From the NCBI RefSeq assembly GCF_034008315.1, contig NZ_CP125377.1, positions 3,918,001-3,982,000 on the forward strand: a stretch of 64,000 nt of DNA, written 5' to 3'. Source of the stretch: Pseudomonas sp. P8_241 (lineage in GTDB: Bacteria; Pseudomonadota; Gammaproteobacteria; Pseudomonadales; Pseudomonadaceae). This document shows positions 1 to 64,000 of the stretch, one piece after another (positions within the stretch are counted from its first letter, which is position 1; the number at the start of each line of letters is the position of its first letter). The position numbers and the translations under genes were made by a program. The notes below the pieces were generated by a model that did not search any database, was not told the origin of the DNA, and saw only the letters and a program-made list of their open reading frames with translations.

Positions 1-1237
1 TATCCGCCGCCGACAGCTGCTTGAGCATCAGCAACACACTGATCGCCACCGCCACCAGCAAGCCGTCCAGCACTCCGAGCATCAGGACCGCACCCACAGC
101 GCAGATCACCAACAAACGGTCACGGCGCCAAATGAAATAACGTCCCAATGGTTGCAGGCTCAAGCCACGGCCCAGCGCATGAATGACGATAGCCGCCAAA
201 ATCGGTTCGGGCGTCAGCGCGATGTAAGGCAGCACCGTCAACACGATCACCAATACAACGAACGCCGCCACGAGGCCTGCCAGGCGCGAAGTTGCACCGG
301 CGGCTTCATTTGCCGATGTTGCCGAATAGCCTGCCCCCGCCGGCATCCCGTGGAACAGGCCAGACAGCAGATTGGACGCGCCGAGGACCAGCAAATCACG
401 GTTCGACTTGACGCGATCACCATGCTTTAACGCATAGGAGCTGATCGAACCATAAGACTCCGCGTACAGGATCATCACCATGGCGAACGCCAATTCTCCC
501 AATCGCAACCAGTCGGAAAACGGCAGCACCGGCAGTCTTGGCACCTCAAGGCCCAGGTCGATCACGCCGATCAGCTTTACGCCGTAGGCCGGCAGCTCCA
601 GCCACTGGCCCGCCGCAATGCCAATCACCACCACCAACAATCCGCCCGGCAAACGCCGAAGCCGCCCAAACAGCCACAACAAAGCCAATGCCACTGCGCC
701 GACAGACGCAGCCACCCAATTCCATTGCGGCAATTGTTCAAGCAACTGCGGCAGAAACCGCACCAGATTGGCATAGCTCAGATGCACCCCGACCACGCTG
801 GCGACCTGTTTGAGAATGATGGTCAGAGCCAGACCAAAGGCAAACCCGCGCAACACCGGCTTGGCAATAAACGACGTCACGCTGCCGAGCTTGAACAGCC
901 CGGCCAGCAAAAAGAAAAGGCCGGTCATCAGCACCAGTCCGATAGCCAGCGTCGAGCGAAGCGCAGGGTCGCCATTGGCCAACGTCGCAGTGGCCGCCGC
1001 GAGCACCGCAGCGGACGACGAAGTCGCCGAGACAATCGCAAAACGGCTGGTGCCGAGCAGGCCATAACACAGCAACCCGGCAAACAAGGCGATCACCCCG
1101 GCCTGAGGCGCCAGTGCGGCGATGCTTGAATAAGCCACCGCTTCGGGCAACAACAGGCCGGCAATCGACAACCCGGCCAGCAGGTCCTGCCAACGATTGG
1201 GTCGCTCGGTGGAATGGGAAGTTGAAGCGCTGGCCAA
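1..1237 (-). CDS. SulP-family anion transporter, 3' end beyond window
   Basis: A multi-pass inner-membrane transporter of the SulP/SLC26 family, which carries sulfate, bicarbonate or dicarboxylates. The frame opens at a TTG (1237-1235) and runs to the window edge without a stop (about 412 codons). The N-terminus reads LLAGLSIAGLLLPEAVAYSS, the typical first SulP segment, followed by about ten hydrophobic helices. GGAG at 1249-1246 sits 8 nt before the TTG and decides this unusual start; no in-frame ATG fits. The C-terminal STAS domain, if present, lies outside the window. A terminator-like hairpin lies directly upstream. The substrate cannot be told from sequence. Confidence 0.85.
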   Translation of the reverse strand, partial: MASASTSHSTERPNRWQDLLAGLSIAGLLLPEAVAYSSIAALAPQAGVIALFAGLLCYGLLGTSRFAIVSATSSSAAVLAAATATLANGDPALRSTLAIGLVLMTGLFFLLAGLFKLGSVTSFIAKPVLRGFAFGLALTIILKQVASVVGVHLSYANLVRFLPQLLEQLPQWNWVAASVGAVALALLWLFGRLRRLPGGLLVVVIGIAAGQWLELPAYGVKLIGVIDLGLEVPRLPVLPFSDWLRLGELAFAMVMILYAESYGSISSYALKHGDRVKSNRDLLVLGASNLLSGLFHGMPAGAGYSATSANEAAGATSRLAGLVAAFVVLVIVLTVLPYIALTPEPILAAIVIHALGRGLSLQPLGRYFIWRRDRLLVICAVGAVLMLGVLDGLLVAVAISVLLMLKQLSAAD

Positions 1238-1253
1238 TCCGGTGTCTCCAGGC

Positions 1254-1287
1254 GAAAAAAAACCGCTGCACGTATCACGTGCAGCGG
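1254..1287 (-). terminator. Rho-independent terminator-like hairpin in the SulP leader
   Basis: Perfect 11-bp stem (1263-1273 with 1277-1287) and a 3-nt loop, followed on the minus strand by eight T (1262-1255). It can end transcripts from the broken sdaC upstream. It lies only about 17 nt before the SulP start codon, so it could instead act as a leader attenuator. Confidence 0.65.
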
Positions 1288-1309
1288 CCACTGTAGCTGA
1301 AAATCAAAA

Positions 1310-1374
1310 GATCGCAGCCTGCGGCAGCTCCTACGGATGATTCGATCCTGTAGGAGCTGCCGCAGGCTGCGATC
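1310..1374. repeat. REP inverted pair, GCTGCCGCAGGCTGCGATC family
   Basis: Two arms (about 1310-1333 and 1351-1374) are reverse complements with the core TAGGAGCTGCCGCAGGCTGC. This is a different REP family from the GGCTTGCCAGC type common elsewhere in the window. It sits just after the 3' end of the broken sdaC gene. Confidence 0.85.
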
Positions 1375-1388
1375 TCTTGACCTTTAAA

Positions 1389-2673
1389 TCAGGCGGTCAG
1401 CGAGTAGATCAACGCCGTGATTGCCACCAGGCCCACCGCCGTCACGAAGACGTTGGACGCCTGACCGCGATAACGCGCCATCGCCGGCACCTTGCGGATC
1501 GCGTACATCGGCATCAGGAACAGGATCGCCGCGATAATCGGGCCACCCAGTGTCTCGATCATGCCGAGGATGCTCGGATTCAGCGTGGCAATGATCCAGC
1601 ACACCACCAGCATGAATGCCGCAGTCATGCGGTCCAGGGCCTTGGCCGACGGACGCTTGCCGCTCTTGACGATCAAGCCCTTGGGGCCTTCACTGGCGCC
1701 GATGCTTCGTTCCCCTGGGAACGACTTGGAAGTGGCTACGGGTGCAGTAGCGGCGCCGCAAAGGCGATGGTCGGATTGCTGAAGTGGTTGGCCAGGTACG
1801 ACAGGATCGACAGATTCTGGTCCTTCGCTTCAGCCAGTTGTGCCGGCGACAGGGTCAGCACGCAGCTGAAGACGAAGAAAAACACCATCACCACCATCAA
1901 CAGGTGGGCGCGGGACAGGATTTGCGAGCTGCGCTCCTCGGCGTGTTCGCCATAACGACGCTTCTGGTCCACCGCGAACGCCGAAATGATCGGCGAGTGG
2001 TTGAACGAGAACACCATCACCGGAATGGCCAGCCACATGGTATGCAGCAACGCCGAGAGCTGTGGGCACGAGGCTTGCAGTGGCGAGGATGCCGCGGTTC
2101 CAGTGCGGAACCGGGTACACCGCCAAAAACAGCAACGCGACGATGAAGGATACACCATCGGGCTCATACGCCGCGGCGGTCATCTGCTCACCGCAACGCA
2201 CCACCGCCAGCAGGCCGAGGATCAGCACCAGCGACAGCACGGCGCGCGGAGGTGGCGTGATGTGCAGTTGATGCTGCAGGAAACTGCCCACGGTATTGGT
2301 CAGGGCCACACTGTAGATCAGCAGGATCGGGAAAATAGCAAAGAAATACAGCAAGGTGATCAGGGCGCCAGCCTTGATCCCGAAATGCTTTCTTCCACCA
2401 CTTCCATATGTCCGCACCTTCACGTCCGGACAGGACGAAGCGGGTCAGGCCGCGGTGGGCGTAGAACGTCATCGGAAACGCCAGCAACGCCAGGACCAGC
2501 AGCGGCCAGAATCCGCCCAGCCCTGCGTTGATCGGCAAAAACAGCGTGCCCGCACCAATTGCAGTGCCAAACAGGCCCAGCATCCAGGTGGTGTCTTGAC
2601 GATTCCAGCTCGAAAGCGTTGTTGGTGTCGCTGCTACATAGCGTTTGTTGACGCTATTGGCCTGATCATTCAT
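1389..2673 (-). pseudogene. sdaC: Serine/threonine transporter (HAAAP family), frameshifted
   Basis: The pieces together match the E. coli SdaC serine:proton symporter end to end: [13 protein letters not shown] near the N-terminus, [18 protein letters not shown], then [45 protein letters not shown], and finally NPSILGMIETLGGPIIA. No single frame carries it. Frame changes fall near 2400-2420, 2150-2175 (a +1 then -1 pair), 2060-2070 and 1735-1750. Patches of poor match surround each break. The total span of about 1285 nt equals an intact gene (about 429 codons). The start ATG (2673) has GGAG about 10 nt upstream. Either a decaying gene or poor sequence. Confidence 0.85.
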
Positions 2674-2839
2674 CCGGTGGGATCTCCACATTCCGGTCAC
2701 TTGCCACTCGACCACGACGCGTCGGAATACCCGACAGGCAGCGCCTTGGTCGAAACAGGGGCGCGATTCTGGAGGATTAGTGAACAGAAGCAAAGAGTTA
2801 GGTGAGGAACGGTGGTGCCAGATTGGTAAAAATCTCCTC

Positions 2840-2940
2840 TGTAGGAGCGAGCTTGCTCGCGATTGATCCGAAGGCTACACCGACCTGCTGCAAGTGCGCG
2901 TCATCGGTTACGACCACCGCGAGCAAACTCGCTCTTACAG
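2840..2940. repeat. REP pair, GAGCGAGCTTGCTCGCGA family
   Basis: Left arm GTAGGAGCGAGCTTGCTCGCGA starts at 2841. A diverged right arm (GCGAGCAAACTCGCTCTTAC) ends at 2940. It fills much of the gap 2674-3040 between two pseudogenes; no other feature is seen there. Confidence 0.8.
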
Positions 2941-3040
2941 GGTGTTTCGCGAGCATTTCATCGCCAAACAGCATCCGCAACTTGATAAAGGTCCATCGAC
3001 ATGTATTTTGAATGAACCTGCATGCCTTTCGGAGTTGCCC

Positions 3041-3430
3041 ATGCCACTGGTTCGCATCGACATCAAGAAACACCAGGACCCCACACACGCCAAACGCGTC
3101 GGCCAACTGATCTACGCCGCGATGCGCAGCACCATTAGGTGCCGAAGGGCGACAGCTTCCAGATCCTCAAAGAGCACGATGAACAACATTTCATTTTAGA
3201 TCCCGGCTACAAAGGCATCCCGCGCTCCGATGGTCTGAGTGTGATCTAGATCACCCTGAGCGAAGGCCGCACGGTCGAGCAGGAAAAACTGCTTTATATG
3301 ACCATCGCCTTAAAGAGCGCCTTGAGTCCGAGCTGGCGTTGCGTTTGGAGGATGTGTTCATCAGCTTTGGTGGAAGTGAAAAAAAGAGAATTGGTCGTTT
3401 GGCCACGGCATCGCCCAGTACGCCCTCTGA
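3041..3430 (+). pseudogene. Tautomerase-family protein, broken
   Basis: Starts MPLVRIDIKKHQDPTHAKRV with the N-terminal Pro-1 nucleophile typical of 4-oxalocrotonate tautomerase relatives. Further pieces read GDSFQILKEHDEQHF, DPGYKGIPRSDGL, ITLSEGRTVEQ, ERLESELALRLEDVF and finally FGHGIAQYAL. These lie in different frames: a shift near 3135, an in-frame TAG at about 3247-3249, a shift near 3315 and another near 3370. The expected intact stop is TGA at 3428-3430. The TetR gene follows 29 nt later on the same strand and may once have controlled it. Confidence 0.75.
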
Positions 3431-3459
3431 ATTAAACCTTTGATAGCTGTGAGTTCTCA

Positions 3460-4059
3460 ATGCCTCGAGTTTCCCGCAAGCAAGCCGACCTCAACCGCGA
3501 AACCATCGTTGAGGCCGCAACGAAATTGTTTCGCGAACGTGGCTTGCACGGGATCAGCGTCGTCGATGTGATGGCCGCTGCCGGTCTGACCCATGGCGGC
3601 TTTTATGGGCACTTCGAATCCAGGGAGGCGTTGGCGACGGAAGCCTGCGGTCGCGCATTTGAAGAGTCGAGAGCTCACTGGAAAGAACGAATTGCAGCGG
3701 CCGACAGTAACGCCGCCGCACGCCGCGCCTTGATCGAACCGTACCTCTCCACTGCCAGCCGTGATAACCCGGGTGACAGTTGCCCAGTGGTGGCCTTCGC
3801 CGGTGACATGTGCCACGAAGCTGCAGACAGTCCCTTGCGTCAAACCTTCATGGTCGGACTGAACCGGCTGCTCGACAAATTTGGCAGCCTGATGGATTCC
3901 CCCGATGCCCCGCTCAAGCGACAACAGGCGCTGGTGCAATATTCGCTGATGGTTGGCGCACTGATCCTGGCCCGGGCAACCCGCGGCGATGCGCTGTCGG
4001 AGGAGCTCGAGGCGGGCGCAGAGCGTTTTCTCAAAGAGGAACGAGAGCTAGCTCAGTGA
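3460..4059 (+). CDS. TetR/AcrR-family transcriptional regulator
   Basis: 199 aa. The N-terminal helix-turn-helix (about residues 10-55) reads RETIVEAATKLFRERG, then ISVVDVMAAAGLTHGGFYGHF, the standard TetR recognition helix. The C-terminal half is a helical ligand-binding domain of the type found in repressors of small redox or efflux genes. The upstream neighbour is the broken tautomerase, the likely former target. Ligand unknown. Confidence 0.9.
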   Translation: MPRVSRKQADLNRETIVEAATKLFRERGLHGISVVDVMAAAGLTHGGFYGHFESREALATEACGRAFEESRAHWKERIAAADSNAAARRALIEPYLSTASRDNPGDSCPVVAFAGDMCHEAADSPLRQTFMVGLNRLLDKFGSLMDSPDAPLKRQQALVQYSLMVGALILARATRGDALSEELEAGAERFLKEERELAQ

Positions 4060-4225
4060 TGATAAGGCTCAAATAGAAATTTACTCGCAAGCAACGCCAG
4101 CTCCTACACTCAAAAGTAAAGAGACTTGCTGAAGTGACGGGTTTTGGTCAATACCGAAGCACCGCGCAGCCAACCTTCAAATTGAGCGTTTAGGCCCAAC
4201 TTTTCGATGCCCTAAGGAGCCAAGC

Positions 4226-5191
4226 ATGCCCGCAACCGTTCTGGTACTGGTTGAAACCATCAATGACTACTTGCCCATCCTCGAACATCAGGGCTTTCAC
4301 CTGATCCTGGCCCCCACACCCGCCGAGCGCGCCGAAGCCATCAGCCGGCATGCCGGTCAGATCGACGCCGTACTGACCCGCGGGCCATTAGGCTTGTATG
4401 CCGATGAAATTGCGGCACTGCCCAATCTCAAGATTATCTGCGTGATTGGCGCCGGGTATGAGCACGTCGACCTGCAAGCGGCTGCCAGCCGGGGAATCAG
4501 CGTCACCAACGGCGCCGGGGTCAACGCGTCTTCCGTCGCCGACCACGCCATGGCGCTGCTGCTGTCGCTGGTGCGCGATGTGCCGCGCTGCGATATCGCT
4601 GTGCGTCGCGGTGAATGGCCGAAAATCATGCGCCCTTCCCTCGCCGGCAAGCGTCTGGGCATCCTCGGCCTGGGCGCGGTCGGCATGGCCATCGCCAAAC
4701 GCGCGGCCGCTGGATTCGACATGAGTGTGTGCTATCACAACCGCCAGCATCGCAGCGACGTGCCCTATACCTTCTGCTCGACCCCGACCGAACTGGCACG
4801 CGCCTCGGATTTCCTGATCGTCGCCACGCCCGGAGGCCTTGGTACCAAACACCTGATCAACCGCCAGGTGCTCGATGCCCTGGGTCCGAACGGATTTATC
4901 GTCAACATCGCCCGGGCCAGCGTGATTGTGACCGCCGACCTGATCACCGCCCTGGAGCAGCGCAGGATCGCCGGCGCCGCGCTGGACGTATTCGATGAAG
5001 AGCCCCAAGTGCCGGATGCCCTGAAAACCCTGACCAACGTGATTCTCACGCCACACGTCGCCGGATTGTCCCCGGAGGCCACGCAAGCGACTGTCGAACT
5101 GGTGGGCAAGAACCTCACGGCATTTTTCGCCGGTCAACCGGTTTTGACCCCGATCGAAATGCCAATCAGCGTCGGTAGCGCCGTTATGTAG
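4226..5191 (+). CDS. D-2-hydroxyacid dehydrogenase (glyoxylate/hydroxypyruvate reductase type)
   Basis: 321 aa, NAD(P)-dependent, probably reducing glyoxylate, hydroxypyruvate or a related 2-oxoacid. The Rossmann motif GKRLGILGLGAVGMAIAKRA lies near residues 140-160. The conserved blocks NGAGVNASSVADHAMALLL, IVNIARASVIV (usually NxxRGxxVD, so slightly divergent here), ALDVFDEEPQVP and the catalytic His block TPHVAG are present. AAGGAG lies 7 nt before the ATG. It stands alone on its strand, with no operon partner within 140 nt; substrate not determined. Confidence 0.88.
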   Translation: MPATVLVLVETINDYLPILEHQGFHLILAPTPAERAEAISRHAGQIDAVLTRGPLGLYADEIAALPNLKIICVIGAGYEHVDLQAAASRGISVTNGAGVNASSVADHAMALLLSLVRDVPRCDIAVRRGEWPKIMRPSLAGKRLGILGLGAVGMAIAKRAAAGFDMSVCYHNRQHRSDVPYTFCSTPTELARASDFLIVATPGGLGTKHLINRQVLDALGPNGFIVNIARASVIVTADLITALEQRRIAGAALDVFDEEPQVPDALKTLTNVILTPHVAGLSPEATQATVELVGKNLTAFFAGQPVLTPIEMPISVGSAVM

Positions 5192-5334
5192 GACAATTCA
5201 AACGTGTGTATCAAAAGCAATGATTGGCCGGCAACACGCTCACCAATAAGAGCTGTTGCCGGTTGTGGCTGGGGGGTATGCGCATTAGATTAGCCAATAG
5301 TTTCAGGCCTCCAGAATAAGCAGAAGGGATAAGC

Positions 5335-6402
5335 ATGACGCTTACTGACCAGTCCACCCGTATCCGCACCGGCGAAGAGCTCGATGCCAGCCTGATCGAT
5401 CCATACCTCAAGGCCCATATTCCGGGCTTGAGCGGTTTGCCGACGATCAGCCAGTTCCCGGGCGGTGCGTCGAACCTCACCTATTTGCTGGAATACCCCG
5501 AGCAGGAATTCGTCCTGCGTCGCCCGCCTTTCGGCCACAAGGCAAAATCCGCCCATGACATGGGCCGTGAATTTCGCATCCTCAATCAATTGCGCGACGG
5601 TTTTCCGTATTGCCCGAAAGCCTACGTGCACTGCACCGACGAATCGGTGATCGGTGCCGAGTTCTACGTGATGGAACGGGTCAATGGCATCATCCTGCGC
5701 TCCGAACTGCCACCGGAACTGGGGCTGGACTCGGAGAAAACCGAAGCCCTGTGCAAGAGTTTCATCGACAAGTTCGTCGAACTGCATCAGGTCGACTACA
5801 ACGCCTATGGTCTGGGCGACCTCGGCAAGCCCGAAGGCTATGTCGCCCGGCAGATCAAGGGCTGGAGTGATCGGTACGAAAAAGCCATCACCCCGGACGC
5901 TCCGCACTGGGAAGCGGTCAAGGCCTGGTTGAACGACAAGATGCCGGCTGATCACCCGACCTCCAGTATCGTGCACAACGACTACCGCTTCGACAACGTC
6001 ATCCTCGACCCGAACAACCCGATGCAGATCATCGGCGTGCTCGACTGGGAACTGACGACCCTGGGCGACCCGCTGATGGACCTGGGCAACACCCTCGCCT
6101 ACTGGATCGAAGCCGACGACCCGGCGCCGGTACAACTGATGCGCCGCCAGCCAAGCCATGCCCCGGGCATGCTGACCCGCCGCGAATTTGTCGATTACTA
6201 CGCCCAGCGGTCCGGCATCCAGATCGACAATTTCGACTTCTACTACACCTACGGTCTGTTCCGCCTGGCCGGCATCGTGCAGCAGATCTACTACCGCTTC
6301 TACCACGGCCAGACCCAGGACAAACGCTTCGCGCAGTTCATTCACATGAACAAACTGCTGGAGCAGATGAGCTTGCAGGTCATCCAGAAATCCAGCCTCT
6401 GA
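5335..6402 (+). CDS. Aminoglycoside-phosphotransferase-like kinase (ACAD10/LvaA type)
   Basis: 355 aa cytosolic kinase fold. It shows FPGGASNLTYLLEY (P-loop-like strand pair), the catalytic loop IVHNDYRFDN near residue 220, and the metal-binding GVLDWELTTLGDPLMDLG near residue 240. Such proteins next to SDR genes are known to phosphorylate hydroxyacyl-CoA or hydroxyacids during side-chain removal (LvaA, ACAD10). An SDR follows 172 nt downstream, which fits that idea. Antibiotic resistance is unlikely from context. Confidence 0.85.
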   Translation: MTLTDQSTRIRTGEELDASLIDPYLKAHIPGLSGLPTISQFPGGASNLTYLLEYPEQEFVLRRPPFGHKAKSAHDMGREFRILNQLRDGFPYCPKAYVHCTDESVIGAEFYVMERVNGIILRSELPPELGLDSEKTEALCKSFIDKFVELHQVDYNAYGLGDLGKPEGYVARQIKGWSDRYEKAITPDAPHWEAVKAWLNDKMPADHPTSSIVHNDYRFDNVILDPNNPMQIIGVLDWELTTLGDPLMDLGNTLAYWIEADDPAPVQLMRRQPSHAPGMLTRREFVDYYAQRSGIQIDNFDFYYTYGLFRLAGIVQQIYYRFYHGQTQDKRFAQFIHMNKLLEQMSLQVIQKSSL

Positions 6403-6433
6403 CCGTAACTCTATCGGATTACTCACCATCCCC

Positions 6434-6458
6434 CTGTAGGAGCGAGCCTGCTCGCGAA
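6434..6458. repeat. Single REP arm, GAGCGAGCCTGCTCGCGA family
   Basis: One clear arm between the kinase and SDR genes; no well-preserved partner arm is visible. Possible mRNA 3'-end stabiliser. Confidence 0.7.
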
Positions 6459-6574
6459 GGTCGATAACGATAACGCTCGCTCATTGACCAACACAGCAAG
6501 CCCGCCCCCAACTGTACTGCGTTAACCGCAACCCGGCATTTGAATCGATAACAAGACTTTTATAAGGGAACCCC

Positions 6575-7342
6575 ATGTCCAAGACTCAGTTGTTCGACCT
6601 CGACGGCAAGATCGCTTTCGTCTCCGGCGCCAGCCGCGGCATCGGTGAAGCCATCGCCAAACTACTGGCCCAGCAAGGCGCCCACGTCATCGTTTCGAGC
6701 CGCAAGCTCGAGGGTTGCCAGCACGTAGCCGACGCGATCATCGCCGCCGGCGGCAAAGCCACTGCCATCGCTTGCCACATCGGTGAGATGGAGCAGATCA
6801 GCCAGGTCTTTGCCGGCATCAAGGAACAGTTCGGGCGTTTGGACATCCTGGTCAACAACGCAGCCACCAACCCACAATTCTGCAACGTGCTGGACACCGA
6901 CCTCAGCGCCTTCCAGAAAACCGTCGACGTGAACATTCGCGGCTACTTCTTCATGTCGGTCGAAGCCGGCAAGCTCATGCGTGAAAACGGCGGCGGCAGC
7001 ATCATCAACGTCGCATCGATCAACGGCGTGTCGCCAGGAATCTTCCAGGGCATCTACTCGGTGACCAAGGCCGCCGTCATCAACATGACCAAAGTCTTCG
7101 CCAAGGAGTGCGCGCAGTTCGGGATTCGCTGCAATGCCTTGCTGCCGGGGCTGACCGATACCAAGTTTGCATCGGCGCTGGTGAAGAATGAGGCGATCCT
7201 CAACACCGCATTGCAGCAGATTCCGCTCAAACGCGTGGCGGACCCGAGTGAAATGGCGGGAGCGGTGTTGTATCTGGCCAGCGACGCGTCCAGCTACACC
7301 ACTGGTGTTTCGCTGAATGTCGATGGCGGTTTCCTGTCCTGA
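6575..7342 (+). CDS. Short-chain dehydrogenase/reductase
   Basis: 255 aa classical SDR. Cofactor motif SGASRGIGEA (about residues 14-23), NNAAT (about 88-92), catalytic Ser in NVASING near 142 and YSVTKAA (Y near 158, K near 162). The C-terminus ends with YTTGVSLNVDGGF, typical of FabG-like enzymes. GGGA precedes the ATG by about 5 nt. It probably oxidises a hydroxyacyl or alcohol made by the same pathway as the upstream kinase; the substrate is unknown. Confidence 0.9.
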   Translation: MSKTQLFDLDGKIAFVSGASRGIGEAIAKLLAQQGAHVIVSSRKLEGCQHVADAIIAAGGKATAIACHIGEMEQISQVFAGIKEQFGRLDILVNNAATNPQFCNVLDTDLSAFQKTVDVNIRGYFFMSVEAGKLMRENGGGSIINVASINGVSPGIFQGIYSVTKAAVINMTKVFAKECAQFGIRCNALLPGLTDTKFASALVKNEAILNTALQQIPLKRVADPSEMAGAVLYLASDASSYTTGVSLNVDGGFLS

Positions 7343-7366
7343 TGGACTGACCCACCACAAATCCCC

Positions 7367-7456
7367 GCAGGAGCGAGCTTGCTCGCGATGGCAGTATCAG
7401 ATTCAACGTTGATGTCGACTGATACCCCACCATCGCGCGCAAGCTCGCTCCTACAG
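7367..7456. repeat. REPIN, GAGCGAGCTTGCTCGCGA family
   Basis: Two inverted arms (7367-7391 and about 7432-7456) separate the convergent SDR and lipoprotein genes and could serve as a two-way terminator. Confidence 0.85.
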
Positions 7457-7472
7457 AAGCCGTGCGTCAGGC

Positions 7473-7691
7473 TTACTGCGTGACACACCGTGTAGTCGTG
7501 GTCATTCTTGTCACCTCGCCGTTTTCGCCCCGCACATCACCCAGGACATCGGTCTTATCCTGGGTTTCACAGGTGCGCTCAGGCGGTGGAAGAGGGGGTG
7601 GAGGTGGCGGTGGGCTGGAGCAGCCAGCGAGAATTGCCGCACAGAAAACCAGCGACAGCGGTGTACAGACGCGTTTCCCAAGCGTTTTCAT
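7473..7691 (-). CDS. Small proline-rich lipoprotein
   Basis: 72 aa from ATG at 7691 (MKTLGKRVC); a longer reading from 7733 is possible but less likely. The sequence shows a basic start, a hydrophobic segment and a lipobox ending LAGC, then a run of prolines (PPPPPPPLPPPE) that may reach out from the membrane. Two Cys follow (ERTCETQ and TTRCVTQ) and could pair. No enzyme motif; an envelope protein of unknown role. Confidence 0.7.
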   Translation of the reverse strand: MKTLGKRVCTPLSLVFCAAILAGCSSPPPPPPPLPPPERTCETQDKTDVLGDVRGENGEVTRMTTTTRCVTQ

Positions 7692-7833
7692 AGGTCGACC
7701 CGCGATAAGTGAAAAGACACTTTTTTGTGACAACAGAACCTGCGCGTAAAATCCACAGGGCTGTCACAAAAAAATTATTTTTTCATTATTTATGGCCGGT
7801 TCAATGACCAACGCGGGCAAATACTGACAGTTC

Positions 7834-8085
7834 TTACATCACTTCATCGGAACGGTGCAGGCTGGTGCTCTCGAGTTCGTAGCGCAGTTCCTCAATCAAG
7901 GCAGCGACGGACTCGGCTGACTGCAGGGTCGCCACGTTCAAGCCACTGACCACCAGATCCACTTGGCCCGAGACCGGGTGATAGAGCTTCACGGTCAAGG
8001 AATGGTCACCAGTGACGCTGCACTCACAGGCCAACGGCGAAAAACTCTGTTCAATCAGCATCCTTAGCTGCGCCAACGTGATCAT
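7834..8085 (-). CDS. DUF1652 family protein
   Basis: 83 aa, matching the small Pseudomonas-restricted DUF1652 family: MITLAQLRMLIEQSFSPLAC at the start, HPVSGQVDLVVSGL in the middle and an acidic C-terminus. No signal peptide or catalytic motif. Function unknown. GAGGGG lies just before the ATG. It stands alone between the lipoprotein and the PAS regulator. Confidence 0.8.
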   Translation of the reverse strand: MITLAQLRMLIEQSFSPLACECSVTGDHSLTVKLYHPVSGQVDLVVSGLNVATLQSAESVAALIEELRYELESTSLHRSDEVM

Positions 8086-8264
8086 CGGGAGGGGTCCTGG
8101 TCACAAGAGACTTCATGCTGCTGATTCATAGGGCTGTTCCTTTGGCGGTTTCGAAAGGGACACGTCGGGTATCCGAAGAGACCTGTCGCACTCTTCCAGC
8201 CTAGAAACGACCGCACCGGCTCAACACATGAATTTGCACCCCGCACCCTGGTGCATTTGCACCT

Positions 8265-9764
8265 TTACCGTTGCCCCCTGGAGCGCCATTCACCGGAGAA
8301 CAAACCGCGTTCCCGGGACCAGACAATCGCCTCGCTGCGGCTGTGTACATCGAGTTTGGAATACACCGTCGCCACGTGATTGCGCACGGTGTTGGGCGCC
8401 AGTTTCAGGCGCGCAGCGATTTCCTTGTCGGCCAGGCCTTCGCAGATCAGGCCCAGGACATCGCGCTCGCGGGCTGTAAGATCAGCGAACGACACGCTGG
8501 GCAATTTCGGCGAGTTGACGCGCTTCACATTGGCCAGTTTTTCAATCAGCGTGCGACTGAACCACGAGGCGTCTTTCATCACTTCTTCGATGGCCGACAC
8601 CAGCTCAATCTCGGTGCGCTTACGCTCGGTGATGTCCATCAACACCAGCAGGAAGCAAGGATTGTCCTCAATGTTCACGGTGTCAGCCGAGACAGCGCAT
8701 TCGATCGACCCAGCGTCTTTCTTGCGCAGGCGCACGTCGATGCGATCCAGGCGACCGGTTTTCTCCAGCGCTGCGAACAACCGTGAGCGGGCCGACTTGT
8801 CGTCGATGAAATCAATCTGCGCAATGCTGACCCCGATCACCTCTTCACTCGAATAACCCAGCGTGTCGAGAAACGCTTCATTGACGTCCAGCACCAGCTG
8901 GTCAGCCGCGCCGCACAGCAAAATCGGTACCGGAGACAAACGAAACGCCTTTGCAAAACGCTCCTCACTTTGACGCAAGGCCACTTCGGCCTTGTGTCGC
9001 GGCTCCATGTCGACGAAGGAAAACAGCATGCAAGGCTCATCGTTGAGCTCCAGCGGCTGGCCGGCGACGATCACCTGTTTGCTACCCCCGTCCGGTAACC
9101 GCAGCTCGGCCTGCATCTGCGGGATGGTCACCCCTTCGCGCAGTCGCTGCTTGGCCAGCTCCTTGTTGTCGGCCTGTTCCAGTACGTCCAGTTCATAGGT
9201 TGAGGCACCGATCACCTGATCGCGGGCGTACCCGGTCATTTCCAGAAAGCCGGGATTGACTTTGATATAGCGCAAATCACTGAGGCGACAGATCACTGCT
9301 GGCGCAGGGTTCGCGGCGAATGTCTTTTCGAAGCGCTGTTCGGCGCTGGCCCATTCGGTAACGTCATCCATGATCAACACCAATGAGTCCGGCTCGCCTT
9401 GACTGTCCGCCAACACCAGGCTGCGGACGCGGTGAACCCAGACGCGTTGTTCTTCATCGCCCGTCAACGCCACTTCCACCAGCACGTCGCTGAACGTCTC
9501 ACCACGGGCAACACGATTGATCGGATAGCTATCGACCGGCACCCGGTGATTGTTGCGATAACGAAGGCCGAAGCGCTTGGCGTAGGCCTTGGCATTGGGA
9601 CCAAGATCGCTTACGTGCGAGACGCCGTGCATGACCAAAGCGGCTTCATTGGCCCAGCGGATAGTCTGGTCGGGGTCGAGCAGGATCACACCGTCGGACA
9701 GTCCGGCGATAATCTGCTGCAACTGGCGACGGTTGGTTTCGGTGGTCAAAACGTCCTGGCTCAT
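8265..9764 (-). CDS. Three-PAS LuxR-type transcriptional regulator
   Basis: 499 aa, no membrane segment. Three PAS folds in series (about residues 10-125, 135-255 and 265-385), then a LuxR/GerE helix-turn-helix (about 428-490) reading LTARERDVLGLICEGLADKE, then NTVRNHVATVYSKLDVHSR. It has no receiver domain, so it likely senses a small molecule or redox state directly. It points away from the iorAB genes 280 nt away; control of that cluster is possible but unproven. Confidence 0.88.
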   Translation of the reverse strand: MSQDVLTTETNRRQLQQIIAGLSDGVILLDPDQTIRWANEAALVMHGVSHVSDLGPNAKAYAKRFGLRYRNNHRVPVDSYPINRVARGETFSDVLVEVALTGDEEQRVWVHRVRSLVLADSQGEPDSLVLIMDDVTEWASAEQRFEKTFAANPAPAVICRLSDLRYIKVNPGFLEMTGYARDQVIGASTYELDVLEQADNKELAKQRLREGVTIPQMQAELRLPDGGSKQVIVAGQPLELNDEPCMLFSFVDMEPRHKAEVALRQSEERFAKAFRLSPVPILLCGAADQLVLDVNEAFLDTLGYSSEEVIGVSIAQIDFIDDKSARSRLFAALEKTGRLDRIDVRLRKKDAGSIECAVSADTVNIEDNPCFLLVLMDITERKRTEIELVSAIEEVMKDASWFSRTLIEKLANVKRVNSPKLPSVSFADLTARERDVLGLICEGLADKEIAARLKLAPNTVRNHVATVYSKLDVHSRSEAIVWSRERGLFSGEWRSRGQR

Positions 9765-9837
9765 TGCGGCTCCACAGTGTTGTGCTCCCTTGTGAAGACT
9801 ACGACCGCAGGTGTTTATGATCGTGCGAAGAACCTTT

Positions 9838-10036
9838 GCAGGCGCCTTGCCGGCGAAGGCGGCCTTGAGTTTTGCATCAATCTCAGGGGCCTCTTCGCTG
9901 GCAAGCCAGCTCCTACGAAGAGCAGGATTCTCCTGATCGCCAGATACCCTGTAGGAGCCGGCTTGCCGGCGAAGGCGGCCTTGAGTTTTACATCAATTTC
10001 GCCGGCCTCTTCGCTGGCAAGCCAGCGCCTACAGGT
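9838..10036. repeat. Two tandem REPINs
   Basis: Two copies of the same unit in head-to-tail order (about 9838-9930 and 9951-10036). Both contain CCGGCGAAGGCGGCCTTGAG and both end in a CTCTTCGCTGGCAAGCCAGC arm, so this is a local duplication. It fills the gap between the PAS regulator and the LysR gene. Confidence 0.85.
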
Positions 10037-10043
10037 ACAGCGT

Positions 10044-10934
10044 TTACCCGGCGTCCTGCAGGACGAGTTCGCGTAAGGTATCGAGGAACAACTTAAGCAC
10101 CGGTGAGTCATCGTCTGCGCGGTACGTGGCGTACAACGGCACTTCCGGCAATGCCGGGGTCAGGCGTCGAAACACCAGTCCGGCCGGTGCCAATTGCTCG
10201 ATGGACGCCGGCAACAACGCCACGCCGAAACCGGCCCGGACCAGACTCAGCAGCGTTTGCACCTCGATCACTTGCTGGCGGATCTGCGGCGTAAACCCGG
10301 CCTGGATACAGCACTGAAACAGAAAATCGGCGAACCGCGACTGCTTCAGCTCCAGCGCCACAAAGGGTTCCCGGGCCAGGTCCGATGGCGCCAGGGTTTC
10401 CCGTGTTGCCAGCGGATGATCGGCCGGCATGACCACTCGGATCGGCTCGTAGATCAACAGTTCGTTACGCAACTGCGGATCGTCGTAACCAACCCGAAAC
10501 ACACAGGCATCGATGCGCTTCTCCTTCAACGCCTTGACCTGCGCCGCCGGGGTCATTTCATGCAGACGCCAGTTGACGTGGGGATAACGCTCGCGGAACA
10601 GGTGCAAAGCCCGGGGCAGCACACCGACCATCACCGAGCTGATCATGCCGATTTCCAGCTCGCCCAACTGGCCACGGCCGGTCTGGCGGGTGAGGTCCAA
10701 GGCGCGGTTGAGCTGTTCGAACACCAGCGGCGCCTGTTCCTTGAGCATCTGCCCGGCAGCGGTCAACTCAACCCGGTGATGACTGCGTTCGAACAGCGGT
10801 GTTCCCAGTTCCTCCTCCAGCAGACGAATCTGCTGACTCAGTGGTGGTTGGCAAATGTGCAACCGGGTGGCGGCGCGGCCAAAATGCAGCTCTTCGGCCA
10901 GCGCCATGAAGTAACGCAGCAAGCGCAAGTCCAT
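10044..10934 (-). CDS. LysR-family regulator, last gene of the iorAB operon
   Basis: 296 aa. The N-terminal winged helix reads LRYFMALAEELHFGRAATRL, then QPPLSQQIRLLEEELGTPLF, of the CatM/BenM-like LysR branch. The remainder is the effector-binding domain. The start lies 6 nt after the end of the molybdenum hydroxylase gene on the same strand, so it is probably co-transcribed with iorAB and senses that enzyme's substrate or product. Confidence 0.9.
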   Translation of the reverse strand: MDLRLLRYFMALAEELHFGRAATRLHICQPPLSQQIRLLEEELGTPLFERSHHRVELTAAGQMLKEQAPLVFEQLNRALDLTRQTGRGQLGELEIGMISSVMVGVLPRALHLFRERYPHVNWRLHEMTPAAQVKALKEKRIDACVFRVGYDDPQLRNELLIYEPIRVVMPADHPLATRETLAPSDLAREPFVALELKQSRFADFLFQCCIQAGFTPQIRQQVIEVQTLLSLVRAGFGVALLPASIEQLAPAGLVFRRLTPALPEVPLYATYRADDDSPVLKLFLDTLRELVLQDAG

Positions 10935-10940
10935 ACCCGG

Positions 10941-13145
10941 TTATCCCAAAATCAATGGTGTCGAGCGCTGGCGCACCCCGGTCAGGCTGAACAACGCGTT
11001 GGCAATGGCCGGGGCCACCGAAGGGCTGCCCAGTTCGCCAACACCACCCGGTTTAGTCGGTTCGCCGTCGACGACCAGAATGTCCACTAATGGCATGTCC
11101 GACATGCGCGGCACCCGATAATCGTGGAAATTACTCTGCACCACCCTGCCCTGTTTGATGTCCATTTGATCGAACAACGCGTGGCCGAGCCCCCACATCA
11201 AGCCTCCGTAGATTTGCTCTTCGACGCCACCGGGCGACACCGCGAGGCCGCAATCGACAACGCAGGTGAGCTTGTCGACCTTGATCGCGCCGTCCTTCTT
11301 CGACAGGCGCGCGACCACTGCGATGAAACTGGTGTAACCCTGATTGGTGGCGATCCCCAGCGATGTCCCCTCCGGTAATGGCTTACCCCAACCGGCGCGT
11401 TCGGCGGCGCTTTTCAGCACCGCGACATGCCTTGGCCGGTCTTGCATGTGGGCCAGGCGAAAGGCCAACGGATCCTGCCCTGCGCCATGGGCCAGTTCAT
11501 CCATGAAGCTTTCCACGGCGAACACGTTGGGAATGAAACTCACCGAGCGATACCAGCCGCTGGGCACGTCGCTTTCGTGTTTGACCCAGACCAGGTCCAG
11601 GTTCGCCGGGCGATAGGCAAAATCCCAGGCGGTGATGGCTTCGGTGGTGCTGTAATCCATCTTGTCCGGGCGCTCGAAGTAGCCCGGTTCCCATTGTTCC
11701 GGTGAGGCTGGCGACACCGCGTTGAGCTGGAGTGCGGTCAAACGTCCCTGCGCATCCAGCGCCCCTTTCGCCCGGTGCAATGTGGCCGGGTGCATAAACA
11801 ATGAGCGCATTTCATCTTCGCGGCTGTTCATCAACTTCACCGGCACCTTGGCCTGTTGCGCCAGGTAGGCCACTTCAAACAGCCAATACTTGGCTTCCCG
11901 CGCACCGAAGCTGCCACCGGACACCAGCTCGTTGATGGTGACCTTGTCCTTGGCGAGCTTGCACACGACGTGCGCCGCTTCCAGCGCCGATGACGGCACC
12001 TGCACCCCGCCCCAGTAGGTGATGGCGTTGTCCTTGACCTGCGCAGTGATGCAGATCGGTTCCAGCGGGTTCTGCACTTTGTACGGCATGCGGTAATCGG
12101 CTTCGAGCAGCTTCGCGGCGACCGGCCATTGCGCACTCACATCTCCCGCAGCCATGGCAGAGACCCGTTGCGCGCCTTTGTCGCTCAGCGCTGCCGTTTG
12201 GGCCTTGACCAGTTCATCGCTGTCGAAACCGGCCAAGGGGGAATCGCTCCATTGCACCTTCAGCAGTGCCCGGCCCTGATGCGCGGCCCAATAGTTGTCG
12301 GCCAGCACCGAGACGCCTTCCAGGTTGCCGCCGAGCACATCCGGCCGCCCCGGCACCACAATCACCTTGCGTACACCCGGTACTTGCAGCGTCGCGGCCG
12401 AGTCCACCGACAGCACTTTAGCGCCCACCACCGGTGTGCGCTGGATGACCGCCACCAGCATGTCCGGCAACACTACGTCGATGCTGTACTGAAAGCGTCC
12501 GCAGACCTTGGCCTGGGCATCGCGTTTGTGCCGCAGTTTGCCGATGTATTTGAACTGCGACGGATCCTTGAGCGTGACCTTGGCGGGCGCAGGCAGATGC
12601 GCAGCAACGTCGACCAGTTCGCCATAACCCAGGCTGCGCTTGCTCGCGGCATGAACGACGCGGCCCTCCTCGGTCATGCAGCTCTCAGGACTGACTTTCC
12701 ACTGTTTGGCAGCCGCCGTGATCAACAACGCTCGCGCCGTGGCGCCGGCCATGCGCAGGCGGTCGTACTCCAGCGAAACGCTGGTGCTGCCGCCGGTGGA
12801 AAAAACTTTCCAGATCGGGTGAATGTAAGTTTCGAAAAACGGATCTTCGGGCGAGATCACCTGCACTGTCATCGGGTTCACGTCCAGCTCCTCGGCCACG
12901 CAGGCGGCCAAGGCCGTATGCGTTCCGGTGCCGGAATCGTGCTTGTGCACCACCAGTTTCACGGTGCCGTCCGGCAGGATCCGCACCCAGGCGTTGGGTT
13001 CGAACTCGCCAGCCGGCGCCGGGGCTTTCGGGTCGGTCGCAGCAAGGCTCGAAGGCAGGTAAAACGCAATGGCCAACCCGCAAGCAAGGGTCGCGCTTTG
13101 CTTGAGAAAACCGCGTCGCGAAAGATCCATCGAGGAGATCGTCAT
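10941..13145 (-). CDS. iorB: Molybdopterin large subunit, isoquinoline 1-oxidoreductase type
   Basis: 734 aa, the IorB branch of the xanthine dehydrogenase family, which hydroxylates N-heteroaromatic rings or oxidises aldehydes. The N-terminus SRRGFLKQSATLACGLAIAF is a twin-arginine export signal, so the enzyme probably folds in the cytoplasm and works in the periplasm. SGGSFGAREA and GWYRSVSFIPNVFAVESFMD belong to the Mo-cofactor site; GGVGELGSPSVAPAIANA is the C-terminal family block with the catalytic Glu. ATG overlaps the iorA stop (TGATG). An XdhC maturation gene lies 10 kb away at 23.1 kb. Substrate unknown. Confidence 0.88.
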   Translation of the reverse strand: MTISSMDLSRRGFLKQSATLACGLAIAFYLPSSLAATDPKAPAPAGEFEPNAWVRILPDGTVKLVVHKHDSGTGTHTALAACVAEELDVNPMTVQVISPEDPFFETYIHPIWKVFSTGGSTSVSLEYDRLRMAGATARALLITAAAKQWKVSPESCMTEEGRVVHAASKRSLGYGELVDVAAHLPAPAKVTLKDPSQFKYIGKLRHKRDAQAKVCGRFQYSIDVVLPDMLVAVIQRTPVVGAKVLSVDSAATLQVPGVRKVIVVPGRPDVLGGNLEGVSVLADNYWAAHQGRALLKVQWSDSPLAGFDSDELVKAQTAALSDKGAQRVSAMAAGDVSAQWPVAAKLLEADYRMPYKVQNPLEPICITAQVKDNAITYWGGVQVPSSALEAAHVVCKLAKDKVTINELVSGGSFGAREAKYWLFEVAYLAQQAKVPVKLMNSREDEMRSLFMHPATLHRAKGALDAQGRLTALQLNAVSPASPEQWEPGYFERPDKMDYSTTEAITAWDFAYRPANLDLVWVKHESDVPSGWYRSVSFIPNVFAVESFMDELAHGAGQDPLAFRLAHMQDRPRHVAVLKSAAERAGWGKPLPEGTSLGIATNQGYTSFIAVVARLSKKDGAIKVDKLTCVVDCGLAVSPGGVEEQIYGGLMWGLGHALFDQMDIKQGRVVQSNFHDYRVPRMSDMPLVDILVVDGEPTKPGGVGELGSPSVAPAIANALFSLTGVRQRSTPLILG

Positions 13146-13609
13146 CACGCCTCCTTCGGCGCGGAAGCCGCGCGCTTGATCGCTTTGTTGATGCGCCCGT
13201 AAGTGCCGCAACGGCATACGTTGCCGGACATGGCATTGCGGATCGAATCGTCGGTGACCGCCGCGCCGGTATTGAGCAGCGCAGCGGCGGACATGATCTG
13301 ACCGGATTGACAGTAACCGCATTGCGGGACATCTTCGGCAACCCAGGCCAGTTGCAGCGGGTGCTGTTCGGTCGGCGACAAACCTTCGATGGTGGTGATG
13401 CTGTGCCCCGCCACGGCGGCGAGCGGCAGCTGGCAGGAACGCACCGCGACACCATCCAGGTGCACGGTGCAGGCGCCGCACAGGCCCATGCCGCAACCGA
13501 ACTTGGTGCCGGTGAGTTTCAAGTGGTCACGCAACACCCATAACAAGGGCATGGAGGGCGATGTCTCTACCAGCTCGTGTCGTTCGCCGTTTACCGTGAA
13601 TTCGATCAT
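13145..13609 (-). CDS. iorA: [2Fe-2S] small subunit, isoquinoline 1-oxidoreductase type
   Basis: 154 aa from ATG at 13609, which has GGAG 7 nt upstream; the longer in-frame reading lacks a ribosome site. Plant-type cluster [18 protein letters not shown] and the second cluster CGYCQSGQ plus GNVCRCGTY are complete. It passes electrons from the Mo subunit. No FAD subunit and no cytochrome subunit accompany it, as in other IorAB enzymes; the acceptor is not in the neighbourhood. Carried as the heterodimer partner of the TAT-exported IorB. Confidence 0.9.
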
Positions 13610-13728
13610 TGTCAGGCTCCAAGAGAGCGGCCCGTCTTTGTGCAGGCCTGGTGATCGGATTATTGGAAGCCTTGTGAAAACGGGGCCAGCGACGATTTCT
13701 GCCATCCTGTGTAAGTAGGACTAACAGC

Positions 13729-14619
13729 ATGTACAAGCGATACCCGTCGGTGCAGTCCATGAATGCGTTTATCCAGGCGGCGCGCAGCGGCAGTTTCTCC
13801 AGCGCGGCGCGCAAGCTGGACCTGACCCACAGCGCCATCAGCCAGCAGATTCGCTCGCTGGAAGAATTCATCGGCCAGCCGTTGTTTGTGCGTGAAGGCG
13901 GCGGCAGCAACCTGACCGACGCCGGGCAGTTGTTCGCCAGTGTGCTGTCCGACGGCCTGGCGCAGATCGACCGGGCGCTGTCTTCGGTGAGGAATCGCAG
14001 CGTGGCGCAACGCCTGACCCTGGATGTCGACAGTGAGCTGGCCCAGAGCTGGCTCAACCCGCGCTTGCCGCAATTGCTGGATCTGCTGCCTGACCACGAG
14101 GTGGTGCTGTTATCGATGCCACGCTCCGACCGCAGCGCGTTCGAACGCGTGGACCTGGCTTTGCGCTACGGATATGGCGACTGGGAAGACTGCGAGATGA
14201 CGCAGATCTGCGGGGATCGGGTGATGGCGGTGGCCTCACCTGCGCTGCTGGAACGTTATGGTTTACAGTTGCCGCTGAGTCCGGTTCAGATCCTTGAATT
14301 ACCGTTGCTGGGTTATACGCGACGATCGTGGATTCCGTGGCTGGATGCGGCAGGCATGGAGCCCACCGAACCGCCGGCGCGGGTGGTGTTTGACAACGCG
14401 GCCAATCTGATCGCGGCTGCCGAAGCCGGGGTCGGTGCAGGACTGGTGCGTGGCTTGTTGGCGGCAGATGCGCTGCGCAGTGGGCGGTTGCTGGCGTTGA
14501 ACAATGCGAAGATTGCGGCGCATTACAACCTGTATGCGGTGTGGCCACCGGGTCAGGCCGAGCGGGTGGCGCCGGTGGTTGCAGCGGTCAAGCAGTTGGC
14601 TTTGCATACACAATCCTGA
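13729..14619 (+). CDS. LysR-family regulator (GcvA-like), divergent from iorAB
   Basis: 296 aa. Winged helix MNAFIQAARSGSFSSAARKL then THSAISQQIRSLEEFIGQPL. The domain order and length are standard. It is transcribed away from iorA with 119 nt between starts, the classic layout for a LysR protein that controls its divergent neighbour. The second LysR at 10044-10934 belongs to another branch, so two inputs may govern iorAB. Confidence 0.9.
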   Translation: MYKRYPSVQSMNAFIQAARSGSFSSAARKLDLTHSAISQQIRSLEEFIGQPLFVREGGGSNLTDAGQLFASVLSDGLAQIDRALSSVRNRSVAQRLTLDVDSELAQSWLNPRLPQLLDLLPDHEVVLLSMPRSDRSAFERVDLALRYGYGDWEDCEMTQICGDRVMAVASPALLERYGLQLPLSPVQILELPLLGYTRRSWIPWLDAAGMEPTEPPARVVFDNAANLIAAAEAGVGAGLVRGLLAADALRSGRLLALNNAKIAAHYNLYAVWPPGQAERVAPVVAAVKQLALHTQS

Positions 14620-14621
14620 CG

Positions 14622-14717
14622 CCATCGCTGGCAAGCCAGCGCCTACAGGGTTTTGTGGTGTGTAACAGATTGGGTTAACACCATCGATCACTGTGGGAGC
14701 TGGCTTGCCAGCGATGA
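14622..14717. repeat. REPIN, GGCTTGCCAGC family
   Basis: Inverted arms about 14622-14647 and 14691-14717. The remaining gap to 14953 (about 235 nt) is lower in GC and probably holds the promoter of the amidohydrolase genes; no other feature was recognised. Confidence 0.85.
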
Positions 14718-14953
14718 GGCCCGCCCAGCCAACACAAAGCCATATCGAACACATATCAACCCCTCGCCCAATTAATATTGTACGAACCTCACACCCCCTT
14801 CCAATACTTCCCCCCAAGCAGCCAGCGTCCCGAGCCGGATGCGACCAGGCGAGGGAATGCGTGATTCTTTGCGCATAGAAATGGCCGATTGCCCGGGACG
14901 TGGCTGCTGCGAACCGCAAGGTTCCCTACCCCGCTATCAGGAGATCGACTTCA

Positions 14954-15883
14954 ATGATCATCGATATCAGCTGCTATCCCACGGATCTCGTGGACCTCGC
15001 CTGGAGGCATGACGGAGACCCGTTCACCGGCGAGCGTCTGCTGGAGATGATGGATGGCCCGTACATGGTCAACGGCAAGCCTCGCCGCATCGACAAAGCC
15101 TTCATCCAGCCCCCGCAGGGCAACACCATCTACACCTGGACCGACGGCGACCTGACCGGTCGCGAGTCCATCGATGCCTACATGGCCTACACCCTGAAAA
15201 TGGTTCAGACCTACCCGGACCGCTTCATCGGCTGCTTCGTCTACAACCCGCGCTGCGGCGTGGAAAACGGCGTCGAGGCTATCGAGCGCTACGTCAAGGA
15301 ACACGGTTTCAAGATGGTGCAGATGCAAGCCAACATGCACGCCTACCGTCCCGACCGCGCCCTGGACTGGGTGCGCCCGTGCTTCGAAAAATGCGCCGAG
15401 CTGGGCATCCCGGTCAAGCTGCACACCGGTGACGGGCCGTACAGCATCCCGTCGGAATGGGTGCCGATGATCAAGGAATTCCCCAATGTCGATTTCATCA
15501 TGGCCCACTTCGGGGTACAGACCGGTGGCGTCTATGTGTTCGAACCGATGCAATGGGCGATGGAACTGCCCAACGTCTACTGCGAATCGGGCTGGTGCCT
15601 GCAATCGCGGATCGTCGAGTTCGCCAAGGTCCTGCCGACGCACAAAATCCTGTTCGGCACCGACACTCCGCCGAACGAACCGGGCATGTGGCTGCGCCTG
15701 CTGGAAGTGCTGTGCCACGAACCGCCGCAGGGTTTGAACCTCGACGAGGACACCCTCGAAGAGTACCTGGGCAACAACACCGCACGAATGATCGGCCTCG
15801 AACCGACCCCGCCGCCACGCACGGTTTGCGAAGCAGAGGCGCAGCTCAAGCGCCCCGTCACCACGCAACTGGCCAGGAGCTGA
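14954..15883 (+). CDS. Amidohydrolase-family protein lacking the HxH motif
   Basis: 309 aa from ATG at 14954, preceded by AGGAG; upstream in-frame codons lack a ribosome site. ACMSD-like amidohydrolase (metal-dependent decarboxylase or hydrolase superfamily). The first metal motif, H6-x-H8 in its downstream paralogue, is S6-C7-Y8 here. The later metal positions H157 (LHTGDGPY), H185 (MAHFG) and D237 (FGTDTPP) remain. About half the residues match the next gene, so it arose by tandem duplication. It may be a regulatory or structural partner of the paralogue, or bind metal differently. Four nt separate the two genes. Confidence 0.85.
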   Translation: MIIDISCYPTDLVDLAWRHDGDPFTGERLLEMMDGPYMVNGKPRRIDKAFIQPPQGNTIYTWTDGDLTGRESIDAYMAYTLKMVQTYPDRFIGCFVYNPRCGVENGVEAIERYVKEHGFKMVQMQANMHAYRPDRALDWVRPCFEKCAELGIPVKLHTGDGPYSIPSEWVPMIKEFPNVDFIMAHFGVQTGGVYVFEPMQWAMELPNVYCESGWCLQSRIVEFAKVLPTHKILFGTDTPPNEPGMWLRLLEVLCHEPPQGLNLDEDTLEEYLGNNTARMIGLEPTPPPRTVCEAEAQLKRPVTTQLARS

Positions 15884-15887
15884 ACCG

Positions 15888-16793
15888 ATGATTATCGACA
15901 CCCATCTGCACCCTACCAACCTGGTCGACGAGGCCTGGCGCCACACCGGCGAACCGTTCACCGGCGAGCGCATGCTCAAGCTGATGGACGGCCCGTACAT
16001 GATCAACGGCAAGCCACGCCGCATTGACATGGGCTTCATCCAGCCGCCACCGGGCAACACCGGCTATCGCGACGGCAACCGCCGGGGCCGTGAGGGCGTG
16101 CGTGACTACATGTCCTACGTTGCCGAACTCTGCGTGAAATACCCGGACCGCTTCATCGGCAACTTCAACTTCAACCCGCGCTGGGGACCGGAAAACGGTG
16201 CGGCGGAGCTGGAATTCCACATCAAGGAATACGGTTTCAAGATGCTCAAGCTGCACGCCAACATGCACGGCTATCGCCCGGACCGGGCGCTGGACTGGCT
16301 GCGCCCGGCGATGAAGGTCTGCGCCAAGTACAACATCGTGGTGCTGATCCACACCGGCGACGGGCCATACACCATTCCGACGATGTTCTACCCGATCATC
16401 CGCGAGTTCCCGATGGTCAATTTCATCATCGGTCACTTCGGCATCCAGACCGGGGGCAACTACTCGTTCGAAGCGTTCTGGATGGCCATGGACACGCCGA
16501 ACGTGTACTGCGAATCCGGCTGGTGCTTCCAGTCGCGGATCGTCGAGTTCGCCAAGGATTTGCCGCGCAACAAGATCGTGTTCGGCACCGACTCGCCGCC
16601 GAACGAACCAGGCATGTGGCTGCGCGAACTGGAGGTGTTGTGCTCACCGGCACCGCAAGGGCTGGGCATCGATGAGGATCACCTTGAGGACTACCTGGGC
16701 AACAACATCGCCCGGTTGTGCGGCATCGAACCGACACCGCCGCCCAAAGACCTGATCGAGGCGGACATTCGGCTGACCACGACGTACCTCTGA
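15888..16793 (+). CDS. Amidohydrolase-family protein with full metal site
   Basis: 301 aa. All superfamily metal ligands are visible: H6 and H8 (DTHLHP), H155 (IHTGDGPY), H183 (IGHFG) and D235 (FGTDSPP). The closest known families are ACMSD-like decarboxylases (alpha-amino-beta-carboxymuconate-semialdehyde, gamma-resorcylate and isoorotate decarboxylases). It follows its HxH-less twin by 4 nt and is followed after a REPIN by UbiD/UbiX genes. A hydrolytic role on a ring product is equally possible. Likely cytosolic, no signal peptide. Confidence 0.88.
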   Translation: MIIDTHLHPTNLVDEAWRHTGEPFTGERMLKLMDGPYMINGKPRRIDMGFIQPPPGNTGYRDGNRRGREGVRDYMSYVAELCVKYPDRFIGNFNFNPRWGPENGAAELEFHIKEYGFKMLKLHANMHGYRPDRALDWLRPAMKVCAKYNIVVLIHTGDGPYTIPTMFYPIIREFPMVNFIIGHFGIQTGGNYSFEAFWMAMDTPNVYCESGWCFQSRIVEFAKDLPRNKIVFGTDSPPNEPGMWLRELEVLCSPAPQGLGIDEDHLEDYLGNNIARLCGIEPTPPPKDLIEADIRLTTTYL

Positions 16794-16805
16794 CCCTCGA
16801 CCTCT

Positions 16806-16891
16806 CTGTAGGAGCCGGCTTGCTGGCGATGGTGTGTCAGTCGAAATCGATGCAGCTGACACTCCATCGCCAGCAAGCCGGCTCCTACAGG
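16806..16891. repeat. REPIN, GGCTTGCTGGCGA type
   Basis: Long, nearly perfect inverted arms with a central CGAAATCGATG. It lies inside the presumed operon, between the second amidohydrolase and the UbiD-like gene, and may change the relative mRNA levels of the two halves. Confidence 0.85.
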
Positions 16892-16922
16892 TGCACAGCA
16901 CTGCTTTTCACGAGGTGAAACC

Positions 16923-18308
16923 ATGACCCTCTCCACGCTCGGCGACACCCAGGATTTTCACGATTTTCTCGATGCCTATCGCCGGCAGTACCCGGACGAT
17001 GTGCTCACCGTCCAGCACTCCCTTTCAGCCGATCAGGACGTCACCGCCCTGGTCGATGCCCTCGCCACCCAGGGCCGCGATCCACTGCTGATCTGCGAAA
17101 AGGTCGGCCACTTCGGCGCGCCGGTGGTCACCAACCTGTTCGCCTCCCGCACCCGTATCGCCCGGATGTTTGGCGTTGCCCCGGCGCAACTGCACGAGAC
17201 ATTTCAACAGCGCGCCAACAACCCCATCGCCCCGCGCTACGTGGAAACCGGCCCGGTGCTTGATGAAATCTACGAAGGCGAAGCCGTGGACCTGGCGCTG
17301 CTGCCGATGCTCAAGCATTTCGACAGTGACCGCGGCCCGTACATCACCAACGCGATCATCATTGCCGAAGACCCGGTCACTGGCATCGCCAACATGAGCT
17401 ACCACCGCTCGATGCGCCATGCCCGCCAGACCCTCGCCACCAGCCTGCATTCACGCGGTCACCTGTGGCGCATGCTGCAAACCGCTCGCGAACGCGGCGA
17501 AGAACTACGCGTGGCCATGGTGGTCGGCGCACACCCGCTGTTCATGCTCGCAGCGGCGGCGCGTTTGCCGTTCGGCAGTGATGAGCGTGCGGTGGCCGGG
17601 GGCTTGTTCGGCGCACCGCTGGAGCTGGTGAAAACTCCGCGTTATGGCATCGGTGTGCCGGCGTCTGCGGAATTTGTCCTGGAGGGTGCGATTGACCCAG
17701 CGGCCTATGCCGAAGAAGGCCCGTTCGGGGAATTCAGCGGTTATTCCTCGGATCGCTCGACCAATAATGTGCTGCGGGTCGACACCCTGATGCGGCGCAA
17801 GGACGCCTGGCTGGTGGACGTGGTCGGCGGGCGCTACGCCGAGCACCTGACCCTGGCGCGGCTGCCGCGGGAAGCGGAAATGAGCGAAAAGCTCAAGGCA
17901 CGCTTCCCCGCCGTCACCGCCGTGCATTACCCGAACTCCGGCACGCATTTTCACTGTTACGTGGCGCTGGACCAAAGCCGTGACGGGGAGGCGCGGCAGA
18001 TCATGTTGGCCCTGCTCGGCTGGGACCCGTACCTGAAAACCGTGATCGCGGTGGACAGTGATATCGACATCAGCGACGACAGCCAAGTGCTGTGGGCGCT
18101 GGCCACGCACTTCCAGCCGCATCAGGACATCTTCGTCATCGACGGTTTGCCTGGCAGCCCACTGGACCCGTCGTCCTCGGTCAACGGCACCACCTCGCGC
18201 ATGGGCCTGGACGCCACACGCGGCTCGGGATTCGACGGGATCAAGGCGCAACTGGACCAGGACGTAATCGAGCGTGCCCGCGATCTGCTCAAGAGCTATC
18301 TGCCATGA
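16923..18308 (+). CDS. UbiD-family prenyl-FMN-dependent (de)carboxylase
   Basis: 461 aa, close to the usual UbiD length. Enzymes of this family use prenylated FMN to remove CO2 from aromatic, heteroaromatic or acrylic acids. EEGPFGEFSGYSS near residue 260 contains the paired catalytic acids (the E277/E282 pair of Fdc1). MSYHRSMR near residue 160 holds the conserved cofactor-side Arg region. GAGGTG precedes the ATG. The UbiX-like gene overlaps its stop by 4 nt, so the cofactor is made in step with the enzyme. This is not housekeeping ubiquinone UbiD: the neighbours are catabolic. Substrate unknown. Confidence 0.9.
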   Translation: MTLSTLGDTQDFHDFLDAYRRQYPDDVLTVQHSLSADQDVTALVDALATQGRDPLLICEKVGHFGAPVVTNLFASRTRIARMFGVAPAQLHETFQQRANNPIAPRYVETGPVLDEIYEGEAVDLALLPMLKHFDSDRGPYITNAIIIAEDPVTGIANMSYHRSMRHARQTLATSLHSRGHLWRMLQTARERGEELRVAMVVGAHPLFMLAAAARLPFGSDERAVAGGLFGAPLELVKTPRYGIGVPASAEFVLEGAIDPAAYAEEGPFGEFSGYSSDRSTNNVLRVDTLMRRKDAWLVDVVGGRYAEHLTLARLPREAEMSEKLKARFPAVTAVHYPNSGTHFHCYVALDQSRDGEARQIMLALLGWDPYLKTVIAVDSDIDISDDSQVLWALATHFQPHQDIFVIDGLPGSPLDPSSSVNGTTSRMGLDATRGSGFDGIKAQLDQDVIERARDLLKSYLP

Positions 18309-18934
18309 ACCGCCAGCGCATGGTGGTCGGCATCAGCGGTGCGTCCGGTTTTATCTATGGCGTGCGCCTGCTGGAGTTGCTCGCCGAACTTGATATCGAA
18401 AGCCATCTGATCATCAGCCGTGCCGCGCTGCTGACCATGGCCCACGAAACCGATTACAAGCTGGCCGATGTCACCGCACTGGCCAGCCATTACCACCGCG
18501 CCGACGACGTGGCCGCCGGGATCGCCAGCGGTTCGTTCCGCTGCCTGGGCATGGTGGTCGCGCCGTGTTCCATGCGCACCCTGGCGGAAATCGCCACCGG
18601 CACTTCATCGGGCCTGATCGGTCGCGCCGCCGACGTCACGCTCAAAGAACGCCGCACGCTGGTATTGATGGCCCGGGAAACCCCGCTGACCCTCGCCCAC
18701 CTGCGCAACATGACCGCTGTCACCGAGATGGGCGGGATCATCGCCCCGCCCGTCCCGGCCTTTTACGCCCGCCCACAAGACCTTGCGCAAATGGTCGACC
18801 ACAGCCTCGGCCGTGTCCTCGACCTGTTCGGCCTCGATGCCGGGACCGCACGACGCTGGAGAGAACCCACAACCCCCTGTAGGAGCGGGCTTGCCCGCGA
18901 TAGCGGTGGGTCAAGCAGCATCAAAGCCTGCTGA
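18305..18934 (+). CDS. ubiX: UbiX-like flavin prenyltransferase
   Basis: 209 aa. It attaches a dimethylallyl group to FMN to make prFMN for the UbiD partner. Family blocks are complete: VVGISGASGFIYGVRLLELL at the N-terminus, VVAPCSMRTLAEIATG near residue 85, RAADVTLKERRTLVLMARETPL and APPVPAFYARP. ATGA overlap with the UbiD gene. The normal protein should end shortly after RVLDLFGLD (about residue 180). The last 20 or so residues (PCRSGLARDSGG) are translated from a REP element, so the tail is probably non-functional. Confidence 0.9.
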   Translation: MNRQRMVVGISGASGFIYGVRLLELLAELDIESHLIISRAALLTMAHETDYKLADVTALASHYHRADDVAAGIASGSFRCLGMVVAPCSMRTLAEIATGTSSGLIGRAADVTLKERRTLVLMARETPLTLAHLRNMTAVTEMGGIIAPPVPAFYARPQDLAQMVDHSLGRVLDLFGLDAGTARRWREPTTPCRSGLARDSGGSSSIKAC

Positions 18935-18968
18935 TCCGCCCTCATCGCGAGCAAGCTTGCTCCTACAG
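18877..18968. repeat. REPIN overlapping the 3' end of ubiX
   Basis: Arms GTAGGAGCGGGCTTGCCCGCGA (from 18879) and TCGCGAGCAAGCTTGCTCCTAC (ending near 18967). The left arm lies within the coding frame of the UbiX-like gene. Confidence 0.85.
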
Positions 18969-19009
18969 TTGAGAGCACTCCGACCATTGAGTTTTTTAAG
19001 GAGCATCAC

Positions 19010-20056
19010 ATGAACACGCCATTCAACGCCCCAACCCCCAACACCAAAATCCCGGTGACCATCCTCACAGGCTTCCTCGGTGCCGGTAAAACCACCCTGC
19101 TCAACTACATCCTCAAGGAAAACCACGGGCGCAAGATCGCCGTGATCGAGAACGAATTCGGCGAAGTCGGCATTGACGGCGACCTGGTGCTCAGTTCCGA
19201 GACCGAAGAAATCTACGAAATGGTCAACGGCTGCGTGTGCTGCACCGCCGAAGTCCGTGAAGACCTGGTGCGCATTGTCCGCGAACTGGTGGCACGGCCG
19301 GTGCGGCTGGATCACATCCTGATCGAAACCAGCGGTCTGGCCGACCCGTACCCGGTGGCCCAGAGCTTCTTCATCAACGACCCGATTGCCGATGAAGTGG
19401 AACTGGACGCCATCGTCACCATGGTCGACGCCAAGCACATCGCCCAACACCTGGAAGACCTGCAACTGGATGGCGTGGACAACCAGGCGGTGGATCAGAT
19501 CGTCTGCGCCGACCGCATCGTGATCAACAAGGTCGACCTGGTCAGCCCTGCCGACGTGGCGTCCCTGAGCGACAAGATCCGCGGGTTGAACGCCACGGCG
19601 GATCTGGTGACCTCCAGCTACGCCGAGATCGATCTGTCGAAGATCCTTGGCATCGGCGCCTTCGAGTCCACGCAAAAACTCATGGAGATCGGTGCCGAAC
19701 ACGATCACCACGCCGATGAGCATCACCACGACCATGACGACCTGGACCATGACCACGACCCAAGTGTGTCGTCGGTGGGCATCGCCGTGGATGGCGCGGT
19801 CAACCTGGGCGATTTCCATCGCTGGATCACCCAACTGCGCACCGAGCAGGCCGACAACCTGTACCGCATGAAAGGTGTGCTGGCGGTGGCCGATCAGGAC
19901 CAGCGCTATGTACTGCAAGGTGTGCACAGCCTCGTTGAGTTTCGTGCCTCCACCTTGTGGGGCAACGAACCGCGCTCGAGCAAGATCGTGTTTATCGGCC
20001 GCGACCTGGACCGCGCGGCGCTGAACCAGGGTTTTGCCGCCTGCCTGGCAGGCTGA
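19010..20056 (+). CDS. CobW/COG0523-family GTPase with His-rich loop
   Basis: 348 aa metal chaperone. Walker A GFLGAGKTT (residues 21-29), the metal-binding CxCC motif at C75, C77 and C78, NKVD for guanine specificity, and a histidine/aspartate-rich stretch near residues 229-248 (HDHHADEHHHDHDDLDHDHD). The C-terminal CobW_C domain follows. Such proteins deliver zinc or another metal to client enzymes. The metal-dependent amidohydrolases and the deaminase on either side are likely clients. AAGGAG precedes the ATG. Confidence 0.9.
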   Translation: MNTPFNAPTPNTKIPVTILTGFLGAGKTTLLNYILKENHGRKIAVIENEFGEVGIDGDLVLSSETEEIYEMVNGCVCCTAEVREDLVRIVRELVARPVRLDHILIETSGLADPYPVAQSFFINDPIADEVELDAIVTMVDAKHIAQHLEDLQLDGVDNQAVDQIVCADRIVINKVDLVSPADVASLSDKIRGLNATADLVTSSYAEIDLSKILGIGAFESTQKLMEIGAEHDHHADEHHHDHDDLDHDHDPSVSSVGIAVDGAVNLGDFHRWITQLRTEQADNLYRMKGVLAVADQDQRYVLQGVHSLVEFRASTLWGNEPRSSKIVFIGRDLDRAALNQGFAACLAG

Positions 20057-20128
20057 AAAAGGCATCGGAGCCGGTGGATGGCGGTTCCGGGCACATGAAT
20101 GACTGATGCATCGGGCAACACACAACAC

Positions 20129-20219
20129 CTGTAGGAGCTGGCTTGCCAGCGAAAGCGGACTGTCAGCCAACAAAGATGGCGACTGGTCGGCCGCCATCGC
20201 CAGCAAACCGGCTCCTACA
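20129..20219. repeat. REPIN, GGCTTGCCAGC family
   Basis: Inverted arms begin at 20131 and end near 20219, between cobW and the permease gene. The 234-nt gap must also hold any permease promoter. Confidence 0.85.
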
Positions 20220-20290
20220 TGGGCGACAGCGCCCGGCATCAGAACGAATACCCCTCTCTACCGAATAACAACAGCAAGAGGTGTTTCCCC

Positions 20291-21658
20291 ATGTCGTCAG
20301 CCACTACCCCTTCAAAACCCATCGTCACCCTCCATCCCGTCGACCAGGTGTTATCGGTGCGACAAATGCTCACCCTCGGCCTGCAACACATGGCCGTGTC
20401 GTACATCGGTGCCATCGCCGTGCCGTTGATTGTCGCCAGTGCATTGAAAATGTCCCAGGCCGATACCGTCGTCCTGATCAGCACCACGTTGTTCTGCTCC
20501 GGTATCGCCACACTCCTGCAAACCGTCGGCTTCTGGAAATTCGGTGTGCGTCTGCCGATTCTCCAGGGCGTGGCCTTCAGCAGCGTGGGCCCGGTGATTG
20601 CCATCGGCAGCAACCCCGAGGTCGGCTTTGCCGGGGTTTGCGGGGCGGTGATAGGCGCGGGGATTTTCACCATGCTCGCCGCGCCGTTCGTGGGGCGCTT
20701 GCGTCGGTTCTTTCCACCCGTGGTCACCGGATGCATCGTCACGGTGATTGGTTTGCAGCTGTTTCCAATTGCCTATGAGTGGGTGGGTGGCGGGCGTCAT
20801 GCCGCCGATTTCGGTGCGCCGGCGTACCTCGCGGTCGCAGCGGTGGTGTTACTGACCATCCTGCTGGTCAACCGTTTTGGCAGCCCGATGTTGCGCAACA
20901 TGGCGGTGCTGGTGGGCATGCTCGTCGGGGCCGGGCTCGCTTACGGGATGGGCATGGGCAGTTTTCACAGCGTGCAGGAGTCGCCGTGGCTGACCGTACC
21001 CTACCCGTTCTACTTTGGCTTGCCGACCTTCAGCCTGATCCCCATCGCCACCATGGTGGTGGTGATGATCGTGCAGATGGTCGAGTCCATGGGGTTGTTC
21101 GTGGCCATCGGCGACATCGTCGACAAACCGGTGGAAGAAAAACAAGTGATCAACGGCCTGCGCGCCAACGGTCTGGCCAGCACCATTGCCGGGATGTTCG
21201 CCGCGTTTCCGTTCATTGCCTTCATGGAGAACGTCGGGCTGGTGATCCTCACCGGCGTGCGCAGTCGCTGGGTGGTGGCTGTCAGCGGCTTGCTGATGTG
21301 CTCGGTGGCCCTGGTCCCGAAGGCCGGCGCAATCATTGCGGCGATGCCGACCGCGGCCCTTGGCGGTGCCGGGATCGCAATGTTTGGCGTGGTGGCCGCG
21401 GCAGGGATTCAGACCCTGGCCAAGGTCGACTACGAGCGCAATCGCTACAACGTGCTGATCGTCGGTTTCACCATTGCCGCCGCGTTGGTGCCGGTATTGG
21501 CACCGGCCTTGTTCAAGCAATTACCCGAGTGGTCGCAACCGTTCCTGCACAGCAGCGTGGTGATCGCCTGCCTGGTGTCGGTGTTGCTCAACGCCGCCCT
21601 CAACGGTGTCAGCGTGCCTGATGCCGCCGCCAGCAAATCCGCTTCCCATAGCCTCTGA
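20291..21658 (+). CDS. NCS2-family nucleobase:cation symporter (xanthine/uracil permease)
   Basis: 455 aa from ATG at 20291, with AGAGG about 9 nt before it; the reading from 20219 begins inside a REP. Inner-membrane transporter with about 14 hydrophobic segments. NCS2 signatures: TLGLQHMAVSYIGAIAVPLI near the N-terminus, VEMG-type MIVQMVESMGLFVAIGDIV in the middle, and AFMENVGLVILTGVRSRWVV. It brings in xanthine, urate, uracil or a similar ring. The next gene starts 12 nt after its stop and is a purine-type deaminase, so a purine or related heterocycle is the likely cargo. Confidence 0.92.
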   Translation: MSSATTPSKPIVTLHPVDQVLSVRQMLTLGLQHMAVSYIGAIAVPLIVASALKMSQADTVVLISTTLFCSGIATLLQTVGFWKFGVRLPILQGVAFSSVGPVIAIGSNPEVGFAGVCGAVIGAGIFTMLAAPFVGRLRRFFPPVVTGCIVTVIGLQLFPIAYEWVGGGRHAADFGAPAYLAVAAVVLLTILLVNRFGSPMLRNMAVLVGMLVGAGLAYGMGMGSFHSVQESPWLTVPYPFYFGLPTFSLIPIATMVVVMIVQMVESMGLFVAIGDIVDKPVEEKQVINGLRANGLASTIAGMFAAFPFIAFMENVGLVILTGVRSRWVVAVSGLLMCSVALVPKAGAIIAAMPTAALGGAGIAMFGVVAAAGIQTLAKVDYERNRYNVLIVGFTIAAALVPVLAPALFKQLPEWSQPFLHSSVVIACLVSVLLNAALNGVSVPDAAASKSASHSL

Positions 21659-21670
21659 CTGGAGCCGCCC

Positions 21671-23059
21671 ATGACTCAACTTCAAAACATCCTGATCAAA
21701 AACCCGGTGGCAGTGATGACCGGCCTGCGTGGCCCGCGTGCGCGGGCCGGTGCCGTGGACATCCGCATCGTCAACGGTCGCATCGCCGAAATGGCCGCAG
21801 GCCTTGAAGCGCAACCCGGCGAACGGGTGATCGATGCGCGCCATTCGATCGTCTATCCGGGCTGGATCAACACTCACCATCACCTGTTCCAGAACTTGCT
21901 CAAAGCCGTGCCTGAAGGGTTGAATCAGGACTTGCAAGGCTGGTTGGCCAGCGTGCCCTACCCGCGTCTCAACCGTTTCACCCCGCAACTGGCGCGGATC
22001 GCCGCACGGCTGGGCATGGCCGAGCTGCTGCTGTCGGGGGTGACCACCTGCGCCGATCACCATTACCTCTACCACGCCAACGGCACCACCGAGACCGGTG
22101 ACCTGCTGTTCGACATGGCCGATGAGTTCGGCCTGCGCTTCGTGTTGTGCCGGGGCGGCGCGCTGGAATCGGCCAGCGCCCACCCGGGCTTCTCGAAAAC
22201 CGCGCTGCAACCGGAAACCCTCGACCAGATGGTCGGCGATATCGAACGCCTGAAATCGCTTTATCACCAGGACACGCCCGATGCGATGCGCCGCGTCGTG
22301 GTGGCGCCGACCACGCCAACCTTCTCGCTGCCGCCGACGCTGTTGCGCGAACTGGCGCACACCGCCCGTGGCCTCGGCTTGCGCTTGCACACACACTTGT
22401 CCGAAACGCAGAACTACGTGAATTTCTGCCGTGAGAAATACAACTGCCTGCCGGTGGAGTTCGTCGCCGAACACGAATGGCTTGGCCCGGATGTGTGGTT
22501 CGCCCATGCGGTGCACATGCAGCCCGGTGAAATCCGCATGCTCGCGCAAACCGGCACCGGGGTTTCCCATTGCCCGGTGAGCAATGCGCGCCTGGGCAGT
22601 GGTGTCGCGCCGATCCCGCAAATGTTCGAGGCGGGTGTGCCGATTTCCCTTGGAGTGGATGGCGTGGCGTCGAACGAGTCCGGGAGCATGGTCGGCGAGG
22701 CGAATACCGCGTGGTTGATTCACCGCGCGGAACAAGGTGCCTCGGCAACCACCGCCGAAGACGTCATTCACTGGGGCACGGCCGGTGGTGCGCAGGTGTT
22801 GGGACTGGGCGCAGTCGGCACCCTCGAAGTCGGGCAAACGGCGGATCTGGTGATCTATGGCCTCGACCATCCGCGCTTCTTCGGTTTCCACGACATTGCC
22901 GTGGCACCCGTGGTGGCCGGTGAACCGATTGCCGTGCGCTACAGCCTGGTGGGCGGTCGCGTGGTGGTGGATGACGGCGTGATTCCGGGGCTGGACGTGC
23001 AGCAAATGCGCGCCGAGGCGTGGGATGGGGTGAGGCAGTTGATGAATGTAGACGACTGA
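21671..23059 (+). CDS. 8-oxoguanine deaminase-like amidohydrolase
   Basis: 462 aa cytosolic deaminase of the guanine/8-oxoguanine/isoxanthopterin group (also related to atrazine chlorohydrolase). Zinc ligands: H69-x-H71 in PGWINTHHHLFQ, H in RLHTHLSE near residue 245, H in FAHAVHM and D in SLGVDGVASNE near 330; GVSHCPVSNARLGSG is the family's substrate loop. It would convert 8-oxoguanine to urate or act on a similar ring. It sits in an apparent transport-deaminate-oxidise series with the NCS2 permease and XdhC. Confidence 0.85.
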   Translation: MTQLQNILIKNPVAVMTGLRGPRARAGAVDIRIVNGRIAEMAAGLEAQPGERVIDARHSIVYPGWINTHHHLFQNLLKAVPEGLNQDLQGWLASVPYPRLNRFTPQLARIAARLGMAELLLSGVTTCADHHYLYHANGTTETGDLLFDMADEFGLRFVLCRGGALESASAHPGFSKTALQPETLDQMVGDIERLKSLYHQDTPDAMRRVVVAPTTPTFSLPPTLLRELAHTARGLGLRLHTHLSETQNYVNFCREKYNCLPVEFVAEHEWLGPDVWFAHAVHMQPGEIRMLAQTGTGVSHCPVSNARLGSGVAPIPQMFEAGVPISLGVDGVASNESGSMVGEANTAWLIHRAEQGASATTAEDVIHWGTAGGAQVLGLGAVGTLEVGQTADLVIYGLDHPRFFGFHDIAVAPVVAGEPIAVRYSLVGGRVVVDDGVIPGLDVQQMRAEAWDGVRQLMNVDD

Positions 23060-23080
23060 CCCACTGCCTACACAAATCCC

Positions 23081-23112
23081 CCTGTAGGAGCTGGCTTGCC
23101 AGCTCCTACAGG
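23081..23112. repeat. Compact perfect REP palindrome
   Basis: 15-bp arms CCTGTAGGAGCTGGC and its complement around a TT loop, with no spacer between REP cores. A strong hairpin between the deaminase and xdhC genes. Confidence 0.9.
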
Positions 23113-23139
23113 GGATTGCGTCATATTCAGGTGAATGCC

Positions 23140-24285
23140 ATGTCCGGTATCAACGATCTGCTACAAGCCATCGACACTGCCACCCAAACCGGTGAAGAAA
23201 CCGTCCTCGCCACCGTGGTCAAGGTCGAAGGCTCGGCCTATCGCCGCCCTGGCGCGCGCATGCTCATTCCGCTGCACGGCCGTACCGTCGGCACCGTCAG
23301 CGGCGGTTGCCTGGAACAGGACCTGGCGAAAAAAGCCTGGTGGCTGACCGACTCCGGCGAGCCCGTGGTGCGTCGCTACAGTACCGGCGCGACCGAAGAC
23401 GAAGACGACGAGCAAAGCGCCCTGACCTTTGGCCTCGGCTGCAACGGCACGGTGTTCGTGCTGCTTGAACGCCTTCGGGCGAAAAACCCGTCACCTGTCA
23501 TCGACCTGTTGCGCCGCGTCCGCGAACGCCAACAACCGGCCGCCATGGCCACGGTCATTGCGACCTCACGCAATGCCACGGCGCGGGTCGGTGACCGGTT
23601 GCACTCGGACTGCGATGACGCCCTGCACAACCGGCCATTACGCAGCGCCATCCGCAATGACCTGCACAAGACACTTCTACAGAAAAAATCATCGATTCGG
23701 CTCTACACCGACGCCCGTGGCGAAGTCGAAGTGTTCTTCGAATACATCGCCCCGCCACCACGCCTGGTGATCTTCGGTGCCGGTCATGACGCGCAGCCGC
23801 TGGTGCGCATGGCGAAACTGCTGAACTGGCACGTCAGCGTCATCGACAGTCGCAGCCACTTTGCCCGACCCGAACGCTTCCCGCAGGCAGACGCCGTGAT
23901 CTTCGCCAACCTCGACAACCCGTTCGACCTGCACCCACTGATCGACGGCGCGGCGGTGGCCGTGATGACCCACAGTTACCGCCAGGACCGCCATTGGCTC
24001 GGTCAAGTGCTGCAAGCCGCGCCCGCCTACATCGGCCAACTCGGCCCCAAGGAACGTACCGAACGTCTGCTGGCGGACATCGGCCGCAATTCGTCAGCCC
24101 TGCATTACCCAATGGGTCTCGACCTCGGCGGCGATGCCCCGGAAAGTGTGGCGCTGTCGATACTCGCGGAGATGACGGCGGTGTTGAACCAACGCCAGGG
24201 CGGGATGCTCAGGCACCGGCGCAAGCCGATTCATCAGGCGGATTTACTGGTCAGTGAAAAACTTGCGGCCATGGCAGATTTGTAG
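23140..24285 (+). CDS. xdhC: XdhC/CoxI-family molybdenum enzyme maturation protein
   Basis: 381 aa from ATG at 23140 (AGGTG upstream); the reading from 23020 starts in the previous gene. Family proteins bind Mo cofactor, help add the terminal sulfur and load xanthine dehydrogenase-type enzymes. GTVSGGCLEQDL lies near residue 50 and a Rossmann motif LVIFGAGHDAQPLVRMA near 207. No xanthine dehydrogenase gene lies beside it; the nearest candidate client in the window is IorAB at 11-13.6 kb. Its TAG stop is part of the flanking REP. Confidence 0.9.
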   Translation: MSGINDLLQAIDTATQTGEETVLATVVKVEGSAYRRPGARMLIPLHGRTVGTVSGGCLEQDLAKKAWWLTDSGEPVVRRYSTGATEDEDDEQSALTFGLGCNGTVFVLLERLRAKNPSPVIDLLRRVRERQQPAAMATVIATSRNATARVGDRLHSDCDDALHNRPLRSAIRNDLHKTLLQKKSSIRLYTDARGEVEVFFEYIAPPPRLVIFGAGHDAQPLVRMAKLLNWHVSVIDSRSHFARPERFPQADAVIFANLDNPFDLHPLIDGAAVAVMTHSYRQDRHWLGQVLQAAPAYIGQLGPKERTERLLADIGRNSSALHYPMGLDLGGDAPESVALSILAEMTAVLNQRQGGMLRHRRKPIHQADLLVSEKLAAMADL

Positions 24286-24370
24286 GAGCTGGCTTGCCAG
24301 CGAAGACGGTTGCACAATCGACACTTGTATCGTCTGATGCACCGCTTTCGCTGGCAAGCCAGCTCCTACA
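24281..24370. repeat. REPIN between convergent genes, supplying both stop codons
   Basis: Arms start at 24283 and end at 24370. The TAG within GTAGGAGC is the stop of xdhC on the plus strand (24283-24285) and of the ureidopropionase gene on the minus strand (24368-24366). Confidence 0.88.
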
Positions 24371-25649
24371 GGGGTGTTTGAGCGCAGGCCAACGCTGCCG
24401 ACGCCGCCAGCATCGCTCGCAGCAACACCGCGCACCCGGCGGCCAGATCATCCGGCGCGGCGTTTTCGATTTCGTTGTGGCTGATGCCGCCCTCGCATGG
24501 CACAAAAATCATCCCGGCCGGGCCGAGTTCGGCGAGGAAGATCGCGTCGTGCCCGGCACCGCTGACGATGTCCATGTGCGACAGTCCCAACCCCTGGGCG
24601 GCACCGCGTACGGCTTCGACGCAACCTTTGTCGAAGTACAGCGGCGGGAAATCGGCGGTTGGCGTGAGCTCAAAGGTCAGGCCGTGTTCATCGCAGGTGG
24701 TCTCGATGACTTCGCGCACCTGGGCAATCATCGAATCCAGCCGGGCCGGTTCCAGGTGCCGGAAATCGAGGGTCATGCGCACTTCACCCGGGATGACGTT
24801 ACGTGAACCGGGATAGGCTTGCAGGCAGCCGACCGTGCCACAGGCGTGAGGCTGATGAGCGAGTGCTGCGCGATTGACCGCACCGACGATCACCGCAGCG
24901 CCGACCAGGGCGTCCTTGCGCAAGTGCATGGGGGTCGGACCGGCATGCGCTTCGACGCCGCGCAGTTTCAGGTCAAACCATTTTTGCCCGAGTGCGCCCA
25001 TCACCACGCCGATGGTTTTGCGTTCGTCTTCAAGGATCGGGCCTTGCTCGATGTGCGCTTCAAAGTAAGCGCCAACCTTGTGCCCGCTGACCTTGCGCGG
25101 TCCCGCGTAACCGATGGCGTTGAGCGCTTCGCCAACTGTCACGCCCTCGGCGTCGACCTTGGCCAGGGTTTCCTCCAGGGTGAATTTCTCGGCGAAGACG
25201 CCGGAGCCCATCATGCACGGGGCGAAGCGAGAGCCCTCTTCGTTGGTCCAGACCACCACCTCCAGCGGCGCTTCGGTTTCGATGTTCAGGTCGTTGAGGG
25301 TACGCAGCACTTCGACGCCCGCCAGCACACCGAAGCAGCCGTCGAACTTGCCGCCAGTGGGTTGGGTGTCGATGTGGCTGCCGGTCATCACTGGCGGCAG
25401 ATCCGGATTGCGTCCCGGGCGCCGGGCGAAAATATTGCCTACCGCGTCAATGCTGACGGTGCAGCCTGCATCGGTACACCAATTGACGAAGATGTCACGG
25501 GCCTGCCGATCCAGGTCAGTCAGGGCCAGGCGACAGACGCCGCCCTTGACCGTCGCGCCGAGTTTGGCCAGTTCCATGAGCGACTGCCACAGCCGGTCGC
25601 GGTTGATGTGCTGATGGGTGGATTGCAGAACGTCTATGGCCGCGTTCAT
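24366..25649 (-). CDS. pydC: M20-family N-carbamoyl amidohydrolase (beta-ureidopropionase)
   Basis: 427 aa metal-dependent hydrolase of the HyuC/AmaB/allantoate group. It removes carbamoyl groups, here most likely from N-carbamoyl-beta-alanine, the last step of reductive uracil breakdown. Metal motifs: GSHIDTQPTGGKFDG near residues 90-104, WTNEEGSRF near 137, HIEQGP near 200, and the C-terminal SGAGHDA. AGGAG lies 7 nt before the ATG. It belongs with the dihydropyrimidinase and PreTA genes across the divergent promoter. Allantoate or L-carbamoyl amino acid hydrolysis is an alternative. Confidence 0.88.
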   Translation of the reverse strand: MNAAIDVLQSTHQHINRDRLWQSLMELAKLGATVKGGVCRLALTDLDRQARDIFVNWCTDAGCTVSIDAVGNIFARRPGRNPDLPPVMTGSHIDTQPTGGKFDGCFGVLAGVEVLRTLNDLNIETEAPLEVVVWTNEEGSRFAPCMMGSGVFAEKFTLEETLAKVDAEGVTVGEALNAIGYAGPRKVSGHKVGAYFEAHIEQGPILEDERKTIGVVMGALGQKWFDLKLRGVEAHAGPTPMHLRKDALVGAAVIVGAVNRAALAHQPHACGTVGCLQAYPGSRNVIPGEVRMTLDFRHLEPARLDSMIAQVREVIETTCDEHGLTFELTPTADFPPLYFDKGCVEAVRGAAQGLGLSHMDIVSGAGHDAIFLAELGPAGMIFVPCEGGISHNEIENAAPDDLAAGCAVLLRAMLAASAALACAQTPL

Positions 25650-25712
25650 GAATGATCTCCTCAGGCTGTTTTATGGATTTCTTCAGGCAGTTTGTCGGCG
25701 TGATGGAGGCCG

Positions 25713-25780
25713 CCATCGCTGGCAAGCCAGCTCCTACAGGGGATCGCATTTCAATTGTAGGAGCTGGCTTGCCAGCGATG
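25713..25780. repeat. REPIN with GGATCGCATTTCAA spacer
   Basis: GGCTTGCCAGC-family arms around a short spacer. The spacer is nearly identical to that of the REPIN at 29354-29420, so one copy probably derives from the other. Confidence 0.88.
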
Positions 25781-25790
25781 AGGCCCTCCC

Positions 25791-27275
25791 TTACACCGCC
25801 GATTTAGCAACAGACGGGCTGGGCCGCATCACATTCAACCCGTAATAAATCACCCCACCCAACGCCGAACCGGTGAACCAGCCATAGCTGTAAAACCAGC
25901 TGAACGCGTCGCTGCCCAACGACAGCAACGTCAGCACCACCGGCACACCAAACGCGAGGAAACCACTCCAGTTCCACGCCGGGTACACGTCGTCGCGGTA
26001 CAGGCCCGCGAGGTCAAGCTGCTGCTTTTTGATCAGGAAGTAATCCACCACCATGATCCCGGCGATCGGCCCGAGCAGGCTGGAGTAACCGAGCAACCAA
26101 TTGGAATAGACCGTTTCGAGGCTGACGTCGGAAACGATCAAACCAAGCTTTTTCAGCAGTTCGTGGGCCATCAATCCCAGCCCCACCAGCCCGGTAAGAA
26201 TGACCGCTTTGGTACGGTTGATCGCCTTGGGTGCGATGTTCTGGAAGTCGTTGGTTGGCGATACGATATTGGCCGCCGTGTTGGTCGACAGCGTGGCGAT
26301 GATGATCAGCGCCATGGCAATCGCCACCCAGAACGGACTCTGGATATGACCGATCAGGGTCACCGGATCGGACACCGTTACCCCAACCAGTTTGACCGAG
26401 GCGGCGGTCATCACCACACCGAGGGAAGCAAACAGGAACATGGTCAGCGGCAGGCCGATGATCTGCCCGACAATCTGATCCTTCTGGCTTTTCGCGTAGC
26501 GACTGAAGTCGGGGATGTTCAGCGACAACGTGGCCCAGAACCCCACCATCGCCGTCAATCCGGCGGCGAAGTAACTGGCCACTCCAGCACCTTCGGGACG
26601 CTTGGCCGGAATCGCCAGCAGTTCGGTCATCGACACATTCGGCATCGCCCACACCAGCAGGCCCACGCCGACTGCGACCAACAGCGGCGCCGACAGGGTT
26701 TCCAGCCATTTGATCGACTCGGCGCCGCGTATCACCACCCACAGGTTCAACGCCCAGAACACCATGAAGCCGATCACCTCGCCGGTGCCGCCCAGGGATT
26801 TCCAGCCATCGAACACCGAGCCCAGAAACAGGTGGATCGCCAGGCCGCCGAACATGGTTTGTATGCCGAACCAGCCGCACGCCACCAGGGCGCGGATCAG
26901 ACACGGAATATTGGAACCAAGGACGCCGAAGGACGAACGCAGCAGCACCGGAAACGGAATCCCGTACTTGGTGCCGGGGAACGCGTTCAGCGTCAGCGGA
27001 ATCAACACGATAATGTTGGCAAACAGAATCGCCAGCAGTGCTTCGCCGACGCTCAAACCGAAGTAGGCCGTCAGTACGCCACCGAGGGTGTAGGTCGGCA
27101 CGCAAATCGCCATACCGACCCACAGCGCGGTGATGTGCCATTTGTTCCAGGTTCGTTCACGCACCTTGGTCGGTGCGATGTCGTGGTTGTATCGGGGACT
27201 GTCGAGGACATCGCTACCGGCTTCCAGCTCAAACAAGCCGTCGCGCTCGGTCACTTGCGATCTGATCTGTTGCAT
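25791..27275 (-). CDS. NCS1-family nucleobase/hydantoin transporter
   Basis: 494 aa from ATG at 27275, which has GGAG 5 nt upstream; upstream ATGs at 27311 and 27371 lack one. Inner-membrane symporter with about 12 hydrophobic segments. Signatures: SPRYNHDIAPTKVRERTWNK then WVGMAICVPTYTLGGVLTAY, typical of the NCS1 group that carries uracil, allantoin, cytosine or hydantoins. It lies 141 nt downstream... of the divergent promoter region on the same strand as, and before, the ureidopropionase gene, so it likely imports the pyrimidine degraded here. Confidence 0.92.
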   Translation of the reverse strand: MQQIRSQVTERDGLFELEAGSDVLDSPRYNHDIAPTKVRERTWNKWHITALWVGMAICVPTYTLGGVLTAYFGLSVGEALLAILFANIIVLIPLTLNAFPGTKYGIPFPVLLRSSFGVLGSNIPCLIRALVACGWFGIQTMFGGLAIHLFLGSVFDGWKSLGGTGEVIGFMVFWALNLWVVIRGAESIKWLETLSAPLLVAVGVGLLVWAMPNVSMTELLAIPAKRPEGAGVASYFAAGLTAMVGFWATLSLNIPDFSRYAKSQKDQIVGQIIGLPLTMFLFASLGVVMTAASVKLVGVTVSDPVTLIGHIQSPFWVAIAMALIIIATLSTNTAANIVSPTNDFQNIAPKAINRTKAVILTGLVGLGLMAHELLKKLGLIVSDVSLETVYSNWLLGYSSLLGPIAGIMVVDYFLIKKQQLDLAGLYRDDVYPAWNWSGFLAFGVPVVLTLLSLGSDAFSWFYSYGWFTGSALGGVIYYGLNVMRPSPSVAKSAV

Positions 27276-29338
<2,063 letters not shown>

Positions 29339-29353
29339 GATCGGCCTTCGGCC

Positions 29354-29420
29354 TATCGCTGGCAAGCCAGCGCCTACAAGGGATCGCATTTCAAACTGTA
29401 GGAGCTGGCTTGCCAGCGAA
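29354..29420. repeat. REPIN, near-copy of the one at 25713
   Basis: GGCTTGCCAGC-family arms with the GGATCGCATTTCAA spacer, between hydA and preT. The hydA-preT gap of about 150 nt is filled mainly by this element. Confidence 0.88.
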
Positions 29421-29492
29421 GGCGTCCTCGCAGGCAACGAAAAACCAATGCCCATCAGAGGCAGCACCTCAAATAACCGTGAGGCCAATACC

Positions 29493-30860
29493 GTGATCAA
29501 GACCCTGACTCACCTCCCGCATCCTTACGAGAATGCGGCCGCCCTCGCCGGCCATTTCACCGATCTGGCGCCACCGCTCAACGACCGCCAGGCGCACCTT
29601 GAGGCCTCGCGCTGCCTGTACTGCTACGACGCACCCTGCGTGAATGCGTGCCCGAGCGAGATCGATATTCCCTCGTTCATCCGTAACATCCATCAGGACA
29701 ACGTACAGGGGGCGGCGCAGACAATCCTCTCGGCCAACATCCTCGGTGGCAGTTGCGCCCGGGTCTGTCCGACGGAGATCCTTTGTCAGCAGGCCTGCGT
29801 GCGCAATAACGCCCACGAATGCGCGCCGGTGTTGATCGGCCTGTTACAGCGCTATGCCGTGGACAATGCGCATTTCAGCGAGCACCCGTTTGCACGTGCG
29901 GCTGCGACAGGAAAACGCATCGCCGTCGTCGGTGCCGGCCCGGCCGGATTGTCCTGCGCCCACCGCAGCGCCATGCATGGGCATGACGTGGTGATTTTCG
30001 AGGCGCGGGAAAAAGCTGGCGGCCTCAACGAGTACGGGATTGCCAAATACAAACTGGTGGACGATTACGCCCAGAAGGAACTCGACTTCCTGTTGGAAAT
30101 TGGCGGTATCGAAATCCGTCATGGGCAAAAGCTCGGGAAAAACCTGACCCTCAGCGATTTGCATCAACAATTCGACGCGGTGTTCCTCGGGCTCGGGCTC
30201 AACGCCAGCAAACAACTGGGACTGGACCACGAAGACGCCCCCGGGTTGCTCGCTGCCACCGATTACATCCGCGAACTGCGCCAGGCCGATGACCTGACGC
30301 AACTGCCACTGGCCGATCACTGCATCGTCCTCGGCGCGGGCAACACCGCCATCGACATGGCCGTGCAAATGGCCCGCCTCGGTGCGCGCGACGTCAACCT
30401 GGTGTACCGCCGGGGCGTCGAGGACATGGGCGCGACTCATCATGAACAGGACATCGCCAAGGCCAATCAGGTGCGCCTGTTGACCTGGGCCCAACCCGAA
30501 GAAGTCCTGCTCGACACCAACGGGCGGGTTCGCGGCATGCGCTTTGCGCGCACACATTTGGTTGACGGTCGTCTGCAAACCACTGGCGAGTCCTTCGAGC
30601 TGGCGGCGGACGCGATCTTCAAAGCCATCGGCCAGGCCTTCGACAGCAGCGCCCTCGCCGACCCGCTGGCCCGGGAACTCAAGCGCCAGGGCGAACGAAT
30701 CGAGGTCGACGAGAACCTGCGCACCAGCATTGCCGGCGTGTATGCCGGCGGCGACTGCACCAGCCTCGATCAAGACCTGACCGTGCAGGCGGTACAGCAC
30801 GGCAAACGCGCCGCCGAGGCGATCAATGCTCAACTGATGCTCAACGTGGAGGCTGCGTAA
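29493..30860 (+). CDS. preT: NAD-dependent dihydropyrimidine dehydrogenase subunit PreT
   Basis: 455 aa from GTG at 29493 (GAGG 8 nt upstream); an in-frame ATG at 29448 adds 15 residues without family support. It transfers electrons between NADH and PreA through FAD and iron-sulfur clusters. The N-terminal 4Fe-4S region has C41, C44, C49 and C53, then GGSCARVCPTEILCQQAC. FAD Rossmann motif IAVVGAGPAGLSCAHR near 145; NAD motif VLGAGNTAIDMAVQMARLG near 280. preA starts at the next base after its stop. Confidence 0.93.
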   Translation: MIKTLTHLPHPYENAAALAGHFTDLAPPLNDRQAHLEASRCLYCYDAPCVNACPSEIDIPSFIRNIHQDNVQGAAQTILSANILGGSCARVCPTEILCQQACVRNNAHECAPVLIGLLQRYAVDNAHFSEHPFARAAATGKRIAVVGAGPAGLSCAHRSAMHGHDVVIFEAREKAGGLNEYGIAKYKLVDDYAQKELDFLLEIGGIEIRHGQKLGKNLTLSDLHQQFDAVFLGLGLNASKQLGLDHEDAPGLLAATDYIRELRQADDLTQLPLADHCIVLGAGNTAIDMAVQMARLGARDVNLVYRRGVEDMGATHHEQDIAKANQVRLLTWAQPEEVLLDTNGRVRGMRFARTHLVDGRLQTTGESFELAADAIFKAIGQAFDSSALADPLARELKRQGERIEVDENLRTSIAGVYAGGDCTSLDQDLTVQAVQHGKRAAEAINAQLMLNVEAA

Positions 30861-32135
30861 ATGGCCGATCTGTCGATTGTCTTCGCTGGCATCAAATCCC
30901 CGAATCCGTTCTGGCTGGCCTCCGCGCCGCCGACCGACAAAGCCTACAACGTGGTCCGCGCCTTCGAGGCCGGATGGGGCGGCGTGGTCTGGAAAACCCT
31001 GGGTGAAGACCCGGCGGCGGTGAACGTGTCGTCGCGCTACTCGGCTCATTTCGGACCTAACCGGGAAGTGCTCGGTTTCAACAATATCGAACTGATCACC
31101 GACCGCTCGCTGGAAATCAACCTGCGGGAAATCACCCAGGTGAAAAAAGACTGGCCGGACCGTGCGCTGATTGTTTCGTTGATGGTGCCGTGTGTCGAAG
31201 AGTCCTGGAAAAACATCCTGCCGCTGGTGGAAGCCACCGGTGCCGACGGGATCGAGCTGAACTTCGGTTGCCCCCACGGCATGCCGGAACGTGGCATGGG
31301 CGCGGCAGTCGGTCAGGTGCCGGAGTATGTTGAGCAGGTCACCCGCTGGTGCAAGACGTATTGCTCGCTGCCGGTGATCGTCAAACTCACACCGAACATC
31401 ACCGACATCCGCGTCGCCGCCCGGGCGGCCCATCGCGGTGGCGCCGATGCGGTGTCGCTGATCAACACCATCAACTCGATCACCAGCGTCAACCTGGAAC
31501 GCATGGTCGCCAACCCCATGGTCGGCAGCCAAAGCACCCACGGCGGTTATTGCGGCTCAGCGGTCAAACCGATTGCCTTGAACATGGTCGCCGAAATCGC
31601 CCGCGACCCGCAGACACAAGGCCTGCCGATCAGCGGGATTGGCGGCATCGGCAACTGGCGCGATGCCGCGGAATTCATCGCGCTGGGCTGCGGTTCGGTA
31701 CAGGTGTGCACGGCAGCAATGCTGCATGGTTTCCGGATTGTCGAGGAGATGAAGGACGGGCTTTCGCGCTGGATGGACAGCCAGGGCTACGCCAGCATCT
31801 CGGAATTTTCCGGGCGAGCGGTGGGCAATACCACGGACTGGAAGTACCTGGACATCAACTATCAGGTGATCGCGAAAATCGATCAGGAGGCGTGCATTGG
31901 TTGTGGCCGTTGCCATATCGCCTGTGAGGACACCTCGCACCAGGCCGTGGCCAGCCTGAAAAAACCGGATGGAACCCACCGCTATGAAGTGATCGAAGAG
32001 GAATGCGTGGGCTGCAACCTGTGCCAGATCACCTGCCCGGTGCAGGACTGTATCGAGATGGTGCCGATGGAGAATGGCAAGCCTTTTCTGGACTGGAATC
32101 ATGATCCGAGGAATCCGTATCACGTTGTCGTCTGA
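30861..32135 (+). CDS. preA: NAD-dependent dihydropyrimidine dehydrogenase subunit PreA
   Basis: 424 aa. It binds FMN and reduces uracil or thymine to the dihydro form, first step of the reductive pathway. The barrel domain shows NPFWLASAPPTDK near the N-terminus, ELNFGCPHGMPERGMGAAVG near 133, and the GIGGIGNW phosphate loop near 262. Two C-terminal 4Fe-4S motifs follow: CIGCGRCHIAC and CVGCNLCQITCPVQDC. It abuts preT with no gap, and the pair makes the heteromeric enzyme with hydA and pydC products downstream in the pathway. Confidence 0.94.
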   Translation: MADLSIVFAGIKSPNPFWLASAPPTDKAYNVVRAFEAGWGGVVWKTLGEDPAAVNVSSRYSAHFGPNREVLGFNNIELITDRSLEINLREITQVKKDWPDRALIVSLMVPCVEESWKNILPLVEATGADGIELNFGCPHGMPERGMGAAVGQVPEYVEQVTRWCKTYCSLPVIVKLTPNITDIRVAARAAHRGGADAVSLINTINSITSVNLERMVANPMVGSQSTHGGYCGSAVKPIALNMVAEIARDPQTQGLPISGIGGIGNWRDAAEFIALGCGSVQVCTAAMLHGFRIVEEMKDGLSRWMDSQGYASISEFSGRAVGNTTDWKYLDINYQVIAKIDQEACIGCGRCHIACEDTSHQAVASLKKPDGTHRYEVIEEECVGCNLCQITCPVQDCIEMVPMENGKPFLDWNHDPRNPYHVVV

Positions 32136-32159
32136 CTTCGGCGGTGTCTGAACTGACGC

Positions 32160-32225
32160 CATCGCTGGCAAGCCAGCTCCTACAAGGATAGCGATACTCC
32201 TGTAGGAGCTGGCTTGCCAGCGATG
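32160..32225. repeat. REPIN between convergent preA and TetR genes
   Basis: GGCTTGCCAGC-family inverted arms with a short spacer; probable two-way mRNA end structure. Confidence 0.88.
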
Positions 32226-32249
32226 GGCCCCGAACAGCCACCACAAAAC

Positions 32250-32870
32250 TCAAGGTTCCAGCCCGATCCCCCGCAAAATCACACTCGTCACCGTCTGCAC
32301 CGCTTTCTCGAACTGCCTGTCCGACAGCGGCTGATGATCATTGAGAATATTCACCTGATGATCAAAATCGGCGTAGTGCTGTGTCGAAGCCCAGATCATG
32401 TACAGCAGGCTTGATGGCTCAACCGGCAGGATGCGCTTGTCGTCCACCCACTGGCGTATCTTCGCTTCTTTCATCTTGGCCCAGTCGTACAGGCTGGCGT
32501 CCAGTGCTTCGCCCAGGGTCGGCGCGCCGTGAATGATTTCGTTGGCCCAGACTTTCGACCCATAGGGCCGGCTGCGCGAGTGGTTCATCTTGGCGCGGAT
32601 ATAGCTGCTGAGCACCACCCGCGGATCGTCGAACATCTCGAAGCACATCGCGTCCTGTTTCCACACCTCCAGCAAATCGAACAGCACGGCGCTGTACAGT
32701 TCGGTCTTGGTGCTGAAGTAGTAATGCAGGTTGGAGCGCGGCAGTTGCACTTCGGCCGCGATGTCGGCCATGGCGGTACTGCCGAAGCCTTTTTCAGCGA
32801 AGACTTTTTCTGCCCCCAGCAGGATTTTCTCGACGTTACTGCGACGAATCTCGATCTTGTGATTGCCCAT
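32250..32870 (-). CDS. rutR: RutR-like TetR-family regulator
   Basis: 206 aa. The HTH region reads ILLGAEKVFAEKGFGSTAMA, then QLPRSNLHYYFSTKTELYSA. The C-terminal block with YDWAKMKEAKIRQWVDD and LLYMIWASTQHYADF is that of RutR, the uracil/thymine-sensing repressor. Position right after preA supports control of the pyrimidine genes. A RutR-type site (TTGACCA half) occurs near 27645. Assigned by family likeness and neighbours, ligand not proved. Confidence 0.85.
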   Translation of the reverse strand: MGNHKIEIRRSNVEKILLGAEKVFAEKGFGSTAMADIAAEVQLPRSNLHYYFSTKTELYSAVLFDLLEVWKQDAMCFEMFDDPRVVLSSYIRAKMNHSRSRPYGSKVWANEIIHGAPTLGEALDASLYDWAKMKEAKIRQWVDDKRILPVEPSSLLYMIWASTQHYADFDHQVNILNDHQPLSDRQFEKAVQTVTSVILRGIGLEP

Positions 32871-33124
32871 GAGGGCTCCCTGACGACAGCGTTAAACAAG
32901 ACTAGCATCCGCTCTGGATCGCGGCGACAAGGGAAAACGAAACAAGCTGACACGCCCGGCCCCCTGTGGGAGCAAGCTCAGGGGTTTCCTCGAATTCCAC
33001 TCATGGGTTAGTCATCGTATAACTTCCGATTGACATCCCTCGAAAATCCCGCAAATATTCGCGCCAACGTTGTACGACGACGTATGACAAAAATAAAAAC
33101 AAAATGCAGCAAGGGAGCGTCACA

Positions 33125-34423
33125 GTGAGCCAACTCGTCCGCAATTCGTCCGCCCGTACCCCACGCCCAACCTTCGCCCGTTTGCAGACGCTAAGCCTGA
33201 TCGGTTGCGGCAGTCTGGCCCTCGCCCTGCCCTTGACCTGCCACGCCGAAGGTTTCACCGATGACGCCAAAGCCGCGCTGAACCTGCGCAACGCCTACTT
33301 CAACCGCAACTACACCAACCCGGCCTACCCCCAGGGCAAGGCCGAAGAGTGGACCCAGAGCTTCATCCTCGACGCCAAGTCCGGTTTCACCCAAGGCCCA
33401 GTCGGCTTTGGTGCCGATGTGCTGGGGCTGGTCTCGGTCAAGCTCGATGGCGGCAAAGGCACCGGCGGCACGCAGCTGTTGCCGATTCATGATGATGGCC
33501 GCCCTGCCGACAGCTTCGGCCGCCTCGGTGTGGCGCTGAAAGGCAAAATCTCCAAGACCGAATTGAAGGTCGGCGAGTGGATGCCGGTGCTGCCGATCCT
33601 GCGTTCCGACGACGGCCGTTCGCTGCCGCAAACCTTCCAGGGCGGCCAGTTGACCTCCACCGAGATCAGCGGCCTGACCCTCTACGGCGGCCAGTTCCGC
33701 CAGAACAGCCCGCGCAACGATGCGAGCATGGAAGACATGTTCATGAACGGCAAATCGGCGGCCTTCAGCTCGGACCGTTTCAACTTCGGTGGCGGTGAAT
33801 ACGCCTTCAACGAAAAGCGCACTCAGGTTGGCGTCTGGTACGCGGAACTCAGCGACATCTACCAGCAGCAGTATTTCAACCTGAGCCACAGCCAGCCCAT
33901 CGGCGACTGGACCCTGGGCGCCAACCTCGGTTACTTCATCGGCAAGGAAGACGGCAGTGCCCTGGCCGGCGACCTCGACAACAAGACCGCGTTCGCGCTG
34001 CTCTCGGCCAAGTACGGCGGCAACACTTTCTATGTCGGCCTGCAGAAACTCAGCGGCGACGATGTGTGGATGCGCGTCAATGGCACCAGCGGCGGCACCC
34101 TGGCCAACGACAGCTACAACTCCAGCTACGACAACGCCCGGGAAAAATCCTGGCAAGTGCGCCACGACTACAACTTCGCCGCCCTCGGTGTGCCTGGCCT
34201 GACCCTGATGAACCGCTACATCAGCGGTGACAACGTGCACACCGGGACCATCACCGACGGCACGGAATGGGGCCGTGAATCGGAACTGGCCTACACGGTG
34301 CAGAGCGGTCCGCTCAAAAGCCTCAACGTCAAATGGCGCAACGCGAGCATCCGCAAGAGCTTCAGCACGAACGAGTTCGATGAAAACCGGGTGTTTATCA
34401 GCTACCCGATCAGCCTGCTGTAA
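33125..34423 (+). CDS. OprD-family outer-membrane porin
   Basis: 432 aa from GTG at 33125 (GGGAG 8 nt upstream); an ATG at 33104 lacks a ribosome site. A long signal peptide ends at LTCHAEG. The mature chain begins with DDAKAALNLRNAYFNRNY, typical of OprD channels, has alternating beta-strand pattern, and ends in an aromatic/hydrophobic strand (FISYPISLL). OprD members take up acidic solutes or amino acids. Beside uronate dehydrogenase and a TRAP system, a hexuronate or aldarate is the probable cargo. Confidence 0.9.
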   Translation: MSQLVRNSSARTPRPTFARLQTLSLIGCGSLALALPLTCHAEGFTDDAKAALNLRNAYFNRNYTNPAYPQGKAEEWTQSFILDAKSGFTQGPVGFGADVLGLVSVKLDGGKGTGGTQLLPIHDDGRPADSFGRLGVALKGKISKTELKVGEWMPVLPILRSDDGRSLPQTFQGGQLTSTEISGLTLYGGQFRQNSPRNDASMEDMFMNGKSAAFSSDRFNFGGGEYAFNEKRTQVGVWYAELSDIYQQQYFNLSHSQPIGDWTLGANLGYFIGKEDGSALAGDLDNKTAFALLSAKYGGNTFYVGLQKLSGDDVWMRVNGTSGGTLANDSYNSSYDNAREKSWQVRHDYNFAALGVPGLTLMNRYISGDNVHTGTITDGTEWGRESELAYTVQSGPLKSLNVKWRNASIRKSFSTNEFDENRVFISYPISLL

Positions 34424-34607
34424 ATGCAGGCTCGCTCTACAGGGTGCGGGTCAGTCTGGAGATTTGTGTCTGCGGGGCAGAAAACGACCCTCCGTCAATT
34501 TCCACCAATGTCGCGTTGACAAGAACCGGAATGCTTAACAATACTTCGCTCAAGTCATACGACAACCTACAACAAATCAAGAACAATAACCGCTTCCAGG
34601 GATTCCC

Positions 34608-35432
34608 ATGACGACCACTGCAACCGCCCAAACGCCCTTCAATCGCCTGCTGCTGACCGGCGCCGCCGGTGGCCTTGGTAAAGTCTTGCGAGAAAGCCTG
34701 CGCCCTTACGCCAATGTGATTCGCCTGTCGGACATCGCCGACATCGCCCCGGCCATCGATGACCGTGAAGAAGTGGTCCCCTGCGATCTGTCCGACAAGC
34801 AAGCGGTGCATCAACTGGTCGAAGGCGTGGACGCGATCCTGCACTTTGGCGGCGCGTCGACCGAGCGCTCGTTCGAAGAGATCCTCGGCGCCAACATCTG
34901 CGGCGTGTTCCACATCTACGAAGCCGCGCGCCGCCATGGCGTGAAACGCGTGATCTTCGCCAGTTCCAACCATGTCATCGGCTTCTACAAGCAGGACGAA
35001 GTCATCGACGCCCACTCTCCTCGCCGCCCGGACAGCTACTACGGCTTGTCCAAGTCCTACGGTGAAGACATGGCCACGTTCTACTTCGACCGGTATGGCA
35101 TCGAGACCGTCAGCGTGCGCATAGGCTCCTCGTTCCCGGAACCGCACAACCGCCGGATGATGAGCACATGGCTGAGTTTCAGCGACCTGACCCAACTGCT
35201 CGAACGCGCGCTGTACACGCCGAATGTCGGCCACACGGTGGTGTACGGCATGTCCGACAACAAGGACATCTGGTGGGACAACCGCTACGCCTCGGCCTTG
35301 GGTTATGTCGCACAGGACAGCTCTGAAGTGTTCCGCGAAAAAATCGAAGCCCAGCCGTTTCCGGCGGCGGATGATCCGGCGCGGATCTATCAGGGCGGCG
35401 CCTTTTGCACAGCCGGGCCGTTCGGCGACTAA
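34608..35432 (+). CDS. udh: Uronate dehydrogenase
   Basis: 274 aa, NAD-dependent oxidation of D-galacturonate or D-glucuronate to the aldarolactone. The NAD motif LLLTGAAGGLGKVL covers residues 14-27, and the catalytic pair is Y145 and K149 (DSYYGLSKSYGED). FASSNHVIGFY and IRIGSSFPEPHNRRM match characterised Udh proteins of Pseudomonas. Short-form epimerase/dehydratase fold. GGGA precedes the ATG. Its lactone product is the substrate of the next gene. Confidence 0.93.
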   Translation: MTTTATAQTPFNRLLLTGAAGGLGKVLRESLRPYANVIRLSDIADIAPAIDDREEVVPCDLSDKQAVHQLVEGVDAILHFGGASTERSFEEILGANICGVFHIYEAARRHGVKRVIFASSNHVIGFYKQDEVIDAHSPRRPDSYYGLSKSYGEDMATFYFDRYGIETVSVRIGSSFPEPHNRRMMSTWLSFSDLTQLLERALYTPNVGHTVVYGMSDNKDIWWDNRYASALGYVAQDSSEVFREKIEAQPFPAADDPARIYQGGAFCTAGPFGD

Positions 35433-35482
35433 GCCTGCGCGTCTCGCTTGATCCCCACCACAAACCAAGGGAATGAGTTGCC

Positions 35483-36370
35483 ATGCAAGCCGAACTGATC
35501 GTCGATGCCCGCAACGCAGTAGGTGAAAGCCCGGTCTGGGTGCCTGAAGAAAACGCTCTGTACTGGGTCGATATCCCGGCGGGCACCTTGCAACGCTGGA
35601 GCGCCGACAGCGGGCAGGTCGATGCCTGGAAAGCCCCGCAAATGCTCGCCTGTATCACTCGGCATCGCGACGGCGGCTGGGTCGCCGGCATGGAGACCGG
35701 TTTTTTTCATCTGCACCCGCGTGACGACGGCAACCTCGACATTCAGCTGTTGGCTCACGTCGACCACGCCCGACCCGACATGCGTCTGAACGACGGCCGA
35801 TGCGATCGTCAGGGGCGTTTCTGGGCCGGCAGCATGGTGTTGAACATGGGCGACAACGCGGCCGACGGTACCCTCTACCGCTACAGCGCCGGGCAACGCG
35901 GCCCGGTCGACGCACAGTTGAGCGGGTTCATCGTGCCCAACGGTTTGGGTTTCAGCCCGGACGGTCGCACGATGTACCTCTCCGACTCCCATCCGCAAGT
36001 CCAGCAGATCTGGGCCTTCGATTACGACATCGACAGCGCCACGCCCTCCAATCGCCGCGTGTTCGTGGACATGAATCAATTCTGTGGACGCCCCGACGGC
36101 GCGGCTGTCGATGCCGATGGCTGCTACTGGATTTGCGCCAACGACGCAGGACTGATTCATCGCTTCACACCCGACGGCCAACTGGATCGCTCCCTCGCCG
36201 TTCCGGTGAAAAAACCCACCATGTGCGCCTTCGGCGGCCCTCGACTGGACACGCTATTCGTGACCTCGATTCGCCCCGGTGACGACCATGATCCGCAGTC
36301 ACTGGCCGGAGGCGTGTTCGCCATCGACCCCGGCGTCAAAGGTTTACCCGAACCCCGTTTCAACGATTGA
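35483..36370 (+). CDS. SMP-30/gluconolactonase-family lactonase (aldarolactonase)
   Basis: 295 aa six-bladed propeller. The first metal ligand is in GESPVW (Glu near residue 15); MRLNDGRCDRQGRFWAGSM near 100, SGFIVPNGLGFSPDG near 145 and MYLSDSHP carry the other family positions, with D in RPDGAAVDADG near 200. It probably opens galactaro- or glucarolactone made by Udh. The gene starts 50 nt after udh, same strand. No signal peptide, so cytosolic. Confidence 0.9.
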   Translation: MQAELIVDARNAVGESPVWVPEENALYWVDIPAGTLQRWSADSGQVDAWKAPQMLACITRHRDGGWVAGMETGFFHLHPRDDGNLDIQLLAHVDHARPDMRLNDGRCDRQGRFWAGSMVLNMGDNAADGTLYRYSAGQRGPVDAQLSGFIVPNGLGFSPDGRTMYLSDSHPQVQQIWAFDYDIDSATPSNRRVFVDMNQFCGRPDGAAVDADGCYWICANDAGLIHRFTPDGQLDRSLAVPVKKPTMCAFGGPRLDTLFVTSIRPGDDHDPQSLAGGVFAIDPGVKGLPEPRFND

Positions 36371-36437
36371 GCCCATAAAAAAAGCTTGTGCTGCATCGCT
36401 GTGCCTAAAAAAACAACAACAAACTGGAGACACCCCC

Positions 36438-37409
36438 ATGGACTTCAAACGCACCTTGCTGGCCGCTGCACTCCCCTTCGCCTTCTCCCTCAGCAGCGCC
36501 GCCCACGCGCTGGAAATCAAATTCGCCGACATTCATCCGGCCGGTTACCCCACCGTGCTGGCTGAAGAGCAACTGGGCAAAACCCTGGTGGCCGACAGCA
36601 ATGGCGCGCTGACCTTCAAGATGTTCGCCGGCGGTGTGCTCGGCTCGGAAAAGGAAGTGATCGAACAGGCCCAGGTCGGCGCGATCCAGATGGCCCGGGT
36701 CAGCCTCGGCATCGTCGGCCCGGTGGTGCCGGATGTGAACGTGTTCAACATGCCGTTCGTGTTCCGCGACCAGGCGCACATGCGCAAAGTCATCGACGGT
36801 GAAGTCGGCGATGCAATCCTCGACAAGATCACCAACTCCGAATTCAACCTGGTCGCCCTGGCCTGGATGGATGGCGGCACGCGCAACATCTACACCAAGA
36901 AACCGGTGCGCAGCCTCGCCGACCTCAAGGGCATGAAGATCCGCGTGCAAGGCAACCCGATGTTCATCGAAACCATCAATGCCATGGGCGGCAACGGCAT
37001 TGCGATGGACACCGGCGAAATCTTCAGTGCCTTGCAGACCGGCGTGATCGACGGCGCGGAAAACAACCCGCCGACCCTGCTCGAACACAACCACTACCAG
37101 AACGCCAAGTACTACAGCCTGACCGGTCACCTGATTCTGCCGGAGCCGATCGTGATGTCGAAAATCACTTGGGAAAAACTCACGCCCGAGCAGCAAGCAC
37201 TGGTGAAGAAAACCGCGAAAGCCGCCCAGGCTCAGGAACGCACCCTGTGGGACGCGAAATCGGCCAGCAGCGAAGAGAAGCTCAAGGCTGCCGGCGTCGA
37301 ATTCATCACCGTCGACAAGAAACCTTTCTACGAAGCCACCGCCTCGGTCCGCGAAAAATACGGCGCGCCTTACGCCGATCTGATCAAGCGCATCGAAGCC
37401 GTTCAGTAA
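36438..37409 (+). CDS. dctP: TRAP transporter solute-binding protein DctP
   Basis: 323 aa from ATG at 36438 (GGAG 8 nt upstream); the longer reading starts inside the lactonase gene. Signal peptide with a cut near AHALEI. DctP pattern: FADIHPAGYPTVLAEEQLG, GGVLGSEKEVIEQAQVGAIQ, and the conserved Arg block LKGMKIRVQGNPMF that binds a carboxylate. With the hexuronate genes, D-glucuronate, D-galacturonate or an aldarate is the likely ligand. First of the three TRAP genes. Confidence 0.93.
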   Translation: MDFKRTLLAAALPFAFSLSSAAHALEIKFADIHPAGYPTVLAEEQLGKTLVADSNGALTFKMFAGGVLGSEKEVIEQAQVGAIQMARVSLGIVGPVVPDVNVFNMPFVFRDQAHMRKVIDGEVGDAILDKITNSEFNLVALAWMDGGTRNIYTKKPVRSLADLKGMKIRVQGNPMFIETINAMGGNGIAMDTGEIFSALQTGVIDGAENNPPTLLEHNHYQNAKYYSLTGHLILPEPIVMSKITWEKLTPEQQALVKKTAKAAQAQERTLWDAKSASSEEKLKAAGVEFITVDKKPFYEATASVREKYGAPYADLIKRIEAVQ

Positions 37410-37487
37410 CCCTCCCTGAATTCTGGAAAGGCCCGGCACCGCGCACGTGGGTGTACGTCCGTGGGTGCCCGGTTACGGTGGAACCCG

Positions 37488-38015
37488 ATGAAGAATCTAT
37501 TGCTGCGTATCAACGACAGGATCTACATGACCTGCATCTGGGTCGCGGGCCTGTCGGTATTGGCCATTTCCCTGATGATCCCCTGGGGCGTGTTCGCCCG
37601 TTACGTCCTCGGCACCGGCTCCAGCTGGCCGGAGCCTACGGCGATCCTGCTGATGATGGTCTTCACCTTCATCGGCGCCGCTGCCAGTTATCGCGCCGGT
37701 GCACACATGGCGGTGGCGATGCTCACCGACCGCATGCCCGCCGAAATGCGCAAAGCCGTCAGCGTGCTGTCGCAACTGCTGATGGCGACCATCTGCCTGT
37801 TCATGGCGATCTGGGGCACCAAGTTATGCCTGTCCACCTGGAACCAGTTCATGAGCGCCCTGCCGACGCTGCGCGTGGGCATCACCTACATGCCGATCCC
37901 GGTGGGCGGCGTGCTGACATTGATTTTTGTTCTGGAAAAACTCTTGCTCGGTGATCAGAGCAACCGTCGGGTCGTGCGTTTCGACCTCGTTGAAGAAAAT
38001 GAAGGTGCCGCTTAA
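37488..38015 (+). CDS. dctQ: TRAP transporter small membrane subunit DctQ
   Basis: 175 aa from ATG at 37488. Four hydrophobic segments, with the family block GTGSSWPEPTAILLMMVFTFIG (split here after GTGSSWPEPT) and GAAASYRAGAHMAVAMLTDR. It joins the binding protein to the large channel subunit in the inner membrane. Its TAA stop overlaps the dctM ATG by one base. Confidence 0.92.
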   Translation: MKNLLLRINDRIYMTCIWVAGLSVLAISLMIPWGVFARYVLGTGSSWPEPTAILLMMVFTFIGAAASYRAGAHMAVAMLTDRMPAEMRKAVSVLSQLLMATICLFMAIWGTKLCLSTWNQFMSALPTLRVGITYMPIPVGGVLTLIFVLEKLLLGDQSNRRVVRFDLVEENEGAA

Positions 38016-39295
38016 TGGACGCTCTGATTCTGCTCGGCAGCTTCATCGCTTTGATCCTGATCGGCATGCCGGTCGCCTACGCGCTGGGCCTTTCGGCGCT
38101 GATCGGTGCGTGGTGGATCGATATCCCCTTCCAGGCCTTGATGATTCAGGTCGCCGGGGGCGTGAACAAATTCTCGCTGTTGGCGATTCCGTTCTTCGTC
38201 CTGGCCGGCGCGATCATGGCCGAGGGTGGCATGTCGCGCCGGCTCGTGGCGTTCGCCGGGGTGCTGGTGGGCTTTGTGCGCGGCGGCTTGTCGCTGGTCA
38301 ACATCATGGCTTCGACCTTCTTCGGTGCGATCTCCGGTTCCTCGGTGGCGGACACCGCCTCGGTCGGTTCGGTGTTGATTCCGGAGATGGAGCGTCGTGG
38401 CTATCCCCGTGAATTCGCCACGGCCGTGACCGTCAGCGGCTCGGTGCAGGCCCTGCTGACACCACCGAGCCACAACTCGGTGCTGTACTCGCTGGCCGCG
38501 GGCGGTACGGTGTCGATTGCCTCGCTGTTCATGGCCGGTGTGGTGCCGGGCCTGTTGATGAGCGCGTGCCTGATGGTGCTGTGCCTGATCTTCGCCAAAA
38601 AGCGTGACTACCCCAAGGGCGAAGTCATTCCGATGCGCGAAGCGCTGAAGATCTGCGGCGAAGCCATGTGGGGCCTGATGGCGATGGTGATCATCCTCGG
38701 CGGCATTTTGTCGGGCATTTTCACCGCGACCGAATCGGCGGCGATTGCCGTGCTGTGGTCGTTCTTCGTCACCATGTTCATCTACCGCGACTACAAGTGG
38801 CGCGAGCTGCCGAAATTGATGCATCGCACGGTGCGCACGATTTCGATCGTGATGATCCTGATCGGCTTCGCCGCGAGCTTCGGCTACATCATGACGCTGA
38901 TGCAGATCCCGGCGAAGATCACCACGATGTTCCTGACCCTGTCGGACAACCGTTACGTGATCCTGATGTGCATCAACGTCATGCTGCTGTTGTTGGGCAC
39001 GGTGATGGACATGGCGCCGCTGATCCTGATCCTCACGCCGATTTTGATGCCGGTGATCCTCGGCATCGGCGTGGACCCGGTGCAATTCGGCATGATCATG
39101 CTGGTGAACCTGGGGATCGGCTTGATAACGCCGCCGGTGGGCGCGGTGCTCTTTGTGGGATCGGCCGTGGGTAAAGTCAGCATCGAATCGACCGTCAAAG
39201 CCCTGCTGCCGTTCTACGGCGTGCTGTTCCTGGTGCTGATGGCCGTGACCTACATTCCTGCGTTGTCGCTGTGGTTGCCGCATCTGGTGTTGTAA
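38015..39295 (+). CDS. dctM: TRAP transporter large membrane subunit DctM
   Basis: 426 aa with about 12 hydrophobic helices. DctM blocks: IPFFVLAGAIMAEGGMSRRL near residue 65, FFGAISGSSVADTASVGSVL near 105, and LVNLGIGLITPPVGAVLFVG near 365. It is the sodium-driven translocation channel for the TRAP system. Length is standard. Confidence 0.94.
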   Translation: MDALILLGSFIALILIGMPVAYALGLSALIGAWWIDIPFQALMIQVAGGVNKFSLLAIPFFVLAGAIMAEGGMSRRLVAFAGVLVGFVRGGLSLVNIMASTFFGAISGSSVADTASVGSVLIPEMERRGYPREFATAVTVSGSVQALLTPPSHNSVLYSLAAGGTVSIASLFMAGVVPGLLMSACLMVLCLIFAKKRDYPKGEVIPMREALKICGEAMWGLMAMVIILGGILSGIFTATESAAIAVLWSFFVTMFIYRDYKWRELPKLMHRTVRTISIVMILIGFAASFGYIMTLMQIPAKITTMFLTLSDNRYVILMCINVMLLLLGTVMDMAPLILILTPILMPVILGIGVDPVQFGMIMLVNLGIGLITPPVGAVLFVGSAVGKVSIESTVKALLPFYGVLFLVLMAVTYIPALSLWLPHLVL

Positions 39296-39302
39296 CGCTT
39301 TT

Positions 39303-39370
39303 CTGTAGGAGCCGGCTTGCCGGCGATGGCCATCTCAAGGACGTCATCGCCGGCAAGCCGGGCTCCTACA
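39303..39370. repeat. REPIN, GGCTTGCCGGCGA type
   Basis: Inverted arms 39303-39327 and 39345-39370 lie directly after dctM and before the epimerase gene, as a likely mRNA end or attenuation point. Confidence 0.88.
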
Positions 39371-39408
39371 CAAAGCATTCCCTGCATTCGCCTACATCGC
39401 TGGTCAAT

Positions 39409-40278
39409 ATGAAGCCAACACTGCTCGAACTCGAAGACGAATTCACCCGCCTCACCCTCGCCCCGGAACTCGGGGCGAGCATCGTCAACTGGACTGTGCG
39501 CAGCACCGGCCTGCCCTTGCTGCGACACGCCGATGAGCACGCCCTGAACACCGGCCTGCCGGGCAAACTCGGCTGTTTTCCCTTGATCCCCTGGTCCAAC
39601 CGCATTGCCGAAGGCGGTTTCGACTGCCCCGATGGTTGGCTGGCCCTTGCGCCGAACAGCCTCACCGATCCCCTGCCCATCCACGGCAGCGCCTGGCAAC
39701 AACCCTGGCAGGTGGTGTCTCATTCAGCGAACGAAGTGGTTCTGCAACTCGACAGCACAACCCCCTTCGCCTACCGCGCCCGGCAGCGTTTTCATCTGAA
39801 CGCGGGCAAGCTGAGCATCGAGCTGCATGTCACCCATCTTGCCGAACGCGCTGCGTGGCACGGGTTGGGCTTGCACCCGTTTCTGCCACGTACGGCGAAC
39901 ACACTACTGCAAGCGCCGGCGCAACAGGTCTGGTTGTGCGATTCGAAAAAACTACCGACCCGACTCAGCGAATTGCCGCAAGAGTGGAGCTTTCAGCAAC
40001 CCAATGCATTACCCGAAACGCTTGTCGATAACGGATTTTGCGCGTGGGATGGCCACTGCCTGATCCAGCAACCGGACCTTGGTTATGAACTGCAATGCCA
40101 GGCCAGCGGCAGCGATTACTACCTGCTCTACTGCCCCCTGGGCCTGGCGTTTTTCTGCATTGAGCCGGTCAGCCACCCGGTCAATGCACATCACTTGCCC
40201 GGTCGGCCGGGATTGCGCTTGCTGGAACAAGGGCAATCCGCGCAACTGGGGTTCAGCCTGCAATATCGAGCGATATAA
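39409..40278 (+). CDS. Aldose 1-epimerase family protein
   Basis: 289 aa from ATG at 39409; the earlier reading starts inside dctM. Mutarotase fold: GCFPLIPWSNRIAEGGF near residue 60 carries the conserved N-R pair, IHGSAWQQPW near 95 the catalytic His, and HGLGLHPFLPR near 148 a second His. It would interconvert anomers of a sugar or uronic acid to supply Udh with the right form. It has no signal peptide. No regulator gene accompanies this hexuronate module. Confidence 0.85.
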   Translation: MKPTLLELEDEFTRLTLAPELGASIVNWTVRSTGLPLLRHADEHALNTGLPGKLGCFPLIPWSNRIAEGGFDCPDGWLALAPNSLTDPLPIHGSAWQQPWQVVSHSANEVVLQLDSTTPFAYRARQRFHLNAGKLSIELHVTHLAERAAWHGLGLHPFLPRTANTLLQAPAQQVWLCDSKKLPTRLSELPQEWSFQQPNALPETLVDNGFCAWDGHCLIQQPDLGYELQCQASGSDYYLLYCPLGLAFFCIEPVSHPVNAHHLPGRPGLRLLEQGQSAQLGFSLQYRAI

Positions 40279-40283
40279 ACGCG

Positions 40284-42011
40284 TTAACCCAGTAACTGGC
40301 TCAACACCGCGCGCAACTTGCCTGGCTTCACCGGTTTGTTCAGCAGCGGTGCAGCGAGTCGTTGCAGGGAGCGCCGGCACTGGTCGGTGCGGTCGGCGGT
40401 GATGATCACGGCGGGAATGTTCTGCACAAAGTGCTCGCGCAAATGCCGGACCACCTCACAGCCAACCACGCCGTGATCGAGGTGATAGTCCGCCAGTATC
40501 AAATCCGGTGCGTGACCGCCCAACGCAACCAGCGCAGAAGTTTCATCAGTGGCTGTCACAACGTCACAACCCCACTGCCCGAGCAACGCGCTCATGCTAT
40601 CGAGAATACTCACTTCATTGTCCAGCACCAACAGGCGGCGCCCTGGCAACGGGTCGCCCGCCCCTGCCTGCGGCACCGTTTGGCTGACGGGCAATGGAAC
40701 CTCGGCGGAAATCGGCACGTCGATGCTGAACATCGAACCGCGCCCCGGCGCCGATTTCACGCCGATGGTATAACCGAGAATCTTGGCGATGCGCTCGACA
40801 ATCGCCAGCCCCAGACCAACACCTTTGCGGTCGGCGGCGCGTCCGACGTCCAGTTGATTGAACTCCAGGAAGATCGAGTCCAGGCGATCCGCGGCGATCC
40901 CGCGCCCGGTGTCCCACACCTCAAGGCGCAACATCGCGCCGCGACGCCTGGCCCCCAGCAGAATGCTGCCCTCGTCGGTATAACGACAGGCATTGCTGAG
41001 GAAATTACGCAGGATCCGCGTCAGCAGACGTAAATCGGTATTGATGGCGCAATCGACCGCGTGCACGCGCAGGTTCAAGCCTTCCGCCTGCGCAACCGAC
41101 TGGAACTCCGACACCAGCGGCCCGAACAACTCGTCGAGGTGATAAGGCGCAACGTCAGGTTTGACGGCGGCCTGATCGAGCCGGGAAATATCGAGCAGAT
41201 CCGTGAGCAGGTCCTCGGCGCCTTCAAGGGCTTGATGGGTGCGCTCTACCAGCACCTGTTCGGATGCCGGCAACTGGCGCTCGCGCAAGGTAGAAATCAG
41301 CAACCGTGCGGCGTTCAGCGGTTGCAGCAGGTCGTGGCTGGCGGCGGCGAGGTATTTGTCCTTGCTGTGATTGGCGGCCTGCGCCGCATCCCGGGCATGG
41401 CGCAAGGCCCTGGCGATCAGTTTGCGCTGGACGATCTGCTGCTGAAGATTTCGATTGGCCTCGAGTAATTCATCGGTGCGAGCGGCGACGCGGTGCTCCA
41501 GTTCATCGTTGAGCTGCTGCAAGTGTCGCTGCGCCTGTTTGCGCTCGGTGATGTCGGCGACAAATCCTTCGACCAGCTCCTCATGCCCCGGCTTGAGCAA
41601 CAGGTTCATCAGCACATCGATGTGGCTGCCATCCTTGCGGCGCAGACGGGTTTCATAGGCGTTCAGGCTGCGTTCGCGGGTGAGGATTTCGCCGATGTGT
41701 TCCAGCTCCGGCGTGCCGTCGATAAACAGGTTGGCGGCCAGGTCCGTCAGGGAAAACAGCACTTCCTGCGGATCCTTGTAGCCAAGCATGTGTGCCAGTG
41801 CCGGATTGGCGGCGCGCATGCCATCGCGCAGGCTGGCCTGGAAGATGCCATTCACCGCGTTTTCAAAGAGCCACTTGTAACGATTGCGCTCGGCCTCCAG
41901 TTCATCCAGGCGCGCAGCCAGCTCCGGGTAATGGCTCTTGCGGGCCGAGTGATTACCCAGTCCCAACAGGCCGGTCAGCGCCCTTTGCTGCTCGTCAGAG
42001 GGCTTCGCCAT
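40284..42011 (-). CDS. ercS: Hybrid sensor histidine kinase (ErcS-like)
   Basis: 575 aa from ATG at 42011 (GAGG 6 nt upstream), overlapping the ercA end by 17 nt. A PAS domain (about residues 45-160), a coiled coil (165-210), the H-box KYLAAASHDLLQPLNAARLL near 218, N- and G-boxes NFLSNACRYT and GVGLGLAIV, then a receiver domain with the phospho-Asp in LILADYHLD near 500. No membrane segment, so a cytosolic sensor. The ercA-ercS arrangement matches P. aeruginosa PA1991-PA1992, which takes part in control of ethanol oxidation. Confidence 0.88.
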   Translation of the reverse strand: MAKPSDEQQRALTGLLGLGNHSARKSHYPELAARLDELEAERNRYKWLFENAVNGIFQASLRDGMRAANPALAHMLGYKDPQEVLFSLTDLAANLFIDGTPELEHIGEILTRERSLNAYETRLRRKDGSHIDVLMNLLLKPGHEELVEGFVADITERKQAQRHLQQLNDELEHRVAARTDELLEANRNLQQQIVQRKLIARALRHARDAAQAANHSKDKYLAAASHDLLQPLNAARLLISTLRERQLPASEQVLVERTHQALEGAEDLLTDLLDISRLDQAAVKPDVAPYHLDELFGPLVSEFQSVAQAEGLNLRVHAVDCAINTDLRLLTRILRNFLSNACRYTDEGSILLGARRRGAMLRLEVWDTGRGIAADRLDSIFLEFNQLDVGRAADRKGVGLGLAIVERIAKILGYTIGVKSAPGRGSMFSIDVPISAEVPLPVSQTVPQAGAGDPLPGRRLLVLDNEVSILDSMSALLGQWGCDVVTATDETSALVALGGHAPDLILADYHLDHGVVGCEVVRHLREHFVQNIPAVIITADRTDQCRRSLQRLAAPLLNKPVKPGKLRAVLSQLLG

Positions 42012-43158
42012 ACACGACCTCGACGTCACGCTGACTGGATTCGCGCGGGTTGGTCAGGATGCACGGATCGTGCATCGCATGCTGCGACAGAAACGGAATG
42101 TCCGAGGTCCTGACCCCGTGCAGACCCAGGGTCTCGTGGAAACCGATGGCACGCTTCAGCGCGATCAGGTGTTCGACCAGTCGCCCGCAAATCTGCCGGT
42201 GGTTCAGGCCTCGGCAATCGATGCCCAACGTTTCGGCAATCACCTTGAAGCGATCCGGCGCCGAGTTGTAGTTGAACGCCACCACATGCTCCACCAACAC
42301 TGCGTTGCACAAGCCGTGGGGCAAGTCGAGAAAACCGCCCAGACTATGGGACATGGCATGCACCGCACCGAGGATCGCGTTGGAGAACGCCAACCCGGCC
42401 TGCATGCTGCCGAGCATGATTTTTTCGCGCAGCGCGATGTCCGTCGGGTTAGCGATCATCTGCACCAGGTTACCGTTGATCAGGCGCATGGCTTCAAGCG
42501 CATGGGGATCGGTCAGCGGTCCGTTACCGGTGGAAACAAAGGCCTCGATGGCATGCACCAGGGCGTCGATGCCGGTACAGGCCGACAGGAACGGGTCCAT
42601 GCTCAAGGTGGTTTCCGGGTCGATCAGCGAAACGTCGGGCACCACGGCCTTGCTGACGATGGAGAACTTCATGCGTTCCTGCTGGTTGGAAATGATCACG
42701 AATTGCGAGACATCGGCCGAGGTGCCGGCGGTGGTCGGAATCAGGATCAGCGGCGGGCTGGGCACGCGGATGGTGTCCACGCCTTCAAACTCAAGGATGC
42801 TGCGGCCATGGGCAACAACGATACCGATGCCTTTGCCGCAATCCATCGGGCTGCCGCCACCGACGGCGACGATCACGTCGCAGTGGTTTTCCCGGTACAA
42901 CTCGGCACCGCGCATCACTTCCTCCACCCGTGGGTTCGGTGAAACGTCGGTGTACAGGCAGTACTCGATGCCCAGCGCTTGCAGGCTGGCCTCGACATCG
43001 GCGACCCAACCGGCGGCAACCACACCGGGGTCACTGACCACCAGGACCTTGCGTGCGCCAAAGGTCTTGGCGTAATTGCCGACACTGTGCCGGCTACCGG
43101 CGCCGAAGATGATTTCAGGGGACACGAATTTACGCAGCTGGTTGAGACTCTGGCTCAT
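41995..43158 (-). CDS. ercA: Iron-containing alcohol dehydrogenase ErcA
   Basis: 387 aa. NAD-binding GGGSPMDCGKGIGIV near residue 95; metal site AMSHSLGGFLDLPHGLCNAVL near 255-285 with the conserved His residues. Members of this branch (PA1991, PP_2682) sit in PQQ ethanol-oxidation clusters and are thought to act in signalling as much as in catalysis. Coupled to the sensor kinase gene by overlap. The start at 43158 fits the family length; the reading from 43224 adds 22 residues without support. Confidence 0.9.
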   Translation of the reverse strand: MSQSLNQLRKFVSPEIIFGAGSRHSVGNYAKTFGARKVLVVSDPGVVAAGWVADVEASLQALGIEYCLYTDVSPNPRVEEVMRGAELYRENHCDVIVAVGGGSPMDCGKGIGIVVAHGRSILEFEGVDTIRVPSPPLILIPTTAGTSADVSQFVIISNQQERMKFSIVSKAVVPDVSLIDPETTLSMDPFLSACTGIDALVHAIEAFVSTGNGPLTDPHALEAMRLINGNLVQMIANPTDIALREKIMLGSMQAGLAFSNAILGAVHAMSHSLGGFLDLPHGLCNAVLVEHVVAFNYNSAPDRFKVIAETLGIDCRGLNHRQICGRLVEHLIALKRAIGFHETLGLHGVRTSDIPFLSQHAMHDPCILTNPRESSQRDVEVVYGEAL

Positions 43159-43257
43159 TGGAAAGCCTGTTTTTATTGTTTTGGAAGGTAGAAACCACAC
43201 TAAACCATCCAGCTGTGAATGCAATCAGACCAAGGTCACTGGCCCAGACACAGATCA

Positions 43258-43341
43258 CTGTAGGAGCGAGCTTGCTCGCGATGGTGTGTCAGCAAACCAA
43301 AGTCAACTGGCACACCATCGCGAGCAGGCTCGCTCCTACAG
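43258..43341. repeat. REPIN, GAGCGAGCTTGCTCGCGA family
   Basis: Long inverted arms between pqqE and ercA; probably ends the pqq transcript, so ercA needs a promoter in 43160-43257. Confidence 0.88.
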
Positions 43342-43359
43342 GGGATTTTTGTCGCTGGG

Positions 43360-44502
43360 CTATCCGCGATAGATCAGCTGCGAAGCCTTCGCATTGCGCA
43401 GCGTCAGGTGTTCGATCCCCTGCCCCGGTTCCTCGGCTTCTTCACGGGCCTTGAGGATCACACCGTGATGCGGCGACTTGCTGCACACCGGGTCGGCATT
43501 GCTGGCATCGCCGGTCAGCATGAAGGCCTGGCAGCGGCACCCACCCAGGTCCTTGTGTTTTTCATCGCAGGAGCGGCACGGTTCTTTCATCCAGTCATCG
43601 CCACGAAAACGATTGAAGCCGAAGGACTCGTTCCAGATGTGCGAGAGGCTGTGCTCGCGCACGTTGGGAAACGGTACCGGCAATTGCCGCGCACTGTGGC
43701 AAGGCAAGGCTGTGCCGTCGGGAGTGATGTCGAGAAACAGGTTGGCCCAACCATTCATGCAGGTCTTGGGACGCTCTTCGTAGTAGTCCGGGGTGACGAA
43801 GATCAGCTTGCACGGATGACCCTGGGCATCAAGGCGTTCGCGGTATTCATAGGTGATGCGCTCGGCACGCTGCAACTGCTCGCGGGTGGGCAACAGGCCG
43901 ACGCGATTGAGCTCCGCCCAGCCATAGAATTGGCAGGTGGCCAACTCAACAAAATCCGCTTCCAGCGCCAGGCACAAGTCGATGATTTGCGCGATCCGGT
44001 CGATGTTGTGCCGATGGGTGACAAAGTTCAGCACCATCGGATAGCCCTGGGCTTTCACCGCACGGGCCATGGCGAGTTTCTGTGCAAAGGCCTTGCGCGA
44101 GCCGGCGAGCATGTTGTTCACCGCCTCGTCGGCGGCCTGGAAGCTGATCTGGATATGGTCCAGCCCGGCCACCTTGAAATCGCGCACCTTTTGCTCGGTC
44201 AGGCCGATGCCGGAGGTGATCAGGTTGGTGTAGTAGCCCATGTCCCGCGCAGCTTTGATCAACTCGGCCAGGTCCTGACGCACCAACGGCTCGCCCCCGG
44301 AAAAACCCAATTGCGCGGCACCCATCTCTCGCGCTTCACCGAAAACGCGAATCCATTCTTGCGTACTCAGCTCCTCGCCGTGCCGGGCAAAGTCCAACGG
44401 GTTGGAGCAATACGGGCATTGCAGCGGACAGCGATAAGTCAGTTCGGCAAGCAGCCATAACGGCGGGCCGGGCAGCGTCTCACTCGATCCAGAACTGCGC
44501 AT
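43360..44502 (-). CDS. pqqE: PQQ biosynthesis radical SAM enzyme PqqE
   Basis: 380 aa from ATG at 44502 (GGAGG 6 nt upstream). It makes the first Glu-Tyr carbon-carbon link in PqqA. Radical SAM cluster at C25, C29 and C32 ([12 protein letters not shown]); [12 protein letters not shown] binds SAM; the C-terminal SPASM part has [17 protein letters not shown], then [20 protein letters not shown]. Overlaps pqqD by 23 nt. Acts with PqqD as peptide carrier. Confidence 0.95.
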
Positions 44503-44752
44503 GCGCCACCTCCAGGAATGCCAGCACATCCTCATCGATTCCCGGAACGCCGGGGAACACCGTGGTCAATTGTTCAATGATGGTCGCGACGCTGCGCTGG
44601 CCGTTGATCAGGCCAAGGATCTGTCCGGCACTGGCGTTGAGTTTGATCATGCCTTCGGGGTAGAGCAGCACGTGACAGTCCTGGCGCGGCTCCCATTGCA
44701 GGCGAAAACCGCGACGCAAGGCCGGTGACTGCTGGCGATTGATCAGGCTCAC
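44480..44752 (-). CDS. pqqD: PQQ biosynthesis peptide chaperone PqqD
   Basis: 90 aa with a GTG start at 44752 that overlaps the pqqC stop (GTGA). The sequence [22 protein letters not shown], split as two blocks, then [18 protein letters not shown] and a C-terminal helix ([18 protein letters not shown]) matches the winged-helix PqqD fold, which presents PqqA to PqqE. No ATG begins this frame at the right place, so length-based ORF calls would mis-start it. Confidence 0.93.
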
Positions 44753-45501
44753 AGGGCGATCCCCCGATGCCAGACGTTGTCGCCGGTGACCGTGTGATAC
44801 GGCGGGCGTTCCAGCTCGTAGGCCATGCTCATGGCATCGAGCATGCTCCACAGCACGTCGAGCTTGAATTGCAGAATGTCGAGCATGCGTTGCTGCCCCT
44901 CGGCGGTCACGTAGTGCGCCAGCGTGATGCGCAAACCGTGCTCGACATCGCGCCGCGCCTGGCTCAGGCGTGTGCGAAAGTAGTCGTAGCCGGCGACGTC
45001 GATCCACGGATAGTGAGTCGGCCAGGCGTCGAGTCGCGATTGATGGATCTGCGGCGCGAACAATTCGGTCAGCGAGCTGCTGGCCGCTTCCTGCCAACAG
45101 GCGCGACGGGCGAAATTGACGTAGGCGTCCACGGCGAACCGAACGCCGGGCAGCACCAGTTCCTGAGACACAATCTGCTCGCGATCCAGCCCCACCGCTT
45201 CACCCAGGCGCAGCCAGGCTTCGATGCCGCCCTCGCTGCCGGGGACGCCATCGTGGTCGAGAATCCGTTGCAGCCATTCCCGGCGCACGTCGCGGTCCGG
45301 GCAGTTGGCGAGAATCGCGGCGTCTTTCAGGGGGATGTTGACCTGATAGTAAAAGCGGTTAGCGACCCAGCCCTGAATCTGCTCGCGGCTGGCGCGGCCG
45401 GCGTACATGGCTTGGTGGAATGGGTGGTGGATGTGGTAATAGGCGCCCTTGGCGCGCAGGGTCTGCTCGAATTCGCTTGGGGTCATGGGGGTGTCGGTCA
45501 T
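44749..45501 (-). CDS. pqqC: Pyrroloquinoline-quinone synthase PqqC
   Basis: 250 aa from ATG at 45501 (GGAG 7 nt upstream). The last step of PQQ synthesis, an oxygen-dependent ring closure and eight-electron oxidation without metal. [20 protein letters not shown] near residue 22, [17 protein letters not shown] and ILDHDG near 80 form the active pocket; helical heme-oxygenase-like fold. Separated from pqqB by a 124-nt gap that contains a REPIN. Confidence 0.95.
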
Positions 45502-45541
45502 TGCGGGTCTCCGGGGAATCTGCTGTGTCTGGTCTGGTCTC

Positions 45542-45613
45542 AGCGCTGGCAAGCCAGCTCCCACAGGTTTTTGTGTACACCGCAGAACCCTGTGGGAGTT
45601 GGCTTGCCAGCGA
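45542..45613. repeat. REPIN inside the pqq operon
   Basis: GGCTTGCCAGC-family arms between pqqB and pqqC. It breaks an otherwise tight operon and could reduce or stabilise the mRNA halves differently. Confidence 0.88.
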
Positions 45614-45625
45614 AGGCGTCCTTCG

Positions 45626-46540
45626 CTACAGCTCAATACTCATGCCGTCATAAGCCACTTCAATCCCCCGCCGCTCCAGCAAGGCCCGTTCGGCGGAGTC
45701 TTCGTCGAGAATGGGATTGGTGTTGTTGATGTGGATCAGCACCTTGCGCTGGCGGTTGAAATCCTCCAGCACTTCAAGCATCCCGCCGGGGCCGCTTTGT
45801 GCGAGGTGTCCCATGTCGCTGCCCAGGCTCTGGCCGACTTCACAGATGCGCATTTCGTCATCACGCCACAGGGTGCCGTCCAGCAGCAGGCAATCGGCAC
45901 GCTGCATCCAGCCCAGCACTTCATCGTCAATTCGACCCAGGCCAGGCGCATAGAACAGCGAGGCGCCGTTGCGCAGGTCTTCGATGAACAAGCCAATGGT
46001 GTCGCCCGGTTGCGGGTTGCCGCGATTGGGCGAATACGGCGGCGCGTTGCTCACCAGAGGAATGGCGCGCAACTGTAGGTGTTCACAGGCCGGGATGCTG
46101 AACGGCTGACGCTCAAGACCGATCGGCTGCCATTGCAACCCAGCGTTCCAGTGTCCGAGCATGTTGAACAGCGGGAAACCACTGCTCAGATCCTGATGCA
46201 CGCGCTCGGTGCACCACACGTCATGCGGGCAACCTTCACGCAGGCTGAGCAAACCGGTGCAATGGTCGATCTGGCTGTCCAGCAGCACGATACCGGCGAT
46301 GGCGCTGTCACGCAGGCGCCGTGCCGGTTGCAGTGGCGCAAAACTCTCGAGTTGCGCGCGAATGTCCGGGGAAGCGTTGCACAGCACCCACTCCACACCG
46401 TCGTCACTCAGGGCAATCGACGACTGCGTACGGCGCTGTGCCCGCAGGCTGCCATTGCGCACACCGGCGCACTGGCGGCAGTTGCAGTTCCACTGCGGAA
46501 AACCACCGCCAGCGGCGGAACCGAGGATACGGATGTGCAT
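45626..46540 (-). CDS. pqqB: PQQ biosynthesis protein PqqB
   Basis: 304 aa metallo-beta-lactamase-fold protein, proposed to hydroxylate the diamino acid intermediate. N-terminal [20 protein letters not shown] with the Cys cluster NCNCRQCAG, then [18 protein letters not shown] in the metal region, and [18 protein letters not shown] near the C-terminus. It starts 56 nt after pqqA, beyond a stem-loop. Confidence 0.95.
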
Positions 46541-46562
46541 GGCGGATGCTCCAGAAGGCAGG

Positions 46563-46588
46563 CCCGGCCAACGCAGCGGCTGGCCGGG
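46563..46588 (-). promoter_or_regulatory. Stem-loop between pqqA and pqqB
   Basis: 8-bp arms CCCGGCCA (46563-46570) and TGGCCGGG (46581-46588) with a 10-nt loop. It has no T-run, so it is likely a partial terminator or RNA-stability element giving more pqqA than pqqB message. Confidence 0.7.
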
Positions 46589-46595
46589 TGATCAA

Positions 46596-46667
46596 TCAAC
46601 GGTTGGCGAAATACATCGTCACTTCGAAGCCAATGCGCAGATCGGTAAACGCGGGTTTAGTCCACAT
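46596..46667 (-). CDS. pqqA: PQQ precursor peptide PqqA
   Basis: 23 aa, MWTKPAFTDLRIGFEVTMYF then ANR. Glu15 and Tyr19 (the E-V-T-M-Y motif) are the residues cross-linked to become PQQ. GAGGA lies about 7 nt before the ATG at 46667. First gene of the pqqABCDE set. No peptidase gene (pqqF, pqqG or pqqH) is in the window, so the cutting enzyme must be encoded elsewhere. Confidence 0.95.
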   Translation of the reverse strand: MWTKPAFTDLRIGFEVTMYFANR

Positions 46668-46802
46668 GGGTCATTCCTCTTCTTGTGCCCGGGTGATTCC
46701 GGTAGAGCCATTAATGCACGGGGCGTTGAGTGCCCGAATGCTACTTTCGAAGGAGTTGGCGGGGTGATTTGGTAGGGGGTATGCGCGGTGTCAGATACAG
46801 CC

Positions 46803-46866
46803 ATTCGCTGGCAAGCCAGCTCCTACAGGTATTGCGCATTCCTGTAGGAGCTGGCTTGCCAGCGAA
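46803..46866. repeat. REPIN between exaC and pqqA
   Basis: GGCTTGCCAGC-family arms with a short ATTGCGCATT spacer, just after the exaC stop. The rest of the gap to 46667 presumably contains the pqqA promoter. Confidence 0.88.
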
Positions 46867-46891
46867 CGCCGTTACCCGATTTCGAGTCGGG

Positions 46892-48412
46892 TTAGAAGAA
46901 GCCCAGCGGATTGATGTCGTAGCTCACCAGCAGGTTTTTGGTCTGCTGATAGTGATCGAGCATCATCTTGTGATTCTCCCGACCGACGCCGGACTTCTTG
47001 TAACCCCCAAACGCGGCATGCGCCGGGTACAGGTGGTAGCAGTTGGTCCACACGCGCCCGGCCTTGATCGCCCGGCCCATGCGGTAGGCGCGGTTGATGT
47101 CGCGGGTCCACAGGCCAGCGCCGAGGCCGAACTCGCTGTCGTTGGCAATCGCCAGGGCTTCGGCTTCGTCCTTGAAGGTGGTGATACCCACCACCGGGCC
47201 GAAGATTTCTTCCTGGAACACGCGCATCTTGTTATGACCCTTGAGCAGGGTCGGCTGGATGTAATAGCCGCTGGACAGGTCGCCTTCCAGACGTTCGGCC
47301 GCGCCGCCGGTGAGCAACTCGGCGCCCTCCTCCTGGGCAATGGTCAGGTACGAGAGGATCTTGTCGTATTGCTGCTCGGACGCCTGGGCGCCGACCATGG
47401 TCTCGGTGTCCAGCGGGTTGCCGCGCTTGATCTTGACGATCTTCTTCATCACCTGGGCCATGAACGGCTCGTAGATGGATTCCTGGACCAGCGCCCGGGA
47501 TGGGCAGGTGCAGACTTCGCCCTGGTTGAAGAACGCCAGCACCAGACCTTCGGCGGCTTTTTCGATGAACGCAGGTTCGGCGTTCATGATGTCTTCGAAG
47601 AAGATGTTCGGCGACTTGCCGCCCAGCTCGACGGTGCTCGGGATGATGTTCTCGGCGGCGCAATGCATGATGTGCGCGCCCACCGGGGTCGAACCGGTGA
47701 AGGCGATCTTGGCGATGCGCTTGCTGGTAGCCAGGGCTTCGCCGGCTTCGCGACCGAAGCCCTGAACGATGTTCAGCACGCCCGCTGGCAGCAAGTCGGC
47801 GATCAGCTCGGCGAAAACCATGATCGACAGCGGCGTTTGCTCGGCAGGCTTGAGCACGATGCAGTTACCGGCGGCCAGGGCCGGGGCGAGTTTCCAGGCG
47901 GCCATCAGCAGCGGGAAGTTCCACGGAATGATCTGCCCGACCACGCCCAGCGGTTCGTGGAAGTGATAGGCCGTGGTTAGCTCGTTGATCTCGGCAGCGC
48001 CACCTTCCTGAGCGCGGATGCACCCGGCGAAGTAACGGAAATGGTCAGCCGCCAGCGGCACGTCGGCGTTCAGCGTTTCGCGAACGGCTTTGCCGTTGTC
48101 CCAGGTTTCGGTAACGGCGAGCACTTCGAGGTTCTGCTCGATTCGGTCGGCGATTTTCAGCAGCACCAGGGAGCGGTCCTGGGCCGAGGTCTTGCCCCAG
48201 GCATCTGCAGCGGCATGCGCGGCGTCGAGGGCTTTGTCGATGTCGGCGGCGCTGGAGCGCGGGAACTCGGCGATGACTTCACCGTTGACCGGCGAGGTGT
48301 TGGTGAAGTATTCGCCATTGACCGGGGCGACGAACTCGCCGCCGATAAAGTTGCCATAGCGCGGTTTGAAGGTAACAACGGCGCCTGGGGTTCCGGGTTG
48401 TGCGTAGATCAT
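46892..48412 (-). CDS. exaC: NAD-dependent aldehyde dehydrogenase ExaC/PedI
   Basis: 506 aa cytosolic enzyme that oxidises acetaldehyde and other aldehydes formed by the quinoprotein dehydrogenase. NAD site IPWNFPLLM and [11 protein letters not shown] (about 162-170 and 238-248), general base E262 in VELGGKSP and catalytic C301 in [11 protein letters not shown]. The C-terminus [20 protein letters not shown] matches ExaC-type enzymes. It lies between pedH and pqqA, as in known ethanol clusters. Confidence 0.94.
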
Positions 48413-48470
48413 GGTGGGCCTCTGTCTGGGTCGATGCCCGTCGTGCTGACAGGCGATGAGCCGATACTAG

Positions 48471-48516
48471 AGAGCCCCGCGCGCCAGACGAATGCATCGT
48501 TGGCAGGAGGGGCTCT
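48471..48516 (-). promoter_or_regulatory. 46-bp dyad upstream of exaC
   Basis: Nested inverted repeats around about 48493.5: AGAGCCCC (48471-48478) with GGGGCTCT (48509-48516), GCCA (48483-48486) with TGGC (48501-48504), and an inner ACGA/TCGT pair. It ends 59 nt before the exaC ATG. No T-run follows, so an operator is more likely than a terminator. Confidence 0.55.
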
Positions 48517-48523
48517 CGTTATT

Positions 48524-48610
48524 TAGTAGGAGCCGGCTTGCTGGCGAAGGCGTCTTCATGGGCGATGCATGACTGAAGGGCCTCTTCGCTGGCAAGCCAG
48601 CTCCTACAAG
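48524..48610. repeat. REPIN between exaC and pedH
   Basis: Arms from 48525 (GTAGGAGCCGGCTTGCTGGCGA) to about 48609, between the exaC upstream dyad and the pedH stop. Confidence 0.87.
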
Positions 48611-48625
48611 GTATGTTGCGTACCA

Positions 48626-50401
48626 TCAGTGCTTGGCCACGAGGTCCTTCGGCAGTTTGAAGGTCCAGAGCATGCCGCCCTGGTTGAAGTCCTTCACCCG
48701 CTTGGCCACTTCGCCGCCCCACAGCGGTACCGCGCCGCCCCAGCCGGAGAGCACCGAGACGTACTGTTCGCCGTCCATTTCCCAGGTCACGGGCGAGCCG
48801 AGCACGCCGGACCCGGTCTGGAATTCCCAGACCTTCTCGCCGGTCTTGGCATTGAACGCCTGCAGGAAACCTTCAGGCGTGCCGGTGAACACCAGGTTGC
48901 CCTTGGTGGTCAGCACCCCGCCCCACAGCGGCGCGTAGTTCTTGTGGCGCCAGACTTCCTTGCCGGTTTTCGGATCGATCGCACGCAGCACGCCGATATA
49001 GTCTTCGTTCAGCGGCTTGATGGTGAAACCGGCGCCGAGGAACGCCGCGCCTTTCTTGTAGGCGATGCCTTCGTTCCAGATGTCCATGCCCCATTCGTTG
49101 GATGGCACATAAAACAGCCCGGTGTCTTTGTTGTAGGCCATTGGCATCCAGTTTTTCGCACCAAGGAACGCCGGTGCTACGAAGACCGAACTGCCCTTGA
49201 CCTCAGAGCCCGGGGCACCGGGACGGCTGGCTTCGTTGTAGATCGGCCGGCCGGTTTTATCCAGGCCGGTGGCCCAGGTGATCTTGTCCACGAACGGGAA
49301 GCCACGGATGAATTTGCCGTTGGTGCGATCCAGCACGTAGAAGAAACCGTTGCGGTCGGCAGTGGCTGCCGCCTTGATTTCCTTGCCACCTTCGCTGTAG
49401 TTGAACGACACCAGTTCGTTCACGCCGTCGTAGTCCCAACCGTCGTGCGGCGTGCTCTGGAAGTGCCATTTGATGGTGCCATCGTCCGGGTTGAGCGCCA
49501 GGCGCGACGAAGAGTAGAGGTTATCGCCAGGGCGCAGGTGCGAGTTCCACGGCGCCGGGTTACCGGTACCGAACAGCAGCAGGTTGGTTTCCGGGTCGTA
49601 GTAACCGCCAAGCCAAGGGGCTGCGCCGCCGGTTTTCCAGAGATCGCCCGGCCAGGTCTTGCCCACCTCGCCGCCGGAGATACCGTTCTCCACCGCTTTG
49701 CCGTCCTTGTAGACGAAGCCCATGTGGCCTTCGACCGTTGGACGGGTCCACAGCAGATCGCCGTTTTTCGGGTCATAGGCTTCGATCTTGCCCACCACAC
49801 CGAACTCGCCACCGGCCACGCCGGTAATCAGCTTGCCGTTGATCACCAGCGGCGCGGCACTGATCGAGTAACCTTCCTTGTGGTCGGCGACTTTCTTGCT
49901 CCACACCACCTTGCCGGTGTCCTTGTTCAACGCCACGAGCTTGGCGTCGAGGGTGCCGAAAATCACCAGGTCGCCATACAGCGCGACGCCACGGTTGATC
50001 ACGTCACAGCACGGACGGATGTCATCCGGCAGGCGCGCATCGTATTGCCAGAGTTTCTTGCCGGTGCGTGCGTCCACGGCAAACACCCGCGAGTAGGACC
50101 CGGTCATGTACATCACGCCGTCCTTGACCATCGGCTGCGCCTGCTGGCCGCGCTGCTTTTCGCCGCCGAAGGAAAACGCCCACGCCGGGCGCAGCTCCTT
50201 GACGTTGTCGACGTTGAGAATGTCCAGCGGGCTGTAGCGCTGCCCCTGGACACCCAGGCCATTGGTCACGACCTGTTCGGGGTTTTTCGGGTCCTGGAGA
50301 ATGTCCTGGTCGGAAACCCCGGCCAATGCCTGGCCGGACAACAGCATGGCACTGAGCAGCAGGCTCAAGACGAAGGGCTGGCGACGTGCGGGTTGGGTCA
50401 T
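48626..50401 (-). CDS. pedH: PQQ-dependent alcohol dehydrogenase, lanthanide (PedH) type
   Basis: 591 aa periplasmic quinoprotein with a signal peptide cut near residue 27 (SGQALA/G). Eight-bladed propeller; vicinal disulfide C131-C132 (IRPCCDV); metal and PQQ ligands E199 (AGGEFG), N281 (GTGNPAPWN) and catalytic D323. Two residues on stands D325 ([11 protein letters not shown], codon 49427-49429). Calcium enzymes such as ExaA have Ser there (WDFSGNNE), MxaF has Ala; Asp is the mark of lanthanide-dependent XoxF/PedH enzymes. Oxidises primary alcohols and aldehydes. Electrons likely go to PedF. Confidence 0.92.
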
Positions 50402-50693
50402 GACGGCTTCCTCTGCGGATTTTTGTTATGTCCGGATAATTGTCCCGGTCTGATGCAGATTCTTGGGCGCCGCCGCGCTGGCAACAATTGCCCGCAATGA
50501 GGAGATTGCTAGTTCCTTGGTACAGGTTCGGGTGAGATGGACGCGAGATTTTGTGAACGGCGCCGCCCCCCTGTAGGAGCGAGCCTGCTCGCGAAAAACG
50601 TCAGAGCACCGCGTTCATCCAGGCAGCTTGCGTTATCGTTGACGTCCATCGTCGGAACGCCGCCCGGAGCAGGCTCGCGCCTACAGAAAAGCA
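50402..50693. other. pedH upstream region
   Basis: Contains a near-palindrome GGCAACAATTGCC (50480-50492) and CCTTGGTAC (about 50515-50523), also seen at 54053-54060. A REPIN (50571-50686) fills the distal part. The pedH promoter should lie in 50420-50570; no clear sigma-factor boxes were recognised. Confidence 0.4.
50571..50686. repeat. REPIN, GAGCGAGCCTGCTCGCGA family
   Basis: Left arm at 50571-50594, right arm at about 50664-50686, with a longer spacer than the others. Lies just after the stop of the metallohydrolase gene. Confidence 0.82.
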
Positions 50694-51632
50694 TCATTTG
50701 CCGGCACTGGAATCCACCCGCGTCATCCGCTCGCGCTCGTAGCGCGGGTACAGATGGCTGACGCTGCGGATCAGTTCATAACGGGTAAGGTTGATCCCGG
50801 CAAAACGCTCAGGGATGGGGCTGCGGATCATCTCGGCCATGTCGCTGCCATTGGCGGCTCCGTCGCGCATGAGCTGATCGAGCCAGGTCAGGTAATCGCG
50901 CATTTGCTCGAAGGGTTGCCGGTCGCTGGCCACCGGCCCATGACCCGGCACGACCAGCGTCCAGGGCAAGCCCTGCAAGGTGGCGATGTCCGCCAGCCAC
51001 ACTGACAGCCCAGGGCTGTTGGGCGTGGTCAGCGCCCGCTGATAAAACACCAGGTCCCCGGCAAACAGCACGCCGGTTTGCTGGTCGAGAATAGCCAGAT
51101 CCGCGCCCGTATGCCCACCCAGGCTCAGCAAGCGCAAATCATGATCCCCAAAACTTTTCACACCGGGCGTCAGTGTCTGGGTCGGCAACACCACTTCGGT
51201 GCCACGCATCCAGTCCCCGACCATCCGGTACATATTCTCGGCCATCGCATCGCCTTGCTGATGCAACAGCTCGGTGGTGCCGGCCAACGCGCCGATCGGC
51301 ACGTCGCTGAAGGCTTGATTGCCCAGTACATGGTCCGGGTGGTGATGGGTCAGCAAGACCTCGATCACCGGCTTGTCGGTGGTGGCGGCAATCGCTTTGC
51401 GCATCGCTTCGCCATAGCGCTTCGACGACCCGGTGTCGATCACCACCACGCCGCGTTCAGTGACGATGAACGCGGTGTTGACGATGTTGCCGCCATTGGC
51501 CTTGGCGAAATTATCCGTGCTGCCTTCCAGCAGCCAGGTGTCCCGGGCGATCTGCCGGGGCTTGAGCGAATACTCGAGATCGGCCAGGGCCGTCAGACTG
51601 ACGCTCAGCACCATCAACAGGATCCAGCGCAT
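50694..51632 (-). CDS. Quinoprotein relay zinc metallohydrolase
   Basis: 312 aa from ATG at 51632 (AAGGAG 6 nt upstream). Signal peptide MRWILLMVLSVSLTALA. Metallo-beta-lactamase fold with the zinc motif LLTHHHPDHVLGNQ near residue 95, GGHTGADLAILDQQTGVLFA near 170 and VPGHGP near 226. Known family: SoxH-related hydrolase that always accompanies PQQ dehydrogenases. Its reaction is unknown. It starts 16 nt after the SoxYZ-like gene. Confidence 0.85.
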   Translation of the reverse strand: MRWILLMVLSVSLTALADLEYSLKPRQIARDTWLLEGSTDNFAKANGGNIVNTAFIVTERGVVVIDTGSSKRYGEAMRKAIAATTDKPVIEVLLTHHHPDHVLGNQAFSDVPIGALAGTTELLHQQGDAMAENMYRMVGDWMRGTEVVLPTQTLTPGVKSFGDHDLRLLSLGGHTGADLAILDQQTGVLFAGDLVFYQRALTTPNSPGLSVWLADIATLQGLPWTLVVPGHGPVASDRQPFEQMRDYLTWLDQLMRDGAANGSDMAEMIRSPIPERFAGINLTRYELIRSVSHLYPRYERERMTRVDSSAGK

Positions 51633-51648
51633 GCCACGCTCCTTGGGG

Positions 51649-52410
51649 TCAGGGGATCGACGCATCGAACTCATTGCCGCTGTTGTCCCGTAATAACAGG
51701 CGTGTTTGCCCTGCCCCTTCGATATCGAAGGCCAGGTTGGGGTTTTCGCTGACGGCGGGAAAGAGCTCCAGCCGGGCCAGCACTTGCTCGTTGTGGTCGC
51801 GCAGTTCGGCGTGGTTGATGAAGAATTCCGGAATGCCGCTGACCATGCCGTTGTCCATGGGATGCGCCACCTGCAACCGCAATCGGCTCAATTCGCCACG
51901 GGGATAACGACCGCCCAGCACTTCGCCGATGTGTTCTTCCCAGCCCGGTTGAGTGCGCACCACACTCGGCGCGGTGCAGCCGCCACCCGCCGCGTCAATC
52001 AGGGTCGAACCGACATGCCACACGCCGTCACGGGTCAACACCGCCGCGCGCAAGGGCGTGGTCTGTTCGATGCGAATGCGCAATGACAGCCAGGGCAAAA
52101 CCGAATGCAGCGGCTGGAAGTCGACGATTTTCGGCAATGGGTTGAGCTCTGCCCAGGCGAGGATCCTCACCACCTCGCCCTTGAACGCACGGGCATCGAT
52201 TTCCAACGGCACCTGCCGGGCATCTTCGGCAAATGGCGGCGCCAGCAGCTTGACCCGCTCGTCGAAAACGAACGGCGCATTGCCCAAAAATTGCTGTTGA
52301 TAGAACGTCCACATCACCGACGGCACCGGGTCTTTACCGGAATCCATAGCGTTAGCCTGTGCCGCCAGGCTGAGCCAGCAGGCCAACAGACAACTCCCTC
52401 GCCATTTCAT
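51649..52410 (-). CDS. Quinoprotein-associated SoxYZ-like carrier protein
   Basis: 253 aa exported protein; signal peptide ends near AAQANA. N-terminal SoxY-like half with DAAGGGCTAPS, whose Cys stands where SoxY carries its thiol-linked cargo near the end of its domain, and a SoxZ-like C-terminal half (HPMDNG, FFINHAEL, LELFPAVSENP). It is a natural SoxY-SoxZ fusion found only with PQQ dehydrogenases. Role unproven; perhaps carries a reactive intermediate for the neighbouring hydrolase. Confidence 0.85.
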   Translation of the reverse strand: MKWRGSCLLACWLSLAAQANAMDSGKDPVPSVMWTFYQQQFLGNAPFVFDERVKLLAPPFAEDARQVPLEIDARAFKGEVVRILAWAELNPLPKIVDFQPLHSVLPWLSLRIRIEQTTPLRAAVLTRDGVWHVGSTLIDAAGGGCTAPSVVRTQPGWEEHIGEVLGGRYPRGELSRLRLQVAHPMDNGMVSGIPEFFINHAELRDHNEQVLARLELFPAVSENPNLAFDIEGAGQTRLLLRDNSGNEFDASIP

Positions 52411-52420
52411 CGCCTGCTCC

Positions 52421-53296
52421 TTATTGATACATCTCGGGCACGTCGTAACGCAGGCCGTAATGGCCGTAGATGGTTTTCACCGAACCCTCGCGGATCAGTG
52501 CTTCGAGCGCTTCTTCCACGGCATAGGCCAGTTGCCGGTTGCTTTCGTGCACCGCCATGCCGATTTCCCAGAGCTGCTTGCCCATGTTCGGATAGGCATT
52601 CTCCGCCAGTGCCACCTGCGGGTCGGCCGCTTCATGGACTTGCCAGTCGATTTCACCGCGCATGGCCATCACCGCGTCGACCTCACCGGCCTTCATCGCG
52701 GCAAACGCCTGTGGCACGCCGGGATAGTGATGGGTCTTGCCGGCGAGCATTCCGTTGAACACCGAAGTCAGGTAGAACGACGGCACACTGTCGACTTCAA
52801 CGCCAATCGGGTGATGTTCGAACACCGCGACGCTGGCGACCTTGTCCAGCCGCCGGCGGTCATAGGCCACCTGCCATTGCTCGGTCTGGTACGGACCGAA
52901 CATCACCACATGGCCGTTTACCAACTCGCCCAACTCGTTGCGCTTCTGCGCGTAATCATGGTCGTAGGGCACGCGCATCATCAGGTCGGCCAGTTGCTGG
53001 TTGTGCAAGGCACTCGCCCGCCAGATGTAATCGCGCAGATCGTCGTCGAGCTTTTCCCCGGCCGGCGCCCAGATCAGCGTCAACCGCACGCCGAGCGCCC
53101 TGGCCAAGGCCTCGGCGAGTTCGACATCGACGCCCCGGGGCTGCCCGGCACTTTCAAAACTGTAGGGGGCAAAGTCCTTGTAGACCGCCACCTTCAGTTC
53201 CCCGGCGGCGATCATTTCGTCGTAGTTGCGAACCTGCGCCTGCGCCGCCTGGCAGCACAGCCACACAGCGCTGATCAACACCGCGAGCAGGTGCAT
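52421..53296 (-). CDS. Quinoprotein-associated periplasmic solute-binding protein
   Basis: 291 aa, signal peptide ending near CQAAQAQ. Type 3 periplasmic binding fold: AAGELKVAVYKDFAPYSFE at the front, then GVDVELAEALARALGVRLTL, and MKAGEVDAVMAMRGEIDWQV in the second lobe. The MoxJ/XoxJ-like group lies beside PQQ dehydrogenases and is thought to help them fold or receive cofactor or metal. 3 nt separate it from pedF. For a PedH-type enzyme, help with the lanthanide is a reasonable guess. Confidence 0.85.
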   Translation of the reverse strand: MHLLAVLISAVWLCCQAAQAQVRNYDEMIAAGELKVAVYKDFAPYSFESAGQPRGVDVELAEALARALGVRLTLIWAPAGEKLDDDLRDYIWRASALHNQQLADLMMRVPYDHDYAQKRNELGELVNGHVVMFGPYQTEQWQVAYDRRRLDKVASVAVFEHHPIGVEVDSVPSFYLTSVFNGMLAGKTHHYPGVPQAFAAMKAGEVDAVMAMRGEIDWQVHEAADPQVALAENAYPNMGKQLWEIGMAVHESNRQLAYAVEEALEALIREGSVKTIYGHYGLRYDVPEMYQ

Positions 53297-53299
53297 GGG

Positions 53300-53761
53300 T
53301 CACTCCTCGACGCGGACAGTGTCCAGATAGGTGCGCACCGCCCACAGGGCTTCCTGGCTCAGGTAGTCAGCCATTTTCGGCATGTACACCCGACCGTCGC
53401 GCACCGCGCCATGGCGCACTCGCTCAACGAACCACTCATCGCCTGACTCACCGACATCGAGCATGCGCAAATCGGGGGCGATGCCACCGGATTTGGCTTC
53501 CAGGCCATGACAGGCCGCGCAGTTCTGGGTGTAGGCCGAAGCACCGATTTCCACGGCTTTGTCGTGTTCCGGGGTGGTGCGATACGGGTTCACCGCCGCC
53601 CAGCCATCGGCATCGAGCTGCACCCCTGCGTCCTTGATCGGGGTAAGGCCCTGGGTGGCCACGGCTTGTGGGACCACATTGCCATGAGCCCAGACAGAAC
53701 CTGTGGTGATCAAACTGGCCAATAGCCCGGTCACGAGCAAGGCGTTGCGTATTGTTGTCAT
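53300..53761 (-). CDS. pedF: Cytochrome c550 PedF/ExaB
   Basis: 153 aa periplasmic cytochrome. Signal peptide cut near SVWA/HG, single heme motif CAACH near residue 87 and axial Met in YMPKMADYL near 130. It takes electrons from the PQQ dehydrogenase and passes them to the oxidase. The downstream genes are the binding protein, SoxYZ-like carrier and metallohydrolase in one run. In P. putida a calcium enzyme (pedE) lies next to this gene; here it is absent. Confidence 0.93.
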   Translation of the reverse strand: MTTIRNALLVTGLLASLITTGSVWAHGNVVPQAVATQGLTPIKDAGVQLDADGWAAVNPYRTTPEHDKAVEIGASAYTQNCAACHGLEAKSGGIAPDLRMLDVGESGDEWFVERVRHGAVRDGRVYMPKMADYLSQEALWAVRTYLDTVRVEE

Positions 53762-53817
53762 TGTTATGCCCTCTGGATTGCACGCAAAACCTCTTGGCAG
53801 AGGCTATGGCAGCCATC

Positions 53818-53982
53818 TTAGAAAGCCTTGCGCACAGGCCCCATGCTGCTTTGGTGGCCGCTATCTACTCCCTTGGTCGTAGGGCGATCGTTGGACACGG
53901 GACGCGGGCCGTGGAGCCGGTCGACGCCGATCAGGGTCAGGATCAGCAAGAACGGCAGGAGCAGTGCTTTGACGATACGCAT
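53818..53982 (-). CDS. Small membrane/secreted protein upstream of pedF
   Basis: 54 aa from ATG at 53982 with a strong ribosome site GGAGGGG 7 nt upstream. MRIVKALLLPFLLILTLIGV is a basic start followed by one hydrophobic helix, then a polar tail (RLHGPRPVSNDRPTTKGVDS, ending MGPVRKAF). It ends 56 nt before pedF and is probably first in that operon. No family recognised. It may be a membrane anchor or small partner of the cytochrome. Confidence 0.6.
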   Translation of the reverse strand: MRIVKALLLPFLLILTLIGVDRLHGPRPVSNDRPTTKGVDSGHQSSMGPVRKAF

Positions 53983-54003
53983 GGTCAATCCCCTCCAGAT
54001 CAA

Positions 54004-54139
54004 TGGCCGTGGTTGCCCATGCTAGAACCGAGCCGTACTTGACGAGCTACTACCTTGGTATTGGCCGTTCGGTACTTTCTGCATATTTGCACTGCACCAA
54101 AGGCTTCATAAGCTGGCGCTATCGGTCATGGAGAGCCTT
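54004..54139. promoter_or_regulatory. Divergent promoter region, pedF operon and ABC operon
   Basis: Contains TACCTTGGTA (54051-54060), a 4-2-4 palindrome within CTACTACCTTGGTATTGG, and GTACTT repeats at 54035 and 54072. A likely site for the AgmR-type regulator encoded downstream; exact boxes not identified. Confidence 0.45.
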
Positions 54140-55324
54140 ATGCGCCAGCTTGCCCCTTACGCCTTGATTTACCTGCTGGCGATTGCCTGCGCCGCCGGCC
54201 TGGCTACCCAGAGCCAGGCCGCCGATGCGCCCTTGCAGGTGCGGATCGGCTACCTGGGTTATCGCCCCGACCCCGGCCCGCTGCTGTCGAATGTCATCCC
54301 CGAGCCCAGCGATGCCGGGCTGCGCGGTGCCGACCTGGCGATCACCGACAGCAACAGCACCGGGCGTTTTCTCAACCACGGCTACAGCCTGGTCAGCGCC
54401 AGCGTCGACAGCCCCGAGGCCTTGCTCGATGCAGCAAAGGCGCAACATGAACAAGGCCTGCGCCTGTTTGTGGTGAATGCGCCCGCGACCAGCCTGCGCC
54501 AATTGAGTGCGGCGCTGCCCGATAGTCTGCTGTTCAATGCCGGCAGCCCCGACGACAGCCTGCGCACCACCGATTGCCTGCCAAACGTGCTGCACACCTT
54601 GCCGAGCCGGGCGATGATCGCCGATGCGCTGGCGCAGTTTCTGGTGGTGCGCAAATGGCAGCGTGCACTGCTGATCGTCGGCCCGACCCCGGACGACCAA
54701 GCCTATGCCGCCGCCCTGCGCCGCGCCGCCAAGCGCTTCGGCTTGCAACTGGTAGCGGAAAAACCCTGGAGTTTTGATAACGACCAACGCCGCAGCGCCC
54801 AGGCCGACATGCCGCTGTTCACCCAGACCGCCGAGTACGACGTAGTGCTGGTGGCCGACGAACGCGGCGACTTCGGCGAATACGTGCCCTACCAGACCTG
54901 GTACCCGCGTCCGGTCGCCGGCACGCAGGGCCTGACCCCGGTGGGTTGGCACAAGACCGTGGAAACCTACGGCGCCGCGCAACTGCAAAAACGCTTCGAA
55001 GCCCTCGCGGGACGCTGGATGAATGACCGCGATTTCGCCGCGTGGATCGCCGTGCGCAGCATCGCCAGTGCCGTGAGCAAACTGCGCCAGGCGGAGCCTA
55101 TGGCGATCCGTACGCTTGAAATCAGCGATCAACTGCCGCTCGACGGTTTCAAAGGCCGCAAGCTCAGCTATCGGCCGTGGAACGGCCAGTTGCGCCAGCC
55201 AATTCCCATCGTCCAGCCCCGGGCGTTGGTCAGTACGTCACCGCAGGACGGCTTTCTGCACCCCTTCAACGAGATGGACAGCCTGGGTTACGACAAGCCC
55301 GAGGTCAGCTGCCGCTTTCCCTGA
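54140..55324 (+). CDS. PQQ-associated ABC transporter substrate-binding protein
   Basis: 394 aa from ATG at 54140 (GGAG 8 nt upstream; an ATG at 54128 is weaker). Signal peptide ends near QSQAAD. Type 1 periplasmic binding fold of the branched-chain amino acid sort, known only from PQQ alcohol clusters (the PQQ_ABC_bind family). It begins VRIGYLGYRPDPGPLLSNV and carries DYVVL-type strand YDVVLVADERGDFGEYVPYQ near 235. First gene of a five-gene set with the propeller, ATPase, permease and CxxxCW proteins. Ligand unknown. Confidence 0.85.
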   Translation: MRQLAPYALIYLLAIACAAGLATQSQAADAPLQVRIGYLGYRPDPGPLLSNVIPEPSDAGLRGADLAITDSNSTGRFLNHGYSLVSASVDSPEALLDAAKAQHEQGLRLFVVNAPATSLRQLSAALPDSLLFNAGSPDDSLRTTDCLPNVLHTLPSRAMIADALAQFLVVRKWQRALLIVGPTPDDQAYAAALRRAAKRFGLQLVAEKPWSFDNDQRRSAQADMPLFTQTAEYDVVLVADERGDFGEYVPYQTWYPRPVAGTQGLTPVGWHKTVETYGAAQLQKRFEALAGRWMNDRDFAAWIAVRSIASAVSKLRQAEPMAIRTLEISDQLPLDGFKGRKLSYRPWNGQLRQPIPIVQPRALVSTSPQDGFLHPFNEMDSLGYDKPEVSCRFP

Positions 55325-55354
55325 TCCGATAACCAAAACGATAAGGAAACTGCC

Positions 55355-56314
55355 ATGCGCCGCACCCTGCTTTCATGCGCCCTGCTCCTCGCCGCCGGCC
55401 ATGCCGTTGCCAGCACGGCCTGGGTCTCCAACGAAAAGGACAACAACCTGAGCCTGATCGACCTGCAGACCCTGCAAGTCACCGACACCCTGCCCGTCGG
55501 CCAGCGTCCCCGCGGCTTGTTGCTGTCCCATGACAATAAGCTGCTGTACATCTGCGCCAGTGACTCGGACCGGGTCCAGGTGATGGACGTGGCCACGCGC
55601 AAGATCATCAAGGAGCTGCCTTCGGGCAAAGACCCCGAGCAATTTGCCCTGCACCCCAATAACCGCTGGTTGTACGTTTCCAACGAAGACGATGCGCTGG
55701 TCACGGTGATCGACACAGAGACCTCCAAGGTGCTCGGCCAGATCAACGTCGGCGTCGAACCCGAGGGCATGGCCGTCAGCCCTGACGGCAAGTGGGCGGT
55801 CAATACCAGCGAAACCACCAACATGCTGCACTGGATCGACACCAGCACCCAGACCCTGGCCGACAGCACCCTGGTGGACCAACGCCCACGCTTTGTCGAA
55901 TTCTCCCCCAACGGTGCTCAGCTCTGGGCCTCGGCGGAAATCGGCGGCACTGTGACCATTCTCGATGTCGCCAGTCGCAATGTACTCAAGACGCTGACCT
56001 TCCAGATCAAGGGCGTGCATCCGGACAAGGTCCAGCCGGTGGGCATCAAGCTCAGCGCCGATGGCAAATACGGCTTCGTCGCCCTCGGCCCGGCCAACCA
56101 TGTGGCGGTGATCGATGCCAAGACCTTCGAGATTATCGATTACCTGCTGGTGGGTCGACGGGTCTGGCAGATGGCGTTCACCCCGGATCAAAAGCAACTG
56201 CTCGCCACCAATGGGGTCAGCGGCGATGTCTCGGTGATCGATGTCGACAGCCTCAAGGTCAGCAAGTCTGTGAAGGTTGGGCGCTACCCTTGGGGCGTGG
56301 TGGTGACACCATGA
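55355..56314 (+). CDS. PQQ-associated beta-propeller (YVTN) protein
   Basis: 319 aa exported protein; signal peptide ends near AVA/S. Seven repeats of the YVTN type run through the chain: GQRPRGLLLSHDNKLLYI, GKDPEQFALHPNNRWLYV, GVEPEGMAVSPDGKWAV and VGRRVWQMAFTPDQKQLLA. It sits between the binding protein and the ABC ATPase genes; its stop overlaps the ATPase ATG by 4 nt. It may be a periplasmic platform for the dehydrogenase or transporter. No enzymatic motif seen. Confidence 0.87.
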   Translation: MRRTLLSCALLLAAGHAVASTAWVSNEKDNNLSLIDLQTLQVTDTLPVGQRPRGLLLSHDNKLLYICASDSDRVQVMDVATRKIIKELPSGKDPEQFALHPNNRWLYVSNEDDALVTVIDTETSKVLGQINVGVEPEGMAVSPDGKWAVNTSETTNMLHWIDTSTQTLADSTLVDQRPRFVEFSPNGAQLWASAEIGGTVTILDVASRNVLKTLTFQIKGVHPDKVQPVGIKLSADGKYGFVALGPANHVAVIDAKTFEIIDYLLVGRRVWQMAFTPDQKQLLATNGVSGDVSVIDVDSLKVSKSVKVGRYPWGVVVTP

Positions 56315-57042
56315 ACGCCCTTGAAGTCAGCGAACTGAGCTTTGCCTACGGTGCTCGCGAGGCCTTGCGCAAGGTGAGTTTCAGCCTGGAACCCGGGCGT
56401 TTCGCCGCCCTGCTGGGACCCAACGGCGCCGGAAAATCAACCCTGATCGCCCTGCTGACACGGCTGTACGACGTACAACTTGGCGATATCTTCGTCGGTG
56501 GCTGTTCATTGCGTCATTCGCTACGCCCGGCGCTCAAGCAGTTGGGCGTGGTGTTCCAGCAAAGCACGCTGGACCTGGACCTGAGCGTCGAACAGAACTT
56601 GCGCTATCACGCCGCGCTGCACGGTTTGTCCCGGCGCCAGACCGACCTTCGGGTCAACGCCGAACTGGCCCGCCAGGCCCTGACCGAGCGCCGCCGCGAA
56701 CGGGTGCGTGAACTCAATGGCGGCCATCGTCGCCGGGTCGAGATTGCTCGCGCGCTGCTGCATGAGCCGCGTCTGTTGCTGCTTGATGAAGCCAGTGCCG
56801 GCCTCGACCCGGCGAGTCGCCTGGCGCTCAATCAGCACATCCGCAGCCTGTGTCGCGAGGAGCGCATCAGCGTGCTCTGGACCACCCACCTGCTCGACGA
56901 AGTGCACCCCAGCGATGACTTGCTGATTCTGCATCAAGGCCGGCTGGTGGCCAGTGGTCAAGCCGATGTCCTGAGCCTGGAACACGGTGGCGATCTCGGT
57001 TCGGCGTTCACCCGTCTTACGACTTCAGGAGCGATGCAATGA
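56311..57042 (+). CDS. PQQ-associated ABC transporter ATP-binding protein
   Basis: 243 aa from ATG at 56311. Walker A GPNGAGKST near residue 38, Q-loop VVFQQST, a degenerate signature ELNGGHRRRVEIARAL (NGGHRRR in place of LSGGQ), Walker B LLLLDEASAGLDP, and the His switch WTTHLLDE. Overlaps its neighbours by 4 nt on both sides, so expression is coupled. With the next gene it forms the PedBC-type exporter linked to phenylethanol/ethanol oxidation in P. putida. Cargo unknown. Confidence 0.9.
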   Translation: MNALEVSELSFAYGAREALRKVSFSLEPGRFAALLGPNGAGKSTLIALLTRLYDVQLGDIFVGGCSLRHSLRPALKQLGVVFQQSTLDLDLSVEQNLRYHAALHGLSRRQTDLRVNAELARQALTERRRERVRELNGGHRRRVEIARALLHEPRLLLLDEASAGLDPASRLALNQHIRSLCREERISVLWTTHLLDEVHPSDDLLILHQGRLVASGQADVLSLEHGGDLGSAFTRLTTSGAMQ

Positions 57043-57830
57043 CCGCTTACTGGCAATGCTTGCGCGGTATCGTGCTGCGCGAATGGCTGCGTTTTGTGCT
57101 GCAACGCACGCGATTTCTCAGCGCTCTGGTGCGGCCGTTGCTCTGGCTGCTGGTGTTCGCGGCCGGCTTTCGCGCAGCGCTGGGTATCGCGATCATCGAG
57201 CCCTACGACACCTACATTCCCTATGAGGTCTACATCATCCCCGGACTGGCCTGCATGATCCTGCTGTTCAATGGCATGCAAGGCTCACTGTCGATGGTCT
57301 ACGACCGGGAGATGGGCAGCATGCGCGTGCTGCTGACCAGCCCCCTGCCCCGAACCTTTCTGTTGTGCAGCAAACTGTTGGCCACGTCGCTGATTTCGCT
57401 GTTGCAGGTGTATGCGTTTCTGGCGATTGCCTGGGTCTACGGCGTGCAGCCACCGGCCACGGGGCTGTTGATTGCGTTGCCTGCGCTGCTGCTGGTGGCG
57501 TTGATGCTCAGCGCACTGGGCCTGTTGCTGTCGAACGCGATCCGCCAGCTGGAGAACTTTGCCGGGGTGATGAATTTCGTGATCTTCCCGCTGTTTTTCC
57601 TGTCATCGGCGCTGTATCCGTTGTGGAAAATGCGTGAAGCCAGTGAATGGTTGTATTGGCTGTGCGCAGTGAATCCCTTCAGCCACGCGGTGGAGCTGGT
57701 GCGTTTTGCCCTGTATGAACGCTTCAATCCGCTGGCGCTGGCGGTGTGCACGGGACTGACGTTGCTGTTTGCGTTACTCGCCGTACTGACCTTCAACCCA
57801 CAGCATGCCGCGCTGCGCAAATCCACCTGA
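57039..57830 (+). CDS. PQQ-associated ABC transporter permease (PedC-like)
   Basis: 263 aa inner-membrane protein with six hydrophobic helices, ABC-2 type: LRPLLWLLVFAAGFR-like start, YEVYIIPGLACMILLFNGMQ near residue 70, EMGSMRVLLTSPLPRTFLL near 90 and LFFLSSALYPLW near 190. It pairs with the ATPase gene, which its ATG overlaps (ATGA). ABC-2 systems usually export, so a product or signal of alcohol oxidation may leave through it. Confidence 0.9.
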   Translation: MTAYWQCLRGIVLREWLRFVLQRTRFLSALVRPLLWLLVFAAGFRAALGIAIIEPYDTYIPYEVYIIPGLACMILLFNGMQGSLSMVYDREMGSMRVLLTSPLPRTFLLCSKLLATSLISLLQVYAFLAIAWVYGVQPPATGLLIALPALLLVALMLSALGLLLSNAIRQLENFAGVMNFVIFPLFFLSSALYPLWKMREASEWLYWLCAVNPFSHAVELVRFALYERFNPLALAVCTGLTLLFALLAVLTFNPQHAALRKST

Positions 57831-57836
57831 CACCCC

Positions 57837-57867
57837 CCTGTAGGAGCCGGCTTGCTGGCTCCTACTT
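57837..57867. repeat. Compact REP palindrome
   Basis: GTAGGAGCCGGC facing TGGCTCCTAC with almost no loop, between the permease and CxxxCW genes. Confidence 0.85.
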
Positions 57868-57953
57868 TAGTACTGGTTCTACCTGTCTATCGTCGCATTC
57901 CCAATGTCCCCCGACTGGCATGTAATAGGTCCATAACTATAAGGACTGTATCC

Positions 57954-58511
57954 ATGCCGCGTGCCCGACCTCGCCTGCTGCCCCTTGCCCTCGGGGCCCT
58001 GTCGCTGAGCCTGCTGCTGAGTACTGCGCAGGCAGACACCCCGCTGTTCTCCGCCGAAGGTTATCGAATCGACCTGTACCGCAGCCCGACGCCACAACAT
58101 CTGCAAGGCGCAACCATCGTCGACACCCCTGCCCTGCAAACCCTGCTCAGCCAAAGCCCGCGTCCGGTGCTCATCGACGTCTACCGCCGCCAATGGCTGA
58201 ACGGACAATTCATCGAAGACCAGCCCCATGAAAATCTGCCCGGCAGCCATTGGCTGGCCAACACCGGTGACGGCGACCTGACGCCGGACTGGCAGGCATA
58301 CTTTGCGCGTCACCTGAAAACCCTCACCGCCGGCAATCTGGCGCAACCGCTGGTCTTCTATTGCCGCTCCGACTGCTGGTTGAGCTGGAACGCCATCAAA
58401 CGCGCGGCCACCATGGGCTATAAGACGTTGTATTGGTACCGCGATGGCCTGGACGCCTGGCAAGCCGCCAATCTGCCGGTTTCGCTCGCCCAGCCCGAAC
58501 CCTTTCCCTGA
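57954..58511 (+). CDS. PQQ-associated CxxxCW-motif rhodanese-like protein
   Basis: 185 aa from ATG at 57954 (AAGGA 8 nt upstream). Signal peptide ends near STAQA/D. Rhodanese-like fold with the motif C-R-S-D-C-W (VFYCRSDCWLSWNAIKRA) near residue 142, then GLDAWQAANLPV at the C-terminus. This family is found only with PQQ dehydrogenases and is thought to bind a redox centre or carry sulfur, which would suit the SoxYZ-like protein of the facing operon. Same strand as the ABC genes and agmR. Confidence 0.87.
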   Translation: MPRARPRLLPLALGALSLSLLLSTAQADTPLFSAEGYRIDLYRSPTPQHLQGATIVDTPALQTLLSQSPRPVLIDVYRRQWLNGQFIEDQPHENLPGSHWLANTGDGDLTPDWQAYFARHLKTLTAGNLAQPLVFYCRSDCWLSWNAIKRAATMGYKTLYWYRDGLDAWQAANLPVSLAQPEPFP

Positions 58512-58567
58512 GCTTTACGCGTGCACGCTGTTGCCACACCATAATCAAAATAATGAGGTGAAAGGCT

Positions 58568-59233
58568 ATGTACAAAATTCTGATTGCCGACGATCACCCG
58601 CTGTTTCGCGAAGCCATTCACAACGTCATCAGCGATGGCTTTGCCGGCAGCGAAGTCATGGAAACCGCCGACCTGGACAGCGCCCTGGCGCTGACACAGG
58701 AACACGACGACCTCGACCTGATCCTGCTCGACCTGAACATGCCCGGCATGCACGGGCTCAATGGCCTGATCAACCTGCGCAATGAAGCGCCGACCATTCC
58801 GGTGGTGATTGTTTCCGCCGAACAGGACAAACAGATCGTCCTGCAAGCCATCACCTACGGCGCGGTGGGTTTCATCACCAAGTCCTCACCCCGCACCCAG
58901 ATGACCGAGGCGATCGCGCAGATCCTCAATGGCAACGTCTACCTGCCACCCGACATCATCCGCACCGCCAAAAGCAGTACCCACCGGCGGATGAACGACG
59001 CGCCGAGCTTCCCTCCCGAATTGCTGCAGGCCCTGACCCGCAAGCAACTGCAAGTGCTGGAACGCATGACCAAGGGTGAGTCGAACAAACAGATCGCCTA
59101 CACCCTGGAAATTGCCGAAACCACGGTCAAGGCCCACGTCTCGGCGATCCTGCGCAAGCTCAACGTGCACAACCGGGTGCAGGCGATCCTGAGTGCCGGG
59201 GATATTGATTTCGGGTCTTATCTGCGACGTTGA
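58568..59233 (+). CDS. agmR: LuxR-family response regulator AgmR/ErbR (PedR1)
   Basis: 221 aa. Receiver domain with the acidic pair ADDHPLF, phospho-Asp in [10 protein letters not shown] near residue 57 and Lys in GFITKSSP near 104; C-terminal Lux[24 protein letters not shown], then [19 protein letters not shown]. It closely matches P. aeruginosa PA1978, the activator of ethanol oxidation genes. AGGTG precedes the ATG. It follows the CxxxCW gene by 56 nt and may share its transcript. Its kinase may be one of the hybrid kinases flanking the cluster. Confidence 0.92.
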
Positions 59234-59250
59234 AGACCGAGTCGCCCCTT

Positions 59251-59314
59251 TTCGCTGGCAAGCCAGCTCCTACAGGATTGCGGTGATTCTGTAGGAGCTT
59301 GCTTGCCAGCGATG
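59251..59314. repeat. REPIN between convergent agmR and nahK
   Basis: GGCTTGCCAGC-family arms, spacer GGATTGCGGTGATTC, at the meeting point of two converging genes. Confidence 0.87.
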
Positions 59315-59338
59315 GGGCCGTCCCATGCACCGCAGAGA

Positions 59339-61972
59339 TCAAGGCCTGCCAAGTAAATGACTCATCGCCGTCTTCAGCTTCATCGGCCGCACCGGCTTGT
59401 GCATCAGGGTATGGCCCAGCTCGCGGATCTGAAGCTTGAGCTCATTGCTGTAGTTGGCGGTGATCATCATCGCCGGGATCGGTGAGGCACGACGGGCATT
59501 GATCCTTGCCACCGCATCGACACCGTTCTGATCGTTGTCCAGGTGGTAATCGGCGATCAGCAGATCTGCTTCGCCATGGTAGTTGTCCACTTGCCGCGCC
59601 AGGTCTTCTTCAGACAGCGCCGTGACCACCCGGCAGCCCCAGCCCTCCAGCAGCGTGCGCATGCCGGCGCAAATGGTCGCGTCGTTGTCCAGCACCCAGA
59701 CTCGCGCCCCGCGCAACCGTTCGAGCATGGGTTCACTCATCATCAGGCCCGGTGAAGGCTTTGGCGCCGTCGCACTCAACGGCACCTCCACTGAAAATAC
59801 CGAACCCTTGCCCGGCCACGAGCGAACATGAATGCTGTGCCCGAGAATACCGGCGATTTTCTCGACAATCGCCAGGCCCAGGCCCAGACCGCGATCCTGA
59901 TCGGGGCGCTGCACGTCGCCGCGCTTGAACTCCTGAAAAATCTCCTCAAGGCGATGCTCTGCGATGCCCATACCGCTGTCCCAGACCTGGATCGACAAAC
60001 GCTGCCGATGACGTCGGCAACCCAGCACCACGCGGCCGCTGCAGGTGTAGCGAATCGCGTTGCTGAGCAAGTTGCGCAGAATCCGCGCCAGCAACTGGAC
60101 GTCACTGCGCACCAGCGCCGAACAGGCGATGAAATGCAATTCAAGGCCTTCACTGCGCGCCACTTCGGTGTACTCGGCGGCGAGGTTGTCGAGTAACTCA
60201 CTGAGGGCGAACGGCGCGATGTCGGCCTTGATCACCCCGGCATCGAGTTTGGAAATATCCACCAGGGTGCCCAACAGGTTTTCCACGTCTTCCAGAGAAT
60301 GGCTGACATTGCGCACCAGCGTCTCGTTGGAACCAGACTCGCGTCTTTCCAGCAACGCACTGGTAAACAACCGGGCGGCATTCAGCGGTTGCAGCAGGTC
60401 GTGGCTGACGGCGGCGAGGAATTTGGTTTTCGACAGGTTGGCCTGTTCGGCTTCCTGCTTGGCTTCACGCAGGCGCGACTCGACCTGTCGACGCTCTTCG
60501 ATTTCACGCAACAACTGGCCGTTGAGGTTGGTCAGTTCCGCCGTGCGTTCGCGGACCCGCAGCTCAAGATTCTGGTAGGCCTGGTGCAGCGCTTCCGCCG
60601 TACGCCGACGTTCGGTGATGTCGCGGATCAGCACGAAGATCCCCACCACCTCGCCATTCGCCAAGCGATTGGGCACATAGGAACGCAGCATGTAGCGCTC
60701 CTGATTGTTGACGTTGGTTTCGGCGAACTCGAACGTCACGCTTTCGCCGGCCAGGGCTCTGTCCACGTAAGACTCCAGCCGCTGGTAATGCTGTTCGCTG
60801 TGCACTTCGCGCAGGCTCTGGCCCAGCATCACGCCACGGGGCCAGCAGTACCACTCTTCATAAACCTTGTTGGTGAATTCGTAGACCAGATCAGCATTGA
60901 GGTAAGCGATCAACGCCGGCACATGGTCAGTGATCAGGCGGATCCAGCGCTCGCTTTCGCTCAGTGCCTCGGCGTGCTGGTAACGTTCGGTGATGTCGGT
61001 AAAGGTGTTGACGAAGCCACCGGTGGGCAGCGGATGGGTGCGGATTTCCAGGACCCGGCCGTCAAAGAGGCGCTGTTCGCATTCCTGGACCGGACGGCCG
61101 TTGCCATCGCGCGTGGCTGGCGTCAGCAAGGTCAACTCGCTGTCGGCAATCACTTCGGCAAACGGACGATGCGCTGCCACGGGTGCCAGGCCGCTCAATT
61201 CCAGGAAACGTCGGTTCCACAATTCCAGAACACCCTCGGCGTTGACCATCGCCACCCCTTGGGACAGGTTGTCGACCGCCCGTTGCAACAGGTGCGACTT
61301 CTGTGCCACCGCCTGCTCGCGGCGCATGGTTTCGCTGAGTTTGACGTCGGTAATGTCGGTGAACAGAATCACCCGTCCACCTTCCTGGGTCGGTCGTTCG
61401 CTGACTTGCAGCCAGCGCCCGTTCTGCAAACGGTAGAGCAGGTTCTCGTCGGCATGCCCGCGGGGCTCTTCGGTGAATAGACCGTTGCTCGTCATCAGGC
61501 GCTTGACCTCGGCCAGGCGCATCCCCGCGTTGATCCGCACGCGGCTGTTGCTCCAGAACGCCTTGAAACGGCTGTTGAACAGGACGATGCGCTGCTCGGC
61601 ATCGAACAGCACAAAGGCGTCGGAAATGCTTTCGATGGCATCAATCAAGTGTTGATGGGCGGTTTCTGCGCGCAGGCGCGCTTCGCTGAGTAGATGATTG
61701 CCGGCCTTGAGCTCGGCCATGGCCTGATTCAAGGCATCGGTACGCTCGCGCACCTGCTCGGCCAGCACCACCGAATGCTGGAACGCCGCATAGGGGTCAT
61801 TGCCACGGGTCACCCCGGACTCGACACGCTCGATCAATGCGCCGTTGATGCGCTGCAGTTTGTGATTTTCATGGCGCAGGCGCTGGAGTTCAGCCTGTAG
61901 CTCAGCGGTGTTTGGGGGTGCGGCCACGGGCAATGGCAACGCCGGTGAAGGTCTGGTTGATGTGCATGCCAT
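59339..61972 (-). CDS. nahK: Hybrid histidine kinase NahK (ErcS'-like)
   Basis: 877 aa if started at ATG 61972 (GGAG 9 nt upstream); an ATG at 62017 or a GTG near 61925 are alternatives. It overlaps nosP. Coiled coil (about 20-75), three PAS domains (about 95-215, 225-340 and 350-475), second coiled coil, H-box KFLAAVSHDLLQPLNAARLF near 535, G-box LGLGLAIVEKIAG, and a receiver domain with the phospho-Asp in DLLIADYHLDND near 815. Matches PA1976, which pairs with NO-sensor NosP and affects biofilm and ethanol genes. Confidence 0.88.
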   Translation of the reverse strand: MACTSTRPSPALPLPVAAPPNTAELQAELQRLRHENHKLQRINGALIERVESGVTRGNDPYAAFQHSVVLAEQVRERTDALNQAMAELKAGNHLLSEARLRAETAHQHLIDAIESISDAFVLFDAEQRIVLFNSRFKAFWSNSRVRINAGMRLAEVKRLMTSNGLFTEEPRGHADENLLYRLQNGRWLQVSERPTQEGGRVILFTDITDVKLSETMRREQAVAQKSHLLQRAVDNLSQGVAMVNAEGVLELWNRRFLELSGLAPVAAHRPFAEVIADSELTLLTPATRDGNGRPVQECEQRLFDGRVLEIRTHPLPTGGFVNTFTDITERYQHAEALSESERWIRLITDHVPALIAYLNADLVYEFTNKVYEEWYCWPRGVMLGQSLREVHSEQHYQRLESYVDRALAGESVTFEFAETNVNNQERYMLRSYVPNRLANGEVVGIFVLIRDITERRRTAEALHQAYQNLELRVRERTAELTNLNGQLLREIEERRQVESRLREAKQEAEQANLSKTKFLAAVSHDLLQPLNAARLFTSALLERRESGSNETLVRNVSHSLEDVENLLGTLVDISKLDAGVIKADIAPFALSELLDNLAAEYTEVARSEGLELHFIACSALVRSDVQLLARILRNLLSNAIRYTCSGRVVLGCRRHRQRLSIQVWDSGMGIAEHRLEEIFQEFKRGDVQRPDQDRGLGLGLAIVEKIAGILGHSIHVRSWPGKGSVFSVEVPLSATAPKPSPGLMMSEPMLERLRGARVWVLDNDATICAGMRTLLEGWGCRVVTALSEEDLARQVDNYHGEADLLIADYHLDNDQNGVDAVARINARRASPIPAMMITANYSNELKLQIRELGHTLMHKPVRPMKLKTAMSHLLGRP

Positions 61973-63059
61973 TGAACTGTTCTCCGTAGGTGTTGAAACC
62001 CATGACCCGCTGCTCACGCAAAAACGTCCCGATCTGTTCGAGTCGACCGTCGTCTTCGAGCTCCAGGCGCCGCAGGAAACAGTCGCAGCCGATGGTCAGC
62101 AGCAAATCCCCAAGGCGCTCCTGCAATCCTTCGAACAGGCTTTGCAGGTTCGGCAACATCGGGCCCGGGGTCATCGCGGTGAGGACGATGCCGTTCTCCA
62201 CGGCGCAGTAGAAGCTCAGGCTCAGATCCGGGTGCACTTGCTGAATGGCGCGCACGTAATACTGCTGATTGACGCGCACGGCCAACGGGTGCGCCGCGAA
62301 GACCCGGTGATCGAGTTCAGCCACCGGCACACCGATGTGCCGGGCGTATTCGGCGGCCGCCGGTTCGGCATTGAGCTCGAATACCCGTCGCAGCGCGCTG
62401 TCGGCGCCTGTGACCACCAGTTTTTCGGCATTGGGCTGCATGTGGTGGGTGGTGAACACTTCGAAATCCAGCCAGGTGTTGACCAGCACCACCACGGCCG
62501 CGCCGCTGTGGAACTCGCCATCGAAGTACACGTGGGTATGGGTCAGGTAATTGTCGTCGCCGGCCGATCCGCCGAAATGCGGAATATCGCCCAATGCCGC
62601 ACTCAGGGCGGCCAGCACCATTTCTTCACGGCTGGACAGGCCATCGAGCAAGGTCAAGGCGAAGCTGTTGCCCTTGATCGGCGCCAGGGAATTGCTGCGG
62701 CAGCCGCTGACCAGACGTTCGACCATTTGCTGGGCGTCGATAAGGCTGAAGTGCCCCATCTCATCGATCAGCTCCACGGCAATGGAAAAGTGCCGATGAT
62801 CAAAACCCACCGCTGTCACACAATTACGGCCGTAGCCCAACGGGGTGATTTCCCCGGCGCTGGTACAGCCCACCAGGCGAATGCCGCCGAAGCTCTGCTG
62901 CAAGGCCTGACCCAAGGCCTGCAAGTCGTACTCGGCGGAACAGAAGAACAGGACCAGGCCCAAATGCGGATGCAACAACTGCCGCGCCAACTCCTGTGCG
63001 ACCTGCCGGGCATCGCTGGCCTGGGACATTGCACTGACGACGCCTTCGCTCTGCTGCAT
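61902..63059 (-). CDS. nosP: FIST-domain nitric oxide sensor NosP
   Basis: 385 aa from ATG at 63059 (GGAGG 5 nt upstream). FIST N domain (LVLFFCSAEYDLQALGQAL, then GCTSAGEITPLGYG) and FIST C domain (VFAAHPLAVRVNQQYYVRAI; LTIGCDCFLRRLELE). In P. aeruginosa and other bacteria this protein binds heme and NO and inhibits its partner kinase. Here it precedes and overlaps nahK, the same arrangement as PA1975-PA1976. Heme-ligand residues cannot be assigned from this sequence alone. Confidence 0.88.
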   Translation of the reverse strand: MQQSEGVVSAMSQASDARQVAQELARQLLHPHLGLVLFFCSAEYDLQALGQALQQSFGGIRLVGCTSAGEITPLGYGRNCVTAVGFDHRHFSIAVELIDEMGHFSLIDAQQMVERLVSGCRSNSLAPIKGNSFALTLLDGLSSREEMVLAALSAALGDIPHFGGSAGDDNYLTHTHVYFDGEFHSGAAVVVLVNTWLDFEVFTTHHMQPNAEKLVVTGADSALRRVFELNAEPAAAEYARHIGVPVAELDHRVFAAHPLAVRVNQQYYVRAIQQVHPDLSLSFYCAVENGIVLTAMTPGPMLPNLQSLFEGLQERLGDLLLTIGCDCFLRRLELEDDGRLEQIGTFLREQRVMGFNTYGEQFNGMHINQTFTGVAIARGRTPKHR

Positions 63060-63213
63060 CCTTACCTCCCGCAGGTGCGTGTGTATGAGGCACGAGTGTA
63101 CGAAGTCTGTGGGGTGCGACGAATGCTACTTGGGTAGCGGGTAGCCGCTTCGATGGGATGAGACGGGGGGCGACCCTCGCCGTGATGCGCACAGCCAGGG
63201 CCTCCTCCCGGTG

Positions 63214-63999
63214 TTACCAGGTCAGCACCGCGCCTACTGCAAAGGTATCGGTGTCTTCGTTCTGGTCACTGGTGTCATGACCGTTGATTTCGAACTGGTT
63301 GTACTCGGCCACCAACTTGAGGTTGTCGTTCACGTCATGGAACAGCGCGACCCCGCGAGTCTCGTAGTCCGCGCCGCTGCCGACCACGCCATTGCCGTCG
63401 TCATTGGTCTTGCCGTAGGACAAGGCCAGGCGGTTCTTGCCCAGTTTGTAGGAGCCCTGTAACAGGTAACCGTCACTGTCGACGTTGCGCAGGGTCGGTT
63501 CGCCGGCATTGTTGGTGAAAAACGGGTTGATACCCTTGGCCTGGAAGCCGGAACCGGTGAGTGACAACCCACCCATTTTCGCCTGTACGCCATAACCGAC
63601 ACCCTTGGAGGTCACGGTGTCGACCGTGGAGTCCGTGTTGTCCGAGCTCTGGTAGCTGCCGTTGAGCCAGCTGTAGATCTTGGCCCCGGCCAGGTCGAAC
63701 TGGTAGGTGATCTCGCTCTCGGTACGCGGGCTTTCCTGATAAGCCTTGCCCGTCGGGCTGCTGTCGTTGGTGTCCACCGGATCCATGATGCCGACCGCTA
63801 CGCGTAAACCCTCCAGCACCGGCGTGCGGTAAGTGATCTGCGAAGTCGGGAACGGATACGGATAACCCGTGCCGATATTGCCGAACGACACCCCGCCGCC
63901 GTCCACCAGACCCAGGGTATCGCTGACCTGGCCGTAACCGGCGAGCATCTCGTCGAGCAGGATGTTGGAGCGGGCAAACAGGCCGAAATCTTTACCGAT
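63214..63999 (-). CDS. Gram-negative porin, 5' end beyond window
   Basis: Partial, about 261 codons. Beta-strand pattern with YQFDLAGAKIYSWLNGSY, GYLLQGSYKLGKNRLALSYG, ALFHDVNDNLKLVAEYNQFE and a C-terminal strand AVGAVLTW. The family is a 16-stranded general porin (Porin_4 type). The reading frame continues into the window edge upstream of ATG 63948, which is internal (IGKDFGLFARSNILLDEMLA). Substrate not known; not obviously part of the PQQ cluster. Confidence 0.85.
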   Translation of the reverse strand: MGKDFGLFARSNILLDEMLAGYGQVSDTLGLVDGGGVSFGNIGTGYPYPFPTSQITYRTPVLEGLRVAVGIMDPVDTNDSSPTGKAYQESPRTESEITYQFDLAGAKIYSWLNGSYQSSDNTDSTVDTVTSKGVGYGVQAKMGGLSLTGSGFQAKGINPFFTNNAGEPTLRNVDSDGYLLQGSYKLGKNRLALSYGKTNDDGNGVVGSGADYETRGVALFHDVNDNLKLVAEYNQFEINGHDTSDQNEDTDTFAVGAVLTW

Positions 64000-64000
64000 C

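Follow-up and report, generated by a model that had tools for sequence, protein, structure and literature searches.

The window analysed here (64,000 nucleotides of the Pseudomonas sp. P8_241 genome) encodes two adjacent paralogues of the Amidohydro_2 family, AH2, which carries the HxH motif, and AH1, which lacks it. The pair is constant in the genomes sampled, is followed by genes for a UbiD-family decarboxylase and a UbiX-family prenyltransferase, and co-occurs with a deaminase. We tentatively predict that the cluster imports a pterin (e.g., isoxanthopterin or folate-derived lumazine) and degrades it to xanthine, via an AH1/AH2 cycloisomerase and UbiD. Enzymology of the 1960s indicated that bacteria turn oxidised pterins into xanthine, with a six-membered ring contracted to a five-membered one, and we know of no gene assigned to this contraction. 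If the prediction is true, it would supply this enzyme step with genes, show an amidohydrolase bound up with a paralogue that has lost its metal ligands, and add a purine-type substrate to those of the UbiD family. The cluster allows the prediction to be tested specifically and cheaply.

Gene content of the cluster

The first-pass annotation of the window had placed the two paralogues, followed by UbiD-like and UbiX-like genes with an ATGA overlap, within 14954..18934. These genes are present there as described, but the unit reaches well past both ends of that interval (Table 1). The annotation also considered this exact gene set to be without a described pathway, and our literature search, which reached few subscription papers, likewise found none.

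Table 1. Genes of the cluster in window coordinates, with counts among the best 80 of 316 confirmed genome stretches.
Gene	Coordinates	Strand	Profile or nearest structure	Loci (best 80 of 316)
LysR0, LysR-type regulator	10044..10934	-	PF03466/PF00126	73/80
IorB-like molybdenum-cofactor hydroxylase large subunit	10941..13229	-	PF20256/PF02738	69/80
IorA-like [2Fe-2S] subunit	13145..13612 (ORF extendable to 13705)	-	PF01799, PF00111	68/80
LysR1, LysR-type regulator	13729..14619	+	PF03466/PF00126	65/80
AH1, Amidohydro_2 paralogue without HxH (S6-C7-Y8); predicted non-catalytic or altered subunit	14954..15883	+	PF04909 (Amidohydro_2), 138 bits (curated cut-off 26.4)	
AH2, Amidohydro_2 paralogue with HxH (H6-L7-H8, K121, H123, H155, H183, D235); predicted catalytic subunit	15888..16793	+	PF04909 (Amidohydro_2), 157 bits (curated cut-off 26.4)	
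UbiD-family prFMN decarboxylase	16923..18308	+	PF01977/PF20695/PF20696; TIGR00148 above cut-off; nearest solved 6h6v	
UbiX-family flavin prenyltransferase	18305..18934	+	TIGR00421, 235 bits (cut-off 109)	80/80
CobW/COG0523 GTPase (GCVCC motif, His-rich loop); predicted metal loader	19010..20056	+	PF02492/PF07683	75/80
NCS2 permease, xanthine permease subfamily	20219..21658	+	TIGR03173, 473 bits (cut-off 414)	73/80
Deam, cog0402-type deaminase	21671..23059	+	nearest solved 2paj	69/80
XdhC-type molybdenum-enzyme maturation factor	23137..24285	+	PF13478/PF02625	11/80

The XdhC-type factor was dropped as a core gene, and is treated as a local companion, because so few of the loci carry it (Table 1). 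Genes of pyd type downstream (24366-32135) had suggested an isoorotate or pyrimidine reading, but only 26 of the best 80 of 316 loci have the PydC-like gene (24366-25649) close to the pair, so we treat these genes as mere neighbours. The molybdenum hydroxylase is inconstant in the locus (IorB in 69 of the best 80 of 316, and none annotated in the 31 kb of locus L094), a point against the pathway proposed here. A xanthine dehydrogenase is encoded in the host genome (1297 bits, above the curated cut-off).

A constant pair of amidohydrolase paralogues

The translated reading frames of AH1 and AH2 begin MIIDISCYPT and MIIDTHLHPT, respectively, and the proteins are 64% identical in pairwise alignment (190/298 positions). 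The metal-ligand feature of metal-dependent Amidohydro_2 enzymes (HxH where strand 1 ends, together with two histidines and an aspartate) is found in AH2; in AH1 the HxH part is missing and H157, H185 and D237 are retained, as the annotation had it. Four AH2 residues are absent from AH1 (H6, H8, K121 and H123, in AH2 numbering), the last two, replaced by Q123 and Q125, being losses beyond those noted earlier. Residues 6-8 read SCY in 86/86 AH1 and HLH in 86/86 AH2 proteins, drawn from the best 80 of 316 genome loci and 6 plasmid loci. Wider sets comprised database proteins assigned to AH1 or AH2 by motif (4/183 without a readable start were left out). H129, H157 and H185 occur in 198/198 members of the motif-sorted AH1 set and D237 in 188/198, with D237 lost in 10/198 and His8 present in 9/198; in the motif-sorted AH2 set H155 and H183 occur in 155/155 and D235 in 152/155.

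A tree of 112 thinned sequences (at least 260 residues, below 92% identity) served as an independent check on these motif-sorted counts. A single branch sets all 59 HxH-less sequences apart, no HxH-bearing sequence falls on their side, and AH1 forms one clade (support 100/99) spanning Gamma-, Beta- and Alphaproteobacteria. HxH-bearing relatives from Actinobacteria and Chloroflexi turned up as proteins (e.g., P0136, P0139 and P0153). Given the SCY triplet in 86/86 loci (genome loci being the best 80 of 316) and the position of all HxH-less sequences on one side of one branch, the loss of HxH in AH1 is not local decay or chance. AH1 is one of the most highly conserved of the cluster's proteins: in 40 loci further removed from the window, all picked by AH similarity, its median against the window's copy is 84%, compared with 76% for UbiD.

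The order AH1, AH2, UbiD is kept in 80/80 loci (best 80 of 316), and the gap between AH1 and AH2 ranges from -4 to 65 bp (median 4; 86 loci, genome loci being the best 80 of 316). The cluster was identified in Pseudomonas, Burkholderiales, Marinobacterium, Sinorhizobium, Paracoccus and others. Positive genomes numbered 20/199 in Pseudomonas and 38/200 in Burkholderiales, and all of them (20/20 and 38/38) have exactly two neighbouring AH copies, as a count of copies rather than a reading of motifs. Plasmids yielded 91 records with 182 AH places, two per record among all matches listed, and a phylum-wide sample gave 4/398 positive genomes (our own among them), 4/4 with the pair. UbiD at E<=1e-100 is present in exactly the same 20/199 Pseudomonas genomes as the pair. 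Absence of the HxH-less gene from most clusters, the outcome that the annotation had named as counting against its proposal, is thus not what we find: the pair is conserved with UbiD/UbiX, and AH1 is never absent in any proteobacterial sample taken.

A deaminase accompanies the pair

Deam of at least 91% identity occurs in 20/20 AH-positive Pseudomonas genomes and 0/179 others, and of at least 67% identity in 37/38 AH-positive Burkholderiales genomes and 0/162 others, so that the close form is absent from all 341 pair-less genomes of the two samples. The exception, G722, has only a paralogue of 53% identity. In Burkholderiales the gene is often 12-16 kb from the AH pair, and in G762 it is on another contig. 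Betaproteobacterial plasmids hold 8 AH records and 8 Deam records (at least 60% identity) from the same genera. On alphaproteobacterial plasmids, 83 AH records match by genus 84 records of a different, cytosine-deaminase-like enzyme (431 residues in S. meliloti), distant from Deam (32% over 152 residues); the tallies are equal for Sinorhizobium (63), Ensifer (11), Shinella (2), Ponticoccus (1) and Ochrobactrum (1), and are 6 versus 5 for Paracoccus. A search of the L075 genome for both deaminase types found neither close form. Shared ancestry and linkage within a single cluster account for part of this co-occurrence.

Among solved structures, Deam is nearest to 2paj (454 bits), which we take to be isoxanthopterin deaminase, reportedly from work by Hall in 2010; next are 3hpa (296 bits) and 7ww2 (281 bits), the latter presumably 8-oxoguanine deaminase. 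It also matches NCBIfam PRK12393 (779 bits, cut-off 543). A second copy in the host genome (L098), without an AH pair, is closer to 2paj (661 bits), and the window's Deam is for this reason a paralogue and not an orthologue of 2paj. A direct identification of Deam as isoxanthopterin deaminase was withdrawn to membership of the same subfamily once this copy was found, and given that copy Deam may use another amino-heterocycle.

Proposed pathway and alternatives

Judging from the conserved deaminase (of the 2paj group or cytosine-deaminase-like), xanthine-type permease and molybdenum hydroxylase, the probable substrate is a fused 2-amino-4-oxo heterocycle, a pterin being the simplest candidate. 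The candidates listed in the annotation (isoorotate, orotate, pyrrole-2-carboxylate, furandicarboxylate and nicotinate) are unsupported. We predict that the NCS2 permease would bring the pteridine in, that the deaminase would exchange the 2-amino group for an oxo group to reach the level of lumazine, and that the molybdenum hydroxylase would add oxo groups to give 2,4,6,7-tetrahydroxypteridine. AH1 and AH2 together would then open the cyclic oxamide ring by hydrolysis and close it again to an imidazole, the reaction of tetrahydroxypteridine cycloisomerase (EC 5.5.1.3), and UbiD, with prFMN made by UbiX, would take CO2 off the resulting xanthine-8-carboxylate. The xanthine could be used by the host xanthine dehydrogenase. 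AH2 is the putative metal-bearing catalytic subunit, probably loaded by the CobW GTPase, and AH1 would be its degenerate and obligate partner, the two most likely joined in a heteromer; a heteromer with metal in AH2 only, as first suggested in the annotation, is compatible with the data.

EC 5.5.1.3, reportedly described by McNutt and Damle in 1964, links tetrahydroxypteridine to xanthine-8-carboxylate. To our knowledge no gene or sequence is known for it, and so we infer its assignment to AH1 and AH2; a literature search for the enzyme's names gave no match. It is possible, if rather doubtful, that tetrahydroxypteridine cycloisomerase consists of AH1 and AH2 as two subunits, with the active site of metal-bearing AH2 completed or shaped by metal-free AH1, that UbiD is a prFMN-dependent xanthine-8-carboxylate decarboxylase, and that these are the first genes for bacterial conversion of pterin to purine.

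The nearest solved relative of UbiD is 6h6v (218 bits), which we take to be the furandicarboxylate decarboxylase HmfF, ahead of 7p9q (144 bits). The UbiD_N, UbiD and UbiD_C domains are all present, and the 'HR' arginine and EGPFGE stretches, presumably holding the catalytic Arg and Glu, align with 6h6v. UbiX, as a source of prFMN, overlaps UbiD and is in the locus in all of the best 80 of 316. HmfF acts on a five-ring heteroaromatic 2-carboxylate; xanthine-8-carboxylate is an acid of the same kind and a plausible substrate for UbiD. This relative speaks against an early role for UbiD in pterin catabolism, which we consider unlikely, where it would remove CO2 from the lumazine- or pterin-6-carboxylate left by cleavage of the folate side chain, with AH1/AH2 only opening the ring and an end product other than xanthine. 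Also against such a role, no side-chain-cleaving gene was found by profile among the window's cluster genes. The deaminase association fits it equally well, PMC9513972 gives lumazine-6-carboxylate as a possible intermediate in the breakdown of folate, and PMC5270733 reports that a member of the wider family of Deam also deaminates pterin-6-carboxylate.

AH1 and AH2 reach only two solved relatives, 5-carboxyvanillate decarboxylase and, more weakly, 4-oxalomesaconate hydratase, by partial matches (approximately residues 77-190) that are weak (E 1e-5 to 5e-3; approximately 1e-5 for LigW). Since LigW is among them, AH2 could be a metal-dependent non-oxidative decarboxylase of the LigW/ACMSD kind, with UbiD as a second decarboxylase in degradation of another amino-heterocycle (e.g., a purine- or pyrimidine-carboxylic acid). 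The xanthine subfamily of the permease and the paralogue status of Deam agree with this, but K121 and H123 of AH2 align with Q and N of LigW (in a partial alignment), a simple pyrimidine acid would need neither a deaminase nor a molybdenum hydroxylase, and the downstream pyrimidine genes are inconstant neighbours; we consider this proposal improbable.

We give similarly little credence to AH1 and AH2 as separate enzymes of successive steps, in which AH2 would hydrolyse an amide and AH1 would be a metal-free ring-closing enzyme or a binding protein. A net isomerisation does require both hydrolysis and dehydration, and the histidines and mostly retained D237 of AH1 imply a pocket that is not freely decaying; however, D237 is lost in some members, and the short median gap of genes never apart in the proteobacterial samples suggests equal stoichiometry. 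That AH1 is a decaying product without function, as its lost metal ligands might suggest, is very improbable and was rejected on its conservation, retained histidines, single clade across three proteobacterial classes, and presence in every locus (best 80 of 316) and positive genome examined.

Comparison with known systems

HmfF (6h6v) and AnInD (7p9q) belong to the same family as UbiD, but are only its nearest solved relatives, with another neighbourhood and predicted substrate. Enzymes of the ACMSD/LigW type (4inf, 4qs5 and 2gwg) share PF04909 with the pair, and AH2 keeps the HxH, H155, H183 and D235, but differs from LigW at K121 and H123; we know of no constant HxH-less partner in the Amidohydro_2 family. 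Isoxanthopterin deaminase is the closest solved counterpart of Deam, but as a paralogue. Arad3529 was reportedly modelled on cytosine deaminase. PMC9513972 places both Arad3529 and Variovorax PDA, which are pterin deaminases, with the deaminases of cyclic amidines. The alphaproteobacterial cluster enzyme, which is cytosine-deaminase-like, would likewise be a cyclic-amidine deaminase. In the case of tetrahydroxypteridine cycloisomerase, the predicted reaction, in which a cyclic oxamide is opened by hydrolysis and then closed again, would suit two proteins of amidohydrolase fold, and its product is plausible for UbiD.

The amidohydrolase pair

The genome that holds the window is a single contig of 6.39 Mb, and the nearest named loci are from Pseudomonas, with that of Pseudomonas sp. 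Irchel s3f7 encoding a 100% identical AH2. The adjacent genes AH1 and AH2 encode proteins that are 64% identical and are followed by UbiD and then UbiX (with an ATGA overlap between the latter two), so that the arrangement and the exchange of SCY for HLH reported in the first-pass annotation are borne out. Genome contigs were scanned with an alignment of AH1 and AH2, which confirmed 316 stretches, and the best 80 of these were analyzed along with six plasmid loci. In all 86 loci, residues 6-8 are SCY in AH1 and HLH in AH2.

We compared residues over 198 AH1 and 155 AH2 sequences (database proteins were grouped by motif, and 4 of 183 were dropped). Only ten positions are conserved at >=90% in both groups but with different residues; four of them are S6, Y8, Q123 and Q125 in AH1 versus H6, H8, K121 and H123 in AH2. 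H129, H157 and H185 of AH1 are retained in 198/198 sequences and D237 in 188/198. This pattern in AH1, with putative metal and pocket residues lost and the rest retained, is not one of random decay. His8 is present in nine of the 198 AH1 sequences. A small AH1 subgroup (database proteins P0074, P0075 and similar) has ACH in place of SCY, and the strand-8 Asp is absent from at least P0075. A tree built from 112 thinned rows places the 59 that lack HxH on one side of a single branch (support 100/99); thus, HxH was lost (or gained) once. Relatives with HxH also occur in Actinobacteria and Chloroflexi, known here as protein sequences alone. AH1 and AH2 may form a heteromer, with AH2 the predicted metal-bearing member.

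Conservation across genomes

The order AH1, AH2, UbiD occurs in 80/80 genome loci (best 80 of 316), with UbiX within the locus. Over the 86 genome and plasmid loci, the gap between AH1 and AH2 ranges from -4 to 65 bp (median 4), and UbiX lies immediately 3' of UbiD in 83. Samples of Pseudomonas, Burkholderiales, the phylum and plasmids are less shaped by similarity ranking than the 80 loci. The pair was identified in 20/199 Pseudomonas genomes, in 38/200 genomes of one Burkholderiales family (labeled from the loci common to it and the genome scan) and in 4/398 genomes of the phylum, the window's own included. Each has two copies, exactly two in the Pseudomonas (neighboring) and Burkholderiales genomes; these three samples cover copy counts only. 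The plasmid collection contributes 91 records and 182 places, two per record among the matches listed. Among the 199 Pseudomonas genomes, a search for UbiD at E<=1e-100 picked out the 20 pair-bearing ones and no others. Both paralogues, with the UbiD and UbiX genes first noted beside them in the window, form a conserved unit.

In 40 loci lying further from the window (L048, L049, L051-L082 and plasmid loci L091-L096), the median identities to its proteins are 89% (AH2), 84% (AH1), 76% (UbiD) and 64% (IorB), the AH1 and AH2 values being inflated because loci were ranked by AH similarity.

Gene content of the cluster

The cluster is larger than the four genes initially noted. Within the best 80 of 316 loci we identified CobW (75), the NCS2 permease (73), LysR0 (73), Deam (69), IorB (69), IorA (68) and LysR1 (65); XdhC is near the pair in only 11. 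Six of the 11 loci without Deam (L023, L026, L028, L032, L058, L078) stop 0.4-3.1 kb past UbiD. Three others (L069, L071, L080) lack Deam in the fetched stretch and their genomes carry it elsewhere at 68-72%, the genome of L076 carries the other deaminase type at 69%, and in that of L075 a close form of either was not found. The pyrimidine degradation-like genes are near the pair in 26/80 loci (best 80 of 316), adjoining the cluster in only part of the Pseudomonas loci, and are not constant neighbors. CobW is a predicted metal loader; His-rich stretches are frequent in metal-loading COG0523 proteins. A repetitive palindrome, GTAGGAGC..GCTTGC..GCGAT, has 30 matches in the window versus 0 expected and occurs in inverted pairs; one such element supplies the final codons of the UbiX reading frame.

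Other genes accompany particular clusters. An aldolase-family gene, for which side-chain removal is imaginable, lies between the deaminase and a LysR gene in Ensifer and Shinella, with a gamma-glutamyltransferase gene annotated nearby in both. Paraburkholderia clusters have an arylmalonate-decarboxylase/EutA-like protein 3' of CobW, and at two Cupriavidus loci a YcaC-like isochorismatase-family hydrolase and a 340-residue protein adjoin the pair.

Features of the cluster and of related loci (window positions unless a locus is named)
Feature	Position	Remarks
AH1	14954-15883	PF04909; S6-C7-Y8
AH2	15888-16793	PF04909; H6-L7-H8
Palindrome, inverted pairs	16806-16890, 18877-18968, 20128-20219	Also elsewhere
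CobW GTPase	19010-20056	His-rich stretch HDHHADEHHHDHDDLDHDHD
Reductive pyrimidine degradation-like genes	24366-32135	M20 amidohydrolase, NCS1 permease, dihydropyrimidinase-like, two dehydrogenase subunits
Closer 2paj relative, window's genome	L098:9592-11058	Adjoins ABC transporter genes
Cytosine-deaminase-like gene, Paracoccus	L094:20613-21759	Straight after permease; two separate pieces, no annotated gene
Aldolase-family gene, Ensifer	L093:5363-6151	PRK06486
Aldolase-family gene, Shinella	L096:5357-6157	
Arylmalonate-decarboxylase/EutA-like, Paraburkholderia	L071:14288-15037; L080:14257-15030	Under curated cut-offs (L071 copy scanned)
YcaC-like hydrolase and 340-residue protein, Cupriavidus	L069:5695-7639; L095:10695-12640	Hydrolase under cut-off, 340-residue protein no NCBIfam match (L069 copies scanned)

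Association and exchange of the deaminase

Deam at >=91% identity is encoded in all 20 pair-bearing Pseudomonas genomes and 0/179 others, and at >=67% in 37/38 pair-bearing Burkholderiales genomes and 0/162 others (Fisher P of 7e-28 and 1e-39, with shared ancestry uncorrected). In the Burkholderiales sample only G722 departs from this; its assembly, in 720 contigs, holds a paralogue at 53%. Much of the association is linkage within one cluster. Deam is often 12-16 kb from the pair (e.g., genomes G328, G674, G708), and the two are on separate contigs in G762, G255 and G781, with the pair <=12 kb from its contig's first base in the last two. Paralogues at 48-55% occur in 10/179 Pseudomonas and 9/162 Burkholderiales genomes without the pair.

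A cytosine-deaminase-like enzyme of 431-436 residues, no more than a distant relative of Deam (32% identity over 152 residues), is encoded <=12 kb from the pair in Sinorhizobium meliloti pSymB (L091), Ponticoccus (L092), Ensifer (L093), Paracoccus (L094) and Shinella (L096); the Paracoccus gene is possibly broken or affected by a sequencing error. Judged by genus tallies and the rows listed, the plasmid collection has this enzyme in 84 records and the pair in 83 alphaproteobacterial records, equal except for one extra Paracoccus. Deam at >=60% is in eight records, whose genera are those of the eight betaproteobacterial pair records; 12 further records, from genera without the pair there, have a paralogue at 47-51%. 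The molybdenum hydroxylase is IorAB-like in Pseudomonas and many Burkholderiales and three-subunit XDH-like in L091, L092, L093 and L096. No molybdenum hydroxylase is annotated at L094 and no NCS2 permease at L092. By its number and annotation, SMb20132 probably belongs to the S. meliloti cluster; one study tabulates it as a probable dehydrogenase, EC 1.17.1.4 (PMC12542648). That the core (AH1, AH2, UbiD, UbiX, CobW) stays fixed while the deaminase and the hydroxylase can be exchanged suggests a place for both reactions in the pathway.

Predicted pathway

The closest solved relative of Deam is 2paj (454 bits; 3hpa 296, 7ww2 281). This structure, named in the PDB only as 'putative cytosine/guanine deaminase', is one that we take to be the isoxanthopterin deaminase reported by Hall et al. 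in 2010. The in-cluster deaminase of a Massilia locus (L068) scores 539 bits to 2paj. The main caution is a closer relative elsewhere in the window's genome (661 bits), at a locus without the pair. The alphaproteobacterial enzyme resembles cytosine deaminase, to which the pterin deaminase Arad3529 is reportedly related. Known pterin deaminases fall among cyclic-amidine deaminases (PMC9513972). The closest solved relative of UbiD is 6h6v (218 bits; AnInD 144). We presume 6h6v to be HmfF, whose substrate is a heteroaromatic 2-carboxylate with a five-membered ring.

Taken together, these relatives make a route reportedly described by McNutt and Damle in 1964 the simplest pathway using every cluster gene, with each substrate a predicted one: isoxanthopterin to 7-hydroxylumazine, tetrahydroxypteridine, xanthine-8-carboxylate and xanthine. 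The deaminase would catalyze the first step, the molybdenum hydroxylase the second, AH1/AH2 the third as tetrahydroxypteridine cycloisomerase (EC 5.5.1.3), and UbiD the last as a decarboxylase. The host xanthine dehydrogenase scores above its curated cut-off. In the literature searched, which most subscription papers lie beyond, we found no description of the cluster, no gene assigned to EC 5.5.1.3 and no UbiD with a purine or pterin as its substrate, in agreement with the earlier statement that no described pathway with this exact set was known.

Among solved structures, AH2 matches only a decarboxylase and a hydratase, both weakly and over part of the sequence, so AH2 could instead be a decarboxylase. 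Tetrahydroxypteridine and xanthine-8-carboxylate are isomers. One study treats them as alternative assignments of one mass (PMC5941619). In the ring contraction of the McNutt and Damle route, a cyclic amide has to be hydrolyzed and the ring closed again, a chemistry that would suit an amidohydrolase pair.
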